Assembly: GCF_900110435.1 (NCBI RefSeq)
Contig: NZ_FODT01000001.1
Span: 434,001-498,000 of the forward strand
Reading direction: 5' to 3'
Length of the DNA: 64,000 bases
From: Rhodopseudomonas pseudopalustris
GTDB lineage: Bacteria > Pseudomonadota > Alphaproteobacteria > Rhizobiales > Xanthobacteraceae
Shown here: piece after piece, positions 1 to 64,000 of the stretch
Layout of the letters: every line of letters starts with the position of its first letter
How positions within the stretch are numbered: the stretch's first letter is position 1
Notes under the pieces: generated by a model
What the model was told of the DNA's origin: nothing
What the model saw: only the letters and a program-made list of their open reading frames with translations
The model's database searches: none
Position numbers and translations under genes: made by a program

Positions 1-1363
1 CCGTCATCGCGGCGAAGGGCTGGGCGATCTGGAAGGTGCGTCCTATGCCGATGGCCGCGAAGTCGGCTGGCGTCGACGGGTTGCGCCAAACGCCATCCCT
101 GTCGCGAACTGACACCGATCCGCTATCGGGCGCCAGAAATCCGGATAGCTGGTTGAACAGCGTCGTCTTGCCGGCGCCGTTCGGTCCGATCAACCCAAGG
201 ATTTCGCCCTCCCGCAAATTGAAGCTGACATTGTTGGTGACACGGAGACCGCCGAAGCTTTTTTCCAAATGCTCAACGCGCATTATCTCAGCTTTACTCT
301 CCACCGGCACGGCCGCCGGCGCTGACGTCGCCGACACGCCAGGACGATCGACCTGCGGATCATCTGACGTTTGCGGTTTCCCTCGCGGCAGCAACCCCAT
401 CAAGCCGCTCGGCATGAAGAGCGCAACCAGCATCAGGACCAACCCGTAGACGAAGCCATGCAGACCCGCGGCATGCGCACCAAGCCATCCGCGTGCTAGT
501 TCGGAAATCGGCACAAGAATTACAGCGCCGAGCAGCGGGCCAACCACTGTGCCGAGCCCACCGACCAGCGCAAACATCACGATTTGGATCGACGTCGTCA
601 GCGAAAACGCTGCGGCAGGCTCGATGAAGCTAAGATAGATCGCATGGAAGGTGCCGACCAGCGATGTCAACGCAGCTGATACGGCGACAGCAATGAGACG
701 CACCTTTACGGTGTTGACCCCAGCAGCGTTTGCGGCGGACTCCCGCTCGCGTGTCGCGATGAGGTAGAAGCCAATCCGATGCGAGTGGATCCACCAGGAT
801 ACGATAAGCGTCAGCAGGACCAACCCAAACGCGATAAGGAGCTGAGGTAGCCTTTCCTGGAACACCATCCATTCCAGGCCGATCTTGAGGGGAATCATTG
901 CCCCGGTGGCACCGCCTGTGAACTCCTTCCAGTGCAAAGCCAGCGCACGAAACACTTCCAGGAACGCGATGGTTGCAAGCGCGAAGAACGGCCCCTTGAG
1001 CCGGAAGCACGGATAGCTGATAGCAATTGCTACAACCACGGAAACCGCAGCCCCGACAAATAGCCCGATCCACGGGCTGACGCCGAGATTCATGAGAATG
1101 ATCCCGGCGTATGAGCCGATTCCGTAGAAGATGGTATGACCAAGCGACAGCTGTCCTGCAAAACCGCCGACGATGTTCCAAGCCGACGAAAGCGCAGCGA
1201 ATATGCATATCGTGATGAAGATGTGATAGACGAACTGATCGTCCATCGAGACCGGTACGATCAGGAGCGCGCACAGCAACGATGCAAGCAACACCTTGTA
1301 GAGCAATGAGAATCGCACCGCTGACTCTTTATGTGGGTTTGAAGACAACGACATAGCGGTCAT
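1..1363 (-). CDS. Fused LivM-LivG branched-chain amino acid-type ABC transporter (permease + ATPase), 3' end outside window
   Basis: One uninterrupted frame encodes a LivM-type permease followed by a LivG-type ATPase; I translated it by hand because it leaves the window. Residues about 15-340 hold hydrophobic spans with LivM landmarks (AGQLSLGHTIFYGIGSY, and a GGLGTVVGPLLGA stretch). A Ser/Pro/Ala-rich linker leads to an ATPase starting near residue 361 (MRVEHLEKSFGG) with Walker A GPNGAGKT at about 165-200 in window coordinates. The Q-loop, signature and Walker B lie beyond position 1. The start is the ATG at 1363, whose ATGA overlaps the livH stop, so the two are translationally coupled. 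The family imports branched-chain amino acids, amides or aromatic acids across the inner membrane; the substrate here is unknown. Separate livM and livG genes are more usual. Confidence 0.93.
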   Translation of the reverse strand, partial: MTAMSLSSNPHKESAVRFSLLYKVLLASLLCALLIVPVSMDDQFVYHIFITICIFAALSSAWNIVGGFAGQLSLGHTIFYGIGSYAGIILMNLGVSPWIGLFVGAAVSVVVAIAISYPCFRLKGPFFALATIAFLEVFRALALHWKEFTGGATGAMIPLKIGLEWMVFQERLPQLLIAFGLVLLTLIVSWWIHSHRIGFYLIATRERESAANAAGVNTVKVRLIAVAVSAALTSLVGTFHAIYLSFIEPAAAFSLTTSIQIVMFALVGGLGTVVGPLLGAVILVPISELARGWLGAHAAGLHGFVYGLVLMLVALFMPSGLMGLLPRGKPQTSDDPQVDRPGVSATSAPAAVPVESKAEIMRVEHLEKSFGGLRVTNNVSFNLREGEILGLIGPNGAGKTTLFNQLSGFLAPDSGSVSVRDRDGVWRNPSTPADFAAIGIGRTFQIAQPFAAMT

Positions 1364-2247
1364 TGGGACACATGGGAGAGGTTCAGGCGCGCACTGAAAA
1401 GACCCGTCGGCTTGACGATCAGAAGCAGGAGGAAAACGCCGAAAACAGCGATTTCGCGGAGGTCTGACCCTAGATAGAAGCCTGCAAAGCTATCGATAAG
1501 ACCGATGATCATCGCACCGACGAACGCGCCACCGATCGAGCCTAGGCCGCCCAAGACGACGACGACGAAGCACGTCAATGCGAAGTATGTCCCGATGCTT
1601 GGCGATGACGGATAGAGTGGCGCAACCGCTACTGCCGCAACGCCGACGCACGCGGATCCAACCCCAAATGTGAGGACGAATATCCAGTTGACGTTGATGC
1701 CCATAATCTGGGCCGCCGCCCTGTTCTGCGCGACAGCGCGGACAGCGCGGCCAGTCTGCGAGCGAGACAGGAACAGCTGCAGAGCCAACACGACAACGAT
1801 GGACAGCACGAAGATCAACAACTGACCGATCAACACACGAACAGGCCCGAGTTCGACGGAGGTTCGCAGGCCGTGAGGCGGCGTACTGGCGACGTCGGCG
1901 CCGAAAACCAGGAGCGCCAGATTGATCAACGCCGTCGACAGACCGACCGTTGCAAGAATCTGGATATGATCGTCCTGCGCTGACATCAACGGCTGTATAA
2001 GGAGCTTCTGGGTCAATGCGCCCAAACAAAACAGGATTGGAACGACCAGCACGATGGTCGCATAAGGATGAATGCCAACGGCATTGGTCAGCACATATGT
2101 GAGATACATTCCGATCATGAGAAACTCTCCATGAGCGAAATTGATAACCTTGATGATGCCGAATATCAGCGTCAGTCCGACGCTAACGATCGCGTAAAGC
2201 GCACCAAGCATGATTCCGTTGGCGATGATTTGCCAGAACGTATCCAC
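1360..2247 (-). CDS. LivH-type ABC transporter permease
   Basis: This is an inner-membrane permease of the branched-chain amino acid/amide importer family, about 295 aa with roughly eight hydrophobic spans. It opens with the typical NGIMLGALYAIVSVGLTLIFG segment, then INFAHGEF, and has GGLGSIGGAFVGA near the C-terminus. I place the start at the GTG at 2247 because GGGAGGAA lies five bases upstream; the open frame extends 16 codons further up to 2295, but that part is not LivH-like. It lies between the binding-protein gene and the fused livMG gene, overlapping the latter by ATGA. It would pair with the LivM half of that protein to form the translocation pore. Confidence 0.93.
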   Translation of the reverse strand: MDTFWQIIANGIMLGALYAIVSVGLTLIFGIIKVINFAHGEFLMIGMYLTYVLTNAVGIHPYATIVLVVPILFCLGALTQKLLIQPLMSAQDDHIQILATVGLSTALINLALLVFGADVASTPPHGLRTSVELGPVRVLIGQLLIFVLSIVVVLALQLFLSRSQTGRAVRAVAQNRAAAQIMGINVNWIFVLTFGVGSACVGVAAVAVAPLYPSSPSIGTYFALTCFVVVVLGGLGSIGGAFVGAMIIGLIDSFAGFYLGSDLREIAVFGVFLLLLIVKPTGLFSARLNLSHVSQ

Positions 2248-2307
2248 GTCTTCCTCCCGAGTCGGAGGTTGCCAGCGACTTGGCGTCGCCGGCAACCTTT
2301 CGATATC

Positions 2308-3522
2308 TTACTTAGCGAACTTCATCGGACTGATTGCGATCGTGTCCGGAAACACCGTGACCAGCTCGCCACCTTGCCATTGCATGCCGCTCATTCGCGC
2401 ACGCAAATTCTGATTTTCATCATCGAACTTGACTCCGAAGCCGACTGCGGTCGCCCCATCCGGAACATCGAGCTTCTTGATTTCCGAAACGACCATCTTG
2501 GCGTTCAGATCATCGAGCTTGCTCATCGATTCAAGAATAGCTTTCGCACCGAAGTAGTTGACGAGCGAATGACCGGACCGCGGCAGCGTTCCATATTTGG
2601 CCTGATATGCTGCGACAAATTCCCTCAGACCCGGCGTTCCCTCCATGCTCATTTTGAATTGCGGGAAATCGACGACGAGAACGCCCTCCATCGTCGCCTG
2701 ACCAACGGCCTCGAGCGTAGGCTGCATGGAGTATCCACCGCCGGCGCCAATAATGGCCTTCGGCTTGAACCCTGCTTCCCTGGCCTGCTGCAGGAACAGC
2801 GTCGTATCGTTCTGAAAAGAGTTTTGAAGGACGACATCGACGCCGCGCTGTTTCAGGTCAAGGACGATGGACGACATGTCGATGGTCGCCGGAGAATAGG
2901 ACTGAACGCTGACGAGGTTGAGACCCGCTCCGACGACCAGCCGCTTCTGATGGGCGGCAACGGAAGAGCCATAGCTGCCGTCCTCGTGAATAACGGCCAC
3001 CTTGATGTCTCTCGGCGCTCGGCCCAAATCCGGCGCAATCTTCTCCGTGATAATTTTGACCTCGAGGCGAGCCATATCCTCAGAGGTCGGATTGGTACGG
3101 AACAGATAGTTCATTTTACGTGTCGTGACTTCATCGGCGACCGCGCCAAGCTCGAAGTATGGAATTTGCGAAAGCTCGGCCACTTGGCTAGCGGCGATCG
3201 AACGCGCCGACGAGTAGGATCCGAAAATCGCCTTAACACGCTCGCGCGAGATCAACCTTCGCGCTTCGCCAACCGCCTGATTGTTGTCGACGGCATCGCC
3301 GCGTTCCAGGATGATCTTCTCACCCTTCAGCCCACCCTTCTTGTTTACTTCATCGACCGCAATCTCGAGGCCGCGTGCACTCTCCTGCCCAAGCAGCGCA
3401 AGCTGGCCACTGAAGGGATAGAGAGCGCCGACCTTGACATCGGCATAGGCCGCTGGCGCGGCTACGAGCGCGGAAGTGAAAAGAAGCCCCGCTAACTGTG
3501 TCGATCTGATTTTATTGCCCAA
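2308..3522 (-). CDS. Periplasmic substrate-binding protein, LivJ/LivK type
   Basis: This 404-residue secreted protein belongs to the periplasmic binding family of branched-chain amino acid-type ABC importers. Residues 1-27 form a signal peptide (basic start, hydrophobic core, cleavage near AYA-DVK). The mature protein begins with KVGALYPFSGQLALLGQE, the usual first strand and ligand loop. The start codon is TTG, supported by AGGAGGAA about five bases upstream and by the complete signal peptide. It is the first transporter gene of the unit and follows the GMC oxidoreductase gene by 121 bases. The ligand cannot be named from sequence; the neighbouring hydrolase and oxidoreductase suggest a compound degraded after uptake. 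Confidence 0.93.
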   Translation of the reverse strand: MGNKIRSTQLAGLLFTSALVAAPAAYADVKVGALYPFSGQLALLGQESARGLEIAVDEVNKKGGLKGEKIILERGDAVDNNQAVGEARRLISRERVKAIFGSYSSARSIAASQVAELSQIPYFELGAVADEVTTRKMNYLFRTNPTSEDMARLEVKIITEKIAPDLGRAPRDIKVAVIHEDGSYGSSVAAHQKRLVVGAGLNLVSVQSYSPATIDMSSIVLDLKQRGVDVVLQNSFQNDTTLFLQQAREAGFKPKAIIGAGGGYSMQPTLEAVGQATMEGVLVVDFPQFKMSMEGTPGLREFVAAYQAKYGTLPRSGHSLVNYFGAKAILESMSKLDDLNAKMVVSEIKKLDVPDGATAVGFGVKFDDENQNLRARMSGMQWQGGELVTVFPDTIAISPMKFAK

Positions 3523-3618
3523 GTATTCCTCCTATTGTTTTATTGAGCTATTGAAGCGATGGTACAGACTCGCGGCTCGCGCACAGCGCTAATATCGTTG
3601 GATTGACGATCAAACGAG

Positions 3619-3634
3619 CGAGACCAAAATCTCG
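3619..3634 (-). promoter_or_regulatory. Small hairpin between the GMC oxidoreductase and binding-protein genes
   Basis: A perfect 5-bp stem (CGAGA/TCTCG) with a six-base loop lies in the 121-base gap between the oxidoreductase stop and the TTG start of the binding-protein gene. It could be a weak terminator or an RNA processing site that uncouples enzyme and transporter expression. No long U-run follows it, so a functional role is uncertain. Confidence 0.25.
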
Positions 3635-3643
3635 TTCTGAAGA

Positions 3644-5413
3644 TCATGCAGGACACTTTCCTGCTCCCTGTCCGCGCCACTGCGTCAGGATTGCGTCGCT
3701 CATCTTCTCTGCGATCATGATCGTCGGAATATTCGTGTTTGCGCGAGGAACGGCAGGCATGATCGAAGCATCGATGACTCGCAGACCATCGACGCCATGA
3801 ACTCGTCCGTCCGAGGCGACAACCGCTTCGTTATCGTCGAACCGTCCCATCCGGCACGTACCAGACGCATGCCAGACCCCGTGAACAGCCCCGCGAACGA
3901 ACTGCTCAAGAACGTCGTCGTCGGCTAGCACGTGCTCGATCTGCGGTCCCTCGACGACCAGCCGGCGAAGGAGCTGCCGCCTGAACCAGTGCGGACCGTC
4001 CAGGCAACTCGCCAGAATGGATGTCAGAACCTTGTTCTTGGTGGTCACCCGATTGAGGTCGCGGACGCGTTCGCTGTAGCTCGACGGGAACGTGTCGGAC
4101 GTGACGGCCTGCATCTGCGGCGTTTCGAACAGCCGTCCTGCAAAACGAACGGCCAGCTTCAGGCGTTCGAGATCGCGGTAGTCTGACAGCATGTCGAAAT
4201 TGACGTCAGGCTCGGCGGCGGGATCGGACGTCGACAGCGTCACTCGTCCGCGCGAGTACGATTTGTTGACGAACGCAACCAGCGAGCCCAACTGCTTGCC
4301 GACCGGATGCCAGCCACTCTTGCTGAGGCCGAACATATACATGTCACTCGGTCCGCAATCCTGCACACCCGAACTGTAACGCAGGGCAACATGAATGTGC
4401 CGTGTCAGGCTATTCGGAAGGCGCGCGAATGGCTTTATCCAACCGGACAGCGACAATGCCGGATGCTCGTTCAGATTCCGACCGACTCCCGACCGGTCCG
4501 CCATCACGGACACGCCGATCTTTTGCAGGTCCCCGCCCGGCCCGATGCCCGCGCGCATGAGCAGCGCAGGAGAATGAATCGCGCCGGCCGAAACGATAGT
4601 TTCACGCGCGGAGATCCGGACGGGCCCCGCGGCCGTATTGGCTTCAGCACCGCGCACCGTATGTCCCTCGACGACCAGTCGCTGGACCGTGACGTTGGTG
4701 AGGATCGTGAGATTCTTGCGCTGGCGGGTGCTGTTGTCTAGATACGCAGTCGAAGCCGAAACGCGGCGGTCGTACGCGTTTGAGATCGAAATCGGAAAGT
4801 AGCCATCGGTGAACTGAGCATTCTGATCTTGCAGCGCTTCGTAGCCTGCGCCGGCAAAGGAGTCCGCGACCGATTTTGAAAAATCGGGCCAGACATTGCG
4901 CTGGATTCGGCGGACCGGAATTCGACCGTCCTTGCCGTGAAGCGGACCAGTGAAGTCCATGTCCCGTTCGAGCTTGATGAAATATGGCAGAACGTCCGAC
5001 CACGACCAGCCGGACGCTCCCTGTGCCTCCCACTCGTCATAGTCGAGCGGAATGCCGCGATTTGCCTGCATGTCGTTGATGCTTGATCCACCGCCGATTA
5101 CACGCGCCTGTTCATAGCGCGTGATCCGGGACGGCAACTGCGGCTGGTTATGCGGCGGGCTGGTGATGGCAACCTTGAGATTGGACCATGTGTTCTTCGG
5201 ATCGAAATAGGCTGCCCGCGGATAGCTGCTGAGGAGGTCCGGCTCGACCTGATCAGGCGGCTGATCACGCCCGGCTTCGACCAGCAGCACGCGCACGCCG
5301 AAGTCCGACGACAGCCGATGTGCCAGCACGCAACCTGCCGAACCACCTCCGATGATGAGGAAATCGCATTCCAAGACGGGCACGCTATCTGCTGACATCG
5401 TCCAAGCATTCAC
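3644..5413 (-). CDS. GMC-family FAD-dependent alcohol oxidoreductase (choline dehydrogenase-like)
   Basis: This 589-aa flavoprotein oxidises alcohol groups, probably in the cytoplasm or on the inner membrane, as no signal peptide is visible. The N-terminus has the FAD-binding Rossmann motif GGGSAGCVLAHRLS followed by the acidic strand end VEAG. The GMC signature region around EQARVIGGGSSIND is present. The C-terminal catalytic block has WHASGTCRMG (active-site His) and later ANTNIPTIMIAEKM, the usual His-then-Asn arrangement. The ATG at 5413 lies six bases after the stop of the amidohydrolase gene and follows an AAGAAG ribosome site; a second in-frame Met five codons on is possible. Co-transcription with an amidohydrolase and a LIV-type importer suggests stepwise catabolism of an imported compound. 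Confidence 0.92.
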   Translation of the reverse strand: MNAWTMSADSVPVLECDFLIIGGGSAGCVLAHRLSSDFGVRVLLVEAGRDQPPDQVEPDLLSSYPRAAYFDPKNTWSNLKVAITSPPHNQPQLPSRITRYEQARVIGGGSSINDMQANRGIPLDYDEWEAQGASGWSWSDVLPYFIKLERDMDFTGPLHGKDGRIPVRRIQRNVWPDFSKSVADSFAGAGYEALQDQNAQFTDGYFPISISNAYDRRVSASTAYLDNSTRQRKNLTILTNVTVQRLVVEGHTVRGAEANTAAGPVRISARETIVSAGAIHSPALLMRAGIGPGGDLQKIGVSVMADRSGVGRNLNEHPALSLSGWIKPFARLPNSLTRHIHVALRYSSGVQDCGPSDMYMFGLSKSGWHPVGKQLGSLVAFVNKSYSRGRVTLSTSDPAAEPDVNFDMLSDYRDLERLKLAVRFAGRLFETPQMQAVTSDTFPSSYSERVRDLNRVTTKNKVLTSILASCLDGPHWFRRQLLRRLVVEGPQIEHVLADDDVLEQFVRGAVHGVWHASGTCRMGRFDDNEAVVASDGRVHGVDGLRVIDASIMPAVPRANTNIPTIMIAEKMSDAILTQWRGQGAGKCPA

Positions 5414-5419
5414 TTCTTG

Positions 5420-6643
5420 TCAGGCAACTATGCCGAGCTCATTGAGGATCGTTCTGTCGAACATCCCCTGGCGAATCAGATCGCCGGATGAGAAATGGAC
5501 AACGCCACGCGCCACAACTGTTTCGATATTGAGGTCGTCATCCAGGAATACAAGATCCGCATCCGCGCCACGGGCGAGCTTGCCCTTGCTCGACAGGCCA
5601 GCGATCGCTGCGGGATTGCTCGTTACCGGTCCGAGAGCCTCGGCGATATCCACGCCTTCCTCACGCACCCATCGCTTCCATACGGCATGCAGCGAGCGCA
5701 CCGGCATATAGTTCGCAACCTTCGGCTTGTTCTCGCCAGCCTCTTCTTTCGGGGGCGCGCCATTGCCGTCGGAGCTCATCGTGATCCGGCTTGCCGGCAC
5801 TCCAGCCGCCCGGAGAATTCCGTATGCCTTTGACGGCAGAGTCGCGCGTGAGAAATTGTTCTCCGGCGAGTAGTTCGCGCCAATATCGACATATCCGCCG
5901 CGCTTACCCCAATCGATGGCATCGCTCATGTAACCATCAGTCTGGTTGACGTGAGAGGGTAGGAACTGAGTGATCGGAAGCCCTGTGCGATCGACAATGT
6001 CGAATACTGGGCGCAACACCTGCTTGAGATAAGGGGGAACCTGAAGGCACAAATAACCCGACTTACCCGACAAGCGACCGGCAAGGAGGCTCTCCGTCGC
6101 AGCCTTGGCGATGTACTGGGCGCCGGCGCCGAAGCTGTCATAACCATAACCCAGTTCGGAGATCGAAATCTCTCCGACGCCAATGATCTCATTGACGTAA
6201 GCTAAGTCGGTGCGGATGCGCCCGGTCAGCGTGGGGATCGGATGCTCTAGCGTCGCCCCGGTGACGCAATAGGCGCTGATGCCATCCTGGATGAAGGCCT
6301 TCGTCTTCGCAACCAGCGACGCCATATTCTTCGTCGTGGCGTCGAAGCCCAGCATGCCAATCACACTTGTGATGCCCGCGCGAACCAGCTGGCTGGTCTG
6401 CAGCTCCGGCGCGCGGCTTGCAAAGCCAAGGCCACCGCCACCGCCGAGGACATGGACGTGATTATCGACAAAGCCGGGGCAGACCACTTTTCCCGCCGCG
6501 TCGATTTCAGTCAGTTCGATTCCGCTCGCCTTGAAAGTTCCACGGTCCACGATGTCCACGATCCGCTCAGAGCTAATCACGATGTCCTTTTCGCCCAGAC
6601 ACTGGGGCGCGAACACCTTTGCGTTGCGAATGACTGTAACCAA
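5420..6643 (-). CDS. Amidohydrolase related to isoaspartyl dipeptidase (IadA-like)
   Basis: This 407-aa protein is a metal-dependent amidohydrolase closest in pattern to isoaspartyl dipeptidase IadA. The first metal pair is in GFVDNHVHVLGGGG (residues about 57-70), later metal His residues lie in LPSHVN, and the catalytic Asp is in SSDGNGAPP. The C-terminal GADADLVFLDDD closes the small beta-sandwich domain. The position that in IadA carries the carbamylated Lys (GVKCAIS) reads GVGEISIS here, so a Glu seems to occupy the bridging site. That predicts a related but different hydrolase, perhaps acting on another N-acyl or cyclic amide. It is the first gene of the catabolic unit and diverges from the LysR gene. 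Confidence 0.88.
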   Translation of the reverse strand: MVTVIRNAKVFAPQCLGEKDIVISSERIVDIVDRGTFKASGIELTEIDAAGKVVCPGFVDNHVHVLGGGGGLGFASRAPELQTSQLVRAGITSVIGMLGFDATTKNMASLVAKTKAFIQDGISAYCVTGATLEHPIPTLTGRIRTDLAYVNEIIGVGEISISELGYGYDSFGAGAQYIAKAATESLLAGRLSGKSGYLCLQVPPYLKQVLRPVFDIVDRTGLPITQFLPSHVNQTDGYMSDAIDWGKRGGYVDIGANYSPENNFSRATLPSKAYGILRAAGVPASRITMSSDGNGAPPKEEAGENKPKVANYMPVRSLHAVWKRWVREEGVDIAEALGPVTSNPAAIAGLSSKGKLARGADADLVFLDDDLNIETVVARGVVHFSSGDLIRQGMFDRTILNELGIVA

Positions 6644-6673
6644 CTAATCCACTCCAATTTGCTCGCGAGCGTA

Positions 6674-6692
6674 GAGACGCGCTCAACGTCTC
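6674..6692. promoter_or_regulatory. Candidate operator palindrome in the amidohydrolase/LysR divergent region
   Basis: A perfect inverted repeat GAGACG-N7-CGTCTC lies 31 bases upstream of the amidohydrolase start, within the 153-base divergent region. LysR-type regulators commonly bind interrupted palindromes in such gaps. Position and symmetry support the call; there is no direct evidence of binding. Confidence 0.4.
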
Positions 6693-6796
6693 GCGTTGGA
6701 CGTCGTGCGGGGCGTTCTCCCTTGATGTCCATTGACTAGAACAGCCTCCGCTCGTAAATCAAATTAAATAAACAACTCAATCCACAAGGCGCACTT

Positions 6797-7714
6797 ATGA
6801 ATCTTCGACAGATCCGCGCGTTTCTCCTCGTTGCGAAATATCGAAGCTTTACGCGCGCAGCAGACGAGCTTGGACTTACGCAAGCAGCTGTAAGCTTGAT
6901 GATACGGGAGTTCGAAGCGGGCATTGGCATGCCCGTATTTGCACGATCGACACGGTCAATTCACATCACCCCCGTTGGCCAAGGCCTTCAGCCCGAACTC
7001 GAACGAATCCTTAGCGATCTCGACAAGGTCTTTTCGGCGGTGAGCGCGTCTATCAGCATTCGGAAAGGAAATGTCCGCGTCGCGTCGCTGTCATCAATTG
7101 CCGTTCGCCTTTTGCCCAGCACCATCGCCAGGTGCAGGCAACAGCATCCGGCGATCTCCATTTCAATTCGCGACGACACCAGCGCCAAAGTGCTGGAGCA
7201 GGTGAAGAGCGCAGCGGCAGACTTCGGGATCAGTACCAACGATGCGCCCTCAACAGAGATCGATTTCACCCCGCTCTTTTCGGAAAAATTCTCGGTCGTC
7301 TGCAGCCGGGCCCATCCTTTTGCGAAACTGCATAGCATTGGATGGGGAAAACTGTGCGAAACGCCATATATTGGCATGACTGAAGAAACAGGTATTGGGC
7401 GCTTGATTGGTCAGATCGAGCAACGGCAATCGCGCAATCTGAATACTGTGATCCAAGTATCGCAGCTTTCCACTGTCTTGGGCCAGCTAGAGGAAAATCT
7501 TGGAGTAGCGCTGTTGCCCGAGACAGCCAAACCGTCACCACGGCATCACGCGCTAACATCGATTCCTCTTTCAGGCCTCAATATAGTTCGCAGTATTGGG
7601 ATTTTGCGCCGAGTGGACCGTCCACTTTCGCCCGCCGCCAGCGCGGTCGCAGACGCGATCGCTATCGTTGTACGAAATCGATTTGAGGAGACCAACATCC
7701 AGGTTCTCACGTAG
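6797..7714 (+). CDS. LysR-family transcriptional regulator
   Basis: This 305-aa regulator has an N-terminal winged helix-turn-helix (residues 1-60: MNLRQIRAFLLVAKYRSFTRAADELGLTQAAVSLMI, written here as two parts RQIRAFLLV and TQAAVSLMI) and a periplasmic-binding-like effector domain (about 90-295). It is transcribed away from the amidohydrolase-oxidoreductase-transporter unit with a 153-base gap, the classic arrangement for a LysR activator of a divergent catabolic operon. The effector is probably the imported compound or a breakdown product. The gene marks the right edge of the intact cassette; the DNA downstream is decayed. Confidence 0.93.
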   Translation: MNLRQIRAFLLVAKYRSFTRAADELGLTQAAVSLMIREFEAGIGMPVFARSTRSIHITPVGQGLQPELERILSDLDKVFSAVSASISIRKGNVRVASLSSIAVRLLPSTIARCRQQHPAISISIRDDTSAKVLEQVKSAAADFGISTNDAPSTEIDFTPLFSEKFSVVCSRAHPFAKLHSIGWGKLCETPYIGMTEETGIGRLIGQIEQRQSRNLNTVIQVSQLSTVLGQLEENLGVALLPETAKPSPRHHALTSIPLSGLNIVRSIGILRRVDRPLSPAASAVADAIAIVVRNRFEETNIQVLT

Positions 7715-7844
7715 ATTGGGGAGGCTGCAGAGCCCCGCGCGGCGGCATAATCCTCTACGCGTAGCATCGAGCACTCAGGCGATCGCTACGAGCGCCAATC
7801 CAACGTCCAGGCGCAGAACCTATGACGCACACTTTCTCCCACAG

Positions 7845-8080
7845 AGGCAATCTCGCCGGCACCGGAAGCGGTTGAGCAACTTGGCCGATTCATGCGGGAG
7901 CAGATCGCCGATAGCGGGGCTCCGTGCCGGAAGGCCAAATTTCGGGCCGTGGTCGATCGGATCGAAGTGGACGAGAACACCGTCCGGATCATCAGAGACC
8001 GCGCGACGCTCGAACAGGTCACCGCACTAAACCGACCCTGTGGCCAGGGTTGCAGCTCTGTCGGCAAATGGCGCACCTAA
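7845..8080 (+). pseudogene. Remnant A: C-terminal end of a large serine recombinase
   Basis: Only the last 75 or so codons of a recombinase survive. Recognisable pieces are APCRKAKFRAVVDRIEVD, then TVRIIRDRATLEQ, ending GKWRT-stop. The same block (FR-K-..RA/S-V-D-.IE-D-..-VRII) recurs in remnant B at 8.9 kb and, more distantly, in remnant C at 16.1 kb. The end lies on CAAATGGCGCACC, nearly identical to the ends of B and C. No N-terminal resolvase domain or catalytic Ser is present, so it cannot be active. Confidence 0.68.
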
Positions 8081-8321
8081 CAGAACTACGAATTCCTCAA
8101 AGTTACTAGATAGCCCTGGCTCGAGCATGGTGCAAACAGCGGTCAAGTTATGAAACGCCGCGGTGCCGCGCTGAAACAACTCTGTCAAAGTCCGGCACCT
8201 ATTTGAACCACGCGCAGATTGTTCGTCGTGCCAGTTTTGGCGAAGGGAATCCCGCTCGGTCATCCCCTTTCGACCAATTTCAAGACGGTGCCGTGCGGGC
8301 CGAGCCGCTCAGGCACCGCCC

Positions 8322-8605
8322 TATTCTTCACCCCGGACCTGCACAGAATGGCCAGGCGATACTACTCGGTAGTTGCGCTGAAGCACGTCGTAGGCCGGCG
8401 CGCGCACGGACTCTTGATCTCGGCTTGCCGTGAGCTCCTTCGCAACGAAGCACTGCCGCGGATCAGCGCCACCGCGAGCAGACGCTTGGTGTAAGGATGC
8501 GTCGGGTTCTCGGACACCGCTTCGCGCGAACCGATTTTGACGATCTCCGAGATACAAGAGGCGACCCGGTGGCTGACCCGCTCGACCACCTGACCACCAT
8601 CCTCT
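8322..8605 (-). pseudogene. Remnant of a dipeptide/oligopeptide-type ABC transporter ATPase (DppF/GsiA C-terminus)
   Basis: The frame reads [10 protein letters not shown], then [26 protein letters not shown]. This is the region after the Walker B and H-loop in DppF/OppF/GsiA-type ATPases, where the family has VVE-hydrophobic-SHRVAVMYLG and ENPxHPYTxxLL. Near position 8425 the similarity jumps to another frame, which continues [10 protein letters not shown] and ends in VSPGHSVQ, matching the family's C-terminal tail. The Walker motifs and N-terminal two thirds are gone. The fragment is therefore frameshifted and truncated, a relic of a lost peptide importer, lying between the two recombinase scars. 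Confidence 0.7.
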
Positions 8606-8879
8606 TCGATTTGGCCACACGCCAGCTCCCGCATAAGCGAGGTGACAGCCATCGTGGCCCGTAACATCGATCCGATGGAACACGCCATCCTTTCGTTCTG
8701 CGCATTCAATACAGGCCGCAGACAGCGGCCATCAAGGAAACAGAACGATTGCTAAGCGAGACCACCCCGGTATCCGATGGCGCGCCGTTTCGGTGAGGCG
8801 TGGAGTGGACGGCGCCTACATTCGGCGCCCAAGCGACGCTGTAAGATTCGAGTGACTATCCCGTCAATCATCAACGCGG

Positions 8880-9075
8880 CAGATAGTGCCGGCTATGGAG
8901 CTCCGTTTCGAAAGGCCAATTCTCGGTCCGTGATCGATCAGATTGAAGCGGACGACCACGCCGTCCGGATCATCCCAGGCAGCGCCGCGCGCGAACAGGT
9001 CCTCGCAGGAAAAACGTCCATGCGACCAGTGTCGCAGTCTGTCCGCAAATGGCGCGCCATTCAGAACAAAACTGC
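8880..9075 (+). pseudogene. Remnant B: C-terminal end of a large serine recombinase
   Basis: A second relic parallel to remnant A: YGAPFRKANSRSVIDQIEAD, then HAVRIIPGSAAREQVLAG and VRKWRA. The alignment with A is collinear over about 180 bases, including the terminal CAAATGGCGCGCC. Upstream coding sequence is absent, so this is a decayed copy. It suggests an earlier integration event that used the same type of enzyme. Confidence 0.65.
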
Positions 9076-9557
9076 GAACTCGTATGTTATTGAAATAGCG
9101 CTACAATTCTGCAGGTGTTACCCGTTCCGGGTTCCTCGCGGTTATGGCCAAGTTCACGGGCGATAGGCTGCAGTCGGTTGAACAGCGGACATCTGCCCGC
9201 AATTGAGCTTCGCCGCTCGTGAGCCATAGCAGACTCAATGTATGAGGTTTACTTTGTCGTAGAGACCAAGGCCCCCTCCTGTCTGAGAGTGGCGACTCGG
9301 ACGCGACCACCAGCGGCGCTGTCGACCCGACCAGCCGCGTGCAGCGGGGCGCTTCCACACAGTCTTGCATTGCGGTCCTGGCCGACCCAAACGCAGCTCA
9401 GGCCATCGGGTAGCAATGACGATATTCTTGCTGTCGGCGCCGACCTTACAGATCACCCTTCGCAACGGGACGCCAGAAGTGGTGCGGTCGTGGAAGCGAA
9501 ATCCTGACGTCGTCGCGATAAGCGTAATCGCAGTCACCAAGCCGCGATGTCGCGGGA
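9076..9557. other. Non-coding or decayed stretch
   Basis: Between recombinase remnant B and the AraC regulator gene I see only short, mutually overlapping open frames with no recognisable family motif, no tRNA and no clear repeat. It is probably eroded island DNA. Confidence 0.45.
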
Positions 9558-10514
9558 TCAACTTCGAGTGCGGCGATATGCCAGTGGCGTGCGACCCGTC
9601 GCCTTCCGAAACGCTGACACGAAATGGCTCGATTCACTGAAACCCAGCATGTTCGATATCTTGCCAATCGGGAACGCTGTCGTTGATAGCAGCGTCTTGG
9701 CCTGTTCCATCCTCATATGGCGATGATATCGGATTGGAGACAAGCCGTACTTCTTCTGGAAGGCGCGGACAAACGAGAATGCCGGCATGTCGACGGACGT
9801 CGCAAGCATTCCGAGATCGATGGTGCCACAGATGTGATCCCGCATCAGTTGCAGTGCTCGGTCGAGGTCAGGATCCAGACCGCGAGATCGAACCGCCATG
9901 CTGGTGCAGTAGCGCGCTGTCGAATAGTGGGAAACGACCCTCCCGGCCATCAAGATCGCTGCTTCTTCGGCGAAGGCACGGCTCGTGGGCCGGGGATCAT
10001 TGATGTTTTCGACTACTTCTCTGCCGAGGGAGACCAGGAACGGGTCGTCCGTGCCCAGCATTGGATCTTCCATTTCGATATCGATCGAATGAGAATGGAT
10101 CGCCGAGCCGATCGCGCGCGCCGTCTCCTCCGCGAAGAATACTTTCAGAAATTTGACGGTGCTACTCGCCGAAACGCTCGCCGATAGGGTGGCGTTGGCT
10201 GGCGCGACGCGAAATCGCCCGCTCTGAAGCGGGCCGGTTCTTATGGTGGTTTCACCGCAGAGCAAAGTCATGTCGTCCACAGGCGTCAACACCATCGATA
10301 GTTCGCAGAAGGCTTTGGTGGAGAGAGACATCTCTCTTTGAACAACGCCCGGCCAGTCGATAGACCAGTATCCCACCTCGATCTTTCTTTGAGACCATGA
10401 CCTGATCGCGGATCGGGGGGGCCTCCCGACCTGTTCGCTTGCACGGTCCACCGCAGACACCCTCTTCGGTTCGGCCAATGCAGTTCTCCAGTTCGAGTCG
10501 AATCGGCGACGCAA
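9558..10514 (-). CDS. AraC-family transcriptional regulator
   Basis: This 318-aa protein ends in a typical AraC/XylS DNA-binding domain (about residues 215-318). The first helix-turn-helix is around DLGMLATSVDMPAFSFVRAF. The second holds PIGKISNMLGFSESSHFVSAF and is followed by RKATGRTPLAYRR. The N-terminal 200 residues form an effector-type domain of unknown ligand. The likely start is a TTG at 10514 with GGGAG eight bases upstream; no in-frame ATG occurs until about residue 63. It stands alone among decayed DNA, with no obvious target operon nearby other than the chemoreceptor and c-di-GMP genes to the right. Confidence 0.85.
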   Translation of the reverse strand: MRRRFDSNWRTALAEPKRVSAVDRASEQVGRPPRSAIRSWSQRKIEVGYWSIDWPGVVQREMSLSTKAFCELSMVLTPVDDMTLLCGETTIRTGPLQSGRFRVAPANATLSASVSASSTVKFLKVFFAEETARAIGSAIHSHSIDIEMEDPMLGTDDPFLVSLGREVVENINDPRPTSRAFAEEAAILMAGRVVSHYSTARYCTSMAVRSRGLDPDLDRALQLMRDHICGTIDLGMLATSVDMPAFSFVRAFQKKYGLSPIRYHRHMRMEQAKTLLSTTAFPIGKISNMLGFSESSHFVSAFRKATGRTPLAYRRTRS

Positions 10515-11287
10515 TATTGTTAGCTCCCGACATCGTTCTAGTGATTGCCCCCAATCAATCCGGATCAGGCTCGATTTCCCGGAGCACGACCAGAAACCGC
10601 ATCGCCTGTCCGGATGCCGAACGAGCGAATCTGCGAGTGAAAGTTGTTTTCATTCCTGTGGGTCCAGCTCGTTCTCCCGCAGTCCGATGAACGGTGGCGC
10701 TCTACGCGTTGGCTGCTGATCTGCCGCCCCGAGATCGAAGACATCATCCCGGGCAGGTCGTTTTCCTGGACGTTCCAGCCGGGACGAATGACCGGCGAAT
10801 CAATCGCGGCCAGCGGCATGAAGGGTGGTAGCAAGTGCCGCGATCGGTGCGGCGAATAGCGGAGCACCTCACCGCGTTCAATTGTCAGATCGATATGACG
10901 AAAATATCGCAAGAGACGCGCTGGACGACGCAGATCAACCCGCGCCGGCAATGCACGGCAATAAGAATTAGCAAGAACGCAAGTTATACGCGCCAATCTC
11001 AACATCCGACAGTTTGGTTCGAAATGATTCTTTCACGGGGACGCTTGGCCGCCTGAGCGGGGCCGGATCGACACACTGTTCGGATGGACGACAAACGGTC
11101 GGCGTCGGCCTGTAGCAAACAACGACTCCGTCCTTCGAGCTCCCCAGTGCAAGTTTCCTCCGTCCGTGCAGGAGTTCCTCCGGCCATACTGTTCAATGAA
11201 GTACTTCGCTTGTCGTTGTCGCGCCGACCGGGATCGCGGCCAGGTCTGAATGAGTGGGCATCAGAAGCTATCGACGGGAATCCTGAA
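10515..11287. other. Long intergenic region without a supported gene
   Basis: This 773-base gap lies between the divergent AraC and chemoreceptor genes. Open frames exist on both strands (one of 146 codons at 10565-11005 minus), but none shows a recognisable domain, ribosome site or plausible codon use. It must hold the promoters of both flanking genes. Confidence 0.5.
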
Positions 11288-13354
11288 ATGACCATCAAAA
11301 CCACGCGCAGCTCCGAACCGCGAACGTCCGGATTATTGGACTTGTTCACCAACAGGAAAATCGGCACCAAGGTCGCGGTCGGATTTGTTCTGATCCAGGT
11401 CCTGATGGTGGTTCTCGCCGTCCTGAATTATTTCTCATTCGAAAATGTCAGGCAGGCCTTTGTGGCGCTCGACCAGCGCGTGCAGGTCGTGGGCATCGTC
11501 CGCGACGTCGATCGCGGCTTCACCGCCTTTCGTCGGTTCGTGCGCGAATACAGCCTCACCGGTGACGAAGCGCTGATCCACGAGGCCGAGAGCCGGCAGA
11601 ACGCCCTACGGGAGAGCATCGCGCAGGGCCTGAAGGAGATCCACGATCCGTCTCGCTTGGCCAAGATGAGGGAGATCAGTCAGACATTCGAAGCGTACAC
11701 CACGTCGTTCGCAGACGTGATCCGGATGCGTCGCGAGCAGAGCACGCTGATCCGAGAGGTGCTGGATCCCACCGGTCAGAAGGCACGGCTCAAGCTCGAG
11801 CAACTTCAAGCAGCGACTACGGCCGAGGTGGGCGGAGAGACCACTTCGCTCCTCGTCGCGGAGGCGGTGAAGCAACTGCTACTGTTGAGAATCGATGTCA
11901 ACAAGGTGCTGGGTCGTCACGACCAGGCCGCCGCGGACGCCGCGGAGAAGGCCTTGGTCGACCTCAGGGGAGCGATGTCGGCGCTGAAGATTGCGATCGG
12001 TTTATCGGCCGGCCGCAAGCAAATCGGCGAGATCGAGGTCGACATCAAGAACTACGCGGATGCTTATCAAAAGGCCTCGCGCGTCGCTCACGAGGTCGAA
12101 GTGCTGGTCAATGGCGCGATGCCGAAAGTCGCGACGGTGATCGCGGACGGTGCGGCGAGCATCAAGCAGTCCGGGATTGCCGACCAGCAGATGATCGCCA
12201 AGAACACCGAAGCATTGCTCGACGACACCAAGAGCCAAATCCTGATCATCACAGTCGGTGCGGTGGCAATAGGCCTGGTGCTCGCCTGGCTGATCGGCCG
12301 CGCAATCTCCCGTCCGATCATTCGGATGTCGGGTGCAATGAAGGAATTAGCCGGCGGGAATCTTCGCGTCGATGTCCCAGGCTCTGGCCGCCTCGACGAG
12401 ATCGGCTTAATGGCGTGCACAGTCGAGGTGTTCAAGCGCAACGCTCTTGAAGTGGAACGTTTGAAGACCGAGCAAGAAGAAGCGGAGAGCCGGGTCGCTG
12501 CCGAACATAAGGCGGAGATGCATCGGCTTGCCGACAATTTTGAAGGCGCAGTCGGTGAGATTATTCAGACCGTGACCTCGGCGTCCACCGAGCTCGAAGC
12601 TTCCGCGGGGTCGCTGACCACGACCGCGGACCGTTCTCAGCAGCTTGCCACGACTGTGGCAGCGGCATCCGAACAGGCTTCCGCCAACGTCCAGTCGGTG
12701 GCGTCCGCGACCGAGGAGATGGCGTCGTCGATATCCGAGATCAGCCGTCAGGTGCAGACTTCGGCGCGGATCGCGGGCGAGGCTGTCGATCAGGCCCGCA
12801 AGACCAACGATCGCATCGGTCAACTTGCCGACGCAGCGAATCGGATCGGCGACGTCGTCGATCTGATCAACACCATCGCCGGCCAGACCAATCTGCTGGC
12901 GCTCAACGCCACCATCGAGGCAGCCCGCGCCGGCGACGCCGGCCGCGGCTTCGCGGTCGTGGCTCAGGAGGTCAAGGCGCTCGCCGAGCAGACGGCCAAG
13001 GCCACCGGGGAGATCAGCCAGCAAGTTTCCGGAATGCAGGCCGCGACCCAGGATTCGGTCGGGGCCATCCGGGAGATCGGCGGTACCATCGAGCGGATGT
13101 CGGAGATCGCCTCGACGATCGCCTCCGCGGTGGAGGAACAGGGCGCGGCCACGCAGGAGATCTCCCGCAACGTGCAGCAGGCCGCGCAAGGCACCCAGCA
13201 GGTCTCGTCGAACATCTGCGATGTTCAGCGGGGCGCCACTGAGACCGGTTCGGCGTCGACCCAAGTGCTGGCGGCTGTGCAATCGCTGTCGCGGGACAGC
13301 AACCGGCTCAAGGACGAGGTCACCCGTTTCGTGGAGACGGTGCGAGCGGCGTGA
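11288..13354 (+). CDS. Methyl-accepting chemotaxis protein (transmembrane chemoreceptor)
   Basis: This 688-aa receptor signals to the CheA kinase. Residues about 27-49 form TM1, a long helical sensor region (about 50-317) faces the periplasm, and TM2 is near 318-338 ([20 protein letters not shown]). A HAMP linker follows, then the cytoplasmic coiled coil with the conserved tip [20 protein letters not shown] and [13 protein letters not shown]. The roughly 270-residue all-helical sensor fits a helical bimodular (HBM) domain, which binds small acids or amines in other bacteria. I chose the ATG at 11288; the open frame continues 68 codons upstream without receptor features. No pentapeptide CheR tether is seen at the C-terminus (ETVRAA). 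It lies beside a c-di-GMP enzyme gene on the same strand. Confidence 0.93.
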
Positions 13355-13481
13355 GGGGGTTGGGAGCGGCGTCGATGCGTCAATCGACCGTCGTCGGATA
13401 TTTGTGAAGCCGAGGTGTCGAGATGTCGCAAGATAGCCGCCCAAACCGCCGAACTCTCGCCAAGTGCACTGGAACGCGGCT

Positions 13482-15713
13482 ATGATCTCAGCCCCGCTTC
13501 CGGACAACGAGCAGGCGCGGCTCGCCGCGCTGCGCCGATATGATATTCTCGATACCCCGCCGGAGGATTGTTTCGACATATTCCCTCGGCTGGTCGTCCG
13601 GGCCATCGGCGCCCCCTCGGCCGTGATCAGCTTTGTCGACAGAGAGCGTCAATGGTTCAAGGCCCGGATCAATGTCGGCGATCAACAGACACCGCGCGAT
13701 ATAGCGTTCTGCGCGCATGCGATCCTTTTTGAGCGCCCGCTCGTCGTTGCGGATGCGACGATCGATCCGCGGTTCCACGACAACCCGCTGGTGACCGCAC
13801 CGGGCGGCATGCGGTTCTACGCAGGTGCCCCGATACGAACCGCGGATGGCTTCCCTATCGGCGTGCTCTGCGCGATCGACAAGGTCCCGCGCCTCCTCGG
13901 AAAAGCGCAGCTGGAGACGCTCAGAGAGCTGGCGTCGCTGGTCGCCGACCAGCTCGAACTGCGACTGGCGAATCGGCGTCTCGCTCGCGAACTCGCGGAA
14001 CGCGAACGCACCGAGAACCATCTGCTGTCGATGAGCCGAACGCTAGAACTGTCGAACCTGCGCCTGGATGCGGCACTCAACAACTTTCTCCATGGGCTGT
14101 GCATGTTCGACGGCGACCGCAAGGTGGTGGTGTCGAATGCACGATTCTCCGAAATCTACTCTCTGGAACCCGACGAAATCGAGTGCGGTGTTCCTTTGAG
14201 CGCGATCCAGTCGGTGTGCCGGGAACGCGGGACGTTCGTGGAAACCTGGTCGGAACGTCGGCTTGGTCGATCTTCGCACGAGATCTCCGAAGTGAGTTCG
14301 CTTCTAGACGGGCGGGCGATCCTGGTGCGCTGTCAACCAGTCGCAGGTGGTGGCTGGATGACGGTGCACGAGGACATCACCGAACGCTATCGCAGCGAAC
14401 AGCAAATCGCCCATATGGCCCGCCACGATCTGTTGACCGGCCTGCTCAACCGCGGAGCCTTCCACGAAAGGATGGATGAGGCTTGTGCACGCCTGCGCCG
14501 CTGGGGTGAGACCTTCTCGGTCATCATGCTGGACCTCGACCGCTTCAAGCTGGTCAACGATTCGCTCGGACATCCGGCGGGGGATGCCTTGCTGCGCGCG
14601 GTCGTCTCGCGACTCAAGGCGTGCATCCGCGAAACGGATGTCCTGGCGCGACTCGGCGGTGACGAGTTCGCCGTGCTGCAGACGAGGACGAAGGACTCCT
14701 ACGAAGAGGCGGTGGCATTCGCGGACCGTATCGTCAATTGTCTGATCGATCCGATCGAAATCGAAGGACATCAGCTCGTCATCAGCACCAGCGCGGGGAT
14801 CGCGCTGGCCCCCCAGCACGGCACGGATTCCGACGAACTGATCAAAAACGCCGACCTCGCGCTCTATCAAGCCAAGGCGGCCGGTCGAAACGGATACGTC
14901 ACCTTCGAAACGGCGATGAAGGATCGTGCCAATGCGCGCCAACAACTCGAAGGAGAGCTGCGACAAGCCATTCTGCACCGAGAATTCGATCTGTACTATC
15001 AGCCTCAAGTGGACGCAAGGTCTGGACGAGTGATCGGCGCGGAGGCGCTGCTCCGCTGGCGCCACCCAAGGCGAGGCTTCGTGCCGCCGTCCGAATTCAT
15101 TCCGATCGCGGAGGAAACCGGCCTGATCGAGAAACTCGGCGAATGGGTTCTGACGGAGGCTACCACCGAAGCCATTCGCTGGCCGGCCCCCATCAAACTC
15201 GCGATCAATCTCTCTCCGATCCAGCTGACTCGCGGCAAGTTGGTCGACACTGTGACGCAAGCTCTGCGATTCTCTGGGCTGCCTCCCGGACGCTTGGAGG
15301 TGGAGATCACGGAAACCGTGTTTCTGGAGGACGAAGTCAACAACCTCGCCGTCATTAGGCAGCTACGGGCGCTCGGGGTATCGGTCGCCCTAGACGATTT
15401 CGGGACAGGATACTCGTCGCTCAGCTATCTGACGAGGTTTCCGTTCGATCAAATCAAAATCGACAAGTTCTTCAGCATGAACCTGATCGACCGACGCGAC
15501 TGCGCCGCAATCGTCTCCTCGGTAATAACCCTAGCGCGAGGATTGGGTATCTCGACTGTCGCCGAAGGCGTTGAGACTGTGCGTCAGTTCGAGCTGCTGC
15601 GGGAGGCGGGCGTCGACTACTTCCAGGGATATCTGTTCGGTCCCCCAGTGCCGGCTTCGGCGCTCGATTTCGGTACTGCTCAAGCCGTCGCGCGCATTAC
15701 GGAGGTTGCCTAA
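13482..15713 (+). CDS. GAF-PAS-GGDEF-EAL bifunctional cyclic-di-GMP synthase/phosphodiesterase
   Basis: This 743-aa protein has an N-terminal GAF domain (about 15-165), a PAS-like domain (about 200-305), a GGDEF domain and an EAL domain. The cyclase motif is intact (RLGGDEF, GGDEF at residue 392), with the RETD inhibitory site five residues upstream. The phosphodiesterase is also intact: EALLRW at 521, NLSPIQL, EITE, DDFGTGYSSL, KIDKFF, AEGVET and QGYLFG. It can therefore probably both make and degrade c-di-GMP, gated by the GAF and PAS sensors. No transmembrane segment is visible. The ATG at 13482 is preferred over a GTG six codons upstream because GGA-rich sequence lies at the right distance. 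It may link chemosensing to motility or attachment. Confidence 0.93.
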   Translation: MISAPLPDNEQARLAALRRYDILDTPPEDCFDIFPRLVVRAIGAPSAVISFVDRERQWFKARINVGDQQTPRDIAFCAHAILFERPLVVADATIDPRFHDNPLVTAPGGMRFYAGAPIRTADGFPIGVLCAIDKVPRLLGKAQLETLRELASLVADQLELRLANRRLARELAERERTENHLLSMSRTLELSNLRLDAALNNFLHGLCMFDGDRKVVVSNARFSEIYSLEPDEIECGVPLSAIQSVCRERGTFVETWSERRLGRSSHEISEVSSLLDGRAILVRCQPVAGGGWMTVHEDITERYRSEQQIAHMARHDLLTGLLNRGAFHERMDEACARLRRWGETFSVIMLDLDRFKLVNDSLGHPAGDALLRAVVSRLKACIRETDVLARLGGDEFAVLQTRTKDSYEEAVAFADRIVNCLIDPIEIEGHQLVISTSAGIALAPQHGTDSDELIKNADLALYQAKAAGRNGYVTFETAMKDRANARQQLEGELRQAILHREFDLYYQPQVDARSGRVIGAEALLRWRHPRRGFVPPSEFIPIAEETGLIEKLGEWVLTEATTEAIRWPAPIKLAINLSPIQLTRGKLVDTVTQALRFSGLPPGRLEVEITETVFLEDEVNNLAVIRQLRALGVSVALDDFGTGYSSLSYLTRFPFDQIKIDKFFSMNLIDRRDCAAIVSSVITLARGLGISTVAEGVETVRQFELLREAGVDYFQGYLFGPPVPASALDFGTAQAVARITEVA

Positions 15714-15734
15714 CAGAATATAGGCGTACGCTGT

Positions 15735-16267
15735 TGACCAAACAGCAGCTGGACGGCCCGGAGATTGCCCGTTCGGCGGTGGATCAGCGTGGCTTTCGTC
15801 CGTCGGCCGCCTGAAGTCGCTGATCGAGCGCCAGGCGGCGAAGAGCGAGTCCGCCGACGACCGGCTGTTGGCTCTGCAGAGGCAATTCACCGACTGCGAA
15901 GATCGCATGAAGCGACTTTATCGCTCTATTGAAGACGGCATCGTTGAGCTCGACGACATCCTACGAGAGCGGTCGGCCTCCCTGAAGGCACAACGGGAGC
16001 GGGCCAAGGCGGCCCTCGACCATGCCCGCGCCGAATGCGGCATGGCGGCCGCCGTCAACGCGGAGAAATTCGACGCATTCGCCCGAATGATGAACACAAA
16101 ACTGGTTAAGGGGGACACCAACACCCGCAAGAGCTATATCCGCTTAATCATCGACGCGGTCGAGGTCGACGATCATGCTATCCGGATCGTCGGCAGCAAG
16201 GATATCCTCCAGGCTGCCATTGCCGGCAAACACCGAGAACGGAAATGTCGGTGGTTTTGTACGCAAA
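15735..16267 (+). pseudogene. Remnant C: C-terminal part of a large serine recombinase abutting tRNA-Arg
   Basis: The stretch begins with recombinase-like coding that is out of frame or interrupted, then an open frame from 15868 encodes a charged coiled coil followed by YIRLIIDAVEVDDHAIRIVG and SKDILQAAIAG. This is the coiled coil and C-terminal block of large serine (resolvase-type) recombinases. The N-terminal catalytic domain is missing. The open frame runs on antisense through the tRNA to 16371, producing the artefactual tail ARPKGFEPLTPRF. It ends on CAAATGGCGCGCC, where TGG is the complement of the tRNA CCA end. The position shows the integration site of the island. Confidence 0.75.
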
Positions 16268-16344
16268 TGGCGCGCCCGAAAGGATTCGAACCTCTGACCC
16301 CCAGATTCGTAGTCTGGTGCTCTATCCAGCTGAGCTACGGGCGC
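16268..16344 (-). tRNA. tRNA-Arg (anticodon ACG), CCA encoded
   Basis: The complement gives a 77-nt cloverleaf: acceptor 5' GCGCCCG paired with 3' CGGGCGC, D-arm GCTC...GAGC, anticodon stem CCAGA/TCTGG with loop CTACGAA (anticodon ACG at 16308-16310), a TTCGAATC T-loop, discriminator G and encoded CCA at 16268-16270. ACG is normally modified to ICG and reads CGU/CGC/CGA. The 3' end coincides with the end of a serine recombinase remnant. Confidence 0.97.
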
Positions 16345-16418
16345 CTCTGCCGCGGGTCTCGCAGGGTTTAACCCGGAGCCGCCGGCGTTCCGCAGCGACA
16401 GGCGCTGCGAAGGCCGCA

Positions 16419-16447
16419 TAGCTAGCGGCTCCCGTTCTGATTGGCAA
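16419..16447 (-). promoter_or_regulatory. Candidate promoter for tRNA-Arg
   Basis: On the minus strand TTGCCA is followed after 17 bases by TAGCTA, in the 134-base gap between the histidine kinase stop and the tRNA. Spacing is ideal and the boxes are fair; transcription would start about 70 bases before the mature tRNA. Confidence 0.4.
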
Positions 16448-16478
16448 GCGCTGCTCGCGAGCTTTCTTGAGGATCGCG

Positions 16479-18008
16479 TCAGGCCCGGGCGCGTTCGTTG
16501 CGCAGGCTGTACAGATCGACCGGACGATCGGGGATCGAAAGCCGGAATGTCGCGCCCAGCGTGCCCTCGACCAGCTTGATGTCGCCGCCATGGGCGCGCA
16601 CCAGCTCCGCCGCGATCGCCAGGCCAAGGCCAGAGCCGCCGGCCCTCGCCGAGCCGTGGAACGCCTCGAACAGATGGTCGCGGGCCTTTTGCGGCACGCC
16701 GGGGCCGGTGTCGGAGACTTCGAGAATCGTCACCGACCCCTCGCGGCGGCCGGTAATCCGGATCTGCTGCAGGGCGACCTCGTTGCGCGGCTGGCCTTCC
16801 AGAGCCTGCGCGGCGTTGCGCACCAGATTGAGCAGTACCCGGAACAGCTGGTCCGGATCGGCGTCCATGGTCAGGCCGCGCTCGATCGCGGAGACCCAGG
16901 TGATCGAGCTGACCCCGGTATCGGACGCCAGCCCTGCGGTCTCGCGCACCTCGTTGACCACCGGCTCGATCAGAATGACGCGGCGGTCCGGCGCGGCTTC
17001 CTGGGCCCGACCGTAGGACAGTGTCGACTGGCAGAAGGCGATCGCGCGCTCGAGCGAGCGCACCAGCTTCGGGGCGAAGCGCTGCACCCGCGGATCGGGA
17101 ACGCTGGAGAGCTGGTCGGACAGCAGCTGCGACGATGCCAGCAGATTGCGCAGATCGTGATTGATCTTCGACACCGCGAGGCCGAGCGCGGCGAGCCGGC
17201 TCTTCTGATGCAGCATCGACACCAGATCGCGCTGCATATCCGACAGCTCGCGCTCGGCGAGGCCGATTTCGTCGCCGCGCGGACCGGGGACCACGATCGA
17301 GGCCGGGCTTTCCGGATCGCGGCGGAAATTGACCATATTGGCGGTCAGCCGCCGCATCGGCCGCACGAACAGGAAATGCAGCGCGAGATAGATCAGCGCC
17401 GTGGTCAGGCTGGTGATGGTCAGCGACACCAGCAGCAGATTGCTGGAGAAGCGATACATCGCGATCCGCAACGGCGCCTCGTCGATCACCACCTCGATGA
17501 ATTGGGCGTTGCCTTCGGTCGGCCCCATCACCCGGATGGTCTGGTTGCCGCTCTCGAGCATGACGACGAAGGCGTCGATGATCGCGCCCCACGGCGTGAC
17601 ATTGCGCATGTCGACGACATAGTCGATCGTCGTGGGCACATTGGAACTCGCCAGCAGGCGACGTTGCTGGCCCATCTTGATCGCCACCGCGCGGGCGTCG
17701 ATGCTGTCGAGGACCTGCCGCGCCAGCGTATCCGGCACCGTCCCGGATGCCGAGGCGTCCAGCACCAGCGCTGCGGTGCTCGCGGCTGCGAGCCGATCAT
17801 TCAGCCGATTCAGACGGAAATTCGCGATCGACGGCACATAGATCAGGATTTCCGCGATCAGGATCAGCGGAATCGTCAGCAGCAGCAGCTTCCCGGACAA
17901 GCCGATCTTCGGCTCCAGGCCTCGCCGCCATACGCGCGTTTCAGGCTGTCGATCCGCTGCCTGCACCCGAATTGTCCTGACTTTCCGCTTTCGCCTGGAT
18001 CGGCGCAA
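16479..18008 (-). CDS. Sensor histidine kinase (orphan)
   Basis: This 509-aa membrane kinase has a basic N-terminus, TM1 at about 36-60, a sensor region of about 135 residues, TM2 near 190-215, a HAMP-like linker and a kinase core. The phosphoacceptor is in SKINHDLRNLL, the N-box in NLVRNAAQAL, then DTGPGVP and GGSGLGLAIA for the G boxes. A response regulator gene is not adjacent, so it is an orphan and its partner is unknown. The gene ends 135 bases before the tRNA-Arg gene on the same strand and is divergent from rpmH. Confidence 0.92.
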   Translation of the reverse strand: MRRSRRKRKVRTIRVQAADRQPETRVWRRGLEPKIGLSGKLLLLTIPLILIAEILIYVPSIANFRLNRLNDRLAAASTAALVLDASASGTVPDTLARQVLDSIDARAVAIKMGQQRRLLASSNVPTTIDYVVDMRNVTPWGAIIDAFVVMLESGNQTIRVMGPTEGNAQFIEVVIDEAPLRIAMYRFSSNLLLVSLTITSLTTALIYLALHFLFVRPMRRLTANMVNFRRDPESPASIVVPGPRGDEIGLAERELSDMQRDLVSMLHQKSRLAALGLAVSKINHDLRNLLASSQLLSDQLSSVPDPRVQRFAPKLVRSLERAIAFCQSTLSYGRAQEAAPDRRVILIEPVVNEVRETAGLASDTGVSSITWVSAIERGLTMDADPDQLFRVLLNLVRNAAQALEGQPRNEVALQQIRITGRREGSVTILEVSDTGPGVPQKARDHLFEAFHGSARAGGSGLGLAIAAELVRAHGGDIKLVEGTLGATFRLSIPDRPVDLYSLRNERARA

Positions 18009-18164
18009 AGCACCAATGTTAAAATGCGCTTTGAACCGCGCCAGGTCAAATTACCGTTCAATCATTTACGGCTTGCGCAGGCTCGGGTTTCGGGGCCTGC
18101 TATGCCTAACGCCGGCTTGGCGAGAATCGGCGGACCGATCCGGCAAAAGCGGCGTCGCGCGCAA

Positions 18165-18193
18165 TTGACGAGACCAGGTCGGTCCCGTATAAG
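18165..18193 (+). promoter_or_regulatory. Promoter of rpmH-rnpA-yidC
   Basis: TTGACG and TATAAG are separated by exactly 17 bases, about 138 bases upstream of the rpmH GTG. This is a near-consensus housekeeping promoter, as expected for a ribosomal protein operon. Confidence 0.7.
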
Positions 18194-18330
18194 CCGCGCC
18201 AACTGTCCGCGATGGCCCGGCTCGACCGGGGCGGTTCATTTTTTGGGCTGCTTACGGCTCATCTGTGAGCCTCATCATCGGGCTTACCTCAATCTTCTGA
18301 ATAACTTACCCGGCCTGCGGAGAACGACCC

Positions 18331-18465
18331 GTGAAGCGGACTTATCAACCGAGCAAATTGGTGCGCAAGCGCCGTCACGGCTTTCGTGCCCGTCTTGCCA
18401 CCGCTGGTGGCCGAAAGGTGCTGGCGGCGCGCCGCGCCCGCGGACGCAAGCGTCTGAGCGCCTGA
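18331..18465 (+). CDS. rpmH: 50S ribosomal protein L34
   Basis: This 44-aa basic protein begins [18 protein letters not shown] and ends GRKRLSA, the unmistakable L34 pattern. It starts with GTG, preceded by GGAGAA six bases upstream. It is the first gene of the rpmH-rnpA-yidC unit, 23 bases before rnpA. L34 is a small component of the large ribosomal subunit that stabilises 23S rRNA folding. Confidence 0.98.
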
Positions 18466-18488
18466 GCGGGCCATCCCGAGATCAGATC

Positions 18489-18830
18489 ATGGACCGGTTA
18501 CGGCAGCGGGCGGACTTCATCGCCGTTGCCGGCGGGCTGCGGATCAGTGGGCCTGCCTTCGTGCTGCAAGGCCGACGCCGCGATGACGAAGGCCCGGTCC
18601 GGGTCGGGTTCACCGTGACCAAAAAGATCGGCACCGCGACCGAGCGCAACCGGATTCGCCGCAGAATGCGCGAATTGGTCAAGCGCGCGGACCGCAGTTT
18701 CATGCTGCCAAACAGCGATTATGTGCTGGTCGGCCGCCGTGCGGCGTTGAGCCGCGACTTTGCTGTCATGCTCGGCGATTTGCGCTCCGCGCTCGACCGC
18801 ATTGCGCGGCGATCGTCGAAACCGGATTGA
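18489..18830 (+). CDS. rnpA: Ribonuclease P protein component
   Basis: This 113-aa basic protein pairs with RNase P RNA to remove tRNA 5' leaders. It has the RnpA signature VGFTVTKKIGTATERNRIRRRMREL and the start RLRQRADF (shown here as separate short stretches of VGFTVTKKIG and ERNRIRRRMREL). The ATG at 18489 fits the family length. It follows rpmH and precedes yidC by 16 bases. The yidD gene, common between rnpA and yidC in other bacteria, is absent. Confidence 0.97.
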   Translation: MDRLRQRADFIAVAGGLRISGPAFVLQGRRRDDEGPVRVGFTVTKKIGTATERNRIRRRMRELVKRADRSFMLPNSDYVLVGRRAALSRDFAVMLGDLRSALDRIARRSSKPD

Positions 18831-18846
18831 AGCGAGACCTGACCCG

Positions 18847-20709
18847 ATGACCGACAATCGCAACACCATCCTCGCCGTGATTCTGTCGGGCCTCGTGTTG
18901 CTCGGCTGGCAGTACTTCTTCAACATCCCGCAGATGGAGAAGCAGCGCGCCGCACAGCAGGCGCAGCAGCAAGAGGCTGCCAAGCAGCAGACCCCGCCGG
19001 CGGCCACGACTCCCGGCGCGCCGAATGCTCCGGCGGCTCCGGGTGCTCCGGGCGCGCCTGCCAACCAGCCGGCCGCCAATGCGCCGGTGGTCAGCCGTGA
19101 CGCCGCGATTGCGGCCTCGCCGCGGATCAAGGTCGAGACCCCGCGGCTCGACGGCACGCTGTCGCTGAAGGGCGCGCGGATCGACGATCTGTCGCTGAGC
19201 CAGTACCACGAAACCGTCGATCCGAAGTCGGCGCCGATCCATCTGTTCTCGCCGTCCGGCAGCGCCAATCCCTATTACGCCGAGTTCGGCTGGGTCGGCG
19301 CCGCGGGCTCGAACGTCAAGCTGCCCGACCAGAACACGCTGTGGGAGCAGGAAGGCAGCGGCGCGCTGACGCCGGCCAATCCGGTAACGCTGAAATGGGA
19401 CAACGGCGAGGGCCTCACCTTCCGCCGCCAGATCGCGGTCGACGATCGCTACTTGTTCACGATCAAGGACGACGTCACCAATGTCGGCGGCGGCCCGGTG
19501 ACGTTGTATCCGTTCGCGCTGATCTCGCGCCACGGCACCCCGCATGTCGAAGGCTTCTACATCCTGCATGAAGGCCTGATCGGCTATCTCGGCGAGCAGG
19601 GTCTGCAGGAATACGGCTACGCCAAGATCGACGAAGCCAAGACGGTCGGTTTCAAGGCCACCAACGCCTGGATGGGCATCACCGACAAATACTGGGCGTC
19701 GGCGCTGCTGCCCGACACCAATGCGCAGCTTCAGGCGCGGTTCTCCTCGAACCAGGTCGGCGCCACCCGGACCTACCAGACCGACTATCTCGAAGACGCC
19801 AAGACCGTTCCGATTGGCGGCACCGCCACCGCGACCGCGCGGCTGTTCGCGGGCGCCAAGGAAGCGCGCGTCGTCGGCATCAACTTCCCGTTCGCGGGGC
19901 TCGGCGGCTACAACCAGCAGCTCGGGCTGAACCATTTCGACCTGCTGATCGACTGGGGCTGGTTCTACTTCATCACCAAGCCGATGTTCCTTGCGCTCGA
20001 CTTCTTCTTCCACCTGGTCGGGAATTTCGGCGTCGCCATTCTGCTGGTGACGGTACTGGTCAAGCTGATCTTCCTGCCGCTGGCGAACAAGTCCTACGCC
20101 TCGATGGCGAAGATGAAAGCGATCCAGCCGCAATTGCTTGCGCTGAAAGAGCGTCATCCGGACGACAAGGCGAAGCAGCAGCAGGAGATGATGGAGATCT
20201 ACCGAAAGGAGAAGATCAATCCGGTCGCCGGCTGTCTGCCGGTGCTGCTGCAGATCCCGGTGTTCTTCTCGCTGTACAAGGTGTTGTTCGTCACCATCGA
20301 AATGCGGCACGCGCCGTTCTTCGGCTGGATCCACGACCTCTCGGCGGCCGATCCGACCAACCTTTTCAATCTGTTCGGTCTGATTCCCTATGATCCGAGC
20401 ACGCTGCCGGTGATCGGGTCGTATCTGGTGCTCGGCGTCTGGCCGCTGGTGATGGGCTTCACGATGTGGTTCCAGATGAAGCTCAACCCGCAGCCGCCGG
20501 ATCCGACGCAGCAGATGATCTTCGCCTGGATGCCGGTGATCTTCACCTTCATGCTGGCGCACTTCCCGGCGGGTCTCGTGATCTACTGGGCCTGGAACAA
20601 CACGCTCTCGGTGATCCAGCAGGCCTACATCATGCGCCGCAACGGCGTGAAGGTGGAGCTGTGGGACAATCTGAAATCCGCCGTCGTCAAACCAAAGAAG
20701 ACGGCCTGA
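18847..20709 (+). CDS. yidC: Membrane protein insertase YidC
   Basis: This 620-aa protein inserts and folds inner-membrane proteins with or without SecYEG. The N-terminal TM (NTILAVILSGLVLLGWQYFF) is followed by a low-complexity Gln/Ala/Pro linker (about 30-80) and a large periplasmic beta domain. The conserved C-terminal five-TM Oxa1/YidC core starts near residue 375 (FDLLIDWGWFYFITKPMF) and includes the PVAGCLPVLLQIPVFFSLYKV stretch (families keep this cytoplasmic hairpin and TM3). The ATG at 18847 gives a complete first TM; the open frame upstream overlaps rnpA and is spurious. It is the third gene of the rpmH operon. Confidence 0.97.
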   Translation: MTDNRNTILAVILSGLVLLGWQYFFNIPQMEKQRAAQQAQQQEAAKQQTPPAATTPGAPNAPAAPGAPGAPANQPAANAPVVSRDAAIAASPRIKVETPRLDGTLSLKGARIDDLSLSQYHETVDPKSAPIHLFSPSGSANPYYAEFGWVGAAGSNVKLPDQNTLWEQEGSGALTPANPVTLKWDNGEGLTFRRQIAVDDRYLFTIKDDVTNVGGGPVTLYPFALISRHGTPHVEGFYILHEGLIGYLGEQGLQEYGYAKIDEAKTVGFKATNAWMGITDKYWASALLPDTNAQLQARFSSNQVGATRTYQTDYLEDAKTVPIGGTATATARLFAGAKEARVVGINFPFAGLGGYNQQLGLNHFDLLIDWGWFYFITKPMFLALDFFFHLVGNFGVAILLVTVLVKLIFLPLANKSYASMAKMKAIQPQLLALKERHPDDKAKQQQEMMEIYRKEKINPVAGCLPVLLQIPVFFSLYKVLFVTIEMRHAPFFGWIHDLSAADPTNLFNLFGLIPYDPSTLPVIGSYLVLGVWPLVMGFTMWFQMKLNPQPPDPTQQMIFAWMPVIFTFMLAHFPAGLVIYWAWNNTLSVIQQAYIMRRNGVKVELWDNLKSAVVKPKKTA

Positions 20710-20799
20710 CGTAGCACCTGACGTCGCTGTCACCCTTCGGCGCGCGACGCTTCGCGTCGCGCACCACAGATGACGGCTCCGGAAACCGGCATCCCCGTT

Positions 20800-20922
20800 T
20801 ACGGATCATGCTCTGGAGCTTTTCCGGTTCTGATAGAATCAGAACCGGAGCTCTGACTTTTTGGTCTGACGCGTTTTCTTCACGCGAACCGGTACCCGCT
20901 TCGCTCGAAAACGCTCTAGGAC
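20800..20922. repeat. Palindromic intergenic element (RPE-like)
   Basis: The region has an inverted repeat with arms around TTCCGGTTCTGAT and ATCAGAACCGGA, flanked by GATCATGCTCT and by AACCGGTACCCGCTT. This resembles the palindromic units common between genes in Rhodopseudomonas and Bradyrhizobium. It sits in the yidC-engB gap. Confidence 0.6.
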
Positions 20923-20936
20923 TCACCGTGGCGCCG

Positions 20937-20983
20937 TCATCCCGAGGTGCGAGCGCAGCAAGCCTCGAAGGATGACCCGCTGC
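20937..20983. repeat. REP-like palindrome upstream of engB
   Basis: GTCATCCCGAGG and CCTCGAAGGATGAC form an inverted repeat around a GCGAGCGCAGCAAG loop, a pattern typical of short dispersed repeats in this group. It lies just before the engB ribosome site. Confidence 0.55.
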
Positions 20984-21000
20984 AAACGGGACGTCATCAT

Positions 21001-21654
21001 ATGACCGACGCGATCAATCCAACGCTGATCGAACGGGGCCGCAAGGTCTTCGCCGGCGACTGGCATTTCATCTGGGCGTCGCCCTCGATCGAGACGCTGC
21101 CGCCAATGGCGGGCCTCGAGGTCGCCTTCGCCGGCCGCTCCAATGTCGGCAAATCCAGCCTGATCAACGCGCTGACCGGCCGCAATGCGCTGGCGCGGAC
21201 CTCCAATACGCCGGGCCGCACCCAGGAGCTGATCTTCTTCGACGGCCCAAAGGATGCCGGCCTGCGGCTGGTCGACATGCCGGGCTACGGCTACGCCGCC
21301 GCCTCGAAGGCGAAGGTGGCATCGTGGACGTCGCTGATCCACAGATTCCTGCAGGGCCGGGCCACGCTGGCGCGGGTCTATGTGCTGATCGACGGCCGCC
21401 ACGGCCTCAAGGACGTCGACCTCGACATCCTGAAGACGCTCGACAAGTCCGCGGTCAGCTATCAGATCGTGTTCACCAAAGCGGACCAGGTCAAAGCAGC
21501 CGAACTCGAACAGCGGATCGCCGCCACCAAGACCGTGCTGGCGAAACATCCCGCCGCTTTTCCCGAATTGCTGATGACCTCCTCGCGGACCGGCGCCGGA
21601 ATGCCTGAGCTGCGCGCGGCGATGATCCGCCTGCTCGACGAACGCGGCGCATGA
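21001..21654 (+). CDS. engB: Ribosome biogenesis GTP-binding protein EngB (YsxC/YihA)
   Basis: This 217-aa essential GTPase acts in large-subunit assembly. G1 is GRSNVGKS, G2 lies around TPGRTQ, G3 is DMPGYGYA and G4 is TKAD. The ATG at 21001 fits the family N-terminus, giving about 45 residues before the P-loop. The stop overlaps the start of the DUF423 gene by ATGA. Confidence 0.96.
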
Positions 21655-22019
21655 CGCCGCTGCTGCGCGTTTTGATCGTCTGCGCCGGAATCGCAGGCGC
21701 CGCCGGCGTGGCGCTCGGCGCCGCCGCCGCGCACGTGCCGGATGCCTCCCGGCTCGCCCCGGCGTCGTCGATGCTGCTGTTCCACGCCAGCGCCATTCTG
21801 GCCGCCGTCCTGCTATGCGAGCGCGGCATCGTCCACCGCATTCCCGGACTAGCTGCCGGGTGCGGCTTCGTCATCGGCGCCGCCTTGTTCGCGGGCGACC
21901 TTTCGCTGCGGCAGTTCAGCGGCCACGCGTTGTTTCCGATGGCCGCGCCGACCGGCGGCATCCTCCTGATTGGGAGTTGGCTGCTGCTTTCGGTCGCGGG
22001 GCTGTGGCCGCGGCGCTGA
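21651..22019 (+). CDS. DUF423 small integral membrane protein
   Basis: This 122-aa protein has about four hydrophobic spans with DUF423 (YgdD) landmarks: [34 protein letters not shown] and [14 protein letters not shown]. Its ATG overlaps the engB stop by four bases, so the two are probably co-translated. The function of the family is not known. Confidence 0.85.
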
Positions 22020-22053
22020 CGGCGAACGCGGGCTGCGGATTCCGCACCCGGAC

Positions 22054-22097
22054 CATGATCCCGAAAAGTGGATACCGGTTTTCCGAAACGATCATGC
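22054..22097. repeat. RPE-like palindrome (CATGAT...ATCATG)
   Basis: CATGATCCCGAAAAG is partnered with TTTTCCGAAACGATCATG across a GGATACCGG centre. It is a 44-base near-perfect palindrome in the gap before argB, of the dispersed type seen across Bradyrhizobiaceae genomes. Confidence 0.65.
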
Positions 22098-22231
22098 GCA
22101 GACAGGAAACCAGCGCGGCATGACGATTCAGGGATGCGTCATCCTGCTCTAGGATCGGCCGCGCCGAAATGCTAGCGGTTCTCCCCGCCAACCGTTCCGA
22201 GAATCCTACGACACAGCGAAAGACCCGCTTC

Positions 22232-23128
22232 ATGACCGACGCGCCCGTTATCAGCCCGATCGATCAGGCCCGGATCCTGTCCGAGGCGCTCCCGCATATG
22301 CAGCGCTATGACGAGGAAACCATCGTCATCAAATATGGCGGCCACGCCATGGGCGCCGAAAACGACGCCAAGGCCTTCGCCCGCGACATCGTTCTGCTCG
22401 AGCAGACCGCGGTCAATCCGGTTGTGGTGCATGGCGGCGGTCCGCAGATCGCCACCATGCTGAAGCGCCTCGGCATCAAGTCGGAATTCGCCGCCGGGCT
22501 GCGCATCACCGACGGCGCCACTATCGAGATCGTCGAGATGGTGCTGGCCGGCTCGATCAACAAGCAACTGGTCGGCTACATCAACGAGGCCGGCGGCAAG
22601 GCGGTCGGCCTGTGCGGCAAGGACGGCAACATGGTCACTGCCTCCAAGGCGACCCGTACCATGGTCGATCCGGATTCGCGGATCGAGGAAGTGGTCGATC
22701 TTGGCTTCGTCGGCGAGCCGGAGAAGGTCGATCTGACGCTGCTGAACCAGCTGATCGGGCACGAGCTGATCCCGGTGCTGGCGCCGCTCGCCACTTCGGC
22801 CACCGGCCAGACCTTCAACGTCAACGCCGACACCTTCGCGGGCGCGGTCGCCGGCGCGCTGAAGGCGAAGCGGCTGTTGTTGCTGACCGACGTACCCGGC
22901 GTGCTCGACAAGTCGAAGCAGCTGATCCCCGAGCTGTCGATCAAGGACGCGCGCAAGCTGATCGCCGACGGCACCATCTCCGGCGGCATGATCCCGAAAG
23001 TCGAGACCTGCATCTACGCGCTCGAACAGGGCGTCGAAGGCGTCGTCATCCTCGACGGCAAGGTCCCGCACGCGGTGCTGCTCGAATTGTTCACCAATCA
23101 GGGCACCGGCACGCTGATCCACAAGTGA
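22232..23128 (+). CDS. argB: Acetylglutamate kinase
   Basis: This 298-aa cytoplasmic kinase phosphorylates N-acetylglutamate in arginine biosynthesis. The N-terminus has [11 protein letters not shown] (phosphate-binding Lys), then VHGGGPQI and GLRITD, with [15 protein letters not shown] and [10 protein letters not shown] near the C-terminus. The ATG at 22232 fits the family start; the open frame upstream overlaps a palindromic repeat. Its TGA overlaps the ATG of the next gene. argJ lies 35 kb away in the same window. Confidence 0.97.
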
Positions 23129-24282
23129 TGACGGGCGCAAAGGCCACCAGTTCGTGTCCCGGGCGCGGCGCAGCACGAAGTGCTGCACCGCAGACCCGGG
23201 ACCCCGGTTCGGCTGAGCCACACAAACCGGGACCCCGGATCATCAGCGCACCACGCCGCGAAGGGCGGCGCGCTGCGCTGCATCCGGGGCACGCTTGTCT
23301 TTTCGTCGCAACACTACTCGCATCATTGGCTGGCAACACCGCCGCCCATGCCGACCTCAAGCTCTGCAACCGCATGAGCTATGTGATCGAGACCGCGATC
23401 GGGATCGACGACAAGGCGACGACCGCGACGCGCGGCTGGCTCCGGATCGATCCGGCGCAATGCCGCGTCGTGCTGCAAGGGGCGCTGAGCGCCGATCGGG
23501 TGATGCTGCATGCCCGCGCGCTCGCGGTTTACGGCGCGTCGCCGATCCCCCAGAACGGCACCGACCGACTATGTATCACGCCGGAGAACTTCGTGATCGC
23601 CGCCGCACGGCAGTGCCGCAGCGGCCAGACGCTGGCGCCGTTCACCGAGATCAAGCCGACGCAGCAGGACGACGGCAACATGGTCGCGTATCTCGCAGAG
23701 GACAGCGAATATGACGACGAGCAGGCCAGGCTCGCGGCGATCCAGCGGCTGCTGGTGATCGCGGGCTACGACGCCGCCCCGATCGACGGCGTCGATGGCC
23801 CGAAGACGCAAGCCGCGCTCGCCGCGTTCCTGAAAAGCCGCGGCCTCAAGCCTGACATCGTCAGCGCGCCGGATTTCTTCGACACCATGATCAAGGCGGT
23901 GGAGTCGCCATCGGCGACCGGCCTGACCTGGTGCAACGACACCAGGAGCAGGATCATGGCCGCGATCGCCGAGGACGACGGCAAGACCATCACCAGCCGC
24001 GGCTGGTACCGGATCGAGCCGGGCAAATGCCTGCGTCCCGACCTCAGCGCCCTGCCGAAGCGGGTGTTCAGCTTCGCCGAAGCAGTCGACGGCAATGCAC
24101 GCCCGATCACCCTCAAGGACAAGCCGCTCAACTGGGGCGGCGCGACGCTGTTGTGCACGCGCGAGAGCAAATTCGAGATCAGCGAGCAGGGCGACTGCTC
24201 GGCGCGCGGACTGAACGCCACCGGCTTTGCGCCGGTCGACCTCTCCGGCGGCGGCAAGACAGTGCGGTTTGCGACGCCATGA
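23128..24282 (+). CDS. Secreted protein with two DUF1036 domains around a peptidoglycan-binding domain
   Basis: The predicted product of 384 aa has a signal-like stretch (LFVATLLASLAGNTAAHA, about residues 58-76) followed by a DUF1036 repeat (LKLCNRMSYVIETAIG). A PG_binding_1-like unit follows (AIQRLLVIAGYDAAPIDGVDG), then a second DUF1036 repeat (LTWCNDTRSRIMAAIAEDDG). The Cys pattern of both repeats is conserved. It is probably periplasmic and contacts the cell wall. The only in-frame ATG before the signal is at 23128, overlapping the argB stop. Codons between that ATG and the signal lie on a palindromic repeat, so the true start is uncertain. Confidence 0.75.
   Translation: MTGAKATSSCPGRGAARSAAPQTRDPGSAEPHKPGPRIISAPRREGRRAALHPGHACLFVATLLASLAGNTAAHADLKLCNRMSYVIETAIGIDDKATTATRGWLRIDPAQCRVVLQGALSADRVMLHARALAVYGASPIPQNGTDRLCITPENFVIAAARQCRSGQTLAPFTEIKPTQQDDGNMVAYLAEDSEYDDEQARLAAIQRLLVIAGYDAAPIDGVDGPKTQAALAAFLKSRGLKPDIVSAPDFFDTMIKAVESPSATGLTWCNDTRSRIMAAIAEDDGKTITSRGWYRIEPGKCLRPDLSALPKRVFSFAEAVDGNARPITLKDKPLNWGGATLLCTRESKFEISEQGDCSARGLNATGFAPVDLSGGGKTVRFATP
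23153..23291. repeat. REP/MITE-like palindrome inside the 5' end of the DUF1036 gene
   Basis: GTGTCCCGGGCGCGGCGCAG at the left is mirrored by GCGCTGCATCCGGGGCAC at the right, with inner repeats of CCGGGACCCCGG. The element lies between the argB stop and the signal peptide of the next gene and is open in that frame. Confidence 0.65.
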
Positions 24283-24980
24283 CGAAGCTCTCGAAGCGCG
24301 GCTTCGGCCATGTCGACACCTGGGTGTTCGACCTCGACAACACGCTGTATCCGCATCACGTCAATCTGTGGCAGCAGGTCGACGGGCGGATTCGCGATTT
24401 CGTCGCCGACTGGCTGAAGGTGACGCCGGAGGAAGCGTTCCGGATCCAGAAGGATTACTACAAGCGCTACGGCACCACGATGCGCGGGATGATGAGCGAG
24501 CACGGCGTCAGCGCCGACGATTACCTCGCTTACGTGCACGCGATCGACCATTCGCCGCTCGAGCCCAATCCGGCGATGGGCGCTGCGATCGCGCAATTGC
24601 CCGGCCGCAAGCTGATCCTGACCAACGGCTCGACCGATCACGCCGGCAAAGTGCTGGAGCGACTCGGCATCGGCCATCATTTCGAGGCAGTGTTCGACAT
24701 TGTCGCCGCCGAACTCGAACCGAAGCCGGCGGCGCAGACCTATCACCGCTTCCTGACGCTGCACGGCGTCGATCCGGCGAGGGCTGCGATGTTCGAGGAC
24801 CTCGCCCGCAATCTCGCAGTGCCGCACCAACTCGGCATGACCACGGTGCTGGTCGTGCCGGATGGTAGCAAGGACGTGGTGCGCGAGGACTGGGAGCTCG
24901 AAGGCCGCGACGCCGCCCATGTCGATTACGTCACCGAGGATTTGACCGGATTTCTGGCGGGGTTGAACGAAGCGGTATGA
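24279..24980 (+). CDS. HAD-superfamily hydrolase, pyrimidine 5'-nucleotidase type
   Basis: This 233-aa hydrolase has HAD motif I WVFDLDNTLY, motif II LTNGS, the Lys in ELEPKPAAQTY and motif IV FEDLARN. The pattern matches the SDT1/PHM8-type pyrimidine 5'-nucleotidase subfamily (DLDNTLYP and motif III KP). Its ATG overlaps the stop of the preceding gene by four bases, giving a coupled argB-DUF1036-HAD run. The physiological substrate is uncertain; a nucleoside monophosphate is likely. Confidence 0.88.
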   Translation: MTKLSKRGFGHVDTWVFDLDNTLYPHHVNLWQQVDGRIRDFVADWLKVTPEEAFRIQKDYYKRYGTTMRGMMSEHGVSADDYLAYVHAIDHSPLEPNPAMGAAIAQLPGRKLILTNGSTDHAGKVLERLGIGHHFEAVFDIVAAELEPKPAAQTYHRFLTLHGVDPARAAMFEDLARNLAVPHQLGMTTVLVVPDGSKDVVREDWELEGRDAAHVDYVTEDLTGFLAGLNEAV

Positions 24981-25011
24981 ATCCTGCTTCGCGCCTCGCC
25001 TTGACTCTCTC

Positions 25012-25027
25012 TGTCCGAATCCGGACA
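25012..25027. promoter_or_regulatory. Perfect short palindrome upstream of dapD
   Basis: TGTCCG-AATC-CGGACA is a perfect inverted repeat 47 bases before the dapD start, next to a TTGACT hexamer. It may be an operator; no regulator can be named. Confidence 0.3.
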
Positions 25028-25073
25028 ACACCTCACCAAAACTCTCCCTAACAAGCCGCCCAAGGACCTTTCG

Positions 25074-25919
25074 ATGTCGCTCTCCGCCCTGGAAAACACC
25101 ATCAATACCGCTTTCGACGCGCGCGATACGATCAGCGCCGCGACCAAGGGCGAGGTCCGTGACGCGGTCGATCAGGCGCTCGACCTGCTCGACCGGGGCG
25201 AGGCCCGCGTTGCCGAGCGTGACGCGTCGGGGACCTGGACGGTCAATCAATGGCTGAAGAAGGCGGTGCTGCTGTCGTTCCGGCTGAACGACATGCACAC
25301 CATCGCGGGCGGCCCCGGCGGCGCGACCTGGTGGGACAAGGTGCCGTCGAAATTCGAGGGCTGGGGCGAGAGCCGGTTTCGCGAAGCCGGCTTCCGCGCC
25401 GTGCCCGGCGCGATCGTGCGCCGCTCCGCCTTCATCGCCAAGAACGCGGTGCTGATGCCATCCTTCGTCAATCTCGGCGCCTATGTCGACGAGGCCACGA
25501 TGGTCGACACCTGGTCGACGGTCGGCTCCTGCGCCCAGATCGGCAAGCGCGTGCACATCTCCGGCGGCGTCGGCATCGGCGGCGTGCTGGAGCCGCTGCA
25601 GGCCGGACCGGTGATCATCGAGGACGACTGCTTCATCGGCGCGCGCTCCGAAGTCGCCGAGGGCGTGATCGTGCGCCGTGGCGCGGTGCTGGCGATGGGC
25701 GTGTTCCTCGGCGCCTCGACCAAGATCGTCGACCGCGAGACCGGCGAGGTCTTCATCGGCGAAGTTCCGGAATACGCCGTGCTGGTGCCGGGCGCATTGC
25801 CGGGCAAGCCGCTGAAGAACGGCACGCCGGGCCCCTCGACCGCCTGCGCGGTGATCGTCAAGCGCGTCGACGAACGCACCCGCTCAAAGACGAGCATCAA
25901 CGAGTTGTTGCGGGACTGA
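25074..25919 (+). CDS. dapD: 2,3,4,5-tetrahydropyridine-2,6-dicarboxylate N-succinyltransferase
   Basis: This 281-aa trimeric enzyme adds a succinyl group in the succinylase route to diaminopimelate and lysine. A left-handed beta-helix follows an alpha-helical N-terminal domain; visible hexapeptide-type turns include [29 protein letters not shown] and [12 protein letters not shown]. The start at 25074 gives the normal N-terminus. dapE lies close downstream on the same strand, separated by a small membrane protein gene. Confidence 0.97.
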
Positions 25920-26133
25920 GAGGCCCAGTGACCCATCGGTGATTCTCGACTGATCAACAGCCTGAAGAAGACGTTGGCGGCAACGCTCGACAAATCCAGC
26001 GCCCGACTAACGTCTGCAACGCAAAGTTGAATTTCATGATGACCGGTCCGATTTCTATGGGGTAGAAAGCGACGGCCCTCGGCGCGGATCAAGTTGCTCT
26101 GGGCCCTTAGAAATTCGGGGTATGGAGCTTCTC

Positions 26134-26409
26134 ATGGCTGAATTCCGTCGGATCATCATCAAGACTGCTGAAGTCATGATGGTTCTACTTGTCATCATAA
26201 CAATTCTCGCGACAGCAGGTCTCGGTGCAATCTCCGGCAGCGAGACCAGCGGAGCACTCGCTGTGGCTGGTTTCGTGCTGGGTGGGGTCGGCGGTCTGAT
26301 CGTCTCGTCAATCTTCGCGTCATCGTTCTTCCTCATTCTCGAAATCGCCGAAAACACCCGGCAGGTGCTGAGATACTACGAGCCCAAAGTTGACGGCGCG
26401 AGCCGCTGA
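26134..26409 (+). CDS. Small membrane protein of unknown function
   Basis: The product of about 91 aa has two clear hydrophobic spans ([20 protein letters not shown] and [20 protein letters not shown]) and a charged C-terminal tail. I prefer the ATG at 26134, which has GGAG six bases upstream; an ATG at 26122 would add four residues. It lies between dapD and dapE on the same strand, 17 bases before dapE. I do not recognise the family. Confidence 0.7.
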
Positions 26410-26426
26410 CGACTATCAGGGGCGGC

Positions 26427-27593
26427 ATGACATCATCGCGTGACGCCCTCTCCATCGCTCAAGCCCTGCTGCGCTGTCCGTCTGTCACGCCGGCCGACGC
26501 CGGCGCGCTCGGTGTGCTGGAGACGCTGCTGAAGGACGCCGGCTTCACCACGCATCGCGTGACCTTCAGCGAGCCCGGCGCCGCCGACATCGACAATCTC
26601 TACGCACGGATCGGCGATGGCGCGCCGCATCTGTGCTTTGCCGGCCATACCGACGTGGTGCCGCCGGGCGACGCAGACGCGTGGAGCCACGGCGCGTTTT
26701 CCGGCGATGTCGAAGGCGGTCTGCTGTACGGCCGCGGCGCGGTCGACATGAAAGGCGGCATCGCCTGCGCGGTCGCCGCCGTGCTCGATCATCTCGCCGC
26801 CCATGGCGGCCGGCCAAAGGGATCGATCTCGTTCCTGATCACGGGCGACGAGGAAGACGTCGCCGTCAACGGCACCGTCAAGCTGCTGCAATGGGCGGCG
26901 GATCGCGGCGAGACATTCGATCATTGCATCGTCGGCGAGCCGAGCAATGTCGAGGCGATCGGCGACACCATCAAGATAGGCCGGCGCGGCTCGCAGTCCG
27001 GCGTGCTGATCGTCGACGGGCTGCAGGGCCACGTCGCCTATCCGCATCGCGCCTCGAACCCGGTGCCGGATATCGCGGCGCTGATCACTGCGCTGAACGA
27101 CGAGCCGCTGGATCAGGGCTCGGCGCAGTTTCAGCCGTCCAATCTCGAATTCACCTCGGTCGATGTCGGCAATCCGGCGACCAATGTGATCCCGGCGCAG
27201 GCGCGGGCCAAGTTCAACATCCGCTTCAACGATCACCACACCCAGGATTCGTTGAAGGCGCTGATCGAGCAGCGGCTGGCGGCGGCGTGCGGCAACCGCA
27301 TCCGCGCGCGGATCGAGTGGCTGCCGTCGAACGCCGACGTGTTCGTCACCAAGCCCGGCAATTTCACCGATCTGGTCACCGCATCGATCGCCGACGTGAC
27401 CGGCCGCACGCCCGATCTCAACACCGGCGGCGGCACCTCGGACGCGCGGTTCATTGCCAAATACTGCCCGGTGGTGGAGTTCGGCCTGGTCGGCCAGACC
27501 ATGCACCAGATCGACGAGCGCACGCCGGTCGCGGATCTCGACCAGCTCACCGCGATCTATCGCGGCGTGCTGGAGCGATATTTCAAGTCATAA
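26427..27593 (+). CDS. dapE: Succinyl-diaminopimelate desuccinylase
   Basis: This 388-aa M20-family metallopeptidase removes succinate from N-succinyl-LL-diaminopimelate. Metal ligands are visible in [23 protein letters not shown], the catalytic [11 protein letters not shown] and IVGEPSN, with the last His in GQTMHQIDE. The dimerisation insert lies in the middle third. GGGGCGGC precedes the ATG. It completes a dapD-dapE cluster for lysine and cell-wall precursor synthesis. Confidence 0.97.
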
Positions 27594-27601
27594 CTCACCA
27601 C

Positions 27602-27640
27602 CGTCATTCCGGGTTCGCGCTACGCGCGCCCCGGAATGAC
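27602..27640. repeat. REP-like hairpin after dapE
   Basis: GTCATTCCGGG and CCCCGGAATGAC flank a TTCGCGCTACGCGCG centre directly behind the dapE stop. It can form a strong hairpin and may end dapE transcripts. The same ends occur in the larger element near 53.1 kb. Confidence 0.6.
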
Positions 27641-27805
27641 GTCATTGAACAAGGCACAGCGCGCTCCCTCTCCCGCTTGCGGGGGAGGGCTGGGGTGGGG
27701 GCGACGCGAGTCGTCGACTCTCGGCCTCGTCGAAACGCCCTCTAACCCGGATCATTGCTTCGCGCTGATCCGACCTCTCCCCGCAGGTGGGAAGAGGCGA
27801 GGAAC

Positions 27806-28543
27806 TTAGTAATCCACCTTCACCAGATACAGCCCGTCCGGCGGCGCGACCGGGCCGCAGGCGGAGCGGCGGCGGGCGGCCAGCGCAGCCGCGAGATCGT
27901 CGGCGGTCCAGCGGCCCTCGCCGACCCACACCAGCGAGCCGACCATCGAACGCACCTGGCTGTGTAGATAAGAACGCGCCGAGGTGACGATATCGACGTT
28001 GTCGCCGTCGCGGATCACGTCGAGCACGTCGAGCGTCTTTTCCGGCGAGGCCGCCTGGCATTCGGTGTCGCGGAAGGTGGTGAAGTCGTGCTTGCCGATC
28101 AGCACCTGCGCGGCGCAATGCATCGCGTCGGTGTCGAGCGGCTTCGGCACCCGCCACACCTTGCCGATCTCGAGCGCGAGATTCGAGCGGCGGTTGACGA
28201 TGCGATAGCGATAGTGCCGCCGGATCGCGGAGAACCGCGCCTCGAAACTGTCCGGCACGATCTCCGCCGACAGCACCGCGACCGGATACGGTCGCACATG
28301 GGCGTTCAGCGCGTCGCGCAGCCGGTCGGCGCGAAACGGCTTGGCGATGTCGAGATGGGCGACCTGCCCCAGCGCATGGACGCCGGCGTCCGTGCGTCCC
28401 GCGCCGTGCACGCGCACCGCCGCGCCGCAGGTCGCCAGCGCCGCCGCCTCCAGCGCGCCCTGCACCGACGGCAGCACCGGCTGCAACTGCCAGCCGCAGA
28501 ACGGAGCGCCGTCATATTCGATGGTGAGCTTGTAGCGGGGCAT
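27806..28543 (-). CDS. truA: tRNA pseudouridine(38-40) synthase
   Basis: This 245-aa enzyme modifies U38-40 in the tRNA anticodon arm. The N-terminus [19 protein letters not shown] and the catalytic Asp in [14 protein letters not shown] are typical, as are [14 protein letters not shown]-like residues and the C-terminal [11 protein letters not shown]-like block. I start at 28543, where the family N-terminus begins; the open frame extends 11 codons further. It is downstream of fmt on the same strand, separated by a palindromic element. Confidence 0.96.
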
Positions 28544-28585
28544 TCGACATCTCTGCTGGCCGAGGCGTTTTTTCACGTCCCCGAC

Positions 28586-28685
28586 GTCATCGCCCGGCTC
28601 GACCGGGCGACCCAGTATTGCAGAGCGTTGTTAGCAACCGCCGACGCTCTGGGATACTGGGCCACCCGCTCTCGCGGGTGGTGAC
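28586..28685. repeat. Palindromic element, family P1 (copy 1)
   Basis: GTCATCGCCCGGCTCGACCG and a right end of GGGCCACCCGCTCTCGCGGG-TGGTGAC face each other around CAGAGCG/CGCTCTG arms. The CCCAGTA/ATACTGGG pieces are internal. Very similar elements lie at 31.65 and 57.65 kb. Confidence 0.65.
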
Positions 28686-28716
28686 GGCCGGATGCGAGGG
28701 AGGGCCGACCCCAGGC

Positions 28717-29649
28717 TCAGACGATCACTGCGCCCGCCGCGATCGGCGTACCGCGCAAAAACTCGTCGGCCTGCATCGGCTGCTTGCCGGCGCGCTGCAA
28801 TTGCAGCACCCGGATGGCGCCGTCCTGGCAGGCGATGGTGAGTCTGTCGTCCAGCACCTGCCCCGGCGCGCCGCCTCCGGTGGCCGACGCACAGCGCAGG
28901 ATCTTGACGCGCACGGCTTCGCCGTCGATCGGCAGTTCGCACCAGGCGCCGGGAAACGGCGACAGCCCGTGGATGTGCCGCAGCACGGCCTGCGCAGGCC
29001 GCGCGAAATCGATCTTGGCTTCGGCCTTGTCGATCTTGGCAGCGTAGGTGACGCCGTGCTCGCTCTGCCGGGTGAGTTGCAGCTGATCGCGCTCCAGCGC
29101 CGCCATCGCCCGCACCATCAGATCGGCGCCGAGCCGGGCCAGCGAATCGTGCAGATCGGTGACCGTCATGGCGTCGGTGATGGCGATCCGCTCGGCCATC
29201 GCGACGTCGCCGGTGTCGAGGCCGGCGTCCATCTTCATCACCATCACGCCGCTCTCGGCGTCGCCCGCCATGATCGCGCGGTTGAGCGGGGCGGCGCCGC
29301 GCCAGCGCGGCAGCAGCGAGCCGTGCAGATTGTAGCAACCGAGCCTGGGCGCATCGAGGATCGCCTGCGGCAGGATCATGCCATAGGCGACCACGACCGC
29401 GGCGTCGGCGTCATGGCTGCGGAATTCGGCGAGCGCCTCGTCGGTCTTCAGCGTCTTCGGCGTCAGCACCGGAATGCCGAGCCGTTGCGCCTCCTGCGCC
29501 ACCGGGCTGTGCTGCAATTTCATGCCGCGCCCGGCCGGCTTGGGCTCGCGGCTGTAGACCGCGGCGATGTCGTGCCCATAGGCCGACAGCGCCAGCAGCG
29601 TCGGCACCGCGAAGTCCGGCGTACCCATGAAGACGAGGCGAAGGGGCAT
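28717..29649 (-). CDS. fmt: Methionyl-tRNA formyltransferase
   Basis: This 310-aa enzyme formylates initiator Met-tRNA with 10-formyltetrahydrofolate. Landmarks are [16 protein letters not shown], the [16 protein letters not shown] block with the catalytic region, and [11 protein letters not shown] start at 29649; the 17 codons open upstream do not look like the family. It follows def by 79 bases on the same strand, so formylation and deformylation enzymes are encoded together. Confidence 0.97.
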
Positions 29650-29728
29650 GGCGTGAGGGTCCCGGACAGGTCTGGGCCGACGGAGGGCCGCGCGCCGCAA
29701 CGCGTCGGCCGGTCATCTACGCGAGCGC

Positions 29729-30256
29729 TCAGACGTATTTGATACCGCGCTTGGCGGCCTTCTCGAACTTGCGCACGACCATGGCGCGCTTCAGCTTCGA
29801 CAAATGATCGACGAACAGCACGCCGTCGAGGTGGTCGATTTCGTGCTGGATGCAGGTCGCGAACAGGCCGTCGGCGTCCTCTTCCTTCACATTGCCGTCG
29901 AGATCGGTGTAGCGGATCCGGACCACTGCCGGCCGCTCGACATCGGCGTAATATTCGGGGATCGACAGGCAACCTTCCTCGTAGACGTTCATCTCCGCCG
30001 AGGCGCCGACGATTTCCGGATTGATGAAGGCGCGCGGATCGCTCTTGCCGTTGCCCTCCTTGCGCACGATGTCCATCGTGATGAGCCGCACCGGCTCGGC
30101 GATCTGAATCGCCGCGAGCCCGATGCCGGGCGCGTCGTACATGCTCTCGAACATGTCGTCCGCGAGCTTGCGGATCTCCGGCGTCACCTCGGCGACGGGC
30201 TTTGAGATTTCACGCAGCCGCTTATCCGGCAGGATGATGATTTCACGCAGGGCCAT
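29729..30256 (-). CDS. def: Peptide deformylase
   Basis: This 175-aa metalloenzyme removes the N-formyl group from new proteins. All three motifs are present: [13 protein letters not shown] (metal Cys) and HEIDH (two metal His and the catalytic Glu). Here the usual final Gln of motif I is present and motif III is followed by LDGVLFVD. It is first in the def-fmt-truA run and diverges from rmuC. Confidence 0.97.
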
Positions 30257-30405
30257 GGCGGCGATTTAAGGCGCAGCGGCGGTCGGGTCAATCCGGGACC
30301 GACCGGAGGTTATGCCACTTTTGGCGCGAGCCGGGCTTAAAGATCCGTTCAGAGTAATGTTCTCTCTTCGTTCGCAAGGACTGTTTAGTCTGCTACGATC
30401 CGGCG

Positions 30406-31623
30406 ATGAACGAGACCCTCTTCTATCTTGGCGACGCTCCGGTCAGCATTGGCGCGGCGCTGTTCGGCGCGAGCGCGATGGCGTTGCTGTTGCTGCTGGC
30501 GATCGTGCTGGTGATCGCGCACGGGCTGCAGAGCGGCAGCGCCGCGGCCCTGGCGCAGGCCCGCCGCGCCTCTGACCTGGAGCAACGCCTGTCGGACCTG
30601 ATCAGGTTCCAGAGCGAAGCCAATGGCCGGGTCGACGCGATGGGCCGGGCGCTGGCGGGGCGGCAGGCCGAAATGGCGCGCGCGGTCAGCGAGCGGCTGG
30701 ATACGGTCACCCACCGGGTCGGCCAGTCGATGACGCAATCGACCCACCACACCATGGAAAGCCTGCAGGCGCTGCACGAGCGGCTCGGCATCATCGATCG
30801 CGCCCACGACAACCTCACCGAGCTGACCGACCAGGTGACGTCGCTGCGCGACGTGCTCGCCAACAAGCAGGCTCGCGGCGCGTTCGGCCAGGCGCGGATG
30901 GAGTCGATCGTGCAGGACGGGATGCCGAAGGGCGCCTACGCCTTCCAGTACACGCTCTCCACCGGCAAGCGGCCGGATTGCGTGGTGTTCCTGCCCGACC
31001 AGCGGCCGCTGTGCATCGACGCCAAGTTTCCGCTCGAGGCGGTCACCGCGCTCCGCGAATCCCGCAGCGACGGCGAGAAGAAGGCGGCGTCGCAGCGGCT
31101 GCGGCTCGACGTGATGCGGCATGTCGACGATATCGCGGCCAAGTATCTGATCCCCGGCGAGACCCAGGACACCGCGTTGATGTTCGTGCCATCGGAATCG
31201 GTCTATGCCGAGATCCATGACGGCTTCGACGATGTGATCCAGAAGGCATATCGCGCCCGCATCGTGCTGGTGTCGCCGTCGTTGCTGATGCTGGCGATCC
31301 AGGTGATGCAGCAGATTCTGAAAGACGCGCGGATGCGCGACGCCGCGGATCAAATCCGGACCGAAGTGCTGAGCCTCGGCGACGATCTCGCGCGGCTGCG
31401 CGAGCGTGTCACCAAGCTGCAAACCCATTTCGGCCAGGTCAACGACGACGTCCGCCAGATCCTGATCTCGGCCGACAAGATCGAACGCCGCGCCGTGCGG
31501 ATCGAGGAGCTGGATTTTTCCGCGGTCGAACCGTCGACCGGCACGCAAGCGCCGCTGGCGCCGGAAGCCAGAGACCTGTTCGCGTCCCGCGCGTTCAAAA
31601 TCGACGAAGTCGCTTCAGACTGA
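30406..31623 (+). CDS. rmuC: DNA recombination protein RmuC homologue
   Basis: This 405-aa protein has an N-terminal membrane span (about 17-42), a coiled coil (about 48-150) and the RmuC nuclease-like core. The core includes PDCVVFLPDQRPLCIDAKFPLE, where the IDAKFP motif resembles an endonuclease-fold active site. The family limits recombination-linked inversions in E. coli; its enzymatic role is unproven. The ATG at 30406 gives the full membrane anchor. Confidence 0.9.
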   Translation: MNETLFYLGDAPVSIGAALFGASAMALLLLLAIVLVIAHGLQSGSAAALAQARRASDLEQRLSDLIRFQSEANGRVDAMGRALAGRQAEMARAVSERLDTVTHRVGQSMTQSTHHTMESLQALHERLGIIDRAHDNLTELTDQVTSLRDVLANKQARGAFGQARMESIVQDGMPKGAYAFQYTLSTGKRPDCVVFLPDQRPLCIDAKFPLEAVTALRESRSDGEKKAASQRLRLDVMRHVDDIAAKYLIPGETQDTALMFVPSESVYAEIHDGFDDVIQKAYRARIVLVSPSLLMLAIQVMQQILKDARMRDAADQIRTEVLSLGDDLARLRERVTKLQTHFGQVNDDVRQILISADKIERRAVRIEELDFSAVEPSTGTQAPLAPEARDLFASRAFKIDEVASD

Positions 31624-31644
31624 GTCGGCGCCACGAAATCAACC

Positions 31645-31778
31645 GTCATCACCCGCGAAAGCGGGTGACCCCGTCTTCCAGATCGTCGGTGCTCAGCGAG
31701 CAATTCGCGATCATTCTTTCGTGCTTCGCAACGTAGGGCGGTGAGCACTGGGTCGCCCGGACAAGCCGGGCGATCACG
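31645..31778. repeat. Palindromic element, family P1 (copy 2)
   Basis: GTCATCACCCGCGAAAGCGG at the left and CCCGGACAAGCCGGGCGAT-CAC at the right bracket an internal CACTGGGTCGCC. It lies between rmuC and the AmpG-like gene and shares its ends with the elements at 28.6 and 57.65 kb. Confidence 0.6.
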
Positions 31779-31831
31779 GCGAACCCTGAGGCGGATGTCC
31801 GGCGCCCGTTCGAATCTGCTACCACCCTCGT

Positions 31832-33205
31832 ATGACCGCTCCCGACGCCTCATCGAATCCAGAACCGCTCCCCCCCGTTGCCCCGGCGTCCACCTGGCGC
31901 GAGGCGATGACGGTGTATCTGCAACCGCGAGTGCTGATCGTCCTGTTTCTCGGCTTCTCGTCGGGCCTGCCGCTGGCGCTGTCGGGCTCGACGCTGCTGG
32001 TGTGGATGCGGGAGTCCGGCGTCGATCTCGGCACCATCGGGCTATTCGCGCTGGTCGGCACGCCCTACACGCTGAAGTTCATCTGGGCGCCGCTGGTCGA
32101 TGCGCTGCACGTTCCGCTGCTGTCGCGGCTGTTCGGCCGCCGCCGCGGCTGGCTGGTCACCTCGCAACTGCTGCTGATCGGCGCGATCCTGCTGCTGGCG
32201 CTGACCGACCCGGCGCATGCGCCGCTGTTCGTCGCGATCGGTGCGCTGCTGGTCGCGGCTGCGTCCGCGACGCAGGACATCGTGGTCGATGCGTTTCGCG
32301 TCGAGAGCCTGCCGGAGAACGAGCAGGCCGCCGGCATGGCGTCCTATGTCGCGGCCTATCGGATCGGGATGCTGATCTCGACCGCGGGCGTGCTGTTTCT
32401 GGTCAGCGCCTATGAGGGCGCCGGGCTTGAGCGCTCCACGGCGTGGATGTGGGGCTATGTCACGATGGCCGGAATGGTGCTGATCGGCACCGTCACCGCA
32501 CTGCTCGCGACCGAACCCGAGCAATCACGCCGCGCCGAAGCCGCCACCAGCGGCGAGACCGCGTTCACCCGGGTGACGCGGGCGGCGATCGGCGCGTTCT
32601 CGGAATTTCTCGGCCGCACCGATGCGCTGGCCGTGCTGGCTTTCGTGGTGCTGTTCAAATTCACCGACGCGTTCTCCGGCACGATGACCGCGCCGTTCGT
32701 GATTGACCTCGGCTTTTCCCGCAACGACTACGCCGCGATCGTCAAGGGCGTCGGCCTCGCCGCGACGCTGGTCGGCGGGTTTGCCGGCGGTTATCTGGCG
32801 CGGCGTTACACGCTCACGACCAGCCTATGGATCGGCGCGGTGCTGCAGGCGCTGTCGAATCTGGCGTTCGCGTGGCTCGCGACCGTCGGCGTCAATCAAT
32901 GGGCGCTGGCGCTGGCGATCTCGGTGGAGAACTTCACCGGCGCGATCGGCACCGTGATCTTCGTCGCCTATCTGTCGGCGCTGTGCCAGAACCCACTGCA
33001 CACCGCCACCCAATACGCGCTGCTGACGGCGCTGTCGGCGGTCGGGCGGACCTATCTGTCGGCGGGTGCGGGCTATGTGGCGCAGGCGACCGGCTGGCCT
33101 GCGTTCTTCATGATCAGCGTCGCGGTCGCGGCGCCGAGTCTCGTGCTGCTGATCTGGCTGCAGCGCCGCGACCATTTCGCAGCACTCGGACCGGTGAAAG
33201 TCTGA
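31832..33205 (+). CDS. AmpG-family MFS transporter (muropeptide permease-like)
   Basis: This 457-aa inner-membrane protein has about twelve hydrophobic spans. The N-terminal block LLGFSSGLPLALSGSTL followed by LVGTPYTLKFIWAPLVD is the AmpG pattern, and ATQDIVVDAFRVE is also typical. AmpG imports anhydro-muropeptides for cell-wall recycling, sometimes feeding AmpC induction. No ampC, ampD or ampR gene is adjacent, so the assignment rests on sequence pattern alone. Confidence 0.85.
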   Translation: MTAPDASSNPEPLPPVAPASTWREAMTVYLQPRVLIVLFLGFSSGLPLALSGSTLLVWMRESGVDLGTIGLFALVGTPYTLKFIWAPLVDALHVPLLSRLFGRRRGWLVTSQLLLIGAILLLALTDPAHAPLFVAIGALLVAAASATQDIVVDAFRVESLPENEQAAGMASYVAAYRIGMLISTAGVLFLVSAYEGAGLERSTAWMWGYVTMAGMVLIGTVTALLATEPEQSRRAEAATSGETAFTRVTRAAIGAFSEFLGRTDALAVLAFVVLFKFTDAFSGTMTAPFVIDLGFSRNDYAAIVKGVGLAATLVGGFAGGYLARRYTLTTSLWIGAVLQALSNLAFAWLATVGVNQWALALAISVENFTGAIGTVIFVAYLSALCQNPLHTATQYALLTALSAVGRTYLSAGAGYVAQATGWPAFFMISVAVAAPSLVLLIWLQRRDHFAALGPVKV

Positions 33206-33233
33206 CGCGATACGCCACGCCCGACGCCACCTC

Positions 33234-33662
33234 CTACTTCGCGACCATGCTCCACTTCGTCACCACGGCCTCGCTGTACTGCCCGGCCTCCTCGGCACAG
33301 GCGACCGCCTCGACTTTCAGCGCAATCTGCTTGCCGAGATGCGATTTGAGCTGCGCCGCCTGGGCGTCGCCGGCGGGCACGATCTGGAACGTTTCCGGCC
33401 CGTTCTCGAGATTGCACAGACCGGCCGGCGGCGGCAGCCGGCGCGGCTCGCTGACAAGCTGATACACCGGGATCTTCTTGCCTTTGCCGTTCGCCCGCGA
33501 CCGCATCGCGGTGAGTTCGCCGTTGAGAACATCGCCGACCTGCATCGCCATGGGCTTCGGCAGCGCCGCCCGGCTCTCCGTGCCCTGCGCGTATGCGGGC
33601 GCGGCCGAGAGCGACAGAACGGCGGCGAAAATCATCGAGGGCTTCAGGATCAGGTCAGTCAT
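33234..33662 (-). CDS. Secreted protein of unknown function
   Basis: This 142-aa product has a signal peptide (KPSMIFAAVLSLSAAPAYAQ) and a compact mature domain. The mature part contains two Cys residues (in GLCNLENG and AVACAEEAG) that could form a disulfide. I start at 33662, where the signal peptide begins. It lies 20 bases downstream of recR on the same strand. I do not recognise a named family. Confidence 0.75.
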   Translation of the reverse strand: MTDLILKPSMIFAAVLSLSAAPAYAQGTESRAALPKPMAMQVGDVLNGELTAMRSRANGKGKKIPVYQLVSEPRRLPPPAGLCNLENGPETFQIVPAGDAQAAQLKSHLGKQIALKVEAVACAEEAGQYSEAVVTKWSMVAK

Positions 33663-33681
33663 CAGGTCCACTTCCAGTCGT

Positions 33682-34287
33682 TCAGAACAGGGTCCGCTGC
33701 CGCATCGCGGCCGACAGCGTGCCTTCGTCGAGATAGTCGAGTTCGCCGCCCACCGGGACACCATGGGCAAGCCGTGTCACCTTGACGCCCGCCTCCTGCA
33801 GCAGATCGGTGACGTAGTGCGCGGTGGTCTGGCCGTCGACGGTGGCGTTGAGCGCCAGAATGATCTCGCTGACCGCGGGATCATGGGCGCGCGCCACCAG
33901 CGCGTCGATCGTCAGATCATCGGGGCCGACCCCGTCGAGCGGCGACAACGTCGCGCCGAGCACATGATAGCGGCCGTTGGTGGCGGAAGCGCGTTCGAGC
34001 GCCCACAGATCGGCGACGTCGGCCACTACCACGATGATCGACGGATCGCGGCGCGGATCGGTGCACACCGTGCACGGATTCCGGGTATCGATGTTGCCGC
34101 AGCTCTTGCACACTTCGATCTTGTCGATCGCGACCTGCAGCGCCGAGGCGAGCGGCGTCATCAGCGCGTCGCGCTTCTTGATCAGATGCAGCGCGGCGCG
34201 CCGCGCCGAGCGCGGGCCGAGACCCGGCAACCGCGCCAGCAGCTGAATCAAACGCTCGATCTCGGGGCCTGCGACCGCAGTGGCCAT
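33682..34287 (-). CDS. recR: Recombination mediator RecR
   Basis: This 201-aa protein acts in RecF-pathway gap repair. It has the N-terminal helix-hairpin-helix ([19 protein letters not shown]), a four-Cys zinc finger ([16 protein letters not shown]) and a TOPRIM domain ([14 protein letters not shown]). It belongs to the recR-ybaB-dnaX cluster conserved in many bacteria. It follows ybaB by 113 bases on the same strand. Confidence 0.97.
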
Positions 34288-34400
34288 CGGGACAGCACCA
34301 TCCGTTACGGTGAATCAGATCGGCGACAGGCGTTGGCACGCCTGCCTGCGGGTCTGCCTGCACGTCTGCGAGACTGTGCGAATCGGTATCAGTCGAAAGA

Positions 34401-34721
34401 CTAACCCAGGCCGAGGCCGGGCGGCAGGCCGAGCCCGCCGGTCAGCGCCTGCATCTTCTCCTGCATCGCGGCCTCCGCCTTGCGATGCGCGTCGGCATGC
34501 GCCGCAACCAGAAGATCTTCCAGCACTCCGCCCTCGTCGGGCTTCAGCAGCGACGGGTCGATCGAGACCCCGCGCACTTCCATCTTCGCGCTCATCCGCA
34601 CCTGGACGAGGCCGCCGCCGGACGAGCCCTCGACCTCGATCTGGTCGAGTTCCGCCTGCATCGCCTTCATCTTCGACTGCAGCTGCGCCGCCTGTTTCAT
34701 CATGCCGAGGAAATCAGCCAT
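34401..34721 (-). CDS. Nucleoid-associated protein, YbaB/EbfC family
   Basis: This 106-aa protein has the family start [18 protein letters not shown] and a central [21 protein letters not shown] stretch (given as [12 protein letters not shown] and VRGVSID). It is a small DNA-binding dimer often encoded between dnaX and recR, as here. AAGGAA precedes the ATG at 34721; the open frame upstream overlaps dnaX. Confidence 0.95.
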
Positions 34722-34755
34722 GATCGGTTCCTTTTCGAAAGAGCTATCAAGAGAC

Positions 34756-36630
34756 CTAGGATTCGTCGTCGTCGTCGACCGGCTCGGCCGGGTCTTCGAT
34801 CCCGGCATCGGCTTCGGCCAAGTCGGTGGCGAGCCGCCGCACCTCGAATTTGGCGCCAGGAAATTTCGCCAGCACTTCACGCACCCGCGGATCGCTTTCC
34901 GCGGCGCGTTCGCGTTCGTTCTTTTGCGCCTCGCTCTGCGACCGCAAGGTCGGCTGGCCGGGCTCGTTCGACACGATCACGGTCCAGCGCCGGCCGGTCC
35001 ATTGTTCGAGCTTGCGGCCGAGGTCGTTGATCAGGCTGCGCGACGCGGTCCGCTCCAGCGCCAGTTCGAGCCGTCCATCGTCGATCCGCACCAGCCGGAC
35101 GTCGGCCTCCAGCGCCATGCGGGTCATCACGTCGCGCTTCTCGGACGCCAATGCGACGAGCTGCGGGAAGGTCGTGATCTTCAGCGCGGCGTCCTGCTGC
35201 GGAGCTGCGGCGAGCGCGCTGATCTGCGGCCGGGCCATGCTGTCGGCGCCGCCACGCGCCATCGTCGGCGCGCTGCGCGGCGGCATCGCGGCGGCGGCGG
35301 GCGCCGCATAGGCTGAAACCACGGATGTGGCGGACACCGGCGGCGAGGATGCGCCGCGCGGCGCGGCGCTTCCGCCGGACGGCAGCGGCGTTGCGCTCCC
35401 ACCATCTTGCGCGAGCATCCGGAGGGCTTCGTCCGGCGTCGGCAGATCGGCGGCGTAGGCGATCCGCACCAGCACCATTTCGGCCGCCGCGGCGGGCCGC
35501 GTCGCGCCCTGCACCTCAGCGATGCCCTTCAGCAGCATCTGCCACATTCGCGACAGCACCCGCATCGACAGCTTGGCGGCGAATTCGCGCCCGCGCAGCC
35601 GCTCGGTCTCGCCGAACGCGACATTGTCGGCGGTCGCCGGCACGATCTTCACGCGGGTGACGAAATTGACGAACTCGGCAAGATCGCTGAGCACCACCAC
35701 CGGATCGGCGCCGGTGTCGTATTGATCGCGAAATTCCTGGAAGGCGCTGGCGATATCGCCGCGCGCCAGAGCGTCGAACAATTCGATCACCCGTGTGCGG
35801 TCGGCGAGGCCGAGCATCTGCCGAACCTGATCGGCGCGCACCAGCCCCGCCGCATGGGCGATCGCCTGATCGAACAGCGACAGCGAATCGCGCACGGAGC
35901 CTTCGGCGGCGCGGGCGATGATGCCGAGCGCTTCGGGCTCGACCTCGACGCCTTCCTTCGTGGCGATGCCGGCGAGGTGTTTCATCAGCACGTCGGCCTC
36001 GACGCGGCGCAGATCGAAGCGCTGGCATCGCGACAGCACCGTCACCGGCACCTTGCGGATTTCGGTGGTAGCGAACACGAATTTGGCGTGCTCCGGCGGC
36101 TCCTCCAGCGTCTTCAGGAAGGCGTTGAACGCCGCCGTCGACAGCATGTGGACTTCGTCGATGATGTAGACTTTGTAGCGCGCGCTGGCCGGCGCATAGC
36201 GGACGCTGTCGTTGATCTGGCGGACGTCGTCGACGCCGGTATGCGAGGCGGCGTCCATTTCCAGCACATCCATGTGCCGGCTTTCCATGATGGCTTTGCA
36301 ATGCACGCCATGCACCGGCATGTGGATGGTCGGCCCCTTCACCGAGCCGTCCGGCAACTCGTAATTCAACGCTCGCGCCAGGATGCGCGCAGTGGTGGTC
36401 TTGCCGACGCCGCGCACGCCGGTGAGGATCCAGGCCTGCGGAATCCGCCCGGTGTCGAAGGCGTTGGAGACGGTGCGCACCACCGCTTCCTGGCCGATCA
36501 GATCCTCGAAGCTGTTGGGACGGTATTTGCGCGCCAGCACCCGATAGGCGCCGGCCGGAGCTGCGCCCAAACCGAGGCCGGTCTGTTCCGAATCGCCTGA
36601 AGGGATCGCGGGAGGGCCGGAATCGGTCAT
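34756..36630 (-). CDS. dnaX: DNA polymerase III subunits gamma and tau
   Basis: This 624-aa clamp-loader ATPase has the family block [16 protein letters not shown], Walker [12 protein letters not shown], Walker B DEVHML, and the sensor [15 protein letters not shown]. An Ala/Pro/Ser-rich linker (about 395-465) leads to the tau C-terminal domain. The zinc-module region reads [15 protein letters not shown], retaining only one of the four Cys seen in E. coli. I start at 36630, preceded by GGGGAACGACC; 51 codons open upstream run toward the SRP RNA. It is first in the dnaX-ybaB-recR cluster. Confidence 0.96.
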
Positions 36631-36855
36631 CGGTCGTTCCCCACCGAATCTGTCCGTACCGAATTTGTCCGCAAAGCGTCGTTCCGCAATGTGTTCTCTC
36701 TCGGGGCCGCATTGCGGAACGGGGCGGAGGCTGTACGGCGGGGGTTCATCCGGTTGGCCCGACACCCGACACATGCCCGGCACCTGGCAAACCCTGCCAG
36801 GTCGGGCCGATACGCCACCTTGGATAGACCGGCGCGCGCAGCGGCCGGAAAAATA

Positions 36856-36953
36856 GGTAGGAGACTGACGAGCGACCCGATCCGGACCTCGTTAGGGCTG
36901 CTTCCTTCCGGACCTGACCCGGTTGGCGAGTGGCTCGTCCACCGCCAATCTCC
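36856..36953 (-). ncRNA. ffs: Signal recognition particle RNA (4.5S, small type)
   Basis: The minus strand carries the conserved GGTCAGGTCCGGAAGGAAGC apical loop of SRP RNA. The flanking strands pair (GGACGAGCC-side with GCTCGTC, GGGAGA with TCTCC) into one long hairpin, followed by TATTTTT, which would end transcription. The RNA joins Ffh to target membrane proteins to the translocon. Ends are approximate. It lies upstream of dnaX on the same strand. Confidence 0.93.
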
Positions 36954-37159
36954 CGGTCCCTATTTGGAGGCAAACGGGCCGGAATGCAAGCGGGCGGCCG
37001 CGACCTTGAACCATCGGCCAAGCAGGTCGCGCGGCCGGCCTGCGCGCGACCGGACCGATCCGCGGCTTTCGCCGCTCCGGCCGGCTTGATATGGATGTGT
37101 CGGGGTCCGTACCCGCAACCACGCAAGAGCCCGCTTGCCAACGGGCCGATGGAATCGAC

Positions 37160-37576
37160 ATGCCCTCCGACTGGTCGCTGAATTCTCAACTCGAGAAAGA
37201 CACCATCAACATCGGCGACCTGCCGCTCAGCCGCGTGCTGGTGATCAAGGACGCGCATTATCCGTGGCTGCTGCTGGTGCCGCGCCGCGCTGACGCGGTC
37301 GAGATCATCGATCTCGACGAGGTCGAGCAGGCGCAGCTGATGACCGAGATCTCCCGGGTCGGGCGCGCGCTCAAGGAGGTCACCAAATGCGACAAGCTGA
37401 ACATCGCAGCGCTCGGCAACATGGTGCCGCAGCTGCATGTCCACATCATCGCGCGCCGCTCGAGCGACGCCGCCTGGCCGCGCCCGGTGTGGGGGGTGAT
37501 GCCGCCGCTGCCGCACGATCCAGAGGAAGTGCAGCAATTCATCAGCGCGCTCCGGCGCAAGATCTGGCTGGGCTGA
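37160..37576 (+). CDS. HIT-family protein
   Basis: This 138-aa nucleotide-binding protein has the HIT triad in PQLHVHIIARRSSD (H-x-H-x-x-A/hydrophobic) and LLLVPRRADAVEI upstream. The third His of the classical HxHxH is replaced by Ile-Ile-Ala. Family members hydrolyse nucleotide conjugates such as AMP-lysine or Ap4A; the substrate is unknown. I prefer the ATG at 37160, with GGAA upstream, over one 23 codons earlier. The gene is four bases before nudC. Confidence 0.88.
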   Translation: MPSDWSLNSQLEKDTINIGDLPLSRVLVIKDAHYPWLLLVPRRADAVEIIDLDEVEQAQLMTEISRVGRALKEVTKCDKLNIAALGNMVPQLHVHIIARRSSDAAWPRPVWGVMPPLPHDPEEVQQFISALRRKIWLG

Positions 37577-37580
37577 ACCG

Positions 37581-38513
37581 ATGAGCAGCGCGTTTCCGCT
37601 CGGCCAGCCGGCTTTCGTCAGCAACATCCTCGACCGCGCCGCGCATCTGCGCGCCGATGACGCCAGGCTGATGGCGATGGAGGACCGCAGCGACACCCGC
37701 GCCTATGTGGTGCATCGCGATTCGCTGGTGGTGAAGCACGAGGACGGCGGCCCGCGGGCGCTGCTGTCGATCAAGGAGGCGCTGGCGCTCGGCGCCAATC
37801 CGGGGACGATCTTTCTCGGCCTGCGCGACGGCGCGGCGGTGTTCGGCATGGGGATCGGCGCGGCGGCGATCGAGACATTGGTGACCCGCAGCGACGCCGG
37901 CATCGCCGAACTGCGCGGCATGGCGATGCAGGGGATGCTGCCCGAGGAGCAGCTCTCGGCGATCGCAATGGCGAAGTCGATGGTGAACTGGCATCAGCGC
38001 CACGGCTATTGCGCCAATTGCGGCCAGCGCACCGCGATGGCGCAGGGCGGCTGGAAGCGCGATTGTCCGGCTTGCAAGGCCGAACACTTTCCGCGCACCG
38101 ATCCGGTGGTGATCATGCTGGTGACGTCGGGCGACAAATGCCTGCTCGGCCGCCAGAAGCAGTTTCCCGTTGGGATGTATTCGTGCCTCGCCGGCTTCGT
38201 CGAAGCGGCGGAGACGATCGAGGATGCGGTGCGCCGCGAGATTCTCGAAGAGTCCGGCATCCGCTGCGCCGATGTGCGCTACTACATGACGCAGCCCTGG
38301 CCGTATCCATCCTCGCTGATGATCGGTTGTACGGCGATCGCCACCACCGAGGACATCACCATCGATTTCACCGAACTCGAAGATGCGCGCTGGTTCTCGC
38401 GCGACGAGGCCGCACAGATGCTCAATCGCCAGCACCCGGACGGCCTGGTCGGGCCGCACCCGTTCGCGATCGCGCACCATCTGGTCGGCCGCTGGCTGGA
38501 GCAGGACACATGA
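37581..38513 (+). CDS. nudC: NADH pyrophosphatase / NAD-capped RNA hydrolase NudC
   Basis: This 310-aa Nudix enzyme has a zinc ribbon (CANCGQRT...CPACKAEHFPRTDP), the Nudix box GFVEAAETIEDAVRREILEE, and the NudC-specific QPWPYPSSLM loop that sets NADH/NAD-cap specificity. It hydrolyses NADH and decaps NAD-RNA. It lies four bases after the HIT gene and its stop overlaps the PfkB kinase start, so the three genes form an operon. Confidence 0.96.
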   Translation: MSSAFPLGQPAFVSNILDRAAHLRADDARLMAMEDRSDTRAYVVHRDSLVVKHEDGGPRALLSIKEALALGANPGTIFLGLRDGAAVFGMGIGAAAIETLVTRSDAGIAELRGMAMQGMLPEEQLSAIAMAKSMVNWHQRHGYCANCGQRTAMAQGGWKRDCPACKAEHFPRTDPVVIMLVTSGDKCLLGRQKQFPVGMYSCLAGFVEAAETIEDAVRREILEESGIRCADVRYYMTQPWPYPSSLMIGCTAIATTEDITIDFTELEDARWFSRDEAAQMLNRQHPDGLVGPHPFAIAHHLVGRWLEQDT

Positions 38514-39439
38514 CCGATAAAGCCAAGCGAAAACCCCGCATTCTGTGCATCGGCATTCCGGTGCGCGATCTCACTTTCAGGGTCGAGGCGGTGCCGGGTC
38601 GCGGCAACAAGGTCCCCGCCAGCGCCTATAAAGAGATTGCCGGCGGCAACGCGCTCAACGCCGGGATCGGCATCGCCCGGCTCGGCGGCGCCGCGACGAT
38701 GTGCGGCCCGATGGGCGACGCCGGCGAGACCGCGGCGACCTTCATGTTCGACAAGCTCGGCGAGGAAGGCATCGCGACCGATCGTCTGATCCACATGCCC
38801 GGACTGGTGACGCCGATCTCCGCGGTGCTGGTCGACCCGACCGGCGAACGCACCATCGTCACCTTCCGCGATCCGAAGCTGTGGAACGTCGATCTGCCCA
38901 GCGCCGAGACGCTGCTCGCGGATTGCGATGCGATCATGATCGAGAGCCGCTGCGCCGGATTCGCCACGCCGGTGTGCGCCGAGGCGATCCGGCGCGGCAT
39001 TCCGGTGGTGGTCGATATCGACAGTGCGATGTCGCTGAACGAAGGCCTGCTGACCGCGTCGTCGCATCTGATCTTTTCGGCCGAAGCACTGCACGCCACC
39101 GCCGGCATCAATGACGACGCGGCGGCTTTGAAAAAGGTCGCGACGCTGACGCATGCGTTCATCGCCGTCACCCGTGGCCCGAAGGGCACGTTGTGGCTCG
39201 ACGCCGATCAGAATTTCCAGGAGACTCCGGCGTTCCCGGTGCACTCGGTCGACACGCTCGGCGCCGGCGACATCTTCCACGGCGGGTTCGCGGTGGCGTT
39301 CAGCGAAGGCCAGGACATCCCGAGCGCGCTGCGCTTCGCCTCGGCCGCGGCGGCGCTGAAATGCACCCGCCCCGGCGGCGCCTTCGCCTGCCCCGATCGC
39401 GCCGAGGTCGAGGCGTTTCTCGCCGCCCAGCCGCGCTGA
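38510..39439 (+). CDS. PfkB-family sugar kinase
   Basis: This 309-aa kinase has the N-terminal ILCIGIPVRDLTF, the GGNALNAGIGIARLGG signature, and the C-terminal DTLGAGDIFHGGFA block with the catalytic Asp. The substrate (sugar, nucleoside or similar) cannot be named; PfkB includes fructokinase, ribokinase and adenosine kinase. It overlaps nudC by ATGA, suggesting a role in nucleotide or sugar salvage. Confidence 0.88.
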   Translation: MTDKAKRKPRILCIGIPVRDLTFRVEAVPGRGNKVPASAYKEIAGGNALNAGIGIARLGGAATMCGPMGDAGETAATFMFDKLGEEGIATDRLIHMPGLVTPISAVLVDPTGERTIVTFRDPKLWNVDLPSAETLLADCDAIMIESRCAGFATPVCAEAIRRGIPVVVDIDSAMSLNEGLLTASSHLIFSAEALHATAGINDDAAALKKVATLTHAFIAVTRGPKGTLWLDADQNFQETPAFPVHSVDTLGAGDIFHGGFAVAFSEGQDIPSALRFASAAAALKCTRPGGAFACPDRAEVEAFLAAQPR

Positions 39440-39475
39440 TCGATCAAGCCGCCCTGATCGAACAAGCCACGCCGA

Positions 39476-40177
39476 TCATCCCGCCGGCTGCGGCCGCCGT
39501 GATGGCGGCCGATAGTAAGCTTCGGGAATTTCGCCGAGCACGGAGTGCTGCAGCCTGCCGAGCGCCAGGCCGTAATACTGCTGAAAGCTCATGATCAGCG
39601 GCCGCCATTTGTCGGGATCGATGCGGTCGTCCTGTCCCTCCATCACGATCGAGGGATGGACGTGGATGCGGACGACGCTCAGCTCCAGCGCGACCAGATG
39701 GCCCCGCCACACCACATCCTCCTCCGCCATCGGGTGAGCCTGCATCAGCCGCGCCTCGATCTGGACCGGGCATTCCAGCGCGCGCGGCGCAGCCACCGCG
39801 TCGCCCTTCTGCGGCGTCAGGCGACTCACGCCGAATTTGTCGGCCTCGAAGCGATAGCCACGGTGGAGCTTCCCCTGCGGCACCGGATCGGAGCCCGTCG
39901 TGCGCGCCAGGCGGTCGACAGCGCCGACCAGATCGGACGACGGCAGATTGAGCACGCACTCGCCGCTGCGCAGGATATTCCCGGTGGTCTTGGAATTGCT
40001 CGCCAGCCCGAGCATACAGCGCTGGCCGACCCACCACGCCGACGACATCGGCGCCAGATTGAACGAGTCGTCGTCATTGCACGATCCGATCAGCACCACC
40101 GGCGTGCCGAAGTACAAGATCGCAGGGTCGATGATTTGCGACGACAAACGAAAATCTTTGCGTGCGGCCAGCGTCAT
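39476..40177 (-). CDS. Flavin reductase-like FMN-binding protein
   Basis: This 233-aa protein has the split-barrel flavin fold of the DIM6/NTAB family: TPVVLIGSCNDDDSFNLAPMSSAW followed by MLGLASNSKTTGNI and ECVLNLPSSD (given as VVLIGSCNDD, NLAPMSSAW and ECVLNLPSS). Members reduce or bind FMN for a partner oxygenase. No oxygenase gene is adjacent. It converges with the PfkB kinase gene. Confidence 0.85.
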   Translation of the reverse strand: MTLAARKDFRLSSQIIDPAILYFGTPVVLIGSCNDDDSFNLAPMSSAWWVGQRCMLGLASNSKTTGNILRSGECVLNLPSSDLVGAVDRLARTTGSDPVPQGKLHRGYRFEADKFGVSRLTPQKGDAVAAPRALECPVQIEARLMQAHPMAEEDVVWRGHLVALELSVVRIHVHPSIVMEGQDDRIDPDKWRPLIMSFQQYYGLALGRLQHSVLGEIPEAYYRPPSRRPQPAG

Positions 40178-40252
40178 GTCAGTCCTCCCGTTCGATGAGG
40201 TCTGATCTAGGCTGTTAGTTGAGCGTCACCCACCCGTTTCCCGATGATGCAG

Positions 40253-40693
40253 TCAGCGGCGAAGCGGCGACCAGTCCGGCGGCGCCAATTCGAAATGCTC
40301 GAACGCGAAGCCGGGCGCCACCGTGCAGCCGACCAGGGTCCAGTCGCCGGTCGTGACCGCAGCCTGCCAGGCGAGCGGCGGCACGATCGCCTGCGGCCGT
40401 TCGCCGGCCGCGACATCGGGGCCGAGCCGAATCGCGCGATGGCCGTCGGCGTCGGCGATCTCCAACGCCAGCGCCGCGCCGGCGTAATAGTGCCAGACCT
40501 CGATCGCATCGATGCGGTGCCAGTGCGAGCGCTCGCCGCTCGCCAGCAGGAAGTAGATCGCGGTCGAGAAGCTGCGGCCGGAGGCGTCGCAGCGCGGGTC
40601 GCGAAAGGTCTCGCGAAAATGGCCGCCTTCGGGATGCGGCTGCAGCTTCAGCCGCGCAATCATCTCGGCCGCCGACGGCATCGGCGCGCTCAC
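40253..40693 (-). CDS. Cupin protein, DUF985 family
   Basis: This 146-aa protein has the DUF985 pattern LQPHPEGGHFRETFRD and the cupin metal region SGERSHWHRIDAIEVWHYYAG. The function of the family is not established. Its ATG overlaps the gloB stop by four bases, so the two are co-translated. Confidence 0.85.
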   Translation of the reverse strand: MSAPMPSAAEMIARLKLQPHPEGGHFRETFRDPRCDASGRSFSTAIYFLLASGERSHWHRIDAIEVWHYYAGAALALEIADADGHRAIRLGPDVAAGERPQAIVPPLAWQAAVTTGDWTLVGCTVAPGFAFEHFELAPPDWSPLRR

Positions 40694-41457
40694 GAGTTGT
40701 TCTTGCGCTCGCGGAGTTCGCCGAACACGTCGGCCGCGCTTTCACCCGGCAGACCGACCGCGGCGGCGACCGACGGCACGTCGGCGCGCAGGAACAGATT
40801 GGCCTGCTTCTCCTCGCCGAGCGTCACCGGAATCGTCGGCTTGCCGGCGGCGCGCTGCTGCTCGACCTGTTTGGCGCGCGCCTGCAATGCGGCGTTGTCG
40901 GGCTCGATGGTCAGCGCGAACTTGACGTTCGAGGCGGTGTATTCGTGGCCGCAATACAGTTTGAAATCGTCGGGCAGCTCGCGCAGCTTCAGGAGCGACT
41001 CCCACATCATCGGATAGGTGCCCTCGAACACCCGGCCGCAGCCGATCGAGAACAGCGTATCGGCGGCGAACAGCGCGCGGTCGTCGTCGAACACGTAGGA
41101 GATGTGATCGAGCGTATGGCCCGGCGTCTCCAGCACGCGCGCGCTCAGCCCGCCGACGCGAACGACATCGCCCTCCTCGACGCGCAGATCGATGTCGGCG
41201 ATCTTGGCATTGGCGTCGTGCGGCGCGACGACGCGGCACTGATACTTCTTCTTCAGCTCGGCGACGCCGCCGACGTGATCGCCGTGATGATGCGTCACCA
41301 GAATGTCGGTCAGCTTCCAGCCTTCCTTCTCCAGCGCCGCGATCAACGGCGCGGCTTCCGGGGCATCGATCGAGGCGGTGGCGCCGCTCGACGGATCGTG
41401 AATCAGATAGCCGAAATTATCGGTGAGGCAGGGAACGATACGGATGTCGGCAGCCAT
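40690..41457 (-). CDS. gloB: Hydroxyacylglutathione hydrolase (glyoxalase II)
   Basis: This 255-aa metallo-beta-lactamase-fold enzyme hydrolyses S-lactoylglutathione. The metal motif THHHGDHVGG, the His in PGHTLDH, the bridging Asp in FAADTLFSIGCGR and CGHEYT are all present. I start at 41457, preceded by GGGAGA; 45 codons open upstream overlap the divergent region. It diverges from a methyltransferase gene. Confidence 0.96.
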   Translation of the reverse strand: MAADIRIVPCLTDNFGYLIHDPSSGATASIDAPEAAPLIAALEKEGWKLTDILVTHHHGDHVGGVAELKKKYQCRVVAPHDANAKIADIDLRVEEGDVVRVGGLSARVLETPGHTLDHISYVFDDDRALFAADTLFSIGCGRVFEGTYPMMWESLLKLRELPDDFKLYCGHEYTASNVKFALTIEPDNAALQARAKQVEQQRAAGKPTIPVTLGEEKQANLFLRADVPSVAAAVGLPGESAADVFGELRERKNNS

Positions 41458-41633
41458 GAGATCTCCCGGAAATTGGCGCAGCGAACGCTGCCCGCCGCTG
41501 TTGCGGGTCGCGGGTCGACGCAGCACAAAGTCTACCACGGACGGCGACCGGGACGAAATCCACGCAAAACTGCGTGGCCACGCCGCAGTCAACCACTTTG
41601 CCGGAGCGTCGGCTGGCGTGGTAAAAGCCGCGC

Positions 41634-42398
41634 ATGACGATCGACGTTGTCAATCTGCGCGATTTTTACTCCAACCGTCTCGGCCTTGTGGCGCGGCGCC
41701 TGATCAACCGCGGTATCCAGACGCGTTGGCCCGACGCGCGCGGTCAGCGGGTGCTCGGGCTCGGCTATCCAACGCCGTATCTCGGCCTGTTTCGCGACGA
41801 TTGCGAACGCTGCATCGCCTTCATGCCGGCGGCCCAGGGCGTCTTGAAATGGCCGACCGCGCGCGCCACGCTGTCGACGCTGGTCGAGGAACGTGCGCTG
41901 CCGCTGCCCGACGCCGCGGTGGACCGCATCCTGCTGGTGCATTCCCTGGAGATGTCCGAGGACCCCGACGCGCTGCTGCGCGAGGTCTGGCGGGTGCTGG
42001 CGCCGTCCGGCCGGCTGCTTGCGGTGGTGCCGAATCGCCGCGGGGTCTGGGCGCGCAGCGACAACACCCCGTTCGGCCATGGACGGCCCTATTCGCGCTC
42101 ACAGATTTCCGACTTGTTGCGCCGGACCTGGTTCACGCCGGTCGGCTGGAGCGAGGCGCTGTTCATGCCGCCGCTCGAGCAAAGCTGGCTGCTGCGCTCT
42201 GCGCCGGCGTGGGAACGAGTCGGCGCCGCGGCCTCGCTGCCGTTCGCCGGCGTCCATGTCGTCGAGGCCACCAAGCAGGTGGTGCGCCCGATCCAGGCCA
42301 AGCGCGAGCGCACCCGGCTGATTCCAGCGCTGGGGCCGTCGCTGGTGCCGTCGCCGATGCAGGCCGACGACTCCGATCTGCCGGCTCGGCCGCGCTGA
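41634..42398 (+). CDS. SAM-dependent methyltransferase, type 11-like
   Basis: This 254-aa protein has a degenerate SAM loop (VLGLGYPTPYL), an acidic strand (LPLPDAAVDRILLVHSLE) and a C-terminal VLAPSGRLLAVVPNR block, as in Methyltransf_11. The GxGxG loop is incomplete, so cofactor binding should be checked. It lies back to back with gloB in a pairing seen in this bacterial group. Substrate unknown. Confidence 0.8.
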   Translation: MTIDVVNLRDFYSNRLGLVARRLINRGIQTRWPDARGQRVLGLGYPTPYLGLFRDDCERCIAFMPAAQGVLKWPTARATLSTLVEERALPLPDAAVDRILLVHSLEMSEDPDALLREVWRVLAPSGRLLAVVPNRRGVWARSDNTPFGHGRPYSRSQISDLLRRTWFTPVGWSEALFMPPLEQSWLLRSAPAWERVGAAASLPFAGVHVVEATKQVVRPIQAKRERTRLIPALGPSLVPSPMQADDSDLPARPR

Positions 42399-42404
42399 AC
42401 GCAA

Positions 42405-42430
42405 AAGGGCCGCGCCGAAGCGCGACCCTT
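42405..42430. terminator. Bidirectional hairpin between convergent genes
   Basis: AAGGGCCGCG and CGCGACCCTT pair with one mismatch around a short loop. The hairpin lies between the stops of the convergent methyltransferase and DUF4167 genes, seven bases after the former. A-rich and T-containing flanks are weak. Confidence 0.5.
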
Positions 42431-42458
42431 GCAATCCTGAGATATTGGTCGACCGGGC

Positions 42459-43184
42459 CTATTCGTTGCCGGGCGTGGCGTCTTCCGCCGGCACGGGAGC
42501 CGCGGCTGCGGCGCCTTCGCCACGCGGAACATGCGGCCGCCGGCGTCGGCGCGGCGGGAAACGCTCGGCGCCGCCGGCGCCCTCGAACGCCGCAGGGCTG
42601 ATCTGCGGCTGCGGACCGGTGATGAACGACGGCAGGCGATCGACGGCTTCGACGCTCGGCTGCGGCTGTTCGGCGCGCGGCGTAAACTGCGGCTGCGGAC
42701 GATGCTCGCGCGGCTGCGGCTGTTCGCGCGGCGCAAATTGCGGCTGCTCGGCGCGGGGCTGCTCGCGCGGCTGATAGGGCTGTTGCTGCACCGGAACGAG
42801 ACCGGGCTCGGCGCCGAAGTTCGAGTAATCGGCCTCGCCCTCGTCGTCATTGTCCGACATGTCGTTGTCGACGCGCTGCTGCTGCTGCGGCTGATTCTGC
42901 CGGAACTGCTCCTGGGCAGCGGCGATCAGCCGGAAATAATGCTCGGCGTGCTGATAGTAGTTTTCCGCCGCGACCGGATCGCCCGAGGAACGCGCATCGC
43001 GTGCGAGCTGAACGTATTTCTCGGCGACGTGAGATGCGGTCCCGCGGATCTTGATATCGGGTCCATTCGACTCGAACACCCGAGTCATCGGGTTCTGGCC
43101 GCGCCGGTTGTTATTGTTGTTATTATTATTGTTGCTACCGCTGTTGCGGTTACGCAGCCGCTTGTTGTTCTGCCCGTTTCTCAT
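42459..43184 (-). CDS. DUF4167 protein with Asn and Gln homopolymer tracts
   Basis: This 241-aa protein begins MRNGQNNKRLRNRNSGS, followed by a run of nine Asn encoded by AAT/AAC repeats, then the conserved DUF4167 core (VFESNGPDIKIRGTA, HVAEKYVQLARDA, NYYQHAEHYFRLIAAAQEQF). The rest is low complexity, rich in Gln, Pro, Arg and Glu. The domain is common in Alphaproteobacteria and of unknown function; the basic tail pattern suggests nucleic-acid binding. Confidence 0.88.
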   Translation of the reverse strand: MRNGQNNKRLRNRNSGSNNNNNNNNNRRGQNPMTRVFESNGPDIKIRGTASHVAEKYVQLARDARSSGDPVAAENYYQHAEHYFRLIAAAQEQFRQNQPQQQQRVDNDMSDNDDEGEADYSNFGAEPGLVPVQQQPYQPREQPRAEQPQFAPREQPQPREHRPQPQFTPRAEQPQPSVEAVDRLPSFITGPQPQISPAAFEGAGGAERFPPRRRRRPHVPRGEGAAAAAPVPAEDATPGNE

Positions 43185-43676
43185 GTCTTACCTTCTTACC
43201 AAACCCCGATTGTGTCCCGATGTCGTGTGCACGATTGTCATGCCGTGCATCGCCGGCGTGCGACGACGCCGGACGCACTGCGCCCACCCGAATAGCTGAC
43301 CCGCCTGGTATCGTTAGCGCCGTGTGTCGCGTTCAACAAAGACGCGTTCCCCAACTCCGGAGCGCCGTGCCGCGCTGGCCGGACCAATCAACGAGCCCGC
43401 CAAAGCAGGCTCAGCTTCGCTTGTGTGAGTTGTTCAAGCGTAAAATCAGGCTTTCGTTCGCTTCGCGGTCGCGAGCAGCGCGGCTGTCTCAGCCTTCGCG
43501 CTCTTTCGAACCCGCCGTTTGGGAACCCTTTCGATCCGGGCTCTCGACAAGAACTCTGTTCTTTTCTGGCCTTTGACCGCAGACCCGCGGGACCAGTCAC
43601 CCCGGACCGATATCCTAGCCGGAACGTAGTCGCTCTCAGCCGATATTCCAAGCGTTTTTTGCAATCTATTCCGACA
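43185..43676. other. Intergenic stretch without a supported gene
   Basis: This 492-base gap between prmC and the DUF4167 gene holds the latter's leader and promoter. A minus-strand frame at 43446-43664 has Lys/Arg/Ala-rich codons but no ribosome site or family match. No RNA gene fold was recognised. Confidence 0.45.
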
Positions 43677-44555
43677 TTAACCTATCAAATTACGCCCCAT
43701 CAGCGCCCGAAAAATGCCGCCGAGATCGCGGCGAGGCGGCCCCGAGACGGTGAGCCCGGCGGCCCTCATCAGCGCGGCGACTTCGTCGCTCTGTCCCTGC
43801 CCGAACTCAACCACCAGCGCCCCGCCCGGGCGCAGCAACCGCATCGATTCGGGGACGATCCGGCGGTAGGCGTCGAGTCCGTCGTCGCCGCCATCCAGTG
43901 CACGGCGCGGATCGTGATCACGGACCTCGCGATCGAGCGCGGCGATGTCGCGCGCCGGAATGTAAGGCGGGTTGGAGACGATCAGGTCGAACGGGCCGAT
44001 CAGCGCCGACGCGTAGTCGCAGACGGTGAAGCCCGTGCGATTCGACAGACCGAGACGGATCGCATTGCTCTGCGCGGCTCGTAGTGCCCCGAGGCTGATA
44101 TCGGTCGCGACGCCGAACGCGGCGGGACACTCCGACAGCAACGCCAGCAGGATCGCGCCCGAGCCGGCGCCGATGTCGAGAATCAGCGGTCGCGCGGGCG
44201 CCTCGGCGCGGAGATACTCCAGCGCGACCTCGACCACCGTCTCGGTGTCGGGCCGCGGCACCAGCGTGTCGGCGGACAGCGTCAGTGGCAGCCCCCAGAA
44301 TTCGCGAGCGCCGAGAATTCGCGCCACCGGCTCGCCGGCGAGGCGGCGCGCCACAAAGCCGTCGAGCAGCTCCGCATGATCGGGCGCGAGCAATCTCTCG
44401 GCCTGTACGATCAGCCCGGTGAGATCGAGGCCCGTCACCTCCCCGATCAGCAATCGCGCGTCGAGCTCCGCCGATTCGATGCCGGCGTCCTTCAACCGCC
44501 GGCCGATCGCGCGGCGCGCGGCGGCAATGGTCCTGACTGCGGGAGATCCGGTCAC
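43677..44555 (-). CDS. prmC: Peptide chain release factor N5-glutamine methyltransferase
   Basis: This 292-aa enzyme methylates the GGQ glutamine of release factors. The SAM motif is LILDIGAGSGAILLALL, and the catalytic IVSNPPYIP is intact. It starts with GTG at 44555, 42 bases after the prfA stop. Its direct substrate RF1 is encoded by the adjacent upstream gene, the usual order. Confidence 0.95.
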   Translation of the reverse strand: MTGSPAVRTIAAARRAIGRRLKDAGIESAELDARLLIGEVTGLDLTGLIVQAERLLAPDHAELLDGFVARRLAGEPVARILGAREFWGLPLTLSADTLVPRPDTETVVEVALEYLRAEAPARPLILDIGAGSGAILLALLSECPAAFGVATDISLGALRAAQSNAIRLGLSNRTGFTVCDYASALIGPFDLIVSNPPYIPARDIAALDREVRDHDPRRALDGGDDGLDAYRRIVPESMRLLRPGGALVVEFGQGQSDEVAALMRAAGLTVSGPPRRDLGGIFRALMGRNLIG

Positions 44556-44597
44556 GCGCGGCGCGCCGCCGGACGCGAACCTCGACGCGGCCGCCGC

Positions 44598-45683
44598 CTA
44601 GGCCGCATGGCCCTGCGCCGCGAGCTGGGCGGCCTGGTGCTCGGTCGTGAGCGCATCGATCAGTTCGCCCAGCGCCTCGCCGGCGATCACCTGCGGCAGT
44701 TTGTAGAGCGTCAGATTGATGCGGTGGTCGGTGACCCGGCCCTGCGGAAAATTATAGGTGCGGATCCGCTCCGAGCGGTCGCCGGAGCCGACCTTCTCCT
44801 TGCGCTCGGCCGAGCGCGCGGCATCGAGGCGCTGCTGCTCGGCGTCGTAGATCCGCGAGCGCAGAATGTTCATCGCCGAGGCGCGGTTCTTATGCTGCGA
44901 GCGGCTGTCCTGCATCATCACCACGATGCCGGTCGGCAGATGGGTGATGCGGATCGCCGATTCGGTCTTGTTGACGTGCTGGCCGCCGGCCCCTTGCGCC
45001 CGCATGGTGTCGATCTTGAGATCGTCCGGCTTGATGTCGACGTCGACCTCCTCGACCTCGGGCAGCACCGCGACCGTCGCGGCCGAGGTATGGATGCGGC
45101 CCTGCGTCTCGGTGTCCGGCACCCGCTGGACGCGATGCACGCCGGATTCGAACTTCAGCTTGGCGAAGGCGCCGCGGCCCTTCACCTCGGCGATGATTTC
45201 CTTGAAGCCGCCCATCGAGCCTTCGGAGGCCGAGATCACCTCGACGCTCCAGCCCTGCAGCGCGGCGAATTTCTCGTACATCCGGAACAGGTCGCCGGCG
45301 AACAGCGAGGCCTCGTCGCCGCCGGTGCCGGCGCGGATTTCCAGCATCACGTTGCGCTCGTCCATCGCATCCTTGGGCAGCAGTGCGACGCGGATTTCCT
45401 GGATCAGTTCCTCGCGATGGGCGTCGAGCGCGTCGCGTTCGGCTTCCGCCATCGCCCGCATCTCGGAATCCGTGTCGGGATCCTCGAGCAGCGCGTCGAC
45501 ATCGCCGAGTTCGTCACGGACTTCCCGATACGCCTTCACCGCCTCGACCAGCGGGTTCAGCTCGGATAATTCGCGGGTGATCCGCACATATTCGCTGGCG
45601 CCGACCTCGCCGAGCAGTTGCGCTTCGAGCGAGGCGTGATGCGCGAGAAGAACGTCGAGTTTGGCTTCGGGCAGTTTGGACAT
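44598..45683 (-). CDS. prfA: Peptide chain release factor 1
   Basis: This 361-aa factor reads UAA and UAG. The [15 protein letters not shown] motif holds the catalytic GGQ, and the stop-reading tripeptide lies in [14 protein letters not shown] as P-D-T (PxT, where E. coli has PAT). Length matches the family. It is followed by prmC and preceded by ptsP by 51 bases on the same strand. Confidence 0.97.
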
Positions 45684-45734
45684 GGATGGGTCTCGGACAA
45701 CGGAAACGGCACAGCGGCGGCGCGGACGGCGTCG

Positions 45735-48002
45735 CTACAAAGAGAGCCCGTGAGCCTCGGCGAATTCCGCGAGCTTGTGCCGGATCGAGACGCTGCCCGC
45801 GGGCGCGTCGAGCAGCGGCAAGATCGCCGCCTCGGCCTTGGCGGCGTCGACCTCCAGGATCATCGCCTTGATCGGGCCGTGCGACACCGCCGACACCGAC
45901 AGCGCGCGGTAGCCGATCGCGATCAGCGCCAGCGCCGACAGCGGCTGCGACGCCATCTCGCCGCACAGCGACACCGAGCGGTTTGCGGCCTTCGCCTTGC
46001 GCACGATGTGGCGCAGCGCGCGCAGGATCGGCGTCGACAGCGTGTCGAAGCGATCCGACACTTTCGAATTGCCGCGATCGACCGCGTACAGGAACTGGAA
46101 CAGATCGTTGGAGCCGACCGAGATGAAGTCGACCTTCTTCAACAACTCGTCGAGCTGATAAAGCAGCGCCGGGACCTCGACCATGGTGCCGACGTCGACG
46201 CGCTCCGGCAAGGTGTGGCCGTGCTGACGCAGATAGGTCAATTCGCGCTCGACGATCGCCTTGGCGGCGTCGAACTCCGCGACCTCGGAAATCATCGGGA
46301 ACATGATGCGCAAGGAGCGGCCGCCGCCGGCGCGCAGCAGCGCGCGAATCTGGCTGCGCAGCAGGCCCGGCCGGTCGAGCCCGAGCCGGATCGCGCGCCA
46401 GCCCAGCGCCGGATTCTCCTCGACCACCGTCTCCATATAAGGCAGCGCCTTGTCGCCGCCGATATCGAGCGTGCGGAACGTCACCGGTTTCGAGCCGGCG
46501 GCGTCGAGCACGGTGCGATACAGCGCGAGCTGGTCGCTCGAGCGCGGCAGGCTCTGGCCGATCATGAACTGCAGCTCGGTGCGAAACAGGCCGATGCCGG
46601 ACGAGCCGGTGTCGTCGATATGCGGCAGGTCGATCGCGAGGCCGGCATTGATCATCAGGTCGATCGGCTGGCCGTCCTTGGTGACGCAGGCCAGATCGCG
46701 CAACGCCGAATACTGCGCCTGGCGGCGGGCGCGGAAGCGCACGCGCTCGCCATAGGCGGCCTCGACTTCCGCCGATGGCCGCACATAGATCGAGCCGGAG
46801 GTCGCATCCACGATGATCGCGTCGCCGGGATCGGCGATGCCTGGCGCGTTCGGAACTTCGCCGACGGCGGCGATGCCGAGCGCGCGCGCCACGATCGACA
46901 CGTGCGAATTCGCGGTGCCCTCCTCGAGCACCAAGCCTCGCAGCCGGGTCCGGTCGTAGTCCAGCAGCGCCGCAGGTCCCATCGAGCGTGCGATCAGGAT
47001 GGCGTTGTCGGGCAGTTGCTCGCGGGACGGCGCATGATTCTGTCCGACGAGCTGGCGCATCAGCCGGTGGCCGAGATCTTCGAGATCGTGCAGGCGGTCG
47101 CGCAGATAGGGGTCGGTCGAGCGCAGCATCCGGGCGCGGGTGTCGGACTGCACGCGCTCGACGGCCGCCTCCGCGGTCAGGCCGGTCGCCACCGCCTCGT
47201 GCAGCCGGTGCGACCAGCCATGGTCGTTGGCGAACATCCGGTAGGCTTCCAGCACCTCGCGATGCTCGCCGCCGTCGGCGACGTCGCCGCGCTCCAGCAA
47301 CCGGTCGAGATCGGCGCGCAATTTCGCCAAGGCGGCATCGAGCCGCTTGATCTCCTTGGGGAGATCCTCGGCGATGTAATTGGTGATGACGACGCGCGGC
47401 TCGTGCAGCACGACATGGCCGAGCGCGATGCCGTCCGACAGGATCGCGCCGGTCTTGTGGATCGAGTGCCGCGCCGCCGGTTCGGCGCCGGGCTGCGCCA
47501 GGGCGGACAATTCGCCCGAGGCGATCATCTCGGCGAGCACCATCGCGGTGGTCTGCAGCGCCTCGACTTCTTCTTCGACATAAGTGCGCTTGGCGCGGTT
47601 CTGCACCACCAGCACGCCGAGCGTGTTGCCGGCGCGCAGGATCGGCACGCCGAGGAAGGAGTGATAGATTTCTTCGCCGGTTTCCGGGCGGAACGAGAAC
47701 GCCGGGTGGCTTTGGGCGTCGGAGAGATTCAGCGGCGTCGCCTCGGAGGCGACCAGGCCGACCAGGCCTTCATGCGCGTTGAGCACGGTCTGGTGCACGG
47801 CTTCGCGGTTGAGGCCTTCGGTGGCGTAGAGTTCGAGCGTGTTGTCGACCCGCAGCACATAGGTCGAGCACACCTCCGCCACCATGTTGGCGGCGATCAG
47901 CACCACGATCTTGTCCAGCCGTTCCTGCGCGGAGACTTGCTCCGCCATGGTTTCACGGAGCCGTCTCAGCAAGACGCGGGGGCCGCCCGACGTGCTCCGC
48001 AT
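45735..48002 (-). CDS. ptsP: Phosphoenolpyruvate-protein phosphotransferase of the nitrogen PTS
   Basis: This 755-aa enzyme I-Ntr has an N-terminal GAF domain (about 20-150), which senses nitrogen status in other bacteria, and an enzyme-I body. The phospho-His is in EEGTANSHVSIVARALGI, and the PEP-binding TIM barrel includes GIGLFRTELQFM, PVTFRTLDIGGDK and VSLCGEMAS. It phosphorylates NPr, then EIIA-Ntr; neither is in this window. Upstream a good minus-strand promoter is visible. Confidence 0.95.
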   Translation of the reverse strand: MRSTSGGPRVLLRRLRETMAEQVSAQERLDKIVVLIAANMVAEVCSTYVLRVDNTLELYATEGLNREAVHQTVLNAHEGLVGLVASEATPLNLSDAQSHPAFSFRPETGEEIYHSFLGVPILRAGNTLGVLVVQNRAKRTYVEEEVEALQTTAMVLAEMIASGELSALAQPGAEPAARHSIHKTGAILSDGIALGHVVLHEPRVVITNYIAEDLPKEIKRLDAALAKLRADLDRLLERGDVADGGEHREVLEAYRMFANDHGWSHRLHEAVATGLTAEAAVERVQSDTRARMLRSTDPYLRDRLHDLEDLGHRLMRQLVGQNHAPSREQLPDNAILIARSMGPAALLDYDRTRLRGLVLEEGTANSHVSIVARALGIAAVGEVPNAPGIADPGDAIIVDATSGSIYVRPSAEVEAAYGERVRFRARRQAQYSALRDLACVTKDGQPIDLMINAGLAIDLPHIDDTGSSGIGLFRTELQFMIGQSLPRSSDQLALYRTVLDAAGSKPVTFRTLDIGGDKALPYMETVVEENPALGWRAIRLGLDRPGLLRSQIRALLRAGGGRSLRIMFPMISEVAEFDAAKAIVERELTYLRQHGHTLPERVDVGTMVEVPALLYQLDELLKKVDFISVGSNDLFQFLYAVDRGNSKVSDRFDTLSTPILRALRHIVRKAKAANRSVSLCGEMASQPLSALALIAIGYRALSVSAVSHGPIKAMILEVDAAKAEAAILPLLDAPAGSVSIRHKLAEFAEAHGLSL

Positions 48003-48209
48003 GTGCCGATATCTCCTTTGAACAGCAATCCCGACGCCGGCTGCGGCGCCGGCGACGAACCTCTCGACGCGACGTCGCAGGCTACGCGCCGCACCAGCCT
48101 AGCCCGGCGCGGGCCGGCAACGAGCCGTTTGACGGCCCGGGCCAGCTTCGCAACGAAGCCGGAACCGGCTTTCTCAGCCGCCCTGGCCGCGCCGCGCGCC
48201 CTTCAGGCC

Positions 48210-48238
48210 GTATAGCGAATTGACGCTTGATTTGCCAA
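48210..48238 (-). promoter_or_regulatory. Promoter upstream of ptsP
   Basis: On the minus strand TTGGCA and CTATAC are 17 bases apart, about 210 bases before the ptsP start, in a 303-base gap that otherwise holds no gene. The gap also contains a GGCTTCG/CGAAGCC-type small repeat near 48150. Confidence 0.5.
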
Positions 48239-48305
48239 GCAAAACGCCTGCCACGAGCGAGGGCAAACGGCGCCCCGCCCGGCCTGAAATCACTGCAAAA
48301 TTGTT

Positions 48306-49559
48306 CTAAACTTGATCCAACCCGTACAAAGTATGCAACGTCCGCACCGCGAGTTCGGTGTAGGCGGCGTCGATCAGCACCGAGAACTTGATCTCCGAGG
48401 TGGTGATGGCGCGAATATTGATGTTCCGGGCGGCCAGCGCGGCGAACGCCTGAGCCGCGACGCCGGCATGGCTGCGCATCCCCGAGCCGATCACCGACAC
48501 CTTGGCGACATCGGTCTCGCTGTCGAAGCGGGCGTAGCCGATCTCATCCTGCGCAGAGGTGATGGTCTGCTTGGCGCGGGCGAAGTCGGCGGCCGGCACG
48601 GTGAAGGTCAGGTCGGTGGTCTTGCCGTCCTCCGACACGTTCTGCACGATCATGTCGACATTGATGTTGGCGTCGGCCAGCGGCCCGAAGATCGACGCCG
48701 CCACGCCCGGCTTGTCCTCGATCCGGCGCACCGAGATCTGGGCTTCGTCCTTGGAAAAGGCGATGCCGGTGACGACGTGGTTCTCCATGATAATCTCCTC
48801 GCTGCAGATCAGCGTGCCCGGCGGCGTGCCGTGCGGATCGATGTCTTCCGGTTTGTCGAACGAGGACCGCACGAAGATCGGCATGTTGTGCACCATGCCG
48901 AGTTCGACCGAGCGGACCTGCAGCACCTTGGCGCCCTGCGACGCCAGTTCCAGCATTTCCTCGAACGCGACCTTGTCGAGCCGCTTCGCCTTCGGCACCA
49001 CCCGCGGGTCGGTGGTGTAGACGCCGTCGACGTCGGTGTAGATGTCGCAGCGGTCCGCCTTCAGCGCCGCCGCGATCGCCACCGCCGAGGTGTCGGAACC
49101 GCCGCGGCCGAGCGTGGTGATGCGGCCGGTCTCGGGATTGATGCCCTGGAAGCCGGCGATCACCGCGACTTCCTTGCGGTCGCCGAATCGCTTGATGATC
49201 TCGCTGCCGTCGATGTCGGTGATCCGGGCCGAGGCGTGGGCGTCGCTGGTGCTGATCGGCAGCTGCCAGCCCTGCCAGGACCGCGCCTGGATACCGACCG
49301 CCTGCAGGGCGATCGCCAGCAGACCCGACGTCACCTGCTCGCCGGACGCCACCACGGCGTCGTATTCGCGCGCGTCATGCATCGGCGAGGCTTCACGGCA
49401 CCAGGCGACCAGCTCGTTGGTCTTGCCGGACATCGCCGACACCACCACGGCGACCTCATGCCCCGCATCGACCTCGCGCTTGACGTGGCGCGCGACGTTC
49501 TGGATGCGCTCGATATTGGCGACGGACGTGCCGCCGAATTTCATCACCAGCCGGCCCAT
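48306..49559 (-). CDS. lysC: Aspartate kinase
   Basis: This 417-aa enzyme makes aspartyl phosphate, the first step to lysine, threonine, methionine and diaminopimelate. The N-terminus is MGRLVMKFGGTSVAN; GRGGSDTSAVA and TDVDGVYTTDPR complete the kinase. Two ACT domains follow (VTGIAFSKDEAQISV, VSVIGSGMRSHAGVA), which usually give feedback control by lysine and threonine. I start at 49559; the open frame runs far upstream, but without family features. It diverges from ubiG. Confidence 0.97.
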   Translation of the reverse strand: MGRLVMKFGGTSVANIERIQNVARHVKREVDAGHEVAVVVSAMSGKTNELVAWCREASPMHDAREYDAVVASGEQVTSGLLAIALQAVGIQARSWQGWQLPISTSDAHASARITDIDGSEIIKRFGDRKEVAVIAGFQGINPETGRITTLGRGGSDTSAVAIAAALKADRCDIYTDVDGVYTTDPRVVPKAKRLDKVAFEEMLELASQGAKVLQVRSVELGMVHNMPIFVRSSFDKPEDIDPHGTPPGTLICSEEIIMENHVVTGIAFSKDEAQISVRRIEDKPGVAASIFGPLADANINVDMIVQNVSEDGKTTDLTFTVPAADFARAKQTITSAQDEIGYARFDSETDVAKVSVIGSGMRSHAGVAAQAFAALAARNINIRAITTSEIKFSVLIDAAYTELAVRTLHTLYGLDQV

Positions 49560-49917
49560 GACGAATAGTGCAATCCCTGCAGACAACGAGTAATGATAGC
49601 GCCGAGTCCGCGAGGTGGGCGCCGCGAGGCGCGTATACACAGCGGCGGGGTTTCGGGCAAGCAATCGGGCCGCCACGGCGGAACCGACCGGAATATTCCG
49701 CCGGGGCGGACGTTTGTCGGTCGAATCAAGGGCATCGGAATGGGACGGACGATCGAGATCCTGCGCCCCGGGCGGAAAGTCCTGTTTTCCCTTCCACCCA
49801 GCTGGATCATGTCCGTGCCGGCGGTCGCCGGCGCGGCGCAGGATCCTGACCAGACCGCCGCCGCACCGCTGGCGTTCCAACATTTCAGACCCGCGCGATA
49901 GGAGCACGGCGTATCCC
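49560..49917. other. Divergent lysC/ubiG regulatory region
   Basis: This 358-base gap holds the promoters of lysC and ubiG. A short plus frame ending at 49901 (MGRTIEILRPGRK onward, about 53 codons) finishes just before the ubiG ribosome site GGAG, but I see no support for translation. Confidence 0.45.
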
Positions 49918-50679
49918 ATGGCACTGCAATCCGAATCCACCGGCCCCGTCTCGCCCTCCGTCGATCCGGCCGAAATCGCTAAATTCTCCAGGCTGTCGGC
50001 GGAATGGTGGGACCCGACCGGCAAGATGGCGCCGCTGCACCGGATCAATCCGCTGCGGATCAGCTTCATCCGCGACGCCGCCTGCCGCAAATTCGAGCGC
50101 AACGCCAAAAGTCTGAGCTGCCTGTCCGGGCTGCGGATGCTCGACATCGGCTGCGGCGCCGGCCTGCTGTGCGAGCCGTTCACCCGGCTCGGCGCGCAGG
50201 TGATCGGGATCGATCCGTCGGCGACCAATATCGCGGCCGCCAAGCTGCACGCCGACAAGTCGCATCTGGCGATCGACTATCGCTGCACCACGGTGGAGGA
50301 GATCGACCCGCGCGAGCGCTTCGACATCGTGATGGCGATGGAAGTGATCGAACACGTCAACGACGTGCCGGCGTTCCTCGGCCGCTGCGCGGCGCTGATG
50401 AAGCCGACCGGCATCATGCTGGTGGCGACGCTCAACCGCAACTGGAAGAGCTTCGCGCTCGCCATCGTCGGCGCCGAATATGTGATGCGCTGGCTGCCGC
50501 GCGGCACCCATCAATGGGACAAGTTCGTGACTCCGGACGAACTCGAGCAGCACCTGCAAGGCCTCGGCCTCGTCGTCACCGAACAGTCCGGCCTCGTCTT
50601 CAACCCGCTCGCCGACCGCTGGCGGCTGTCGACCGACATGGACGTGAACTACATGGTGGTGGCGGAGACCGCACCGTAA
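49918..50679 (+). CDS. ubiG: Ubiquinone biosynthesis O-methyltransferase
   Basis: This 253-aa SAM enzyme catalyses both O-methylations in ubiquinone synthesis. It shows EWWDPTGKMAPLHRINPLR, the SAM loop MLDIGCGAGLLCEP and AMEVIEHVNDV, all UbiG hallmarks. The ATG at 49918 is preceded by GGAG about fourteen bases away. It diverges from lysC and is followed by a palindromic repeat. Confidence 0.96.
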   Translation: MALQSESTGPVSPSVDPAEIAKFSRLSAEWWDPTGKMAPLHRINPLRISFIRDAACRKFERNAKSLSCLSGLRMLDIGCGAGLLCEPFTRLGAQVIGIDPSATNIAAAKLHADKSHLAIDYRCTTVEEIDPRERFDIVMAMEVIEHVNDVPAFLGRCAALMKPTGIMLVATLNRNWKSFALAIVGAEYVMRWLPRGTHQWDKFVTPDELEQHLQGLGLVVTEQSGLVFNPLADRWRLSTDMDVNYMVVAETAP

Positions 50680-50691
50680 TCTCGCATTCGT

Positions 50692-50787
50692 CGTAGGGTG
50701 GGTTAGCGCGCAGCGCGTAACCCACCGGGGGTCACGCATCACGCAAAGATGGTGGGTTACGGCGCAAGGGCGCCTAACCCACCCTAC
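50692..50787. repeat. Inverted-repeat element after ubiG
   Basis: GTAGGGTGGGTTAGCGC and GCGCCTAACCCACCCTAC form 17-base terminal inverted repeats, with GTAACCCACC and GGTGGGTTAC as inner arms. The 96-base unit lies between convergent ubiG and MBL-fold genes and may work as a bidirectional terminator. Confidence 0.75.
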
Positions 50788-50788
50788 G

Positions 50789-51604
50789 TCAAACTCCCCT
50801 CAAGATAATCACCGTCGGCGCACTCGGCAGGGTGTCGCGTGAGATCCGCAGGCTACGTTCGCCGCGCTGATCGATCGCGAACGACTTGCCGATGCGCTGC
50901 ATGAACTCGTCGAGCGGCGTCATGAAGCGGTGCATCGGCAACACCACCGAGGCGCGCAGCCGCTTGGTGATCTCCGAGATGCCGTCGAGCGACATCGTGT
51001 AGCTGCCGTCGATCGGGACCATCAGGATGTCGATCCGTCCGATCGCCGCGAAATGACTGTCGTCGAGCGTGGTGTGCAGATGGCCGAGATGGCCGATGCA
51101 CAGGCCTGCGACCTCGAAGATGAAGATCGAATTGCCGTCCTTGATCATGCCGCCTGCGCCATCGCCGAAGATGGTGCGGCGGATGTCGGTGGTGACGTTG
51201 CGGATCAGCACGTCGCCGAATTGCAGCCGGACGCGCGCGGGCTGGCCGTCCTCGCCCCAGCCATGCAGCACATGGGCGATGTTGCGATCCGGAGACAGCG
51301 TGTAGTGCGTCGCGTGGGCGCGGTTCATGGTGACGACGTCCGGCGCCCGGCCGGTGTCGTAGGTCCCGCTGTAATCGGTCGCGATCATCACGCCGCCCGG
51401 GCTTTCGATCGTGTAGGTCGAGTGCCCGCGATAGGTGATCAGCACCTGATCGGCCGCAGCCAGCCGGCGCAGGCTCGCCGGCATCACGCGCGGTGGCGCC
51501 TGGGCCATCGCCAGGCACTCGCTGCCGCGAAAGCCGTCCTCCGCCGAGGCCGGTGACATCAGCGCGGCGCAGAGCACGGTGAAGGCGGCGAGGCAGCGCA
51601 GCAT
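50789..51604 (-). CDS. Secreted metallo-beta-lactamase-fold protein, UlaG-like
   Basis: This 271-aa protein has a signal peptide (CLAAFTVLCAALMSPASA) and an MBL-like fold of the UlaG type. It has ITYRGHSTYTIESPGGVMIATD, then TMNRAHATHYT, a GHLGHLHTTLD block and a late LPMHRFM His. The usual HxHxDH motif is replaced by H-A-T-H, so metal binding may differ from true hydrolases. Substrate unknown. Confidence 0.78.
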   Translation of the reverse strand: MLRCLAAFTVLCAALMSPASAEDGFRGSECLAMAQAPPRVMPASLRRLAAADQVLITYRGHSTYTIESPGGVMIATDYSGTYDTGRAPDVVTMNRAHATHYTLSPDRNIAHVLHGWGEDGQPARVRLQFGDVLIRNVTTDIRRTIFGDGAGGMIKDGNSIFIFEVAGLCIGHLGHLHTTLDDSHFAAIGRIDILMVPIDGSYTMSLDGISEITKRLRASVVLPMHRFMTPLDEFMQRIGKSFAIDQRGERSLRISRDTLPSAPTVIILRGV

Positions 51605-51756
51605 GGCGTCACTCCGGTCGGACCCCGCCGAAGTGTAGCGTCGAATCGCCGAGATACCAGCGCGCGGATGCCGCGCAACGCTGGCATGACCCGGTTCCGG
51701 TTGACCGCGGCGACCTGTCCGGCCACGGTGCCGCGCCCTCCAGCCCCGATCCGTTC

Positions 51757-52656
51757 ATGCTCAGCCTCGCCTCGCTCTGGATTCCGTTCACGCTCGTCGC
51801 CGCGATCGGTCAGGTCGCGCGCAATGCGATGCAGCGTTCGCTGACCGGGCCGCTCGGCACCTGGGGCGCGACCAATATCCGCTTCCTGTTCGGCTTTCCG
51901 TTCTCCATCGTGTTCTTCGTGGTGGTGATCGTCGCGACCGGCGACACGGTCGCCTGGCCGGGGCTGGCGTTCTGGCCGTGGCTGCTGCTCGGCGCGCTGT
52001 CGCAGATCGCCGCCACCGGGCTGATGCTGGCGGCGATGAACGAGCACTCCTTCGTGGTGACCACCGCCTATCTCAAGACCGAGGCGATCCAGACCGCGAT
52101 CTTCGGCTTCGTCTTCCTCGGCGACCATCTCGGCGTGCTGAAGGTGGTCGCGATCCTGATCGCCACGATCGGCGTGGTGACCACCGCGCTGCGGCCGGGA
52201 GCCGCGCGCAACCTTGCGAGCCTGCGGCCGACGCTGCTCGGGCTGACCGCGGCCGCAGCCTTCGCGCTGTCGGCGGTCGGGTTTCGCGGGGCGATCATCG
52301 TGGTGCCGGGGGTGAGCTTCGTCACCGCGGCGACGTTCACATTGGTATTTGCGCTCGGCGTCCAGACGCTGGTGCTGACGATCTATCTGCTGGCGCGCGC
52401 GCCGCAGGTTTTGCGCGATATCCTGCAACTGTGGAAGCCGTCGATGCTGGCGGGCTTCACCGGCGCGCTGGCCTCGCAGTTCTGGTTCCTCGCCTTCGCG
52501 CTCACCGCCGCCGCCAATGTCCGCACGCTGGCGCTGGTCGAGGTGCTGTTCGCGCAAGCGGTGGCTTACTACTCGTTCAAGCAGCCGCTGTCGGGCCGCG
52601 AGCTCGGCGGCATCGCGCTGATCGTGCTCGGCGTCGCGCTGCTGGTCGCGGCCTGA
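51757..52656 (+). CDS. EamA/DMT-family transporter
   Basis: This 299-aa protein has about ten hydrophobic spans, as two EamA repeats, ending RELGGIALIVLGVALLVAA. It probably exports or imports a small metabolite; the substrate is unknown. It converges with the half-size EamA gene, and the two stop codons share the palindrome TGATCA with no gap. Confidence 0.85.
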   Translation: MLSLASLWIPFTLVAAIGQVARNAMQRSLTGPLGTWGATNIRFLFGFPFSIVFFVVVIVATGDTVAWPGLAFWPWLLLGALSQIAATGLMLAAMNEHSFVVTTAYLKTEAIQTAIFGFVFLGDHLGVLKVVAILIATIGVVTTALRPGAARNLASLRPTLLGLTAAAAFALSAVGFRGAIIVVPGVSFVTAATFTLVFALGVQTLVLTIYLLARAPQVLRDILQLWKPSMLAGFTGALASQFWFLAFALTAAANVRTLALVEVLFAQAVAYYSFKQPLSGRELGGIALIVLGVALLVAA

Positions 52657-53091
52657 TCATTTCACCGCGATGATCACCGCGCCGGCGGCGATCAAGGCGA
52701 TGCCGAGCCAGTGGACGCCGCTCGGCCGCTCACCGAGAAAGGCGAAAGCGAACAACGCCACCAGCACCACGCTCAGCTTGTCGATCGGCGCGACCAGGCT
52801 CGCCGGCCCGAGCTTCAGCGCACGGAAGTAACACAGCCACGACGCGCCGGTGCACAGCCCCGACAACACCAGGAACAGCCAGGTCTTCGCTGTGATCGTC
52901 CCGCTCACGGAGAACTGCCCGGTGGCGGACAGCACCATCGCCAGCGCCGCCAGCACCACGACGGTGCGGATAAAGGTTGCGATGTCCGAATTGATATCGG
53001 CGACGCCGACCTTGGCGAAGATCGCCGTCAACGCCGCGAACACCGCCGACAGCAGCGCCCAGACTTGCCACGGCCAGATTGTTGCGGACAT
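52657..53091 (-). CDS. Half-size EamA-family membrane protein
   Basis: This 144-aa protein has a single EamA repeat of about five spans (WALLSAVFAALTAIFAKVG to HWLGIALIAAGAVIIAVK). Single-repeat members probably work as dimers. I start at the ATG at 53091; a GTG one codon upstream is also possible. It converges with a full-length EamA gene. Confidence 0.85.
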   Translation of the reverse strand: MSATIWPWQVWALLSAVFAALTAIFAKVGVADINSDIATFIRTVVVLAALAMVLSATGQFSVSGTITAKTWLFLVLSGLCTGASWLCYFRALKLGPASLVAPIDKLSVVLVALFAFAFLGERPSGVHWLGIALIAAGAVIIAVK

Positions 53092-53138
53092 CACACCACC
53101 TTAGTCACCAAGCCACGCGATGATAGAAAGAGTTCGTC

Positions 53139-53294
53139 ATTCCGGGGCGCGAGCGCAAGCTCGCGAGCCCGGAATCCATACTCCGCAGCATCAGCGGTGA
53201 GGACCGGTGCGTCGATCACTTCGTCGATATTGATAGCGCAGGGGGTTATGGATTCCGGGCTCGCGCAGCTTCGCTGCGCGCCCCGGAATGACGA
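53139..53294. repeat. Large MITE-like inverted-repeat element
   Basis: GTCATTCCGGGGCGCGAGCG and GCTGCGCGCCCCGGAATGAC form long terminal inverted repeats, with inner GGAATCCATA/TATGGATTCC arms. The 156-base unit has no coding capacity. Its ends match the hairpin behind dapE. Confidence 0.75.
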
Positions 53295-53300
53295 CAACGA

Positions 53301-53804
53301 TCAATTCCGGTCTTCCGGCAGCACCGGCAGCGGCGCGACTTCGATGCCTTCGTCGATCAGGGCCTTCGCTTCGGCAGGCGAGGCCTCGCCGAAGATCGGA
53401 CGGTGCTCGATGTCGCCGTAATGCATCTTGCGGGCCTCGTTGGGGAAGCTGTCGCCGACATTGTCGGCGGTCTTGACGATGTAGTCGCGCAGTTCCTTCA
53501 GCTTGGTGCGCAGCTCGCGCTCCTGCGCCAGCAACAGCGGCGTGGCGGATTCGGCAACCGGCGACTCCGCCGCTTGCGGTGCGACCGCCGTGCCGGCGGC
53601 GACTTCATGCGCCGGCTCCGGCGCGCGGCCACGGCCTTTCTTGCCGACGATCTGCGGCGCCATGATCGCCTTCTCGACCTTGACCGAGTCGCAGGCCGGA
53701 CAGTTCACCAGCTTGCGCCGGACCTGTGAGTCGTAGGCCGACGAGCTCTGGAACCAGCTCTCGAACGAGTGACCGCATTCGCATCGCAGATTGTAGCGGA
53801 TCAT
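53301..53804 (-). CDS. DUF1178 zinc-ribbon protein
   Basis: This 167-aa protein begins MIRYNLRCECGHSFESWF and has a second Cys pair in VNCPACDS, forming a zinc ribbon. A variable linker and a conserved C-terminal block (DNVGDSFPNEARKMHYGD) follow. The function of the family is unknown. Its ATG overlaps the Nit-type hydrolase stop by four bases, in the order comF-grxC-nit-DUF1178. Confidence 0.9.
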   Translation of the reverse strand: MIRYNLRCECGHSFESWFQSSSAYDSQVRRKLVNCPACDSVKVEKAIMAPQIVGKKGRGRAPEPAHEVAAGTAVAPQAAESPVAESATPLLLAQERELRTKLKELRDYIVKTADNVGDSFPNEARKMHYGDIEHRPIFGEASPAEAKALIDEGIEVAPLPVLPEDRN

Positions 53805-54676
53805 GTCTGGCCCCGGACCAGATGCAGATGCTCCGGGCCGTGCTTGGCGTCGACCACGGTGAAGCGGCGTCCGTGCTGCAGCGACGGCACCTTGCCGCGC
53901 GCTTTCGCAACTGCGGCCGGATCGATCCGCGCCATCACGAAGCCGGGGTCGACGCCGCCTTCGGCCAGCACCACGCCCCACGGATCGACGATCAGCGAGT
54001 GGCCATAGGTCTCGCGCTTGTTCTCGTGCAGCCCGCATTGCGCGGCGGCGAACACGAAGCAGCCGTTTTCGATCGCGCGGGCGCGCAGCAGCACATGCCA
54101 ATGCGCCTCGCCGGTCGGCCGGGTGAAGGCCGCCGGCACGGTGATGAACGACGCGCCGGCTTCGGCCAGAGCGCGGTACAGCGCCGGGAAGCGCACGTCG
54201 TAGCAGATCGTCAGCCCGATCCGGCCCCACGGCAGATCGGAGATCACCGCGGATTCGCCGGGCTGGTAGTTCGTCGATTCGCGGTAGCTCTCGCCATTGC
54301 CGAGATCGATGTCGAACATGTGGATCTTGTCGTAGCTCGCCAGAACGGCGCCGGACGGATCGATCAGGAACGAACGGTTGACCGCGCGATCCGGCGTCGC
54401 GCGCAGCGCCAGCGAGCCGATATGCAGATGAATGTTCAACTCGCGCGCCAGATCGCGATAGGCCTTCAGCGACGCATCGTCGGCTTCATCGGCGAGATGC
54501 TCGAACAGCGCCTCGCGGTTGAGCTGCATCATGTTGCTCACCTCGGGTGTGAGCACGTAGTCGGCGCCGGCCGCGGCCGCCTCGCGGATCAGCTTCGTGC
54601 CCTGTTCGAGGCTCGGCCCCGGCAACAGCCCGGTGCGCATCTGCACCATCGCGGCATTGAACGGCACCTCGATCAT
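53801..54676 (-). CDS. Carbon-nitrogen hydrolase, Nit-type
   Basis: This 291-aa hydrolase has the nitrilase-superfamily triad: Glu in VLTPEVSNMM, Lys in SYDKIHMFDID and Cys in LTICYDVRFPALY. The closest known group is Nit1/Nit2-type amidases, which hydrolyse omega-amides or deaminated glutathione. It overlaps grxC and the DUF1178 gene by four bases on each side, so a link to glutathione repair is plausible. Confidence 0.9.
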   Translation of the reverse strand: MIEVPFNAAMVQMRTGLLPGPSLEQGTKLIREAAAAGADYVLTPEVSNMMQLNREALFEHLADEADDASLKAYRDLARELNIHLHIGSLALRATPDRAVNRSFLIDPSGAVLASYDKIHMFDIDLGNGESYRESTNYQPGESAVISDLPWGRIGLTICYDVRFPALYRALAEAGASFITVPAAFTRPTGEAHWHVLLRARAIENGCFVFAAAQCGLHENKRETYGHSLIVDPWGVVLAEGGVDPGFVMARIDPAAVAKARGKVPSLQHGRRFTVVDAKHGPEHLHLVRGQT

Positions 54677-54963
54677 GAGATGGCCTTTTCACCGGCCGCA
54701 AGTTCGCCGGCCAGCAGCGCGTCGAGCTTGCCTTCGCGGTCGAGCGCATAGAGGTCGTCGCAGCCGCCGACGTGAAAACTGCCGATGAAGATCTGCGGAT
54801 AGGTGGCGCCGGGGCCGGCGCGCTCATCCATCTTCACCCGGAAGCCGGGATCGACCGAGACGTCGTACTCGGTGAACGCCGCCTTCTTGCGGTTCAGCAG
54901 CGACTTTGCGGCGCCGCAATAGCCGCAGCCGGGGCGCGTGAAGATTTCGATCGCAGCGGACAT
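54673..54963 (-). CDS. grxC: Glutaredoxin 3
   Basis: This 96-aa thiol oxidoreductase has the active site TRPGCGYCGAAK (CGYC rather than the usual CPYC), and the glutathione-binding TYPQIFIGSFHVGGCDDLY. I start at 54963, where the family N-terminus begins. It is translationally coupled to the Nit-type hydrolase downstream and follows comF by 50 bases. Confidence 0.93.
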   Translation of the reverse strand: MSAAIEIFTRPGCGYCGAAKSLLNRKKAAFTEYDVSVDPGFRVKMDERAGPGATYPQIFIGSFHVGGCDDLYALDREGKLDALLAGELAAGEKAIS

Positions 54964-55013
54964 CGCAGCTCCAAAGGTCAGCAGGGGTCGGCGGTGTTGA
55001 AGCAAGACGCGGA

Positions 55014-55832
55014 TTATATGGGAGATTTCAGCGTATCCACAACCCGGGCGAAGACCAGCACATCGACCGATCGGGCCTTGGCCCGGAGCAGCGCGCGGGC
55101 GCAGGCGTCGACCGTGGCGCCGGAGGTCAGCACGTCATCGACCAGCACGATCCGCCGGCCCTGCACCTCGGCCTTGCGCTCCGGCGGAACCTTGAACGCA
55201 CCCTGCACATTGGCGGCGCGCTCCGCCCGCGACAGCCCGATCTGGTGCGCGGTCGGCCGGATTCGCTTCAGCGCCTCGATCGCCAATGGCAGCCCGGCCT
55301 GCCTACCGATCGCGCGGGCCAGCGCGCCGGATTGGTTGTAGCGTCGGGAAAACCCGCGCCGCCAATGCAGCGGCACCGGGATCAACAGATCGGCATCTGC
55401 GAGCAGCGGCTGGCCGGCATGGGCCATCCAGCGCCCCATGGTCGGCGCGAGATCGACGCGGTCGTGGAATTTCAGCGCGTGCACCAGCGTCTTCGCCACC
55501 TCGTCGTAACGCACCGCCGCGCGGGCGCGGGCATAGGCCGGCGGATCGGCGATCGCCTGCATCGACAGGAGACCGGGGCCGGGATCATAGACGAAGGGAA
55601 TGCCGAGCTTCTCGCAATAAGGCGGCGCGATGAACGACAATTGCGACCAGCATGGCGCGCACAGGCCGTCGCCGGCCACCGGTTCGCGGCAGGCGACGCA
55701 CAGCGTCGGCAGCGCGACGTCGAGCGCGAGATGCGCGGCGCGCGTCCAGATCCGGCGCACAGCGCCGAACGCCTTGAAAAGGCCGCCGCCGTCCGCTTTC
55801 GCACCCGAAGCCGTGATCGCCTCCGCCTGCAT
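55014..55832 (-). CDS. ComF-family phosphoribosyltransferase-like protein
   Basis: This 272-aa protein has an N-terminal zinc ribbon (CVACREPVAGDGLCAPC) and a C-terminal phosphoribosyltransferase fold with VLVDDVLTSGAT. ComF takes part in DNA uptake in competent bacteria; in most Alphaproteobacteria its role is untested. It is the first gene of the comF-grxC-nit-DUF1178 run. Confidence 0.9.
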   Translation of the reverse strand: MQAEAITASGAKADGGGLFKAFGAVRRIWTRAAHLALDVALPTLCVACREPVAGDGLCAPCWSQLSFIAPPYCEKLGIPFVYDPGPGLLSMQAIADPPAYARARAAVRYDEVAKTLVHALKFHDRVDLAPTMGRWMAHAGQPLLADADLLIPVPLHWRRGFSRRYNQSGALARAIGRQAGLPLAIEALKRIRPTAHQIGLSRAERAANVQGAFKVPPERKAEVQGRRIVLVDDVLTSGATVDACARALLRAKARSVDVLVFARVVDTLKSPI

Positions 55833-55943
55833 TGCGCGAGGCTAGCGCCGCCGCGCGCCGCGTCAAGGAAAACAACCGGGTAGTGTCCGGCGCGCGAATG
55901 GCGCAAAAGGACGGCACGCGCCGCACCATGTGAGGAGATCGCC

Positions 55944-56246
55944 GTGTCCGAGCCAGACGATAAATCCGCCGACTCCATCACCTATGTCGACATCCCGACC
56001 GCACCGCACGTCTATTTCGACATCGCTCCGGCGCATGGCGTCATGGCCAATGGCGTCGAGATCGAGCTCGCCGCGCGGACGCTGAATCCGCTGGCGGACG
56101 GCACCGTCGAGGTGAAATTCGTCACCACCGCGCGGCTGCGCTGCAGCCAGGCCGGCGCGTTGCATCTGCGCAACGCGCTCGACGCGGTGCTGAAAATGAT
56201 CGAGGCCGCGCAGCAAAGCCCCGCTGCGGCGTCGAAGCTGAACTGA
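55944..56246 (+). CDS. Small protein of unknown function
   Basis: This 100-aa product begins with GTG, preceded by GAGGAG at good spacing. It has a compact alpha/beta pattern (ITYVDIPTAPHVYFDIAP, ARTLNPLADGTVEVKFVTTA) and an Ala/Gln-rich C-terminus, without signal or membrane segment. It lies 61 bases upstream of the methyltransferase gene. I do not recognise the family. Confidence 0.75.
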   Translation: MSEPDDKSADSITYVDIPTAPHVYFDIAPAHGVMANGVEIELAARTLNPLADGTVEVKFVTTARLRCSQAGALHLRNALDAVLKMIEAAQQSPAAASKLN

Positions 56247-56307
56247 TCATGGCGGCGATGCGGGCACGGCGGTTGCCGGGCACCGGCCTGATCATGGGCT
56301 GACGCGC

Positions 56308-57141
56308 ATGACCGACGCCGCGCCTCTGTTGTTCGATCGCAGCCTGCTCGCGGCCCGGCTCGCGCGCGCCCGCGCGCTCGGGCCTGCGAGCTTCCTGCTC
56401 GACCGCGTCGCCGACGAGATGGGCGAGCGGCTGCACGCGGTGCTGCGCGATTTCAACGCGGTCGCCGACATCTGGACGCCGGGCGATGCGCTCCCGGCGG
56501 AGCGCTTTCCCGGCATCACCCGCGTCGCGATCGATCGCTCCGGCGACGAAGCCTTGCGACTTCCGCCCGGCTCGCTCGATCTCGCGGTGTCGGCGCTGGC
56601 GCTGCAATTCGCCAATGACCTGCCCGGCGTGCTGGCGCAGATCCGCCGCGCGCTGAAGCCCGACGGACTTTTGCTGGCGGCGCTGACCGGCGGCGATACG
56701 CTGACCGAGTTGCGTCAGGCCTTCGCCGCCGCCGAGGCCGAGATCGAGGGCGGGGTGTCGCCGCGCGTCGCGCCGACCGCGGATTTGCGCGATCTCGGCG
56801 CGCTGTTGCAACGCGCCGGCTTCGCGCTGCCGGTCACCGATATCGACCGCGTGGTGGTGCGCTACGATCACGCGTTTGCGCTGATGCAGGATCTGCGGCG
56901 GATGGGCGCCACCAATGTGCTGGTGGAGCGTCGCCGCACGCCGCTGCGCCGCGCGACGCTGCTGCGGATGGCCGCCATCTACGCCGAGCGCTTCGCCGAC
57001 CCCGACGGCCGCATCCGCGCGACCTTCGAGATCGTCTGGCTGTCCGGATGGTCCCCGCATGAAAGCCAGCAACAGCCGCTGAAGCCCGGCTCGGCGAAAA
57101 CGAGTCTGGAGCAGGCGGTGAGGGGAAATCAGCCCAAGTAA
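56308..57141 (+). CDS. NDUFAF5/BioC-like SAM-dependent methyltransferase
   Basis: This 277-aa protein has the pattern LFDRSLLAARLARARA, then LPPGSLDLAVSALALQFAND and RRALKPDGLLLAALTGGDTL, seen in alphaproteobacterial homologues of mitochondrial NDUFAF5. NDUFAF5 hydroxylates an Arg of a complex I subunit. The SAM loop is degenerate (FNAVADIWTPG). It might act on the bacterial complex I, but BioC-type activity is an alternative. Confidence 0.8.
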   Translation: MTDAAPLLFDRSLLAARLARARALGPASFLLDRVADEMGERLHAVLRDFNAVADIWTPGDALPAERFPGITRVAIDRSGDEALRLPPGSLDLAVSALALQFANDLPGVLAQIRRALKPDGLLLAALTGGDTLTELRQAFAAAEAEIEGGVSPRVAPTADLRDLGALLQRAGFALPVTDIDRVVVRYDHAFALMQDLRRMGATNVLVERRRTPLRRATLLRMAAIYAERFADPDGRIRATFEIVWLSGWSPHESQQQPLKPGSAKTSLEQAVRGNQPK

Positions 57142-57202
57142 CAAGTGCAGCGTCATGCTTCGAAGCTCGCCCTGCGGGCGAGCACCTCGGCATGACGACG
57201 AA

Positions 57203-57604
57203 CTACATCAGCAACTCGATCAACGGCGGGATCAGCGGGATATCCGCTGGCGGCATCGGGTAGTCGCGCAGCTTGTTGGGCCGCACCCACGCCAGTTCCT
57301 GCCCCTCGCGCGGCATCACCAGGCCGTCCCAGCGCCGGCAGACATAGAGCGGCATCAGCAGGTGAAAGTCCTCGTAAGCATGGCTCGCGAAAGTCAGCGG
57401 CGCCAGGCAGGCTTCCTTCACGGTGATGCCGAGTTCCTCGTCCAGCTCGCGGATCAACGCCCCCTCCGGCCGCTCGCCCGGATCGAGCTTGCCGCCGGGA
57501 AACTCCCACAACCCGCCGAGCTGCTTGTGCTTCGGCCGCTGCGCGATCAGCACGCGATTGTCGGCGTCGATCAGCGCCACCGCAACGACGAGGAGGAGTT
57601 TCAT
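57203..57604 (-). CDS. mutT: Nudix hydrolase, MutT-type (8-oxo-dGTPase-like)
   Basis: This 133-aa enzyme has the Nudix box GGKLDPGERPEGALIRELDEELGI and the MutT start LLLVVAVALIDADNRVLIAQRP (parts quoted as GGKLDPGERPEGALIRELD and VAVALIDADNRVLIAQR). It probably clears oxidised dGTP from the nucleotide pool. I start at 57604. It lies downstream of argJ, separated by a palindromic element. Confidence 0.9.
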   Translation of the reverse strand: MKLLLVVAVALIDADNRVLIAQRPKHKQLGGLWEFPGGKLDPGERPEGALIRELDEELGITVKEACLAPLTFASHAYEDFHLLMPLYVCRRWDGLVMPREGQELAWVRPNKLRDYPMPPADIPLIPPLIELLM

Positions 57605-57648
57605 ACAGCGCCCCGCGTCAGCAGCACATTGCCCGCACATTTTTCGGC

Positions 57649-57748
57649 GTCATGCCCAGCGAAAGCGGGGCACCCAGGAGTCCAGAGCGCCAGTGATAGA
57701 TCGCGAGCGCCACAGCGTACTGGGTCGCCCGCTTTCGCGGGCGATGAC
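57649..57748. repeat. Palindromic element, family P1 (copy 3)
   Basis: GTCATGCCCAGCGAAAGCGG at the left faces TACTGGGTCGCCCGCTTTCG-CGGGCGATGAC at the right. It lies between argJ and mutT and shares its ends with the elements at 28.6 and 31.65 kb. Confidence 0.65.
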
Positions 57749-57776
57749 GGCCTACAAAGATGCAGCGCCGCGCCCT

Positions 57777-59018
57777 TCACGACCGATAGTCGCCGTTGAT
57801 CTCGACGTAAGCCTTGGTGAGGTCGCAGGTCAGCACGCGATCCCGCCCCTTGCCGAGGCCGAGGCTGACCTTGATCTGGATTTCCGGCTTCTTCATCGCG
57901 GCCGAGACTTCGGCCTCGTTGTAGGACGGATCGCGCGCGCCGCTCTTCGCCACGCGGATGCCGTTGAACGCAATCGAAAGCTTGTCGCGATCGGCCGGCT
58001 CGCCGGCCTTGCCGACCGCCATCACCACGCGGCCCCAATTGGCGTCCTCGCCGGCGATCGCGGTCTTGACCAGCGGCGAATTGGCGATCGACATCGCGAT
58101 CTTGCGCGCCGACGCCTGCGAGGTCGCGCCGTCGACGATGATCTCGACCAGCTTGCGGGCGCCCTCGCCGTCGCGCGCGACCTGCTCGGCGAGATCGGCC
58201 AGCACCGCATTGAACGCCTTGACGAACGCCTTCAGCCGCGGGTCGGACGCCCGCGAAATCTTCGGCGCGCCGGCCTTGGCGGCGGCGCCGGTGGCGAACG
58301 CCAGCAGCGTGTCCGAGGTCGAGGTGTCGCCGTCGATCGTCACCGCGTTGAACGTATCGGCGACCCCGGCCTTCAGCAGCGCCTGCAGGCAGGACGCCGA
58401 CAACGGCGCGTCGGTGAAGACAAAGGACAGCATCGTCGCCATGTCGGGCGCGATCATGCCGGCGCCCTTGGCCATGCCGTTGATGGTGACCTTGGTCTTG
58501 CCGATCTTCACGGTGGCGGTCGCCACCTTGGGGAAGGTGTCGGTGGTCATGATCGCACGGGCCGCGTCCATCCAGCCGCCCGGCTGCGCGGTCTCGGCGA
58601 GCTTGCCCAGCACGCCGTCGAACTTCGTCGCGTCGAGCGGCTCGCCGATCACGCCGGTGGAGGCGAGGAACACTTCGGCCGGCTTGCAGCCGATCGCCTT
58701 GGACGCGATCGACGCCGTCAGCGTCGTCGCCTGCCGGCCGGTTTTTCCGGTGAACGCGTTGGCGTTGCCGGAATTGACCACCAGCACGCGGGCGCTGCCG
58801 CCCTTGAGCTTGTCGCGGCACCATTCGACCGGCGCCGACGGACATTTCGACTTGGTGAACACGCCGGCGACCGCCGTGCCGGGATCGAGCGCGACCAGCA
58901 ACACATCGGTGCGGCCCTTGTAGCGGATGCCGGCCGCCGCGGTGGCGAGGCGAACGCCGGCGAGGTCCGGCAGCGTGGGAACGTTGGTCGGCGCGAGCGG
59001 GGAGACGGAAGAGGACAT
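57777..59018 (-). CDS. argJ: Bifunctional glutamate N-acetyltransferase / amino-acid acetyltransferase
   Basis: This 413-aa enzyme recycles the acetyl group from acetylornithine to glutamate. It cleaves itself at the Ala-Thr bond in [16 protein letters not shown], where Thr becomes the catalytic N-terminus. [11 protein letters not shown] and [11 protein letters not shown] are also typical. Length fits the family. It serves the same arginine route as argB, 35 kb away. Confidence 0.96.
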
Positions 59019-59130
59019 CGGGGCGCTTTCGGCAGGTTTCGCAACTCCCTCGACGCGGGAGCATCACCCCTCTCTCACAAGCGCATGGCAATGAGAAGAA
59101 GAATTCGGATCGAGGTCACTACATCACCAC

Positions 59131-59253
59131 GAGTCGTCCCCGCGCAGGCGGGGACCCGTAACCCCTGGCCTACCAGGTGTTGCGAGACTTCTGCCACGGC
59201 GGCCCAATCGCGACGCTGCGGCGTATGGGTCCCCGCCTGCGCGGGGACGACGT
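59131..59253. repeat. Inverted-repeat element between argJ and osmC-like gene
   Basis: GTCGTCCCCGCGCAGGCGGG and CCCGCCTGCGCGGGGACGAC form 20-base perfect terminal inverted repeats around a short unique centre. The unit is 123 bases and non-coding. Confidence 0.8.
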
Positions 59254-59287
59254 GAGGAATAGTTACGCGTCTGAATGCGACCCGCGC

Positions 59288-59797
59288 TCAGACCCGTTCG
59301 AGCGATACCGACACTTTGGGGCCGTTCTTGATGGTCTGGTACACCACGCAATAACGCTCGGTGAGCTTCAGCAGCAGATCGAGCTTGTCCTGCGGCGCGT
59401 CGGTGCCGACGTCGAAGCGGAGACGAATCTCGCGGAAGCCGACCGGCGTTTCCTTGTCGATGCCGAGCGTGCCGCGGAAATCGAGGTCGCCCTCGGCCAC
59501 CACGTCGCCGCGCGTCAGCGGCACCTCGATCGCGGTCGCGACCGATTTCAGCGTCACGCCGGCGCAGGCGACCAGCGCCTCGAGCAGCATGTCGCCCGAA
59601 CACAGTTCGAGCCCGGAGCCGCCCGTCGCCGGATGCAGGCCGGCGGTCGCCAGCGCCCGCCCGGTCTCGACCTTGCAGGTGAGGCCGTCGCTGTCGACCG
59701 AGCCCTTGGCCGTCAGCGTGATCAGGGCTGCGTCCGGATCGGACTTGTAGCGTTCCTTGATCGGCGCCTGGGTGGCGCGCAGGGTGGCGGCGTCCAT
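59288..59797 (-). CDS. OsmC/Ohr-family protein
   Basis: This 169-aa protein has the OsmC fold pattern with ELCSGDMLLEALVACAGVTLKSVA, holding two Cys, and ITLTAKGSVDS upstream. Family members reduce organic hydroperoxides using two Cys; here the pair is spaced closely on one helix region rather than at the usual Ohr positions, so peroxidase function is uncertain. It lies downstream of the SsuABC-like transporter genes on the same strand. Confidence 0.85.
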   Translation of the reverse strand: MDAATLRATQAPIKERYKSDPDAALITLTAKGSVDSDGLTCKVETGRALATAGLHPATGGSGLELCSGDMLLEALVACAGVTLKSVATAIEVPLTRGDVVAEGDLDFRGTLGIDKETPVGFREIRLRFDVGTDAPQDKLDLLLKLTERYCVVYQTIKNGPKVSVSLERV

Positions 59798-59855
59798 GGT
59801 GTTCTCTCCCTTGGGTTTCTTGTGGTCGGAATTTACGGACAGAGCGGCGGCGCTG

Positions 59856-60641
59856 TCACCACCACATCGCGTCGCCGACGTTCACTTTCGCCTCCGACCC
59901 CGGCGGCGCAAGGTCCAGCGAACGGTCGAGTGAGCTGTAGACCCGGTGCCTGAGGGTCTCGAACAGCGGCGAATTGCGGTCGCGCGGCCGCGCCAGATCG
60001 ACCGCGATCTCCTCGAACAGCCGCCCCGGTCGGGGCCGCATCACCAGAACCCGGTCGGCCAGCACCACCGCCTCCTCGACGTCATGGGTGACCAGGATCA
60101 GCGTCGGCCGCGTATCGGCCCAGAGGTCGAGCAGATGGTCCTGCAGATCGCGGCGGGTGAAGGCGTCGAGCGCCGAGAACGGCTCGTCGAGCAGCAGCAC
60201 TTCCGGCTGCGGCACCAGCGCGCGCACGATCGCGACCCGCTGCGCCTGCCCGCCGGAGAGTTCGCGCGGCCACGCTTTGGCCTTGTCGGACAGCCCGACC
60301 CGCGACAGCGCCGCCGCAACGCGACCCGCTCGCTGCCGCCGCGGCACGCCGTCGAGGCCGAAGCCGATATTGTCGGCAACGCTGAGCCAGGGCAGCAGCC
60401 GCGGCTCCTGGAAGATGATGCCGATCTTGGGATGCGGCGCCGCAATGGTCTCGCCGTCCAGCGTGATCGCGCCGGCGCTGGCGCGATCGAGCCCGGCGAT
60501 CGCGCGGAGCAGCGTGGACTTGCCGCAACCGGAGCCGCCGATGATGGCGATGATCTCACCGAGCTGGATTTGCGCCGAGAACCGCTCGAGCGCGTGCACG
60601 CCGTTGGGATAGGTCTTGTCGAGGCCATCGAGCACCAGCAT
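59856..60641 (-). CDS. SsuB/TauB-type ABC transporter ATPase
   Basis: This 261-aa ATPase has Walker A IIGGSGCGKSTLLRAIAGLD, Q-loop IIFQEPRLLPWLSVADNI, signature ELSGGQAQRVAIVRALV and Walker B VLLLDEPFSALD. The PRLLPW sequence is typical of nitrate/sulfonate/taurine importers. Its ATG overlaps the permease stop by ATGA. It is the last gene of a binding protein-permease-ATPase set. Confidence 0.93.
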   Translation of the reverse strand: MLVLDGLDKTYPNGVHALERFSAQIQLGEIIAIIGGSGCGKSTLLRAIAGLDRASAGAITLDGETIAAPHPKIGIIFQEPRLLPWLSVADNIGFGLDGVPRRQRAGRVAAALSRVGLSDKAKAWPRELSGGQAQRVAIVRALVPQPEVLLLDEPFSALDAFTRRDLQDHLLDLWADTRPTLILVTHDVEEAVVLADRVLVMRPRPGRLFEEIAVDLARPRDRNSPLFETLRHRVYSSLDRSLDLAPPGSEAKVNVGDAMWW

Positions 60642-61501
60642 CAGGCCTCTCCCTCGTGCCGCCCGAACGCGTCCTGCCAGCGCAGCAGCGGCGCGCTGGC
60701 GATCTCGATCAGCCAGTCCGTGGTCTTGCCGAGCAGCGCGAAGATCACGATGGCGGCGACGATCTGCGCCGGCTTGCCGAGTTGCTGGCCGTCGATCAGC
60801 AGGAAGCCGAGGCCTTCCGACGCCCCCATGAATTCGGCGGCGACGACGAACATCCAGCCGAGCCCGAGCCCGACCCGCAGCGCCACCACATAGGCCGGCA
60901 GCACCGCCGGCAGCAGGATGCGCCGGATCATCGCCGGACCGGAGAGACGAAACGCGCGTCCGACCTCGACGATCTTGCGATCGACCGAGCGGATCGCGCC
61001 CATCACCCCGAGATACACCGGGAAGAACACGCCGACCGCGATCAGCGCCACTTTCGACGTCTCGAAAATGCCGAGCCAGAGAATGAACAACGGCACCCAG
61101 GCGATCGACGGGATCGCCCGCAGCGCCTGCACCGTCGGGTCGAGCAACTGCCGCGCCAGCCCCCAATAGCCCGAGACCGCGCCGAGCACGGTGCCGGCCA
61201 GCACGCCGAGCCCGAAGCCGCTGGCGACGCGGCCGACGGTGGCAACGATGTGCCGGGAAAGCTCGCCGCTTTTGGCCAGTTCCGCGATGGTCGCGAACAC
61301 TTTCGACGGCGGCGGCACCAGCCGACCGTTCGAATAGCCGAAATGAACCAACAGCTCCCAGCCGAGCGCGATCGTCAGGGGTAGCAGCAGGCCCAGCAGC
61401 GGCCCACGCCAGCGCGGTGCACGGCGAGGCGCCCGCGCCCCATCGGCCGGTTCGATCGCATCAGAGCGCTGCAGCGCCGGAGTTTCGAGCGTCATGGCCA
61501 T
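60641..61501 (-). CDS. SsuC/TauC-type ABC transporter permease
   Basis: This 286-aa permease has six hydrophobic spans and the family motifs LLVHFGYSNGRLVPPPSKV and TVQALRAIPSIAWVPLFILW, with the EAA loop around EVGRAFRLSGPAMIRRILLP. I start at 61501; a Met two codons later is possible, and the frame upstream runs into a repeat. It is coupled to the ATPase gene by an ATGA overlap. Confidence 0.92.
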   Translation of the reverse strand: MAMTLETPALQRSDAIEPADGARAPRRAPRWRGPLLGLLLPLTIALGWELLVHFGYSNGRLVPPPSKVFATIAELAKSGELSRHIVATVGRVASGFGLGVLAGTVLGAVSGYWGLARQLLDPTVQALRAIPSIAWVPLFILWLGIFETSKVALIAVGVFFPVYLGVMGAIRSVDRKIVEVGRAFRLSGPAMIRRILLPAVLPAYVVALRVGLGLGWMFVVAAEFMGASEGLGFLLIDGQQLGKPAQIVAAIVIFALLGKTTDWLIEIASAPLLRWQDAFGRHEGEA

Positions 61502-61538
61502 CGTGAGAAACGGTTCTCGCAGGGAATGGAAAGCCGGG

Positions 61539-61691
61539 ACCACCCTCCCCTGAAAGGGGAGGGTCGGCGGCAGCCCGCACAGCGGGATGCGCGGCGGGGT
61601 GGGGTGGGGTGGCGAAGAGCTCATCCGCAGTGCCCGCGGCTCACCCCACCCCGCTCGCGACGCGAGCGACCCTCCCCCTCCAGGGGAGGGG
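61539..61691. repeat. Composite G/C-rich repeat between permease and binding-protein genes
   Basis: CCCTCCCCTGAAAGGGGAGG at the left and GACCCTCCCCCTCCAGGGGA at the right bracket GGGTGGGGTGGGGTGG and its complement. The unit can form a large hairpin inside the transporter operon and may lower expression of the downstream genes. Confidence 0.6.
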
Positions 61692-61698
61692 CAGAGAC

Positions 61699-62685
61699 TT
61701 AGTTGGTCGGCAGCGGGACCTGGTCGTCGATCAGTTGATCGAGCGTCGCCTTCACATCGACCGACGACTGAATCACCCCGGCCTGCTGCAGCGCCAGGCC
61801 CGCGGCCAGGATCGAGTCGCGCTGCGGCGCGCCGATCCGGCTATGGGTCAGCTCGGTGCGTTCCTTGAGCTGTTTGTCGACCACTGCTTCCGGCAGCTTG
61901 GTGACGCCGATGAATGCCTTCTTCACCTCGTCAGTGTTGGCGACCGCGTACTTGCGCGCGTCCTCGTAGACCGCGAGCACGCGGCGGACCAGATCGGGAT
62001 TGTCCTTGAGGAACTGCTCCCGGACATTGAGGATGCCCCAGGTGTTGGCTTCAGGCTTGCGGAAGAACAGCTTCGCGCCCTCCTCGACTTCGGCCTGCGC
62101 CATCATCGGATCGAGACCGGCCCAGGCGTCGACGTCGCCGCGGATCAGCGCGGCCTTGCCGTCAGCGTGCTGCAACAGCACCGGCGTGATGTCGTTCTGA
62201 CTGAGCCCGGCGTCGAGCAGCGCGCGCACCAGGAAGATGTGCGGATCGGTGCCGCGCGTCACCGCGACGCGCTTGCCCTTGAGGTCGGCGACCGAGGCGA
62301 TCTTGGAATCCTTGGCCGTCACCAGCGCGGTCCATTCCGGCCGCGAATAGACATAGACCGACTTGATCGGATTGCCGTTGATCCGGGCGACCAGAGCCGC
62401 CGAACCGGCGGTGGAGCCGAAATCGATCGAGCCGGCATTGAGGAATTCCAGCGCCTTGTTGGAGCCGGCCGACTGCACCCAGACGACGCTGATGCCGTCC
62501 TTGGCGAATTCCTTTTCGAGCAGGCCCTGCTGCTTCAGAACGATCGAGACCGGATTATAGGTCGCCCAATCGATCCGGATTTCCTTCGGCTTGTCGGCCG
62601 CCGACGCCACGACAGGCAGGACGCCCGGCAGAAACGCGGCGGCGGCGATCAGCGCCGTGATGGCGCGCCGTGAGATGTTCGACAT
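61699..62685 (-). CDS. SsuA-like periplasmic binding protein of an ABC importer
   Basis: This 328-aa secreted protein has a signal peptide (RAITALIAAAAFLPGVLPVVASA) and the SsuA/TauA fold: IRIDWATYNPVSIVLKQQGL, then VQSAGSNKALEFLNAGSIDFG and LKGKRVAVTRGTDPH. GGGAGAGGGG precedes the ATG at 62685. It binds an aliphatic sulfonate or similar anion. No SsuD/SsuE monooxygenase gene is nearby, so the ligand and its fate are open. Confidence 0.9.
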   Translation of the reverse strand: MSNISRRAITALIAAAAFLPGVLPVVASAADKPKEIRIDWATYNPVSIVLKQQGLLEKEFAKDGISVVWVQSAGSNKALEFLNAGSIDFGSTAGSAALVARINGNPIKSVYVYSRPEWTALVTAKDSKIASVADLKGKRVAVTRGTDPHIFLVRALLDAGLSQNDITPVLLQHADGKAALIRGDVDAWAGLDPMMAQAEVEEGAKLFFRKPEANTWGILNVREQFLKDNPDLVRRVLAVYEDARKYAVANTDEVKKAFIGVTKLPEAVVDKQLKERTELTHSRIGAPQRDSILAAGLALQQAGVIQSSVDVKATLDQLIDDQVPLPTN

Positions 62686-62927
62686 GGGTCCCCTCTCCCT
62701 TGGTAGAATTGCTGGCGCCGGCAGGCACAACGGCGCGGCCTTGCTGATCGCGTCAAAACATATATCTTTTCAATTAGTTAGAGTGTAGCGTCAACGAGAA
62801 AGAAGTTCTCGATTCGGGCGCGGCGCGGGAACGGCCTTTCCCGCGAGCGGTATAATTCAGCATGGAGCTACTGACTCCCAAACTTGTTCCGTGACAGCGC
62901 AGGCGCCGTCCGATATCCGGAGTCCTC
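62686..62927. other. Divergent region between the SsuA-like gene and glnD
   Basis: The gap has an AT-rich island near 62758-62790 (ACATATATCTTTTCAATTAG), unusual for this genome and likely to hold promoters. A TTGACG hexamer is visible on the minus strand, but no good -10 box at standard spacing. Confidence 0.4.
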
Positions 62928-64000
62928 ATGGACAAAGTTGCGACACCTCCTCACCGGCCAGCCGGCGACGAACGGTTCGATACCCAGCGGATCACCGCCG
63001 AGATCGCGGTGCTGGCCGCGCAGCATGGCGGCAACGACCAGGCGTTCCGCAACGCGCTCGCGCAACTGATGAAGGCCGAGCTCGCCAAAGCGCGCGCCGA
63101 GGCCGAGGCGCAGTTGCTGCGCGATCGGCATGGCCGGCGCTGCGCCGAGCGGCTGTGCTTCGTGAAGGACGAGATCATCCGCCTGCTGTTCATGGCGGCG
63201 ACGAAGTATTTGTATAATTCGCCGACGCCGTCGAGTTCGGAGCGGATGTCGGTGGTGGCGACCGGCGGCTACGGCCGCGGACTGATGGCGCCGGAATCCG
63301 ACATCGATCTGCTGTTCATCCTACCCTACAAGCAGACCGCCTGGGGCGAGCAGGTCGCCGAGGTGGTGCTGTACTCGCTGTGGGACATCGGGCTGAAGGT
63401 CGGCCACGCCACCCGCTCGGTCGATGAATGCATCCGGCAGGCGCGGGCCGACATGACGATCCGCACCGCAATCCTCGAAACCCGCTTCCTCACCGGCGAC
63501 AAGGCGCTGTACGCCGAGTTGGTCGAACGCTTCGACAAGGAAGTGGTCGAGGGTACCGCCGCCGAATTCGTCACCGCCAAGCTCGCCGAGCGCGAGGAGC
63601 GCCATCGCCGTTCCGGCCAGTCGCGCTATCTGGTCGAGCCCAACGTCAAGGACGGCAAAGGGGGCTTACGCGATCTGCACACGCTGTTCTGGATCGCGAA
63701 GTACGTCTATCGCGTGCGCGAGACCAGTGAACTGCTCGAACGCGGCGTGTTCGATGCGATCGAATTCCGCACCTTCCGCCGTTGCGAGGATTTTCTCTGG
63801 TCGGTGCGCTGCAATCTGCACTTCCTGACCCGGCGCGCCGAAGAGCGACTGTCGTTCGACCTGCAGCGCGAGATCGGCGTGCGGCTCGGCTACACCTCGC
63901 ATCCGGGGATGCAGGATGTCGAGCGCTTCATGAAGCACTACTTCCTGATCGCCAAGGAAGTCGGCAATCTGACCGCGATCCTGTGCGCCAAGCTCGAGGA
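62928..64000 (+). CDS. glnD: Bifunctional [protein-PII] uridylyltransferase/uridylyl-removing enzyme, 3' end outside window
   Basis: The first 357 codons encode the GlnD N-terminal nucleotidyltransferase domain. The active site is in VVATGGYGRGLMAPESDIDLLF (GGYGRG with DID Asp pair), and SRYLVEPNVKDGKGGLRDLHTL is a GlnD hallmark (quoted as GGYGRGLMAPESDIDLLF and NVKDGKGGLRDL). The HD and ACT domains lie past position 64000. GlnD uridylylates PII under nitrogen limitation. I start at the ATG at 62928, after CCGGAGTCCTC. Confidence 0.96.
   Translation, partial: MDKVATPPHRPAGDERFDTQRITAEIAVLAAQHGGNDQAFRNALAQLMKAELAKARAEAEAQLLRDRHGRRCAERLCFVKDEIIRLLFMAATKYLYNSPTPSSSERMSVVATGGYGRGLMAPESDIDLLFILPYKQTAWGEQVAEVVLYSLWDIGLKVGHATRSVDECIRQARADMTIRTAILETRFLTGDKALYAELVERFDKEVVEGTAAEFVTAKLAEREERHRRSGQSRYLVEPNVKDGKGGLRDLHTLFWIAKYVYRVRETSELLERGVFDAIEFRTFRRCEDFLWSVRCNLHFLTRRAEERLSFDLQREIGVRLGYTSHPGMQDVERFMKHYFLIAKEVGNLTAILCAKLE

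Follow-up and report, generated by a model that had tools for sequence, protein, structure and literature searches.

Organization of the tRNA-Arg(ACG) locus

We analyzed a window of 64,000 nucleotides from Rhodopseudomonas pseudopalustris (contig NZ_FODT01000001.1, positions 434,001 to 498,000), in which remnants of large serine recombinase (LSR) genes lead up to a tRNA-Arg(ACG) gene. Its features are listed below; element numbers follow the left-to-right order that we propose, namely element 1, the junction at 8069, element 2, the junction at 9050, element 3 and tRNA-Arg.

1..7840, no strand: foreign DNA of the outer part, comprising element 1 and what lies farther out (GC 0.56-0.60), with genes for branched-chain amino-acid transport, a GMC oxidoreductase, an amidohydrolase and LysR (Pfam)
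7841..8068, +: scar a, decayed LSR gene 3' end of element 1 (tblastn to L020)
8069..8125, +: junction a, core TGGCGCACC followed by a decayed tail, interpreted as the left end of element 2
8867..9049, +: scar b, decayed LSR gene 3' end of element 2 (tblastn to L020 and L005)
9050..9106, +: junction b, core TGGCGCGCC and well kept tail (WRAIQNKTANSYVIEIALQ), interpreted as the left end of element 3
9213..15715, no strand: cargo block of element 3 (Pfam)
9558-10514, -: AraC regulator, in the cargo (Pfam)
11084-13354, +: MCP, in the cargo (Pfam)
13464-15713, +: GAF-PAS-GGDEF-EAL protein, in the cargo (Pfam)
15811..16294, +: scar c, decayed LSR gene 3' end running into the antisense tRNA (attL type)
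16268..16344, -: tRNA-Arg(ACG), the target (ARAGORN)

As in a tRNA-targeted island, scar c runs into the 3' end of tRNA-Arg(ACG), where the TGG at 16268 complements the encoded CCA, and the GC content is lower over 1-16 kb (0.56-0.64) than to the right (0.64-0.69), a comparison of composition that the initial annotation had proposed. The low-GC DNA extends another ~8-10 kb to the left of the window. Pfam searches of 11 window ORF references, all within 1-16.4 kb, returned no relaxase or conjugation genes.

The cargo block is also present in the relative G108 (88% identity over 9552-15715), where it adjoins a DUF6538 protein and where no tRNA, tail or LSR was found within the surrounding 45 kb. 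Because this copy lies away from any tRNA, the cargo need not have arrived with an LSR. It is therefore possible, though not the reading we favor, that the AraC, MCP and GGDEF/EAL genes were never LSR cargo and came by another integrase or a rearrangement to lie between old att remnants. However, the block is flanked in the window by tail b and scar c, and it is complete in only 2 of 16 genomes of the genus, none of the other 14 having it in full. The initial annotation had described these genes as kept between scars, and had named the same genes without a tRNA link as evidence to the contrary; their position stands, but their arrival with an LSR is open to doubt, and the G108 block supplies such contrary evidence in part.

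Recombinase scars and the shared 13-base string

With intact LSRs as tblastn queries, all three scars were matched on the plus strand. Scar a aligned with L020 (50.6% over 7841-8074), scar b with L020 (60.4% over 8903-9058) and L005 (40% over 8867-9058), and scar c with L005 in different frames (84.6% at 15811-16239 and 90.9% at 16229-16294), the frame changing near 16229-16239. Taken alone, the three remnants matched no LSR family in Pfam, the C-terminal part being all that remains, and their membership rests on the homology to intact LSRs. The string CAAATGGCGCRCC occurs exactly three times in the window, at 8065, 9046 and 16264, all on the plus strand, compared with no exact copy in 100 shuffles (mean 0.00). 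When up to two mismatches were allowed the excess was less striking (15 versus 8.65 expected; 3 of 100 shuffles reached 15). The third copy overlaps the encoded CCA end because the tRNA occupies 16268-16344 on the minus strand, and the string corresponds to the integrase codons K-W-R-A as well as to the tRNA end.

We also considered whether a decayed 3' half of the tRNA follows the string in a and b. This possibility was rejected, since their alignments to the tRNA after the 13-base string were no better than those of random windows (fractions 0.52/0.60 in one test and 0.22/0.91 in another). The sequences that follow the string in a and b match each other (fraction 0.0008) and continue as a conserved coding tail of 57 bases (WRAIQNKTANSYVIEIAI-stop). 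Against the tail consensus, junction b scored 79, a value reached by 5 of 50,000 segments sampled from the window and exceeded by none, and it has no mismatch to a 29-base tail pattern, although its stop codon is lost; junction a scored 27.5, reached by 99 of 50,000 such segments, and aligns with junction b. Scars a and b are accordingly integrase-tail junctions, and scar c is an attL-type junction at which the integrase reads into the antisense tRNA. Of what had first been noticed in this stretch, the three same-strand LSR 3' ends, the 13-base string at each of them and the placement of the third at the tRNA-Arg 3' end were all borne out; repeated tRNA-targeted integration by serine recombinases was upheld as well, but the first two scars proved not to be tRNA junctions, and the identification of the remnants as site-specific recombinases stands by homology, not by Pfam family.

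Intact relatives and fusion to tRNA genes

Intact LSR relatives were found mostly in Hyphomicrobiales, and at 46 of 66 loci (named genomes) the gene runs into the antisense 3' end of tRNA-Arg or tRNA-Glu; in a first search, a tRNA lay on the opposite strand at the LSR gene 3' end in 22 of 29 loci. L005, L020 and L116 contain the Resolvase, Recombinase and zinc-ribbon (Zn_ribbon_recom) domains, and the domain-bearing part of the integrase stays whole in tRNA-fused genes. L116 is fused in frame to the tail, and another LSR, sitting on tRNA-Glu, follows 26 kb after it. Among phage records only distant relatives were found (best 48.7%). One plasmid LSR (Brevundimonas) ends in KWRTTMASKPTAAR, with neither tRNA nor tail.

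A conserved coding tail

The tail is present in 55 of 296 genomes of the family, and its reversed control in none. We collected 131 tails with at most three mismatches, a limit that explains the absence of scar a from the set. The first stop lies at codon 19 in 96 of these, with three different stop codons in use, and single changes were synonymous in 203 cases and nonsynonymous in 142, compared with 18 and 63 possible changes, respectively. At least 12 tails, that of scar b included, directly follow LSR sequence; this is a lower bound because some tails have little upstream sequence. The remaining 119 have no LSR directly upstream and were mostly not traced to a tRNA, the former being expected if such tails are the left ends of elements. 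Among the 26 listed tail/LSR pairs within 150 kb, several of which come from one genome, the tail lies upstream of the LSR on the same strand in 20 (13 genomes), whereas in four the order or strand does not fit this model.

These data bear on whether scars a and b are a local duplication of one decayed integrase-tail segment, so that fewer than three elements ever entered. The two belong to the same LSR subfamily and align over their full length (7857-8233 and 8834-9226), past the tail too; however, the alignment beyond the tail is weak and gapped, and tandem integrase-tail junctions are known elsewhere (the 12 fused tails), and we consider a duplication rather unlikely.

An inverted tail arm was observed 7-9 bases upstream of 23 of the 131 tails, for which our model does not account. 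Although this arm resembles terminal repeats and most tails lack an adjacent LSR, the position of the stop with three different codons, the synonymous excess and the in-frame fusion to the intact L116 make it highly improbable that the tail is a mere DNA end (an attP arm or a transposon-like terminal repeat) with a reading frame by chance.

Comparison of empty and occupied sites

In each of three comparisons of empty with occupied sites, which concern tRNA-Arg(ACG), Arg(TCG) and Glu(TTC), the tail marks the far end of the insert. For the tRNA kind of the window, G028 and G125 represent the empty and occupied states, and the 3,269-bp insert of G125 had no tblastn match to three LSR queries. For Arg(TCG), G025 was compared with Afipia birgiae; only G025 shows the flank adjoining the 3' end of the tRNA, the nearby tRNA is inverted in G168 and G273, and no tRNA was found in the locus of G205, G065 and G229. 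G154 and G258 were likewise compared with G254. L006, L009, L014 and L015 had suggested that this family crosses over in the anticodon loop, an idea that was rejected, as the comparisons place the change within TGG(C/T)GC; these four loci may hold elements of a different type that entered the same tRNA later.

To the left of the window's tRNA, 14 of the 15 other genomes of the genus were compared (all but G223), and blastn with the window yielded short or domain-level matches only: a 42-base match, an MCP-domain match in G089 and the tail in G125 and G141. In G141, an integrase remnant adjoins a second tRNA-Arg copy. The gene that adjoins this tRNA in G028 and G125 lies on another contig in the strain of the window. 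The outer end of the oldest layer was not found: all but 100 bases of the contig at 334-434 kb contained neither a further tail (at most seven mismatches) nor an LSR remnant, and a DNA search with the sequence that precedes the window returned, within the genus, nothing beyond partial conserved matches.

Proposed mechanism of integration

Because the tail lies at the far ends of inserts and the integrase is fused to the antisense tRNA at the other end, attP should lie inside the integrase gene. Indeed, L116 joins integrase and tail, and a dyad spans the codons of both: in intact relatives its arms show 0.723 identity at one offset and at most 0.396 elsewhere. The integrase ends were selected by protein motif, and a synonymous control that allows for such selection reached at most 0.565. 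The window scars fit the integrase arm poorly (12, 9 and 13 of 23), which we attribute to decay.

We hypothesize that attP is an imperfect dyad of ~50 bp in the last integrase codons (GVRSFVRK-W-R-A / IQNKTANSYVIEIAI-stop), with TGGCGCGCC in its middle. Crossover would occur within the shared TGG(C/T)GC, a sequence that doubles as the complement of a tRNA 3' end (CCA and the discriminator). Integration would then fuse the integrase with the antisense tRNA (attL), a tRNA-coded C-terminus replacing the last codons, and the old tail would remain at the far end of the element (attR). A newcomer would enter at the tRNA and displace older elements outwards, and the joint of two neighbors would recreate an integrase-tail sequence, as at scars a and b. 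In the window, each junction retains an att site with its integrase lost, clearly at b and c and weakly, though above random, at a. We therefore consider it probable (roughly 0.8) that the locus is a decayed tandem array of elements from tRNA-targeting large serine integrases with attP in the integrase gene; on this reading, three elements would have entered, to stand in the listed order.

Relation to known systems

The domains of the intact relatives are those of known serine-recombinase elements, including IMEs, and the relaxase and coupling-protein genes adjoining the Afipia birgiae LSR are a further likeness. However, the serine-recombinase IMEs covered in PMC5704250 insert into dispensable genes and disrupt them, whereas here the target is a tRNA 3' end and attP lies within the integrase reading frame. 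Tandem accretion of ICEs, IMEs and CIMEs, as outlined in the same source, likewise lines up decayed elements at a single site, with att sites between them; here, serine integrases act at a tRNA and the joints restore the integrase reading frame. The archaeal suicidal integrases (SSV1, pTN3, pT26-2) also carry attP in their own gene and target tRNAs, but are presented in PMC8371274 as exclusively archaeal tyrosine recombinases that are split into inactive parts, whereas the present serine recombinase would lose its last codons alone and gain others. In the integration-dependent immunity of mycobacteriophage BPs, as reported in PMC4557955, attP similarly lies in a phage gene and integration shortens the C-terminus of the protein; that gene encodes the repressor instead of the integrase, and here tRNA-coded residues take the place of the original end. 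In the literature searched, which included few subscription papers, we found neither an LSR whose own gene contains attP nor an account of the present family.

Serine integrases are valued tools for genome engineering, and variants that insert into a tRNA gene while keeping it intact would be both of practical use and informative. The defined ends (the tail on one side, and KWR followed by tRNA-antisense residues on the other) allow islands in Hyphomicrobiales to be delimited, including those without an integrase. With attP in a bacterial serine integrase gene, whether integration can regulate the integrase becomes testable. It is conceivable, though we regard it as doubtful, that attP acts as a switch between a circular form with the WRAIQNKTANSYVIEIAI tail and an integrated form with a tRNA-antisense C-terminus, the two differing in direction, activity or stability; if so, integration would alter the very enzyme that carries it out.

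Recombinase remnants beside tRNA-Arg(ACG)

Three C-terminal remnants of large serine recombinases (LSRs), all on the same strand, were located in the window together with three exact copies of a 13-mer, and the three recombinase scars proposed in the initial annotation were thus found to be real:

scar a, LSR C-terminal remnant: 7841-8074, plus strand, by homology to intact LSRs
scar b, LSR C-terminal remnant: 8867-9058, plus strand, by homology to intact LSRs
scar c, LSR C-terminal remnant: 15811-16294, plus strand, by homology to intact LSRs
exact 13-mer, three copies: 8065, 9046 and 16264, by sequence match in the window
tRNA-Arg(ACG): 16268-16344, minus strand

All three scars are broken, and Pfam alone did not recognise an LSR in any of them. 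Scar c showed 84.6% identity over 143 residues to the LSR of genome G222 (L005), which itself reads into tRNA-Arg(ACG), and scars a and b were nearer to another subfamily (50–60% to the Afipia birgiae LSR, L020). After the core, scar b is continued by a 57-base coding end, hereafter the tail.

tRNA targets of related recombinases

Of 296 genomes in the host's family, 107 (own genome included) carried a relative of scar c, and in 22 of the 29 other fetched loci an opposite-strand tRNA gene lay at the 3΄ end of the LSR gene. Searching named genomes with L020 yielded 66 loci. Going by their titles, most belong to Hyphomicrobiales and a few to other Alphaproteobacteria; there was also one Hydrogenedentes record, along with two from Clostridia and one from Anaerolineales. 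At 46 of these loci the LSR frame enters the antisense 3΄ end of tRNA-Arg or tRNA-Glu. Setting aside 7 incomplete or distant loci from the other 20 left 13, among which five keep a tRNA-like end after KWR (L166, L173, L175, L178 and L208), one continues its frame beyond tRNA-Glu (L195) and two reach the contig end just at KWR (L169 and L170). The LSR on pSymB of S. meliloti ml21 terminates in tRNA-Arg(CCG), and the end of a Brevundimonas plasmid LSR is neither a tRNA nor the tail.

Intact-looking recombinases of other kinds on contigs C12 and C6 of the own genome (L001 and L002) have 3΄ ends that overlap tRNA-Met and tRNA-Asn, so the habit of ending at tRNA genes may extend beyond the LSR family of the scars. 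Genome G141 carries a second, decayed copy of tRNA-Arg(ACG) with an adjoining LSR remnant (L068:1123-1721 and L068:4619-8916), 17 kb from the real tRNA, with nitrogenase-looking genes (anfH/D/K-like by eye) in between. A 48–49-base copy of the 3΄ half of tRNA-Arg(TCG) in G190 (L113:6728-6776), about 5.5 kb from the tRNA, is the kind of trace that an element with a different type of integrase would leave.

The conserved tail

The first 29 bases of the tail, with at most 3 mismatches, were present in 55 of the 296 family genomes, and the reversed control of this pattern gave no matches in the listed genomes. Conservation begins at TGG and drops after the stop codon. LSR sequence lay directly upstream of 12 of 131 distinct collected tails, including scar b, and 119 were without it. 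One fused tail (L116) ends a frame of 593 residues that is intact and contains the three LSR domains; another (L118) has an open frame, but its match is limited to the C-terminal ~166 residues; the others are mostly decayed. Codon 19 was the first in-frame stop in 96 of the 131 tails (codon 19 being TAA in 86, TGA in 9 and TAG in 5), and single-base differences in codons 10–18 were synonymous in 203 cases versus 142 nonsynonymous, where the possible numbers are 18 versus 63. Retention of this stop and the synonymous excess indicate that the tail is maintained as the protein end WRAIQNKTANSYVIEIAI.

Two more tails occur in the own genome (L110:1425-8132 and L111:7943, contigs C11 and C5), one of which lies 3΄ of tRNA-Arg(TCG), at a distance of 6.6 kb. 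In G141 (L081:16127-16309) two inverted tails are separated by ~110 bases that include LSR-like sequence, and the tail is also found on 18 plasmid records (H31-H48) of Bradyrhizobium, Nitrobacter and Methylocystis, 10 of which are typed as conjugative.

A candidate attP inside the integrase gene

The attP sites of serine integrases consist of two dyad arms around a centre. The reverse complement of the first part of the tail (GTTCGCAGTTTTATTCTGAATGG) matched the codons of GVRSFVRKW at one offset, with a mean identity of 0.723 over 66 distinct integrase ends. Other offsets gave a mean of 0.236 and no more than 0.396; redrawing the codons synonymously gave 0.544, with 0.565 as the highest value in 1000 trials. 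In ends that carry the common residue at a position, its codon was AGT for Ser (38/38), TTT for Phe (51/51) and GTT for Val (63/66). This excess at one offset over both controls shows that integrase codons and tail codons form the two dyad arms around GGCGCGCC. The attP thus probably lies inside the LSR gene, and we infer that the exact crossover bases fall within the shared TGG(C/T)GC. The window scars fit the integrase arm poorly (12, 9 and 13 of 23 for a, b and c), as expected if they are decayed.

An inverted copy of the first arm of the tail was found 7–9 bases upstream in 23 of the 131 tails (e.g. L094, L093, L120 and L283), with 0 copies in a control window 355–400 bases upstream, and similar sequence abuts tRNA-Arg(TCG) in L110 and L112 and tRNA-Arg(ACG) in L069. 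Such inverted arms may represent a second kind of attP that lacks the integrase.

Empty and occupied sites

In G028 a flank stops directly on tRNA-Arg(ACG). G125 shares this flank, where TGGCGCGCC and the tail come next and tRNA-Arg(ACG) lies 3,269 bases further; searched with the LSR queries, this insert gave no match. G025 matches the flank of the Afipia birgiae tail up to 35 bases before tRNA-Arg(TCG); in Afipia birgiae itself (G188) the match stops about 25–30 bases before the tail, and an intact LSR sits on tRNA-Arg(TCG) about 23 kb beyond it. G168 and G273 (L311 and L314) have the flank as in G025 with a nearby tRNA-Arg(TCG) in the opposite orientation, and G205, G065 and G229 carry it with no tRNA seen within the locus. 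Similarly, tRNA-Glu(TTC) follows the flank of the G254 tail within about 20–25 bases in G154 and G258, and in G254 the tail is 58.6 kb from the LSR on tRNA-Glu(TTC). Among 26 listed tail/LSR pairs (one contig, at most 150 kb), 20, from 13 genomes, had the tail upstream of the LSR and in the same orientation, 2 were junctions of integrase and tail, and 4 did not fit. In the three genome comparisons the tail marks the far end of the insert.

Probable layering and cargo in the window

The innermost element (element 3) would span 9050-16267, with scar c as its attL-type end. At junction b the integrase remnant of element 2 would meet element 3 at its left end. Junction a would likewise link the integrase remnant of element 1 to element 2 at its left end, and element 2 would now measure about 1 kb. 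The tail match at junction a is weak, yet above 99.8% of random windows. A single contig of G053 holds integrase plus tail at 141 kb and integrase plus tRNA-Glu at 168 kb, a counterpart of the window array with less decay.

Element 3 encodes AraC, MCP and GGDEF-EAL proteins. This cargo is accessory, because the whole block was matched only in the own genome and G108 in a listing of 16 genus genomes. G108 counts against the proposal that the LSR element brought the cargo: the 45 kb surrounding the block showed no tRNA, no tail and no LSR. The block there is adjoined by a DUF6538 protein, which we take to be a tyrosine integrase, and its flanks had no match in the own genome at the limit used.

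Kind of element

Genes for a TrwC relaxase, a TrwB/TraG-type coupling protein and a C5 methylase adjoin the Afipia birgiae LSR, which makes some members of the family look mobilizable by conjugation. A scan of 11 window ORF references found no relaxase, coupling protein or the like. In the literature on serine integrases at tRNA genes, judged mostly by title and abstract opening and with most subscription papers outside the search, nothing was recognised as the present LSR family. The decayed tandem array belongs to a known kind, and the arrangement of the integrase, with attP within its own gene, is, as far as could be seen, an undescribed variant.
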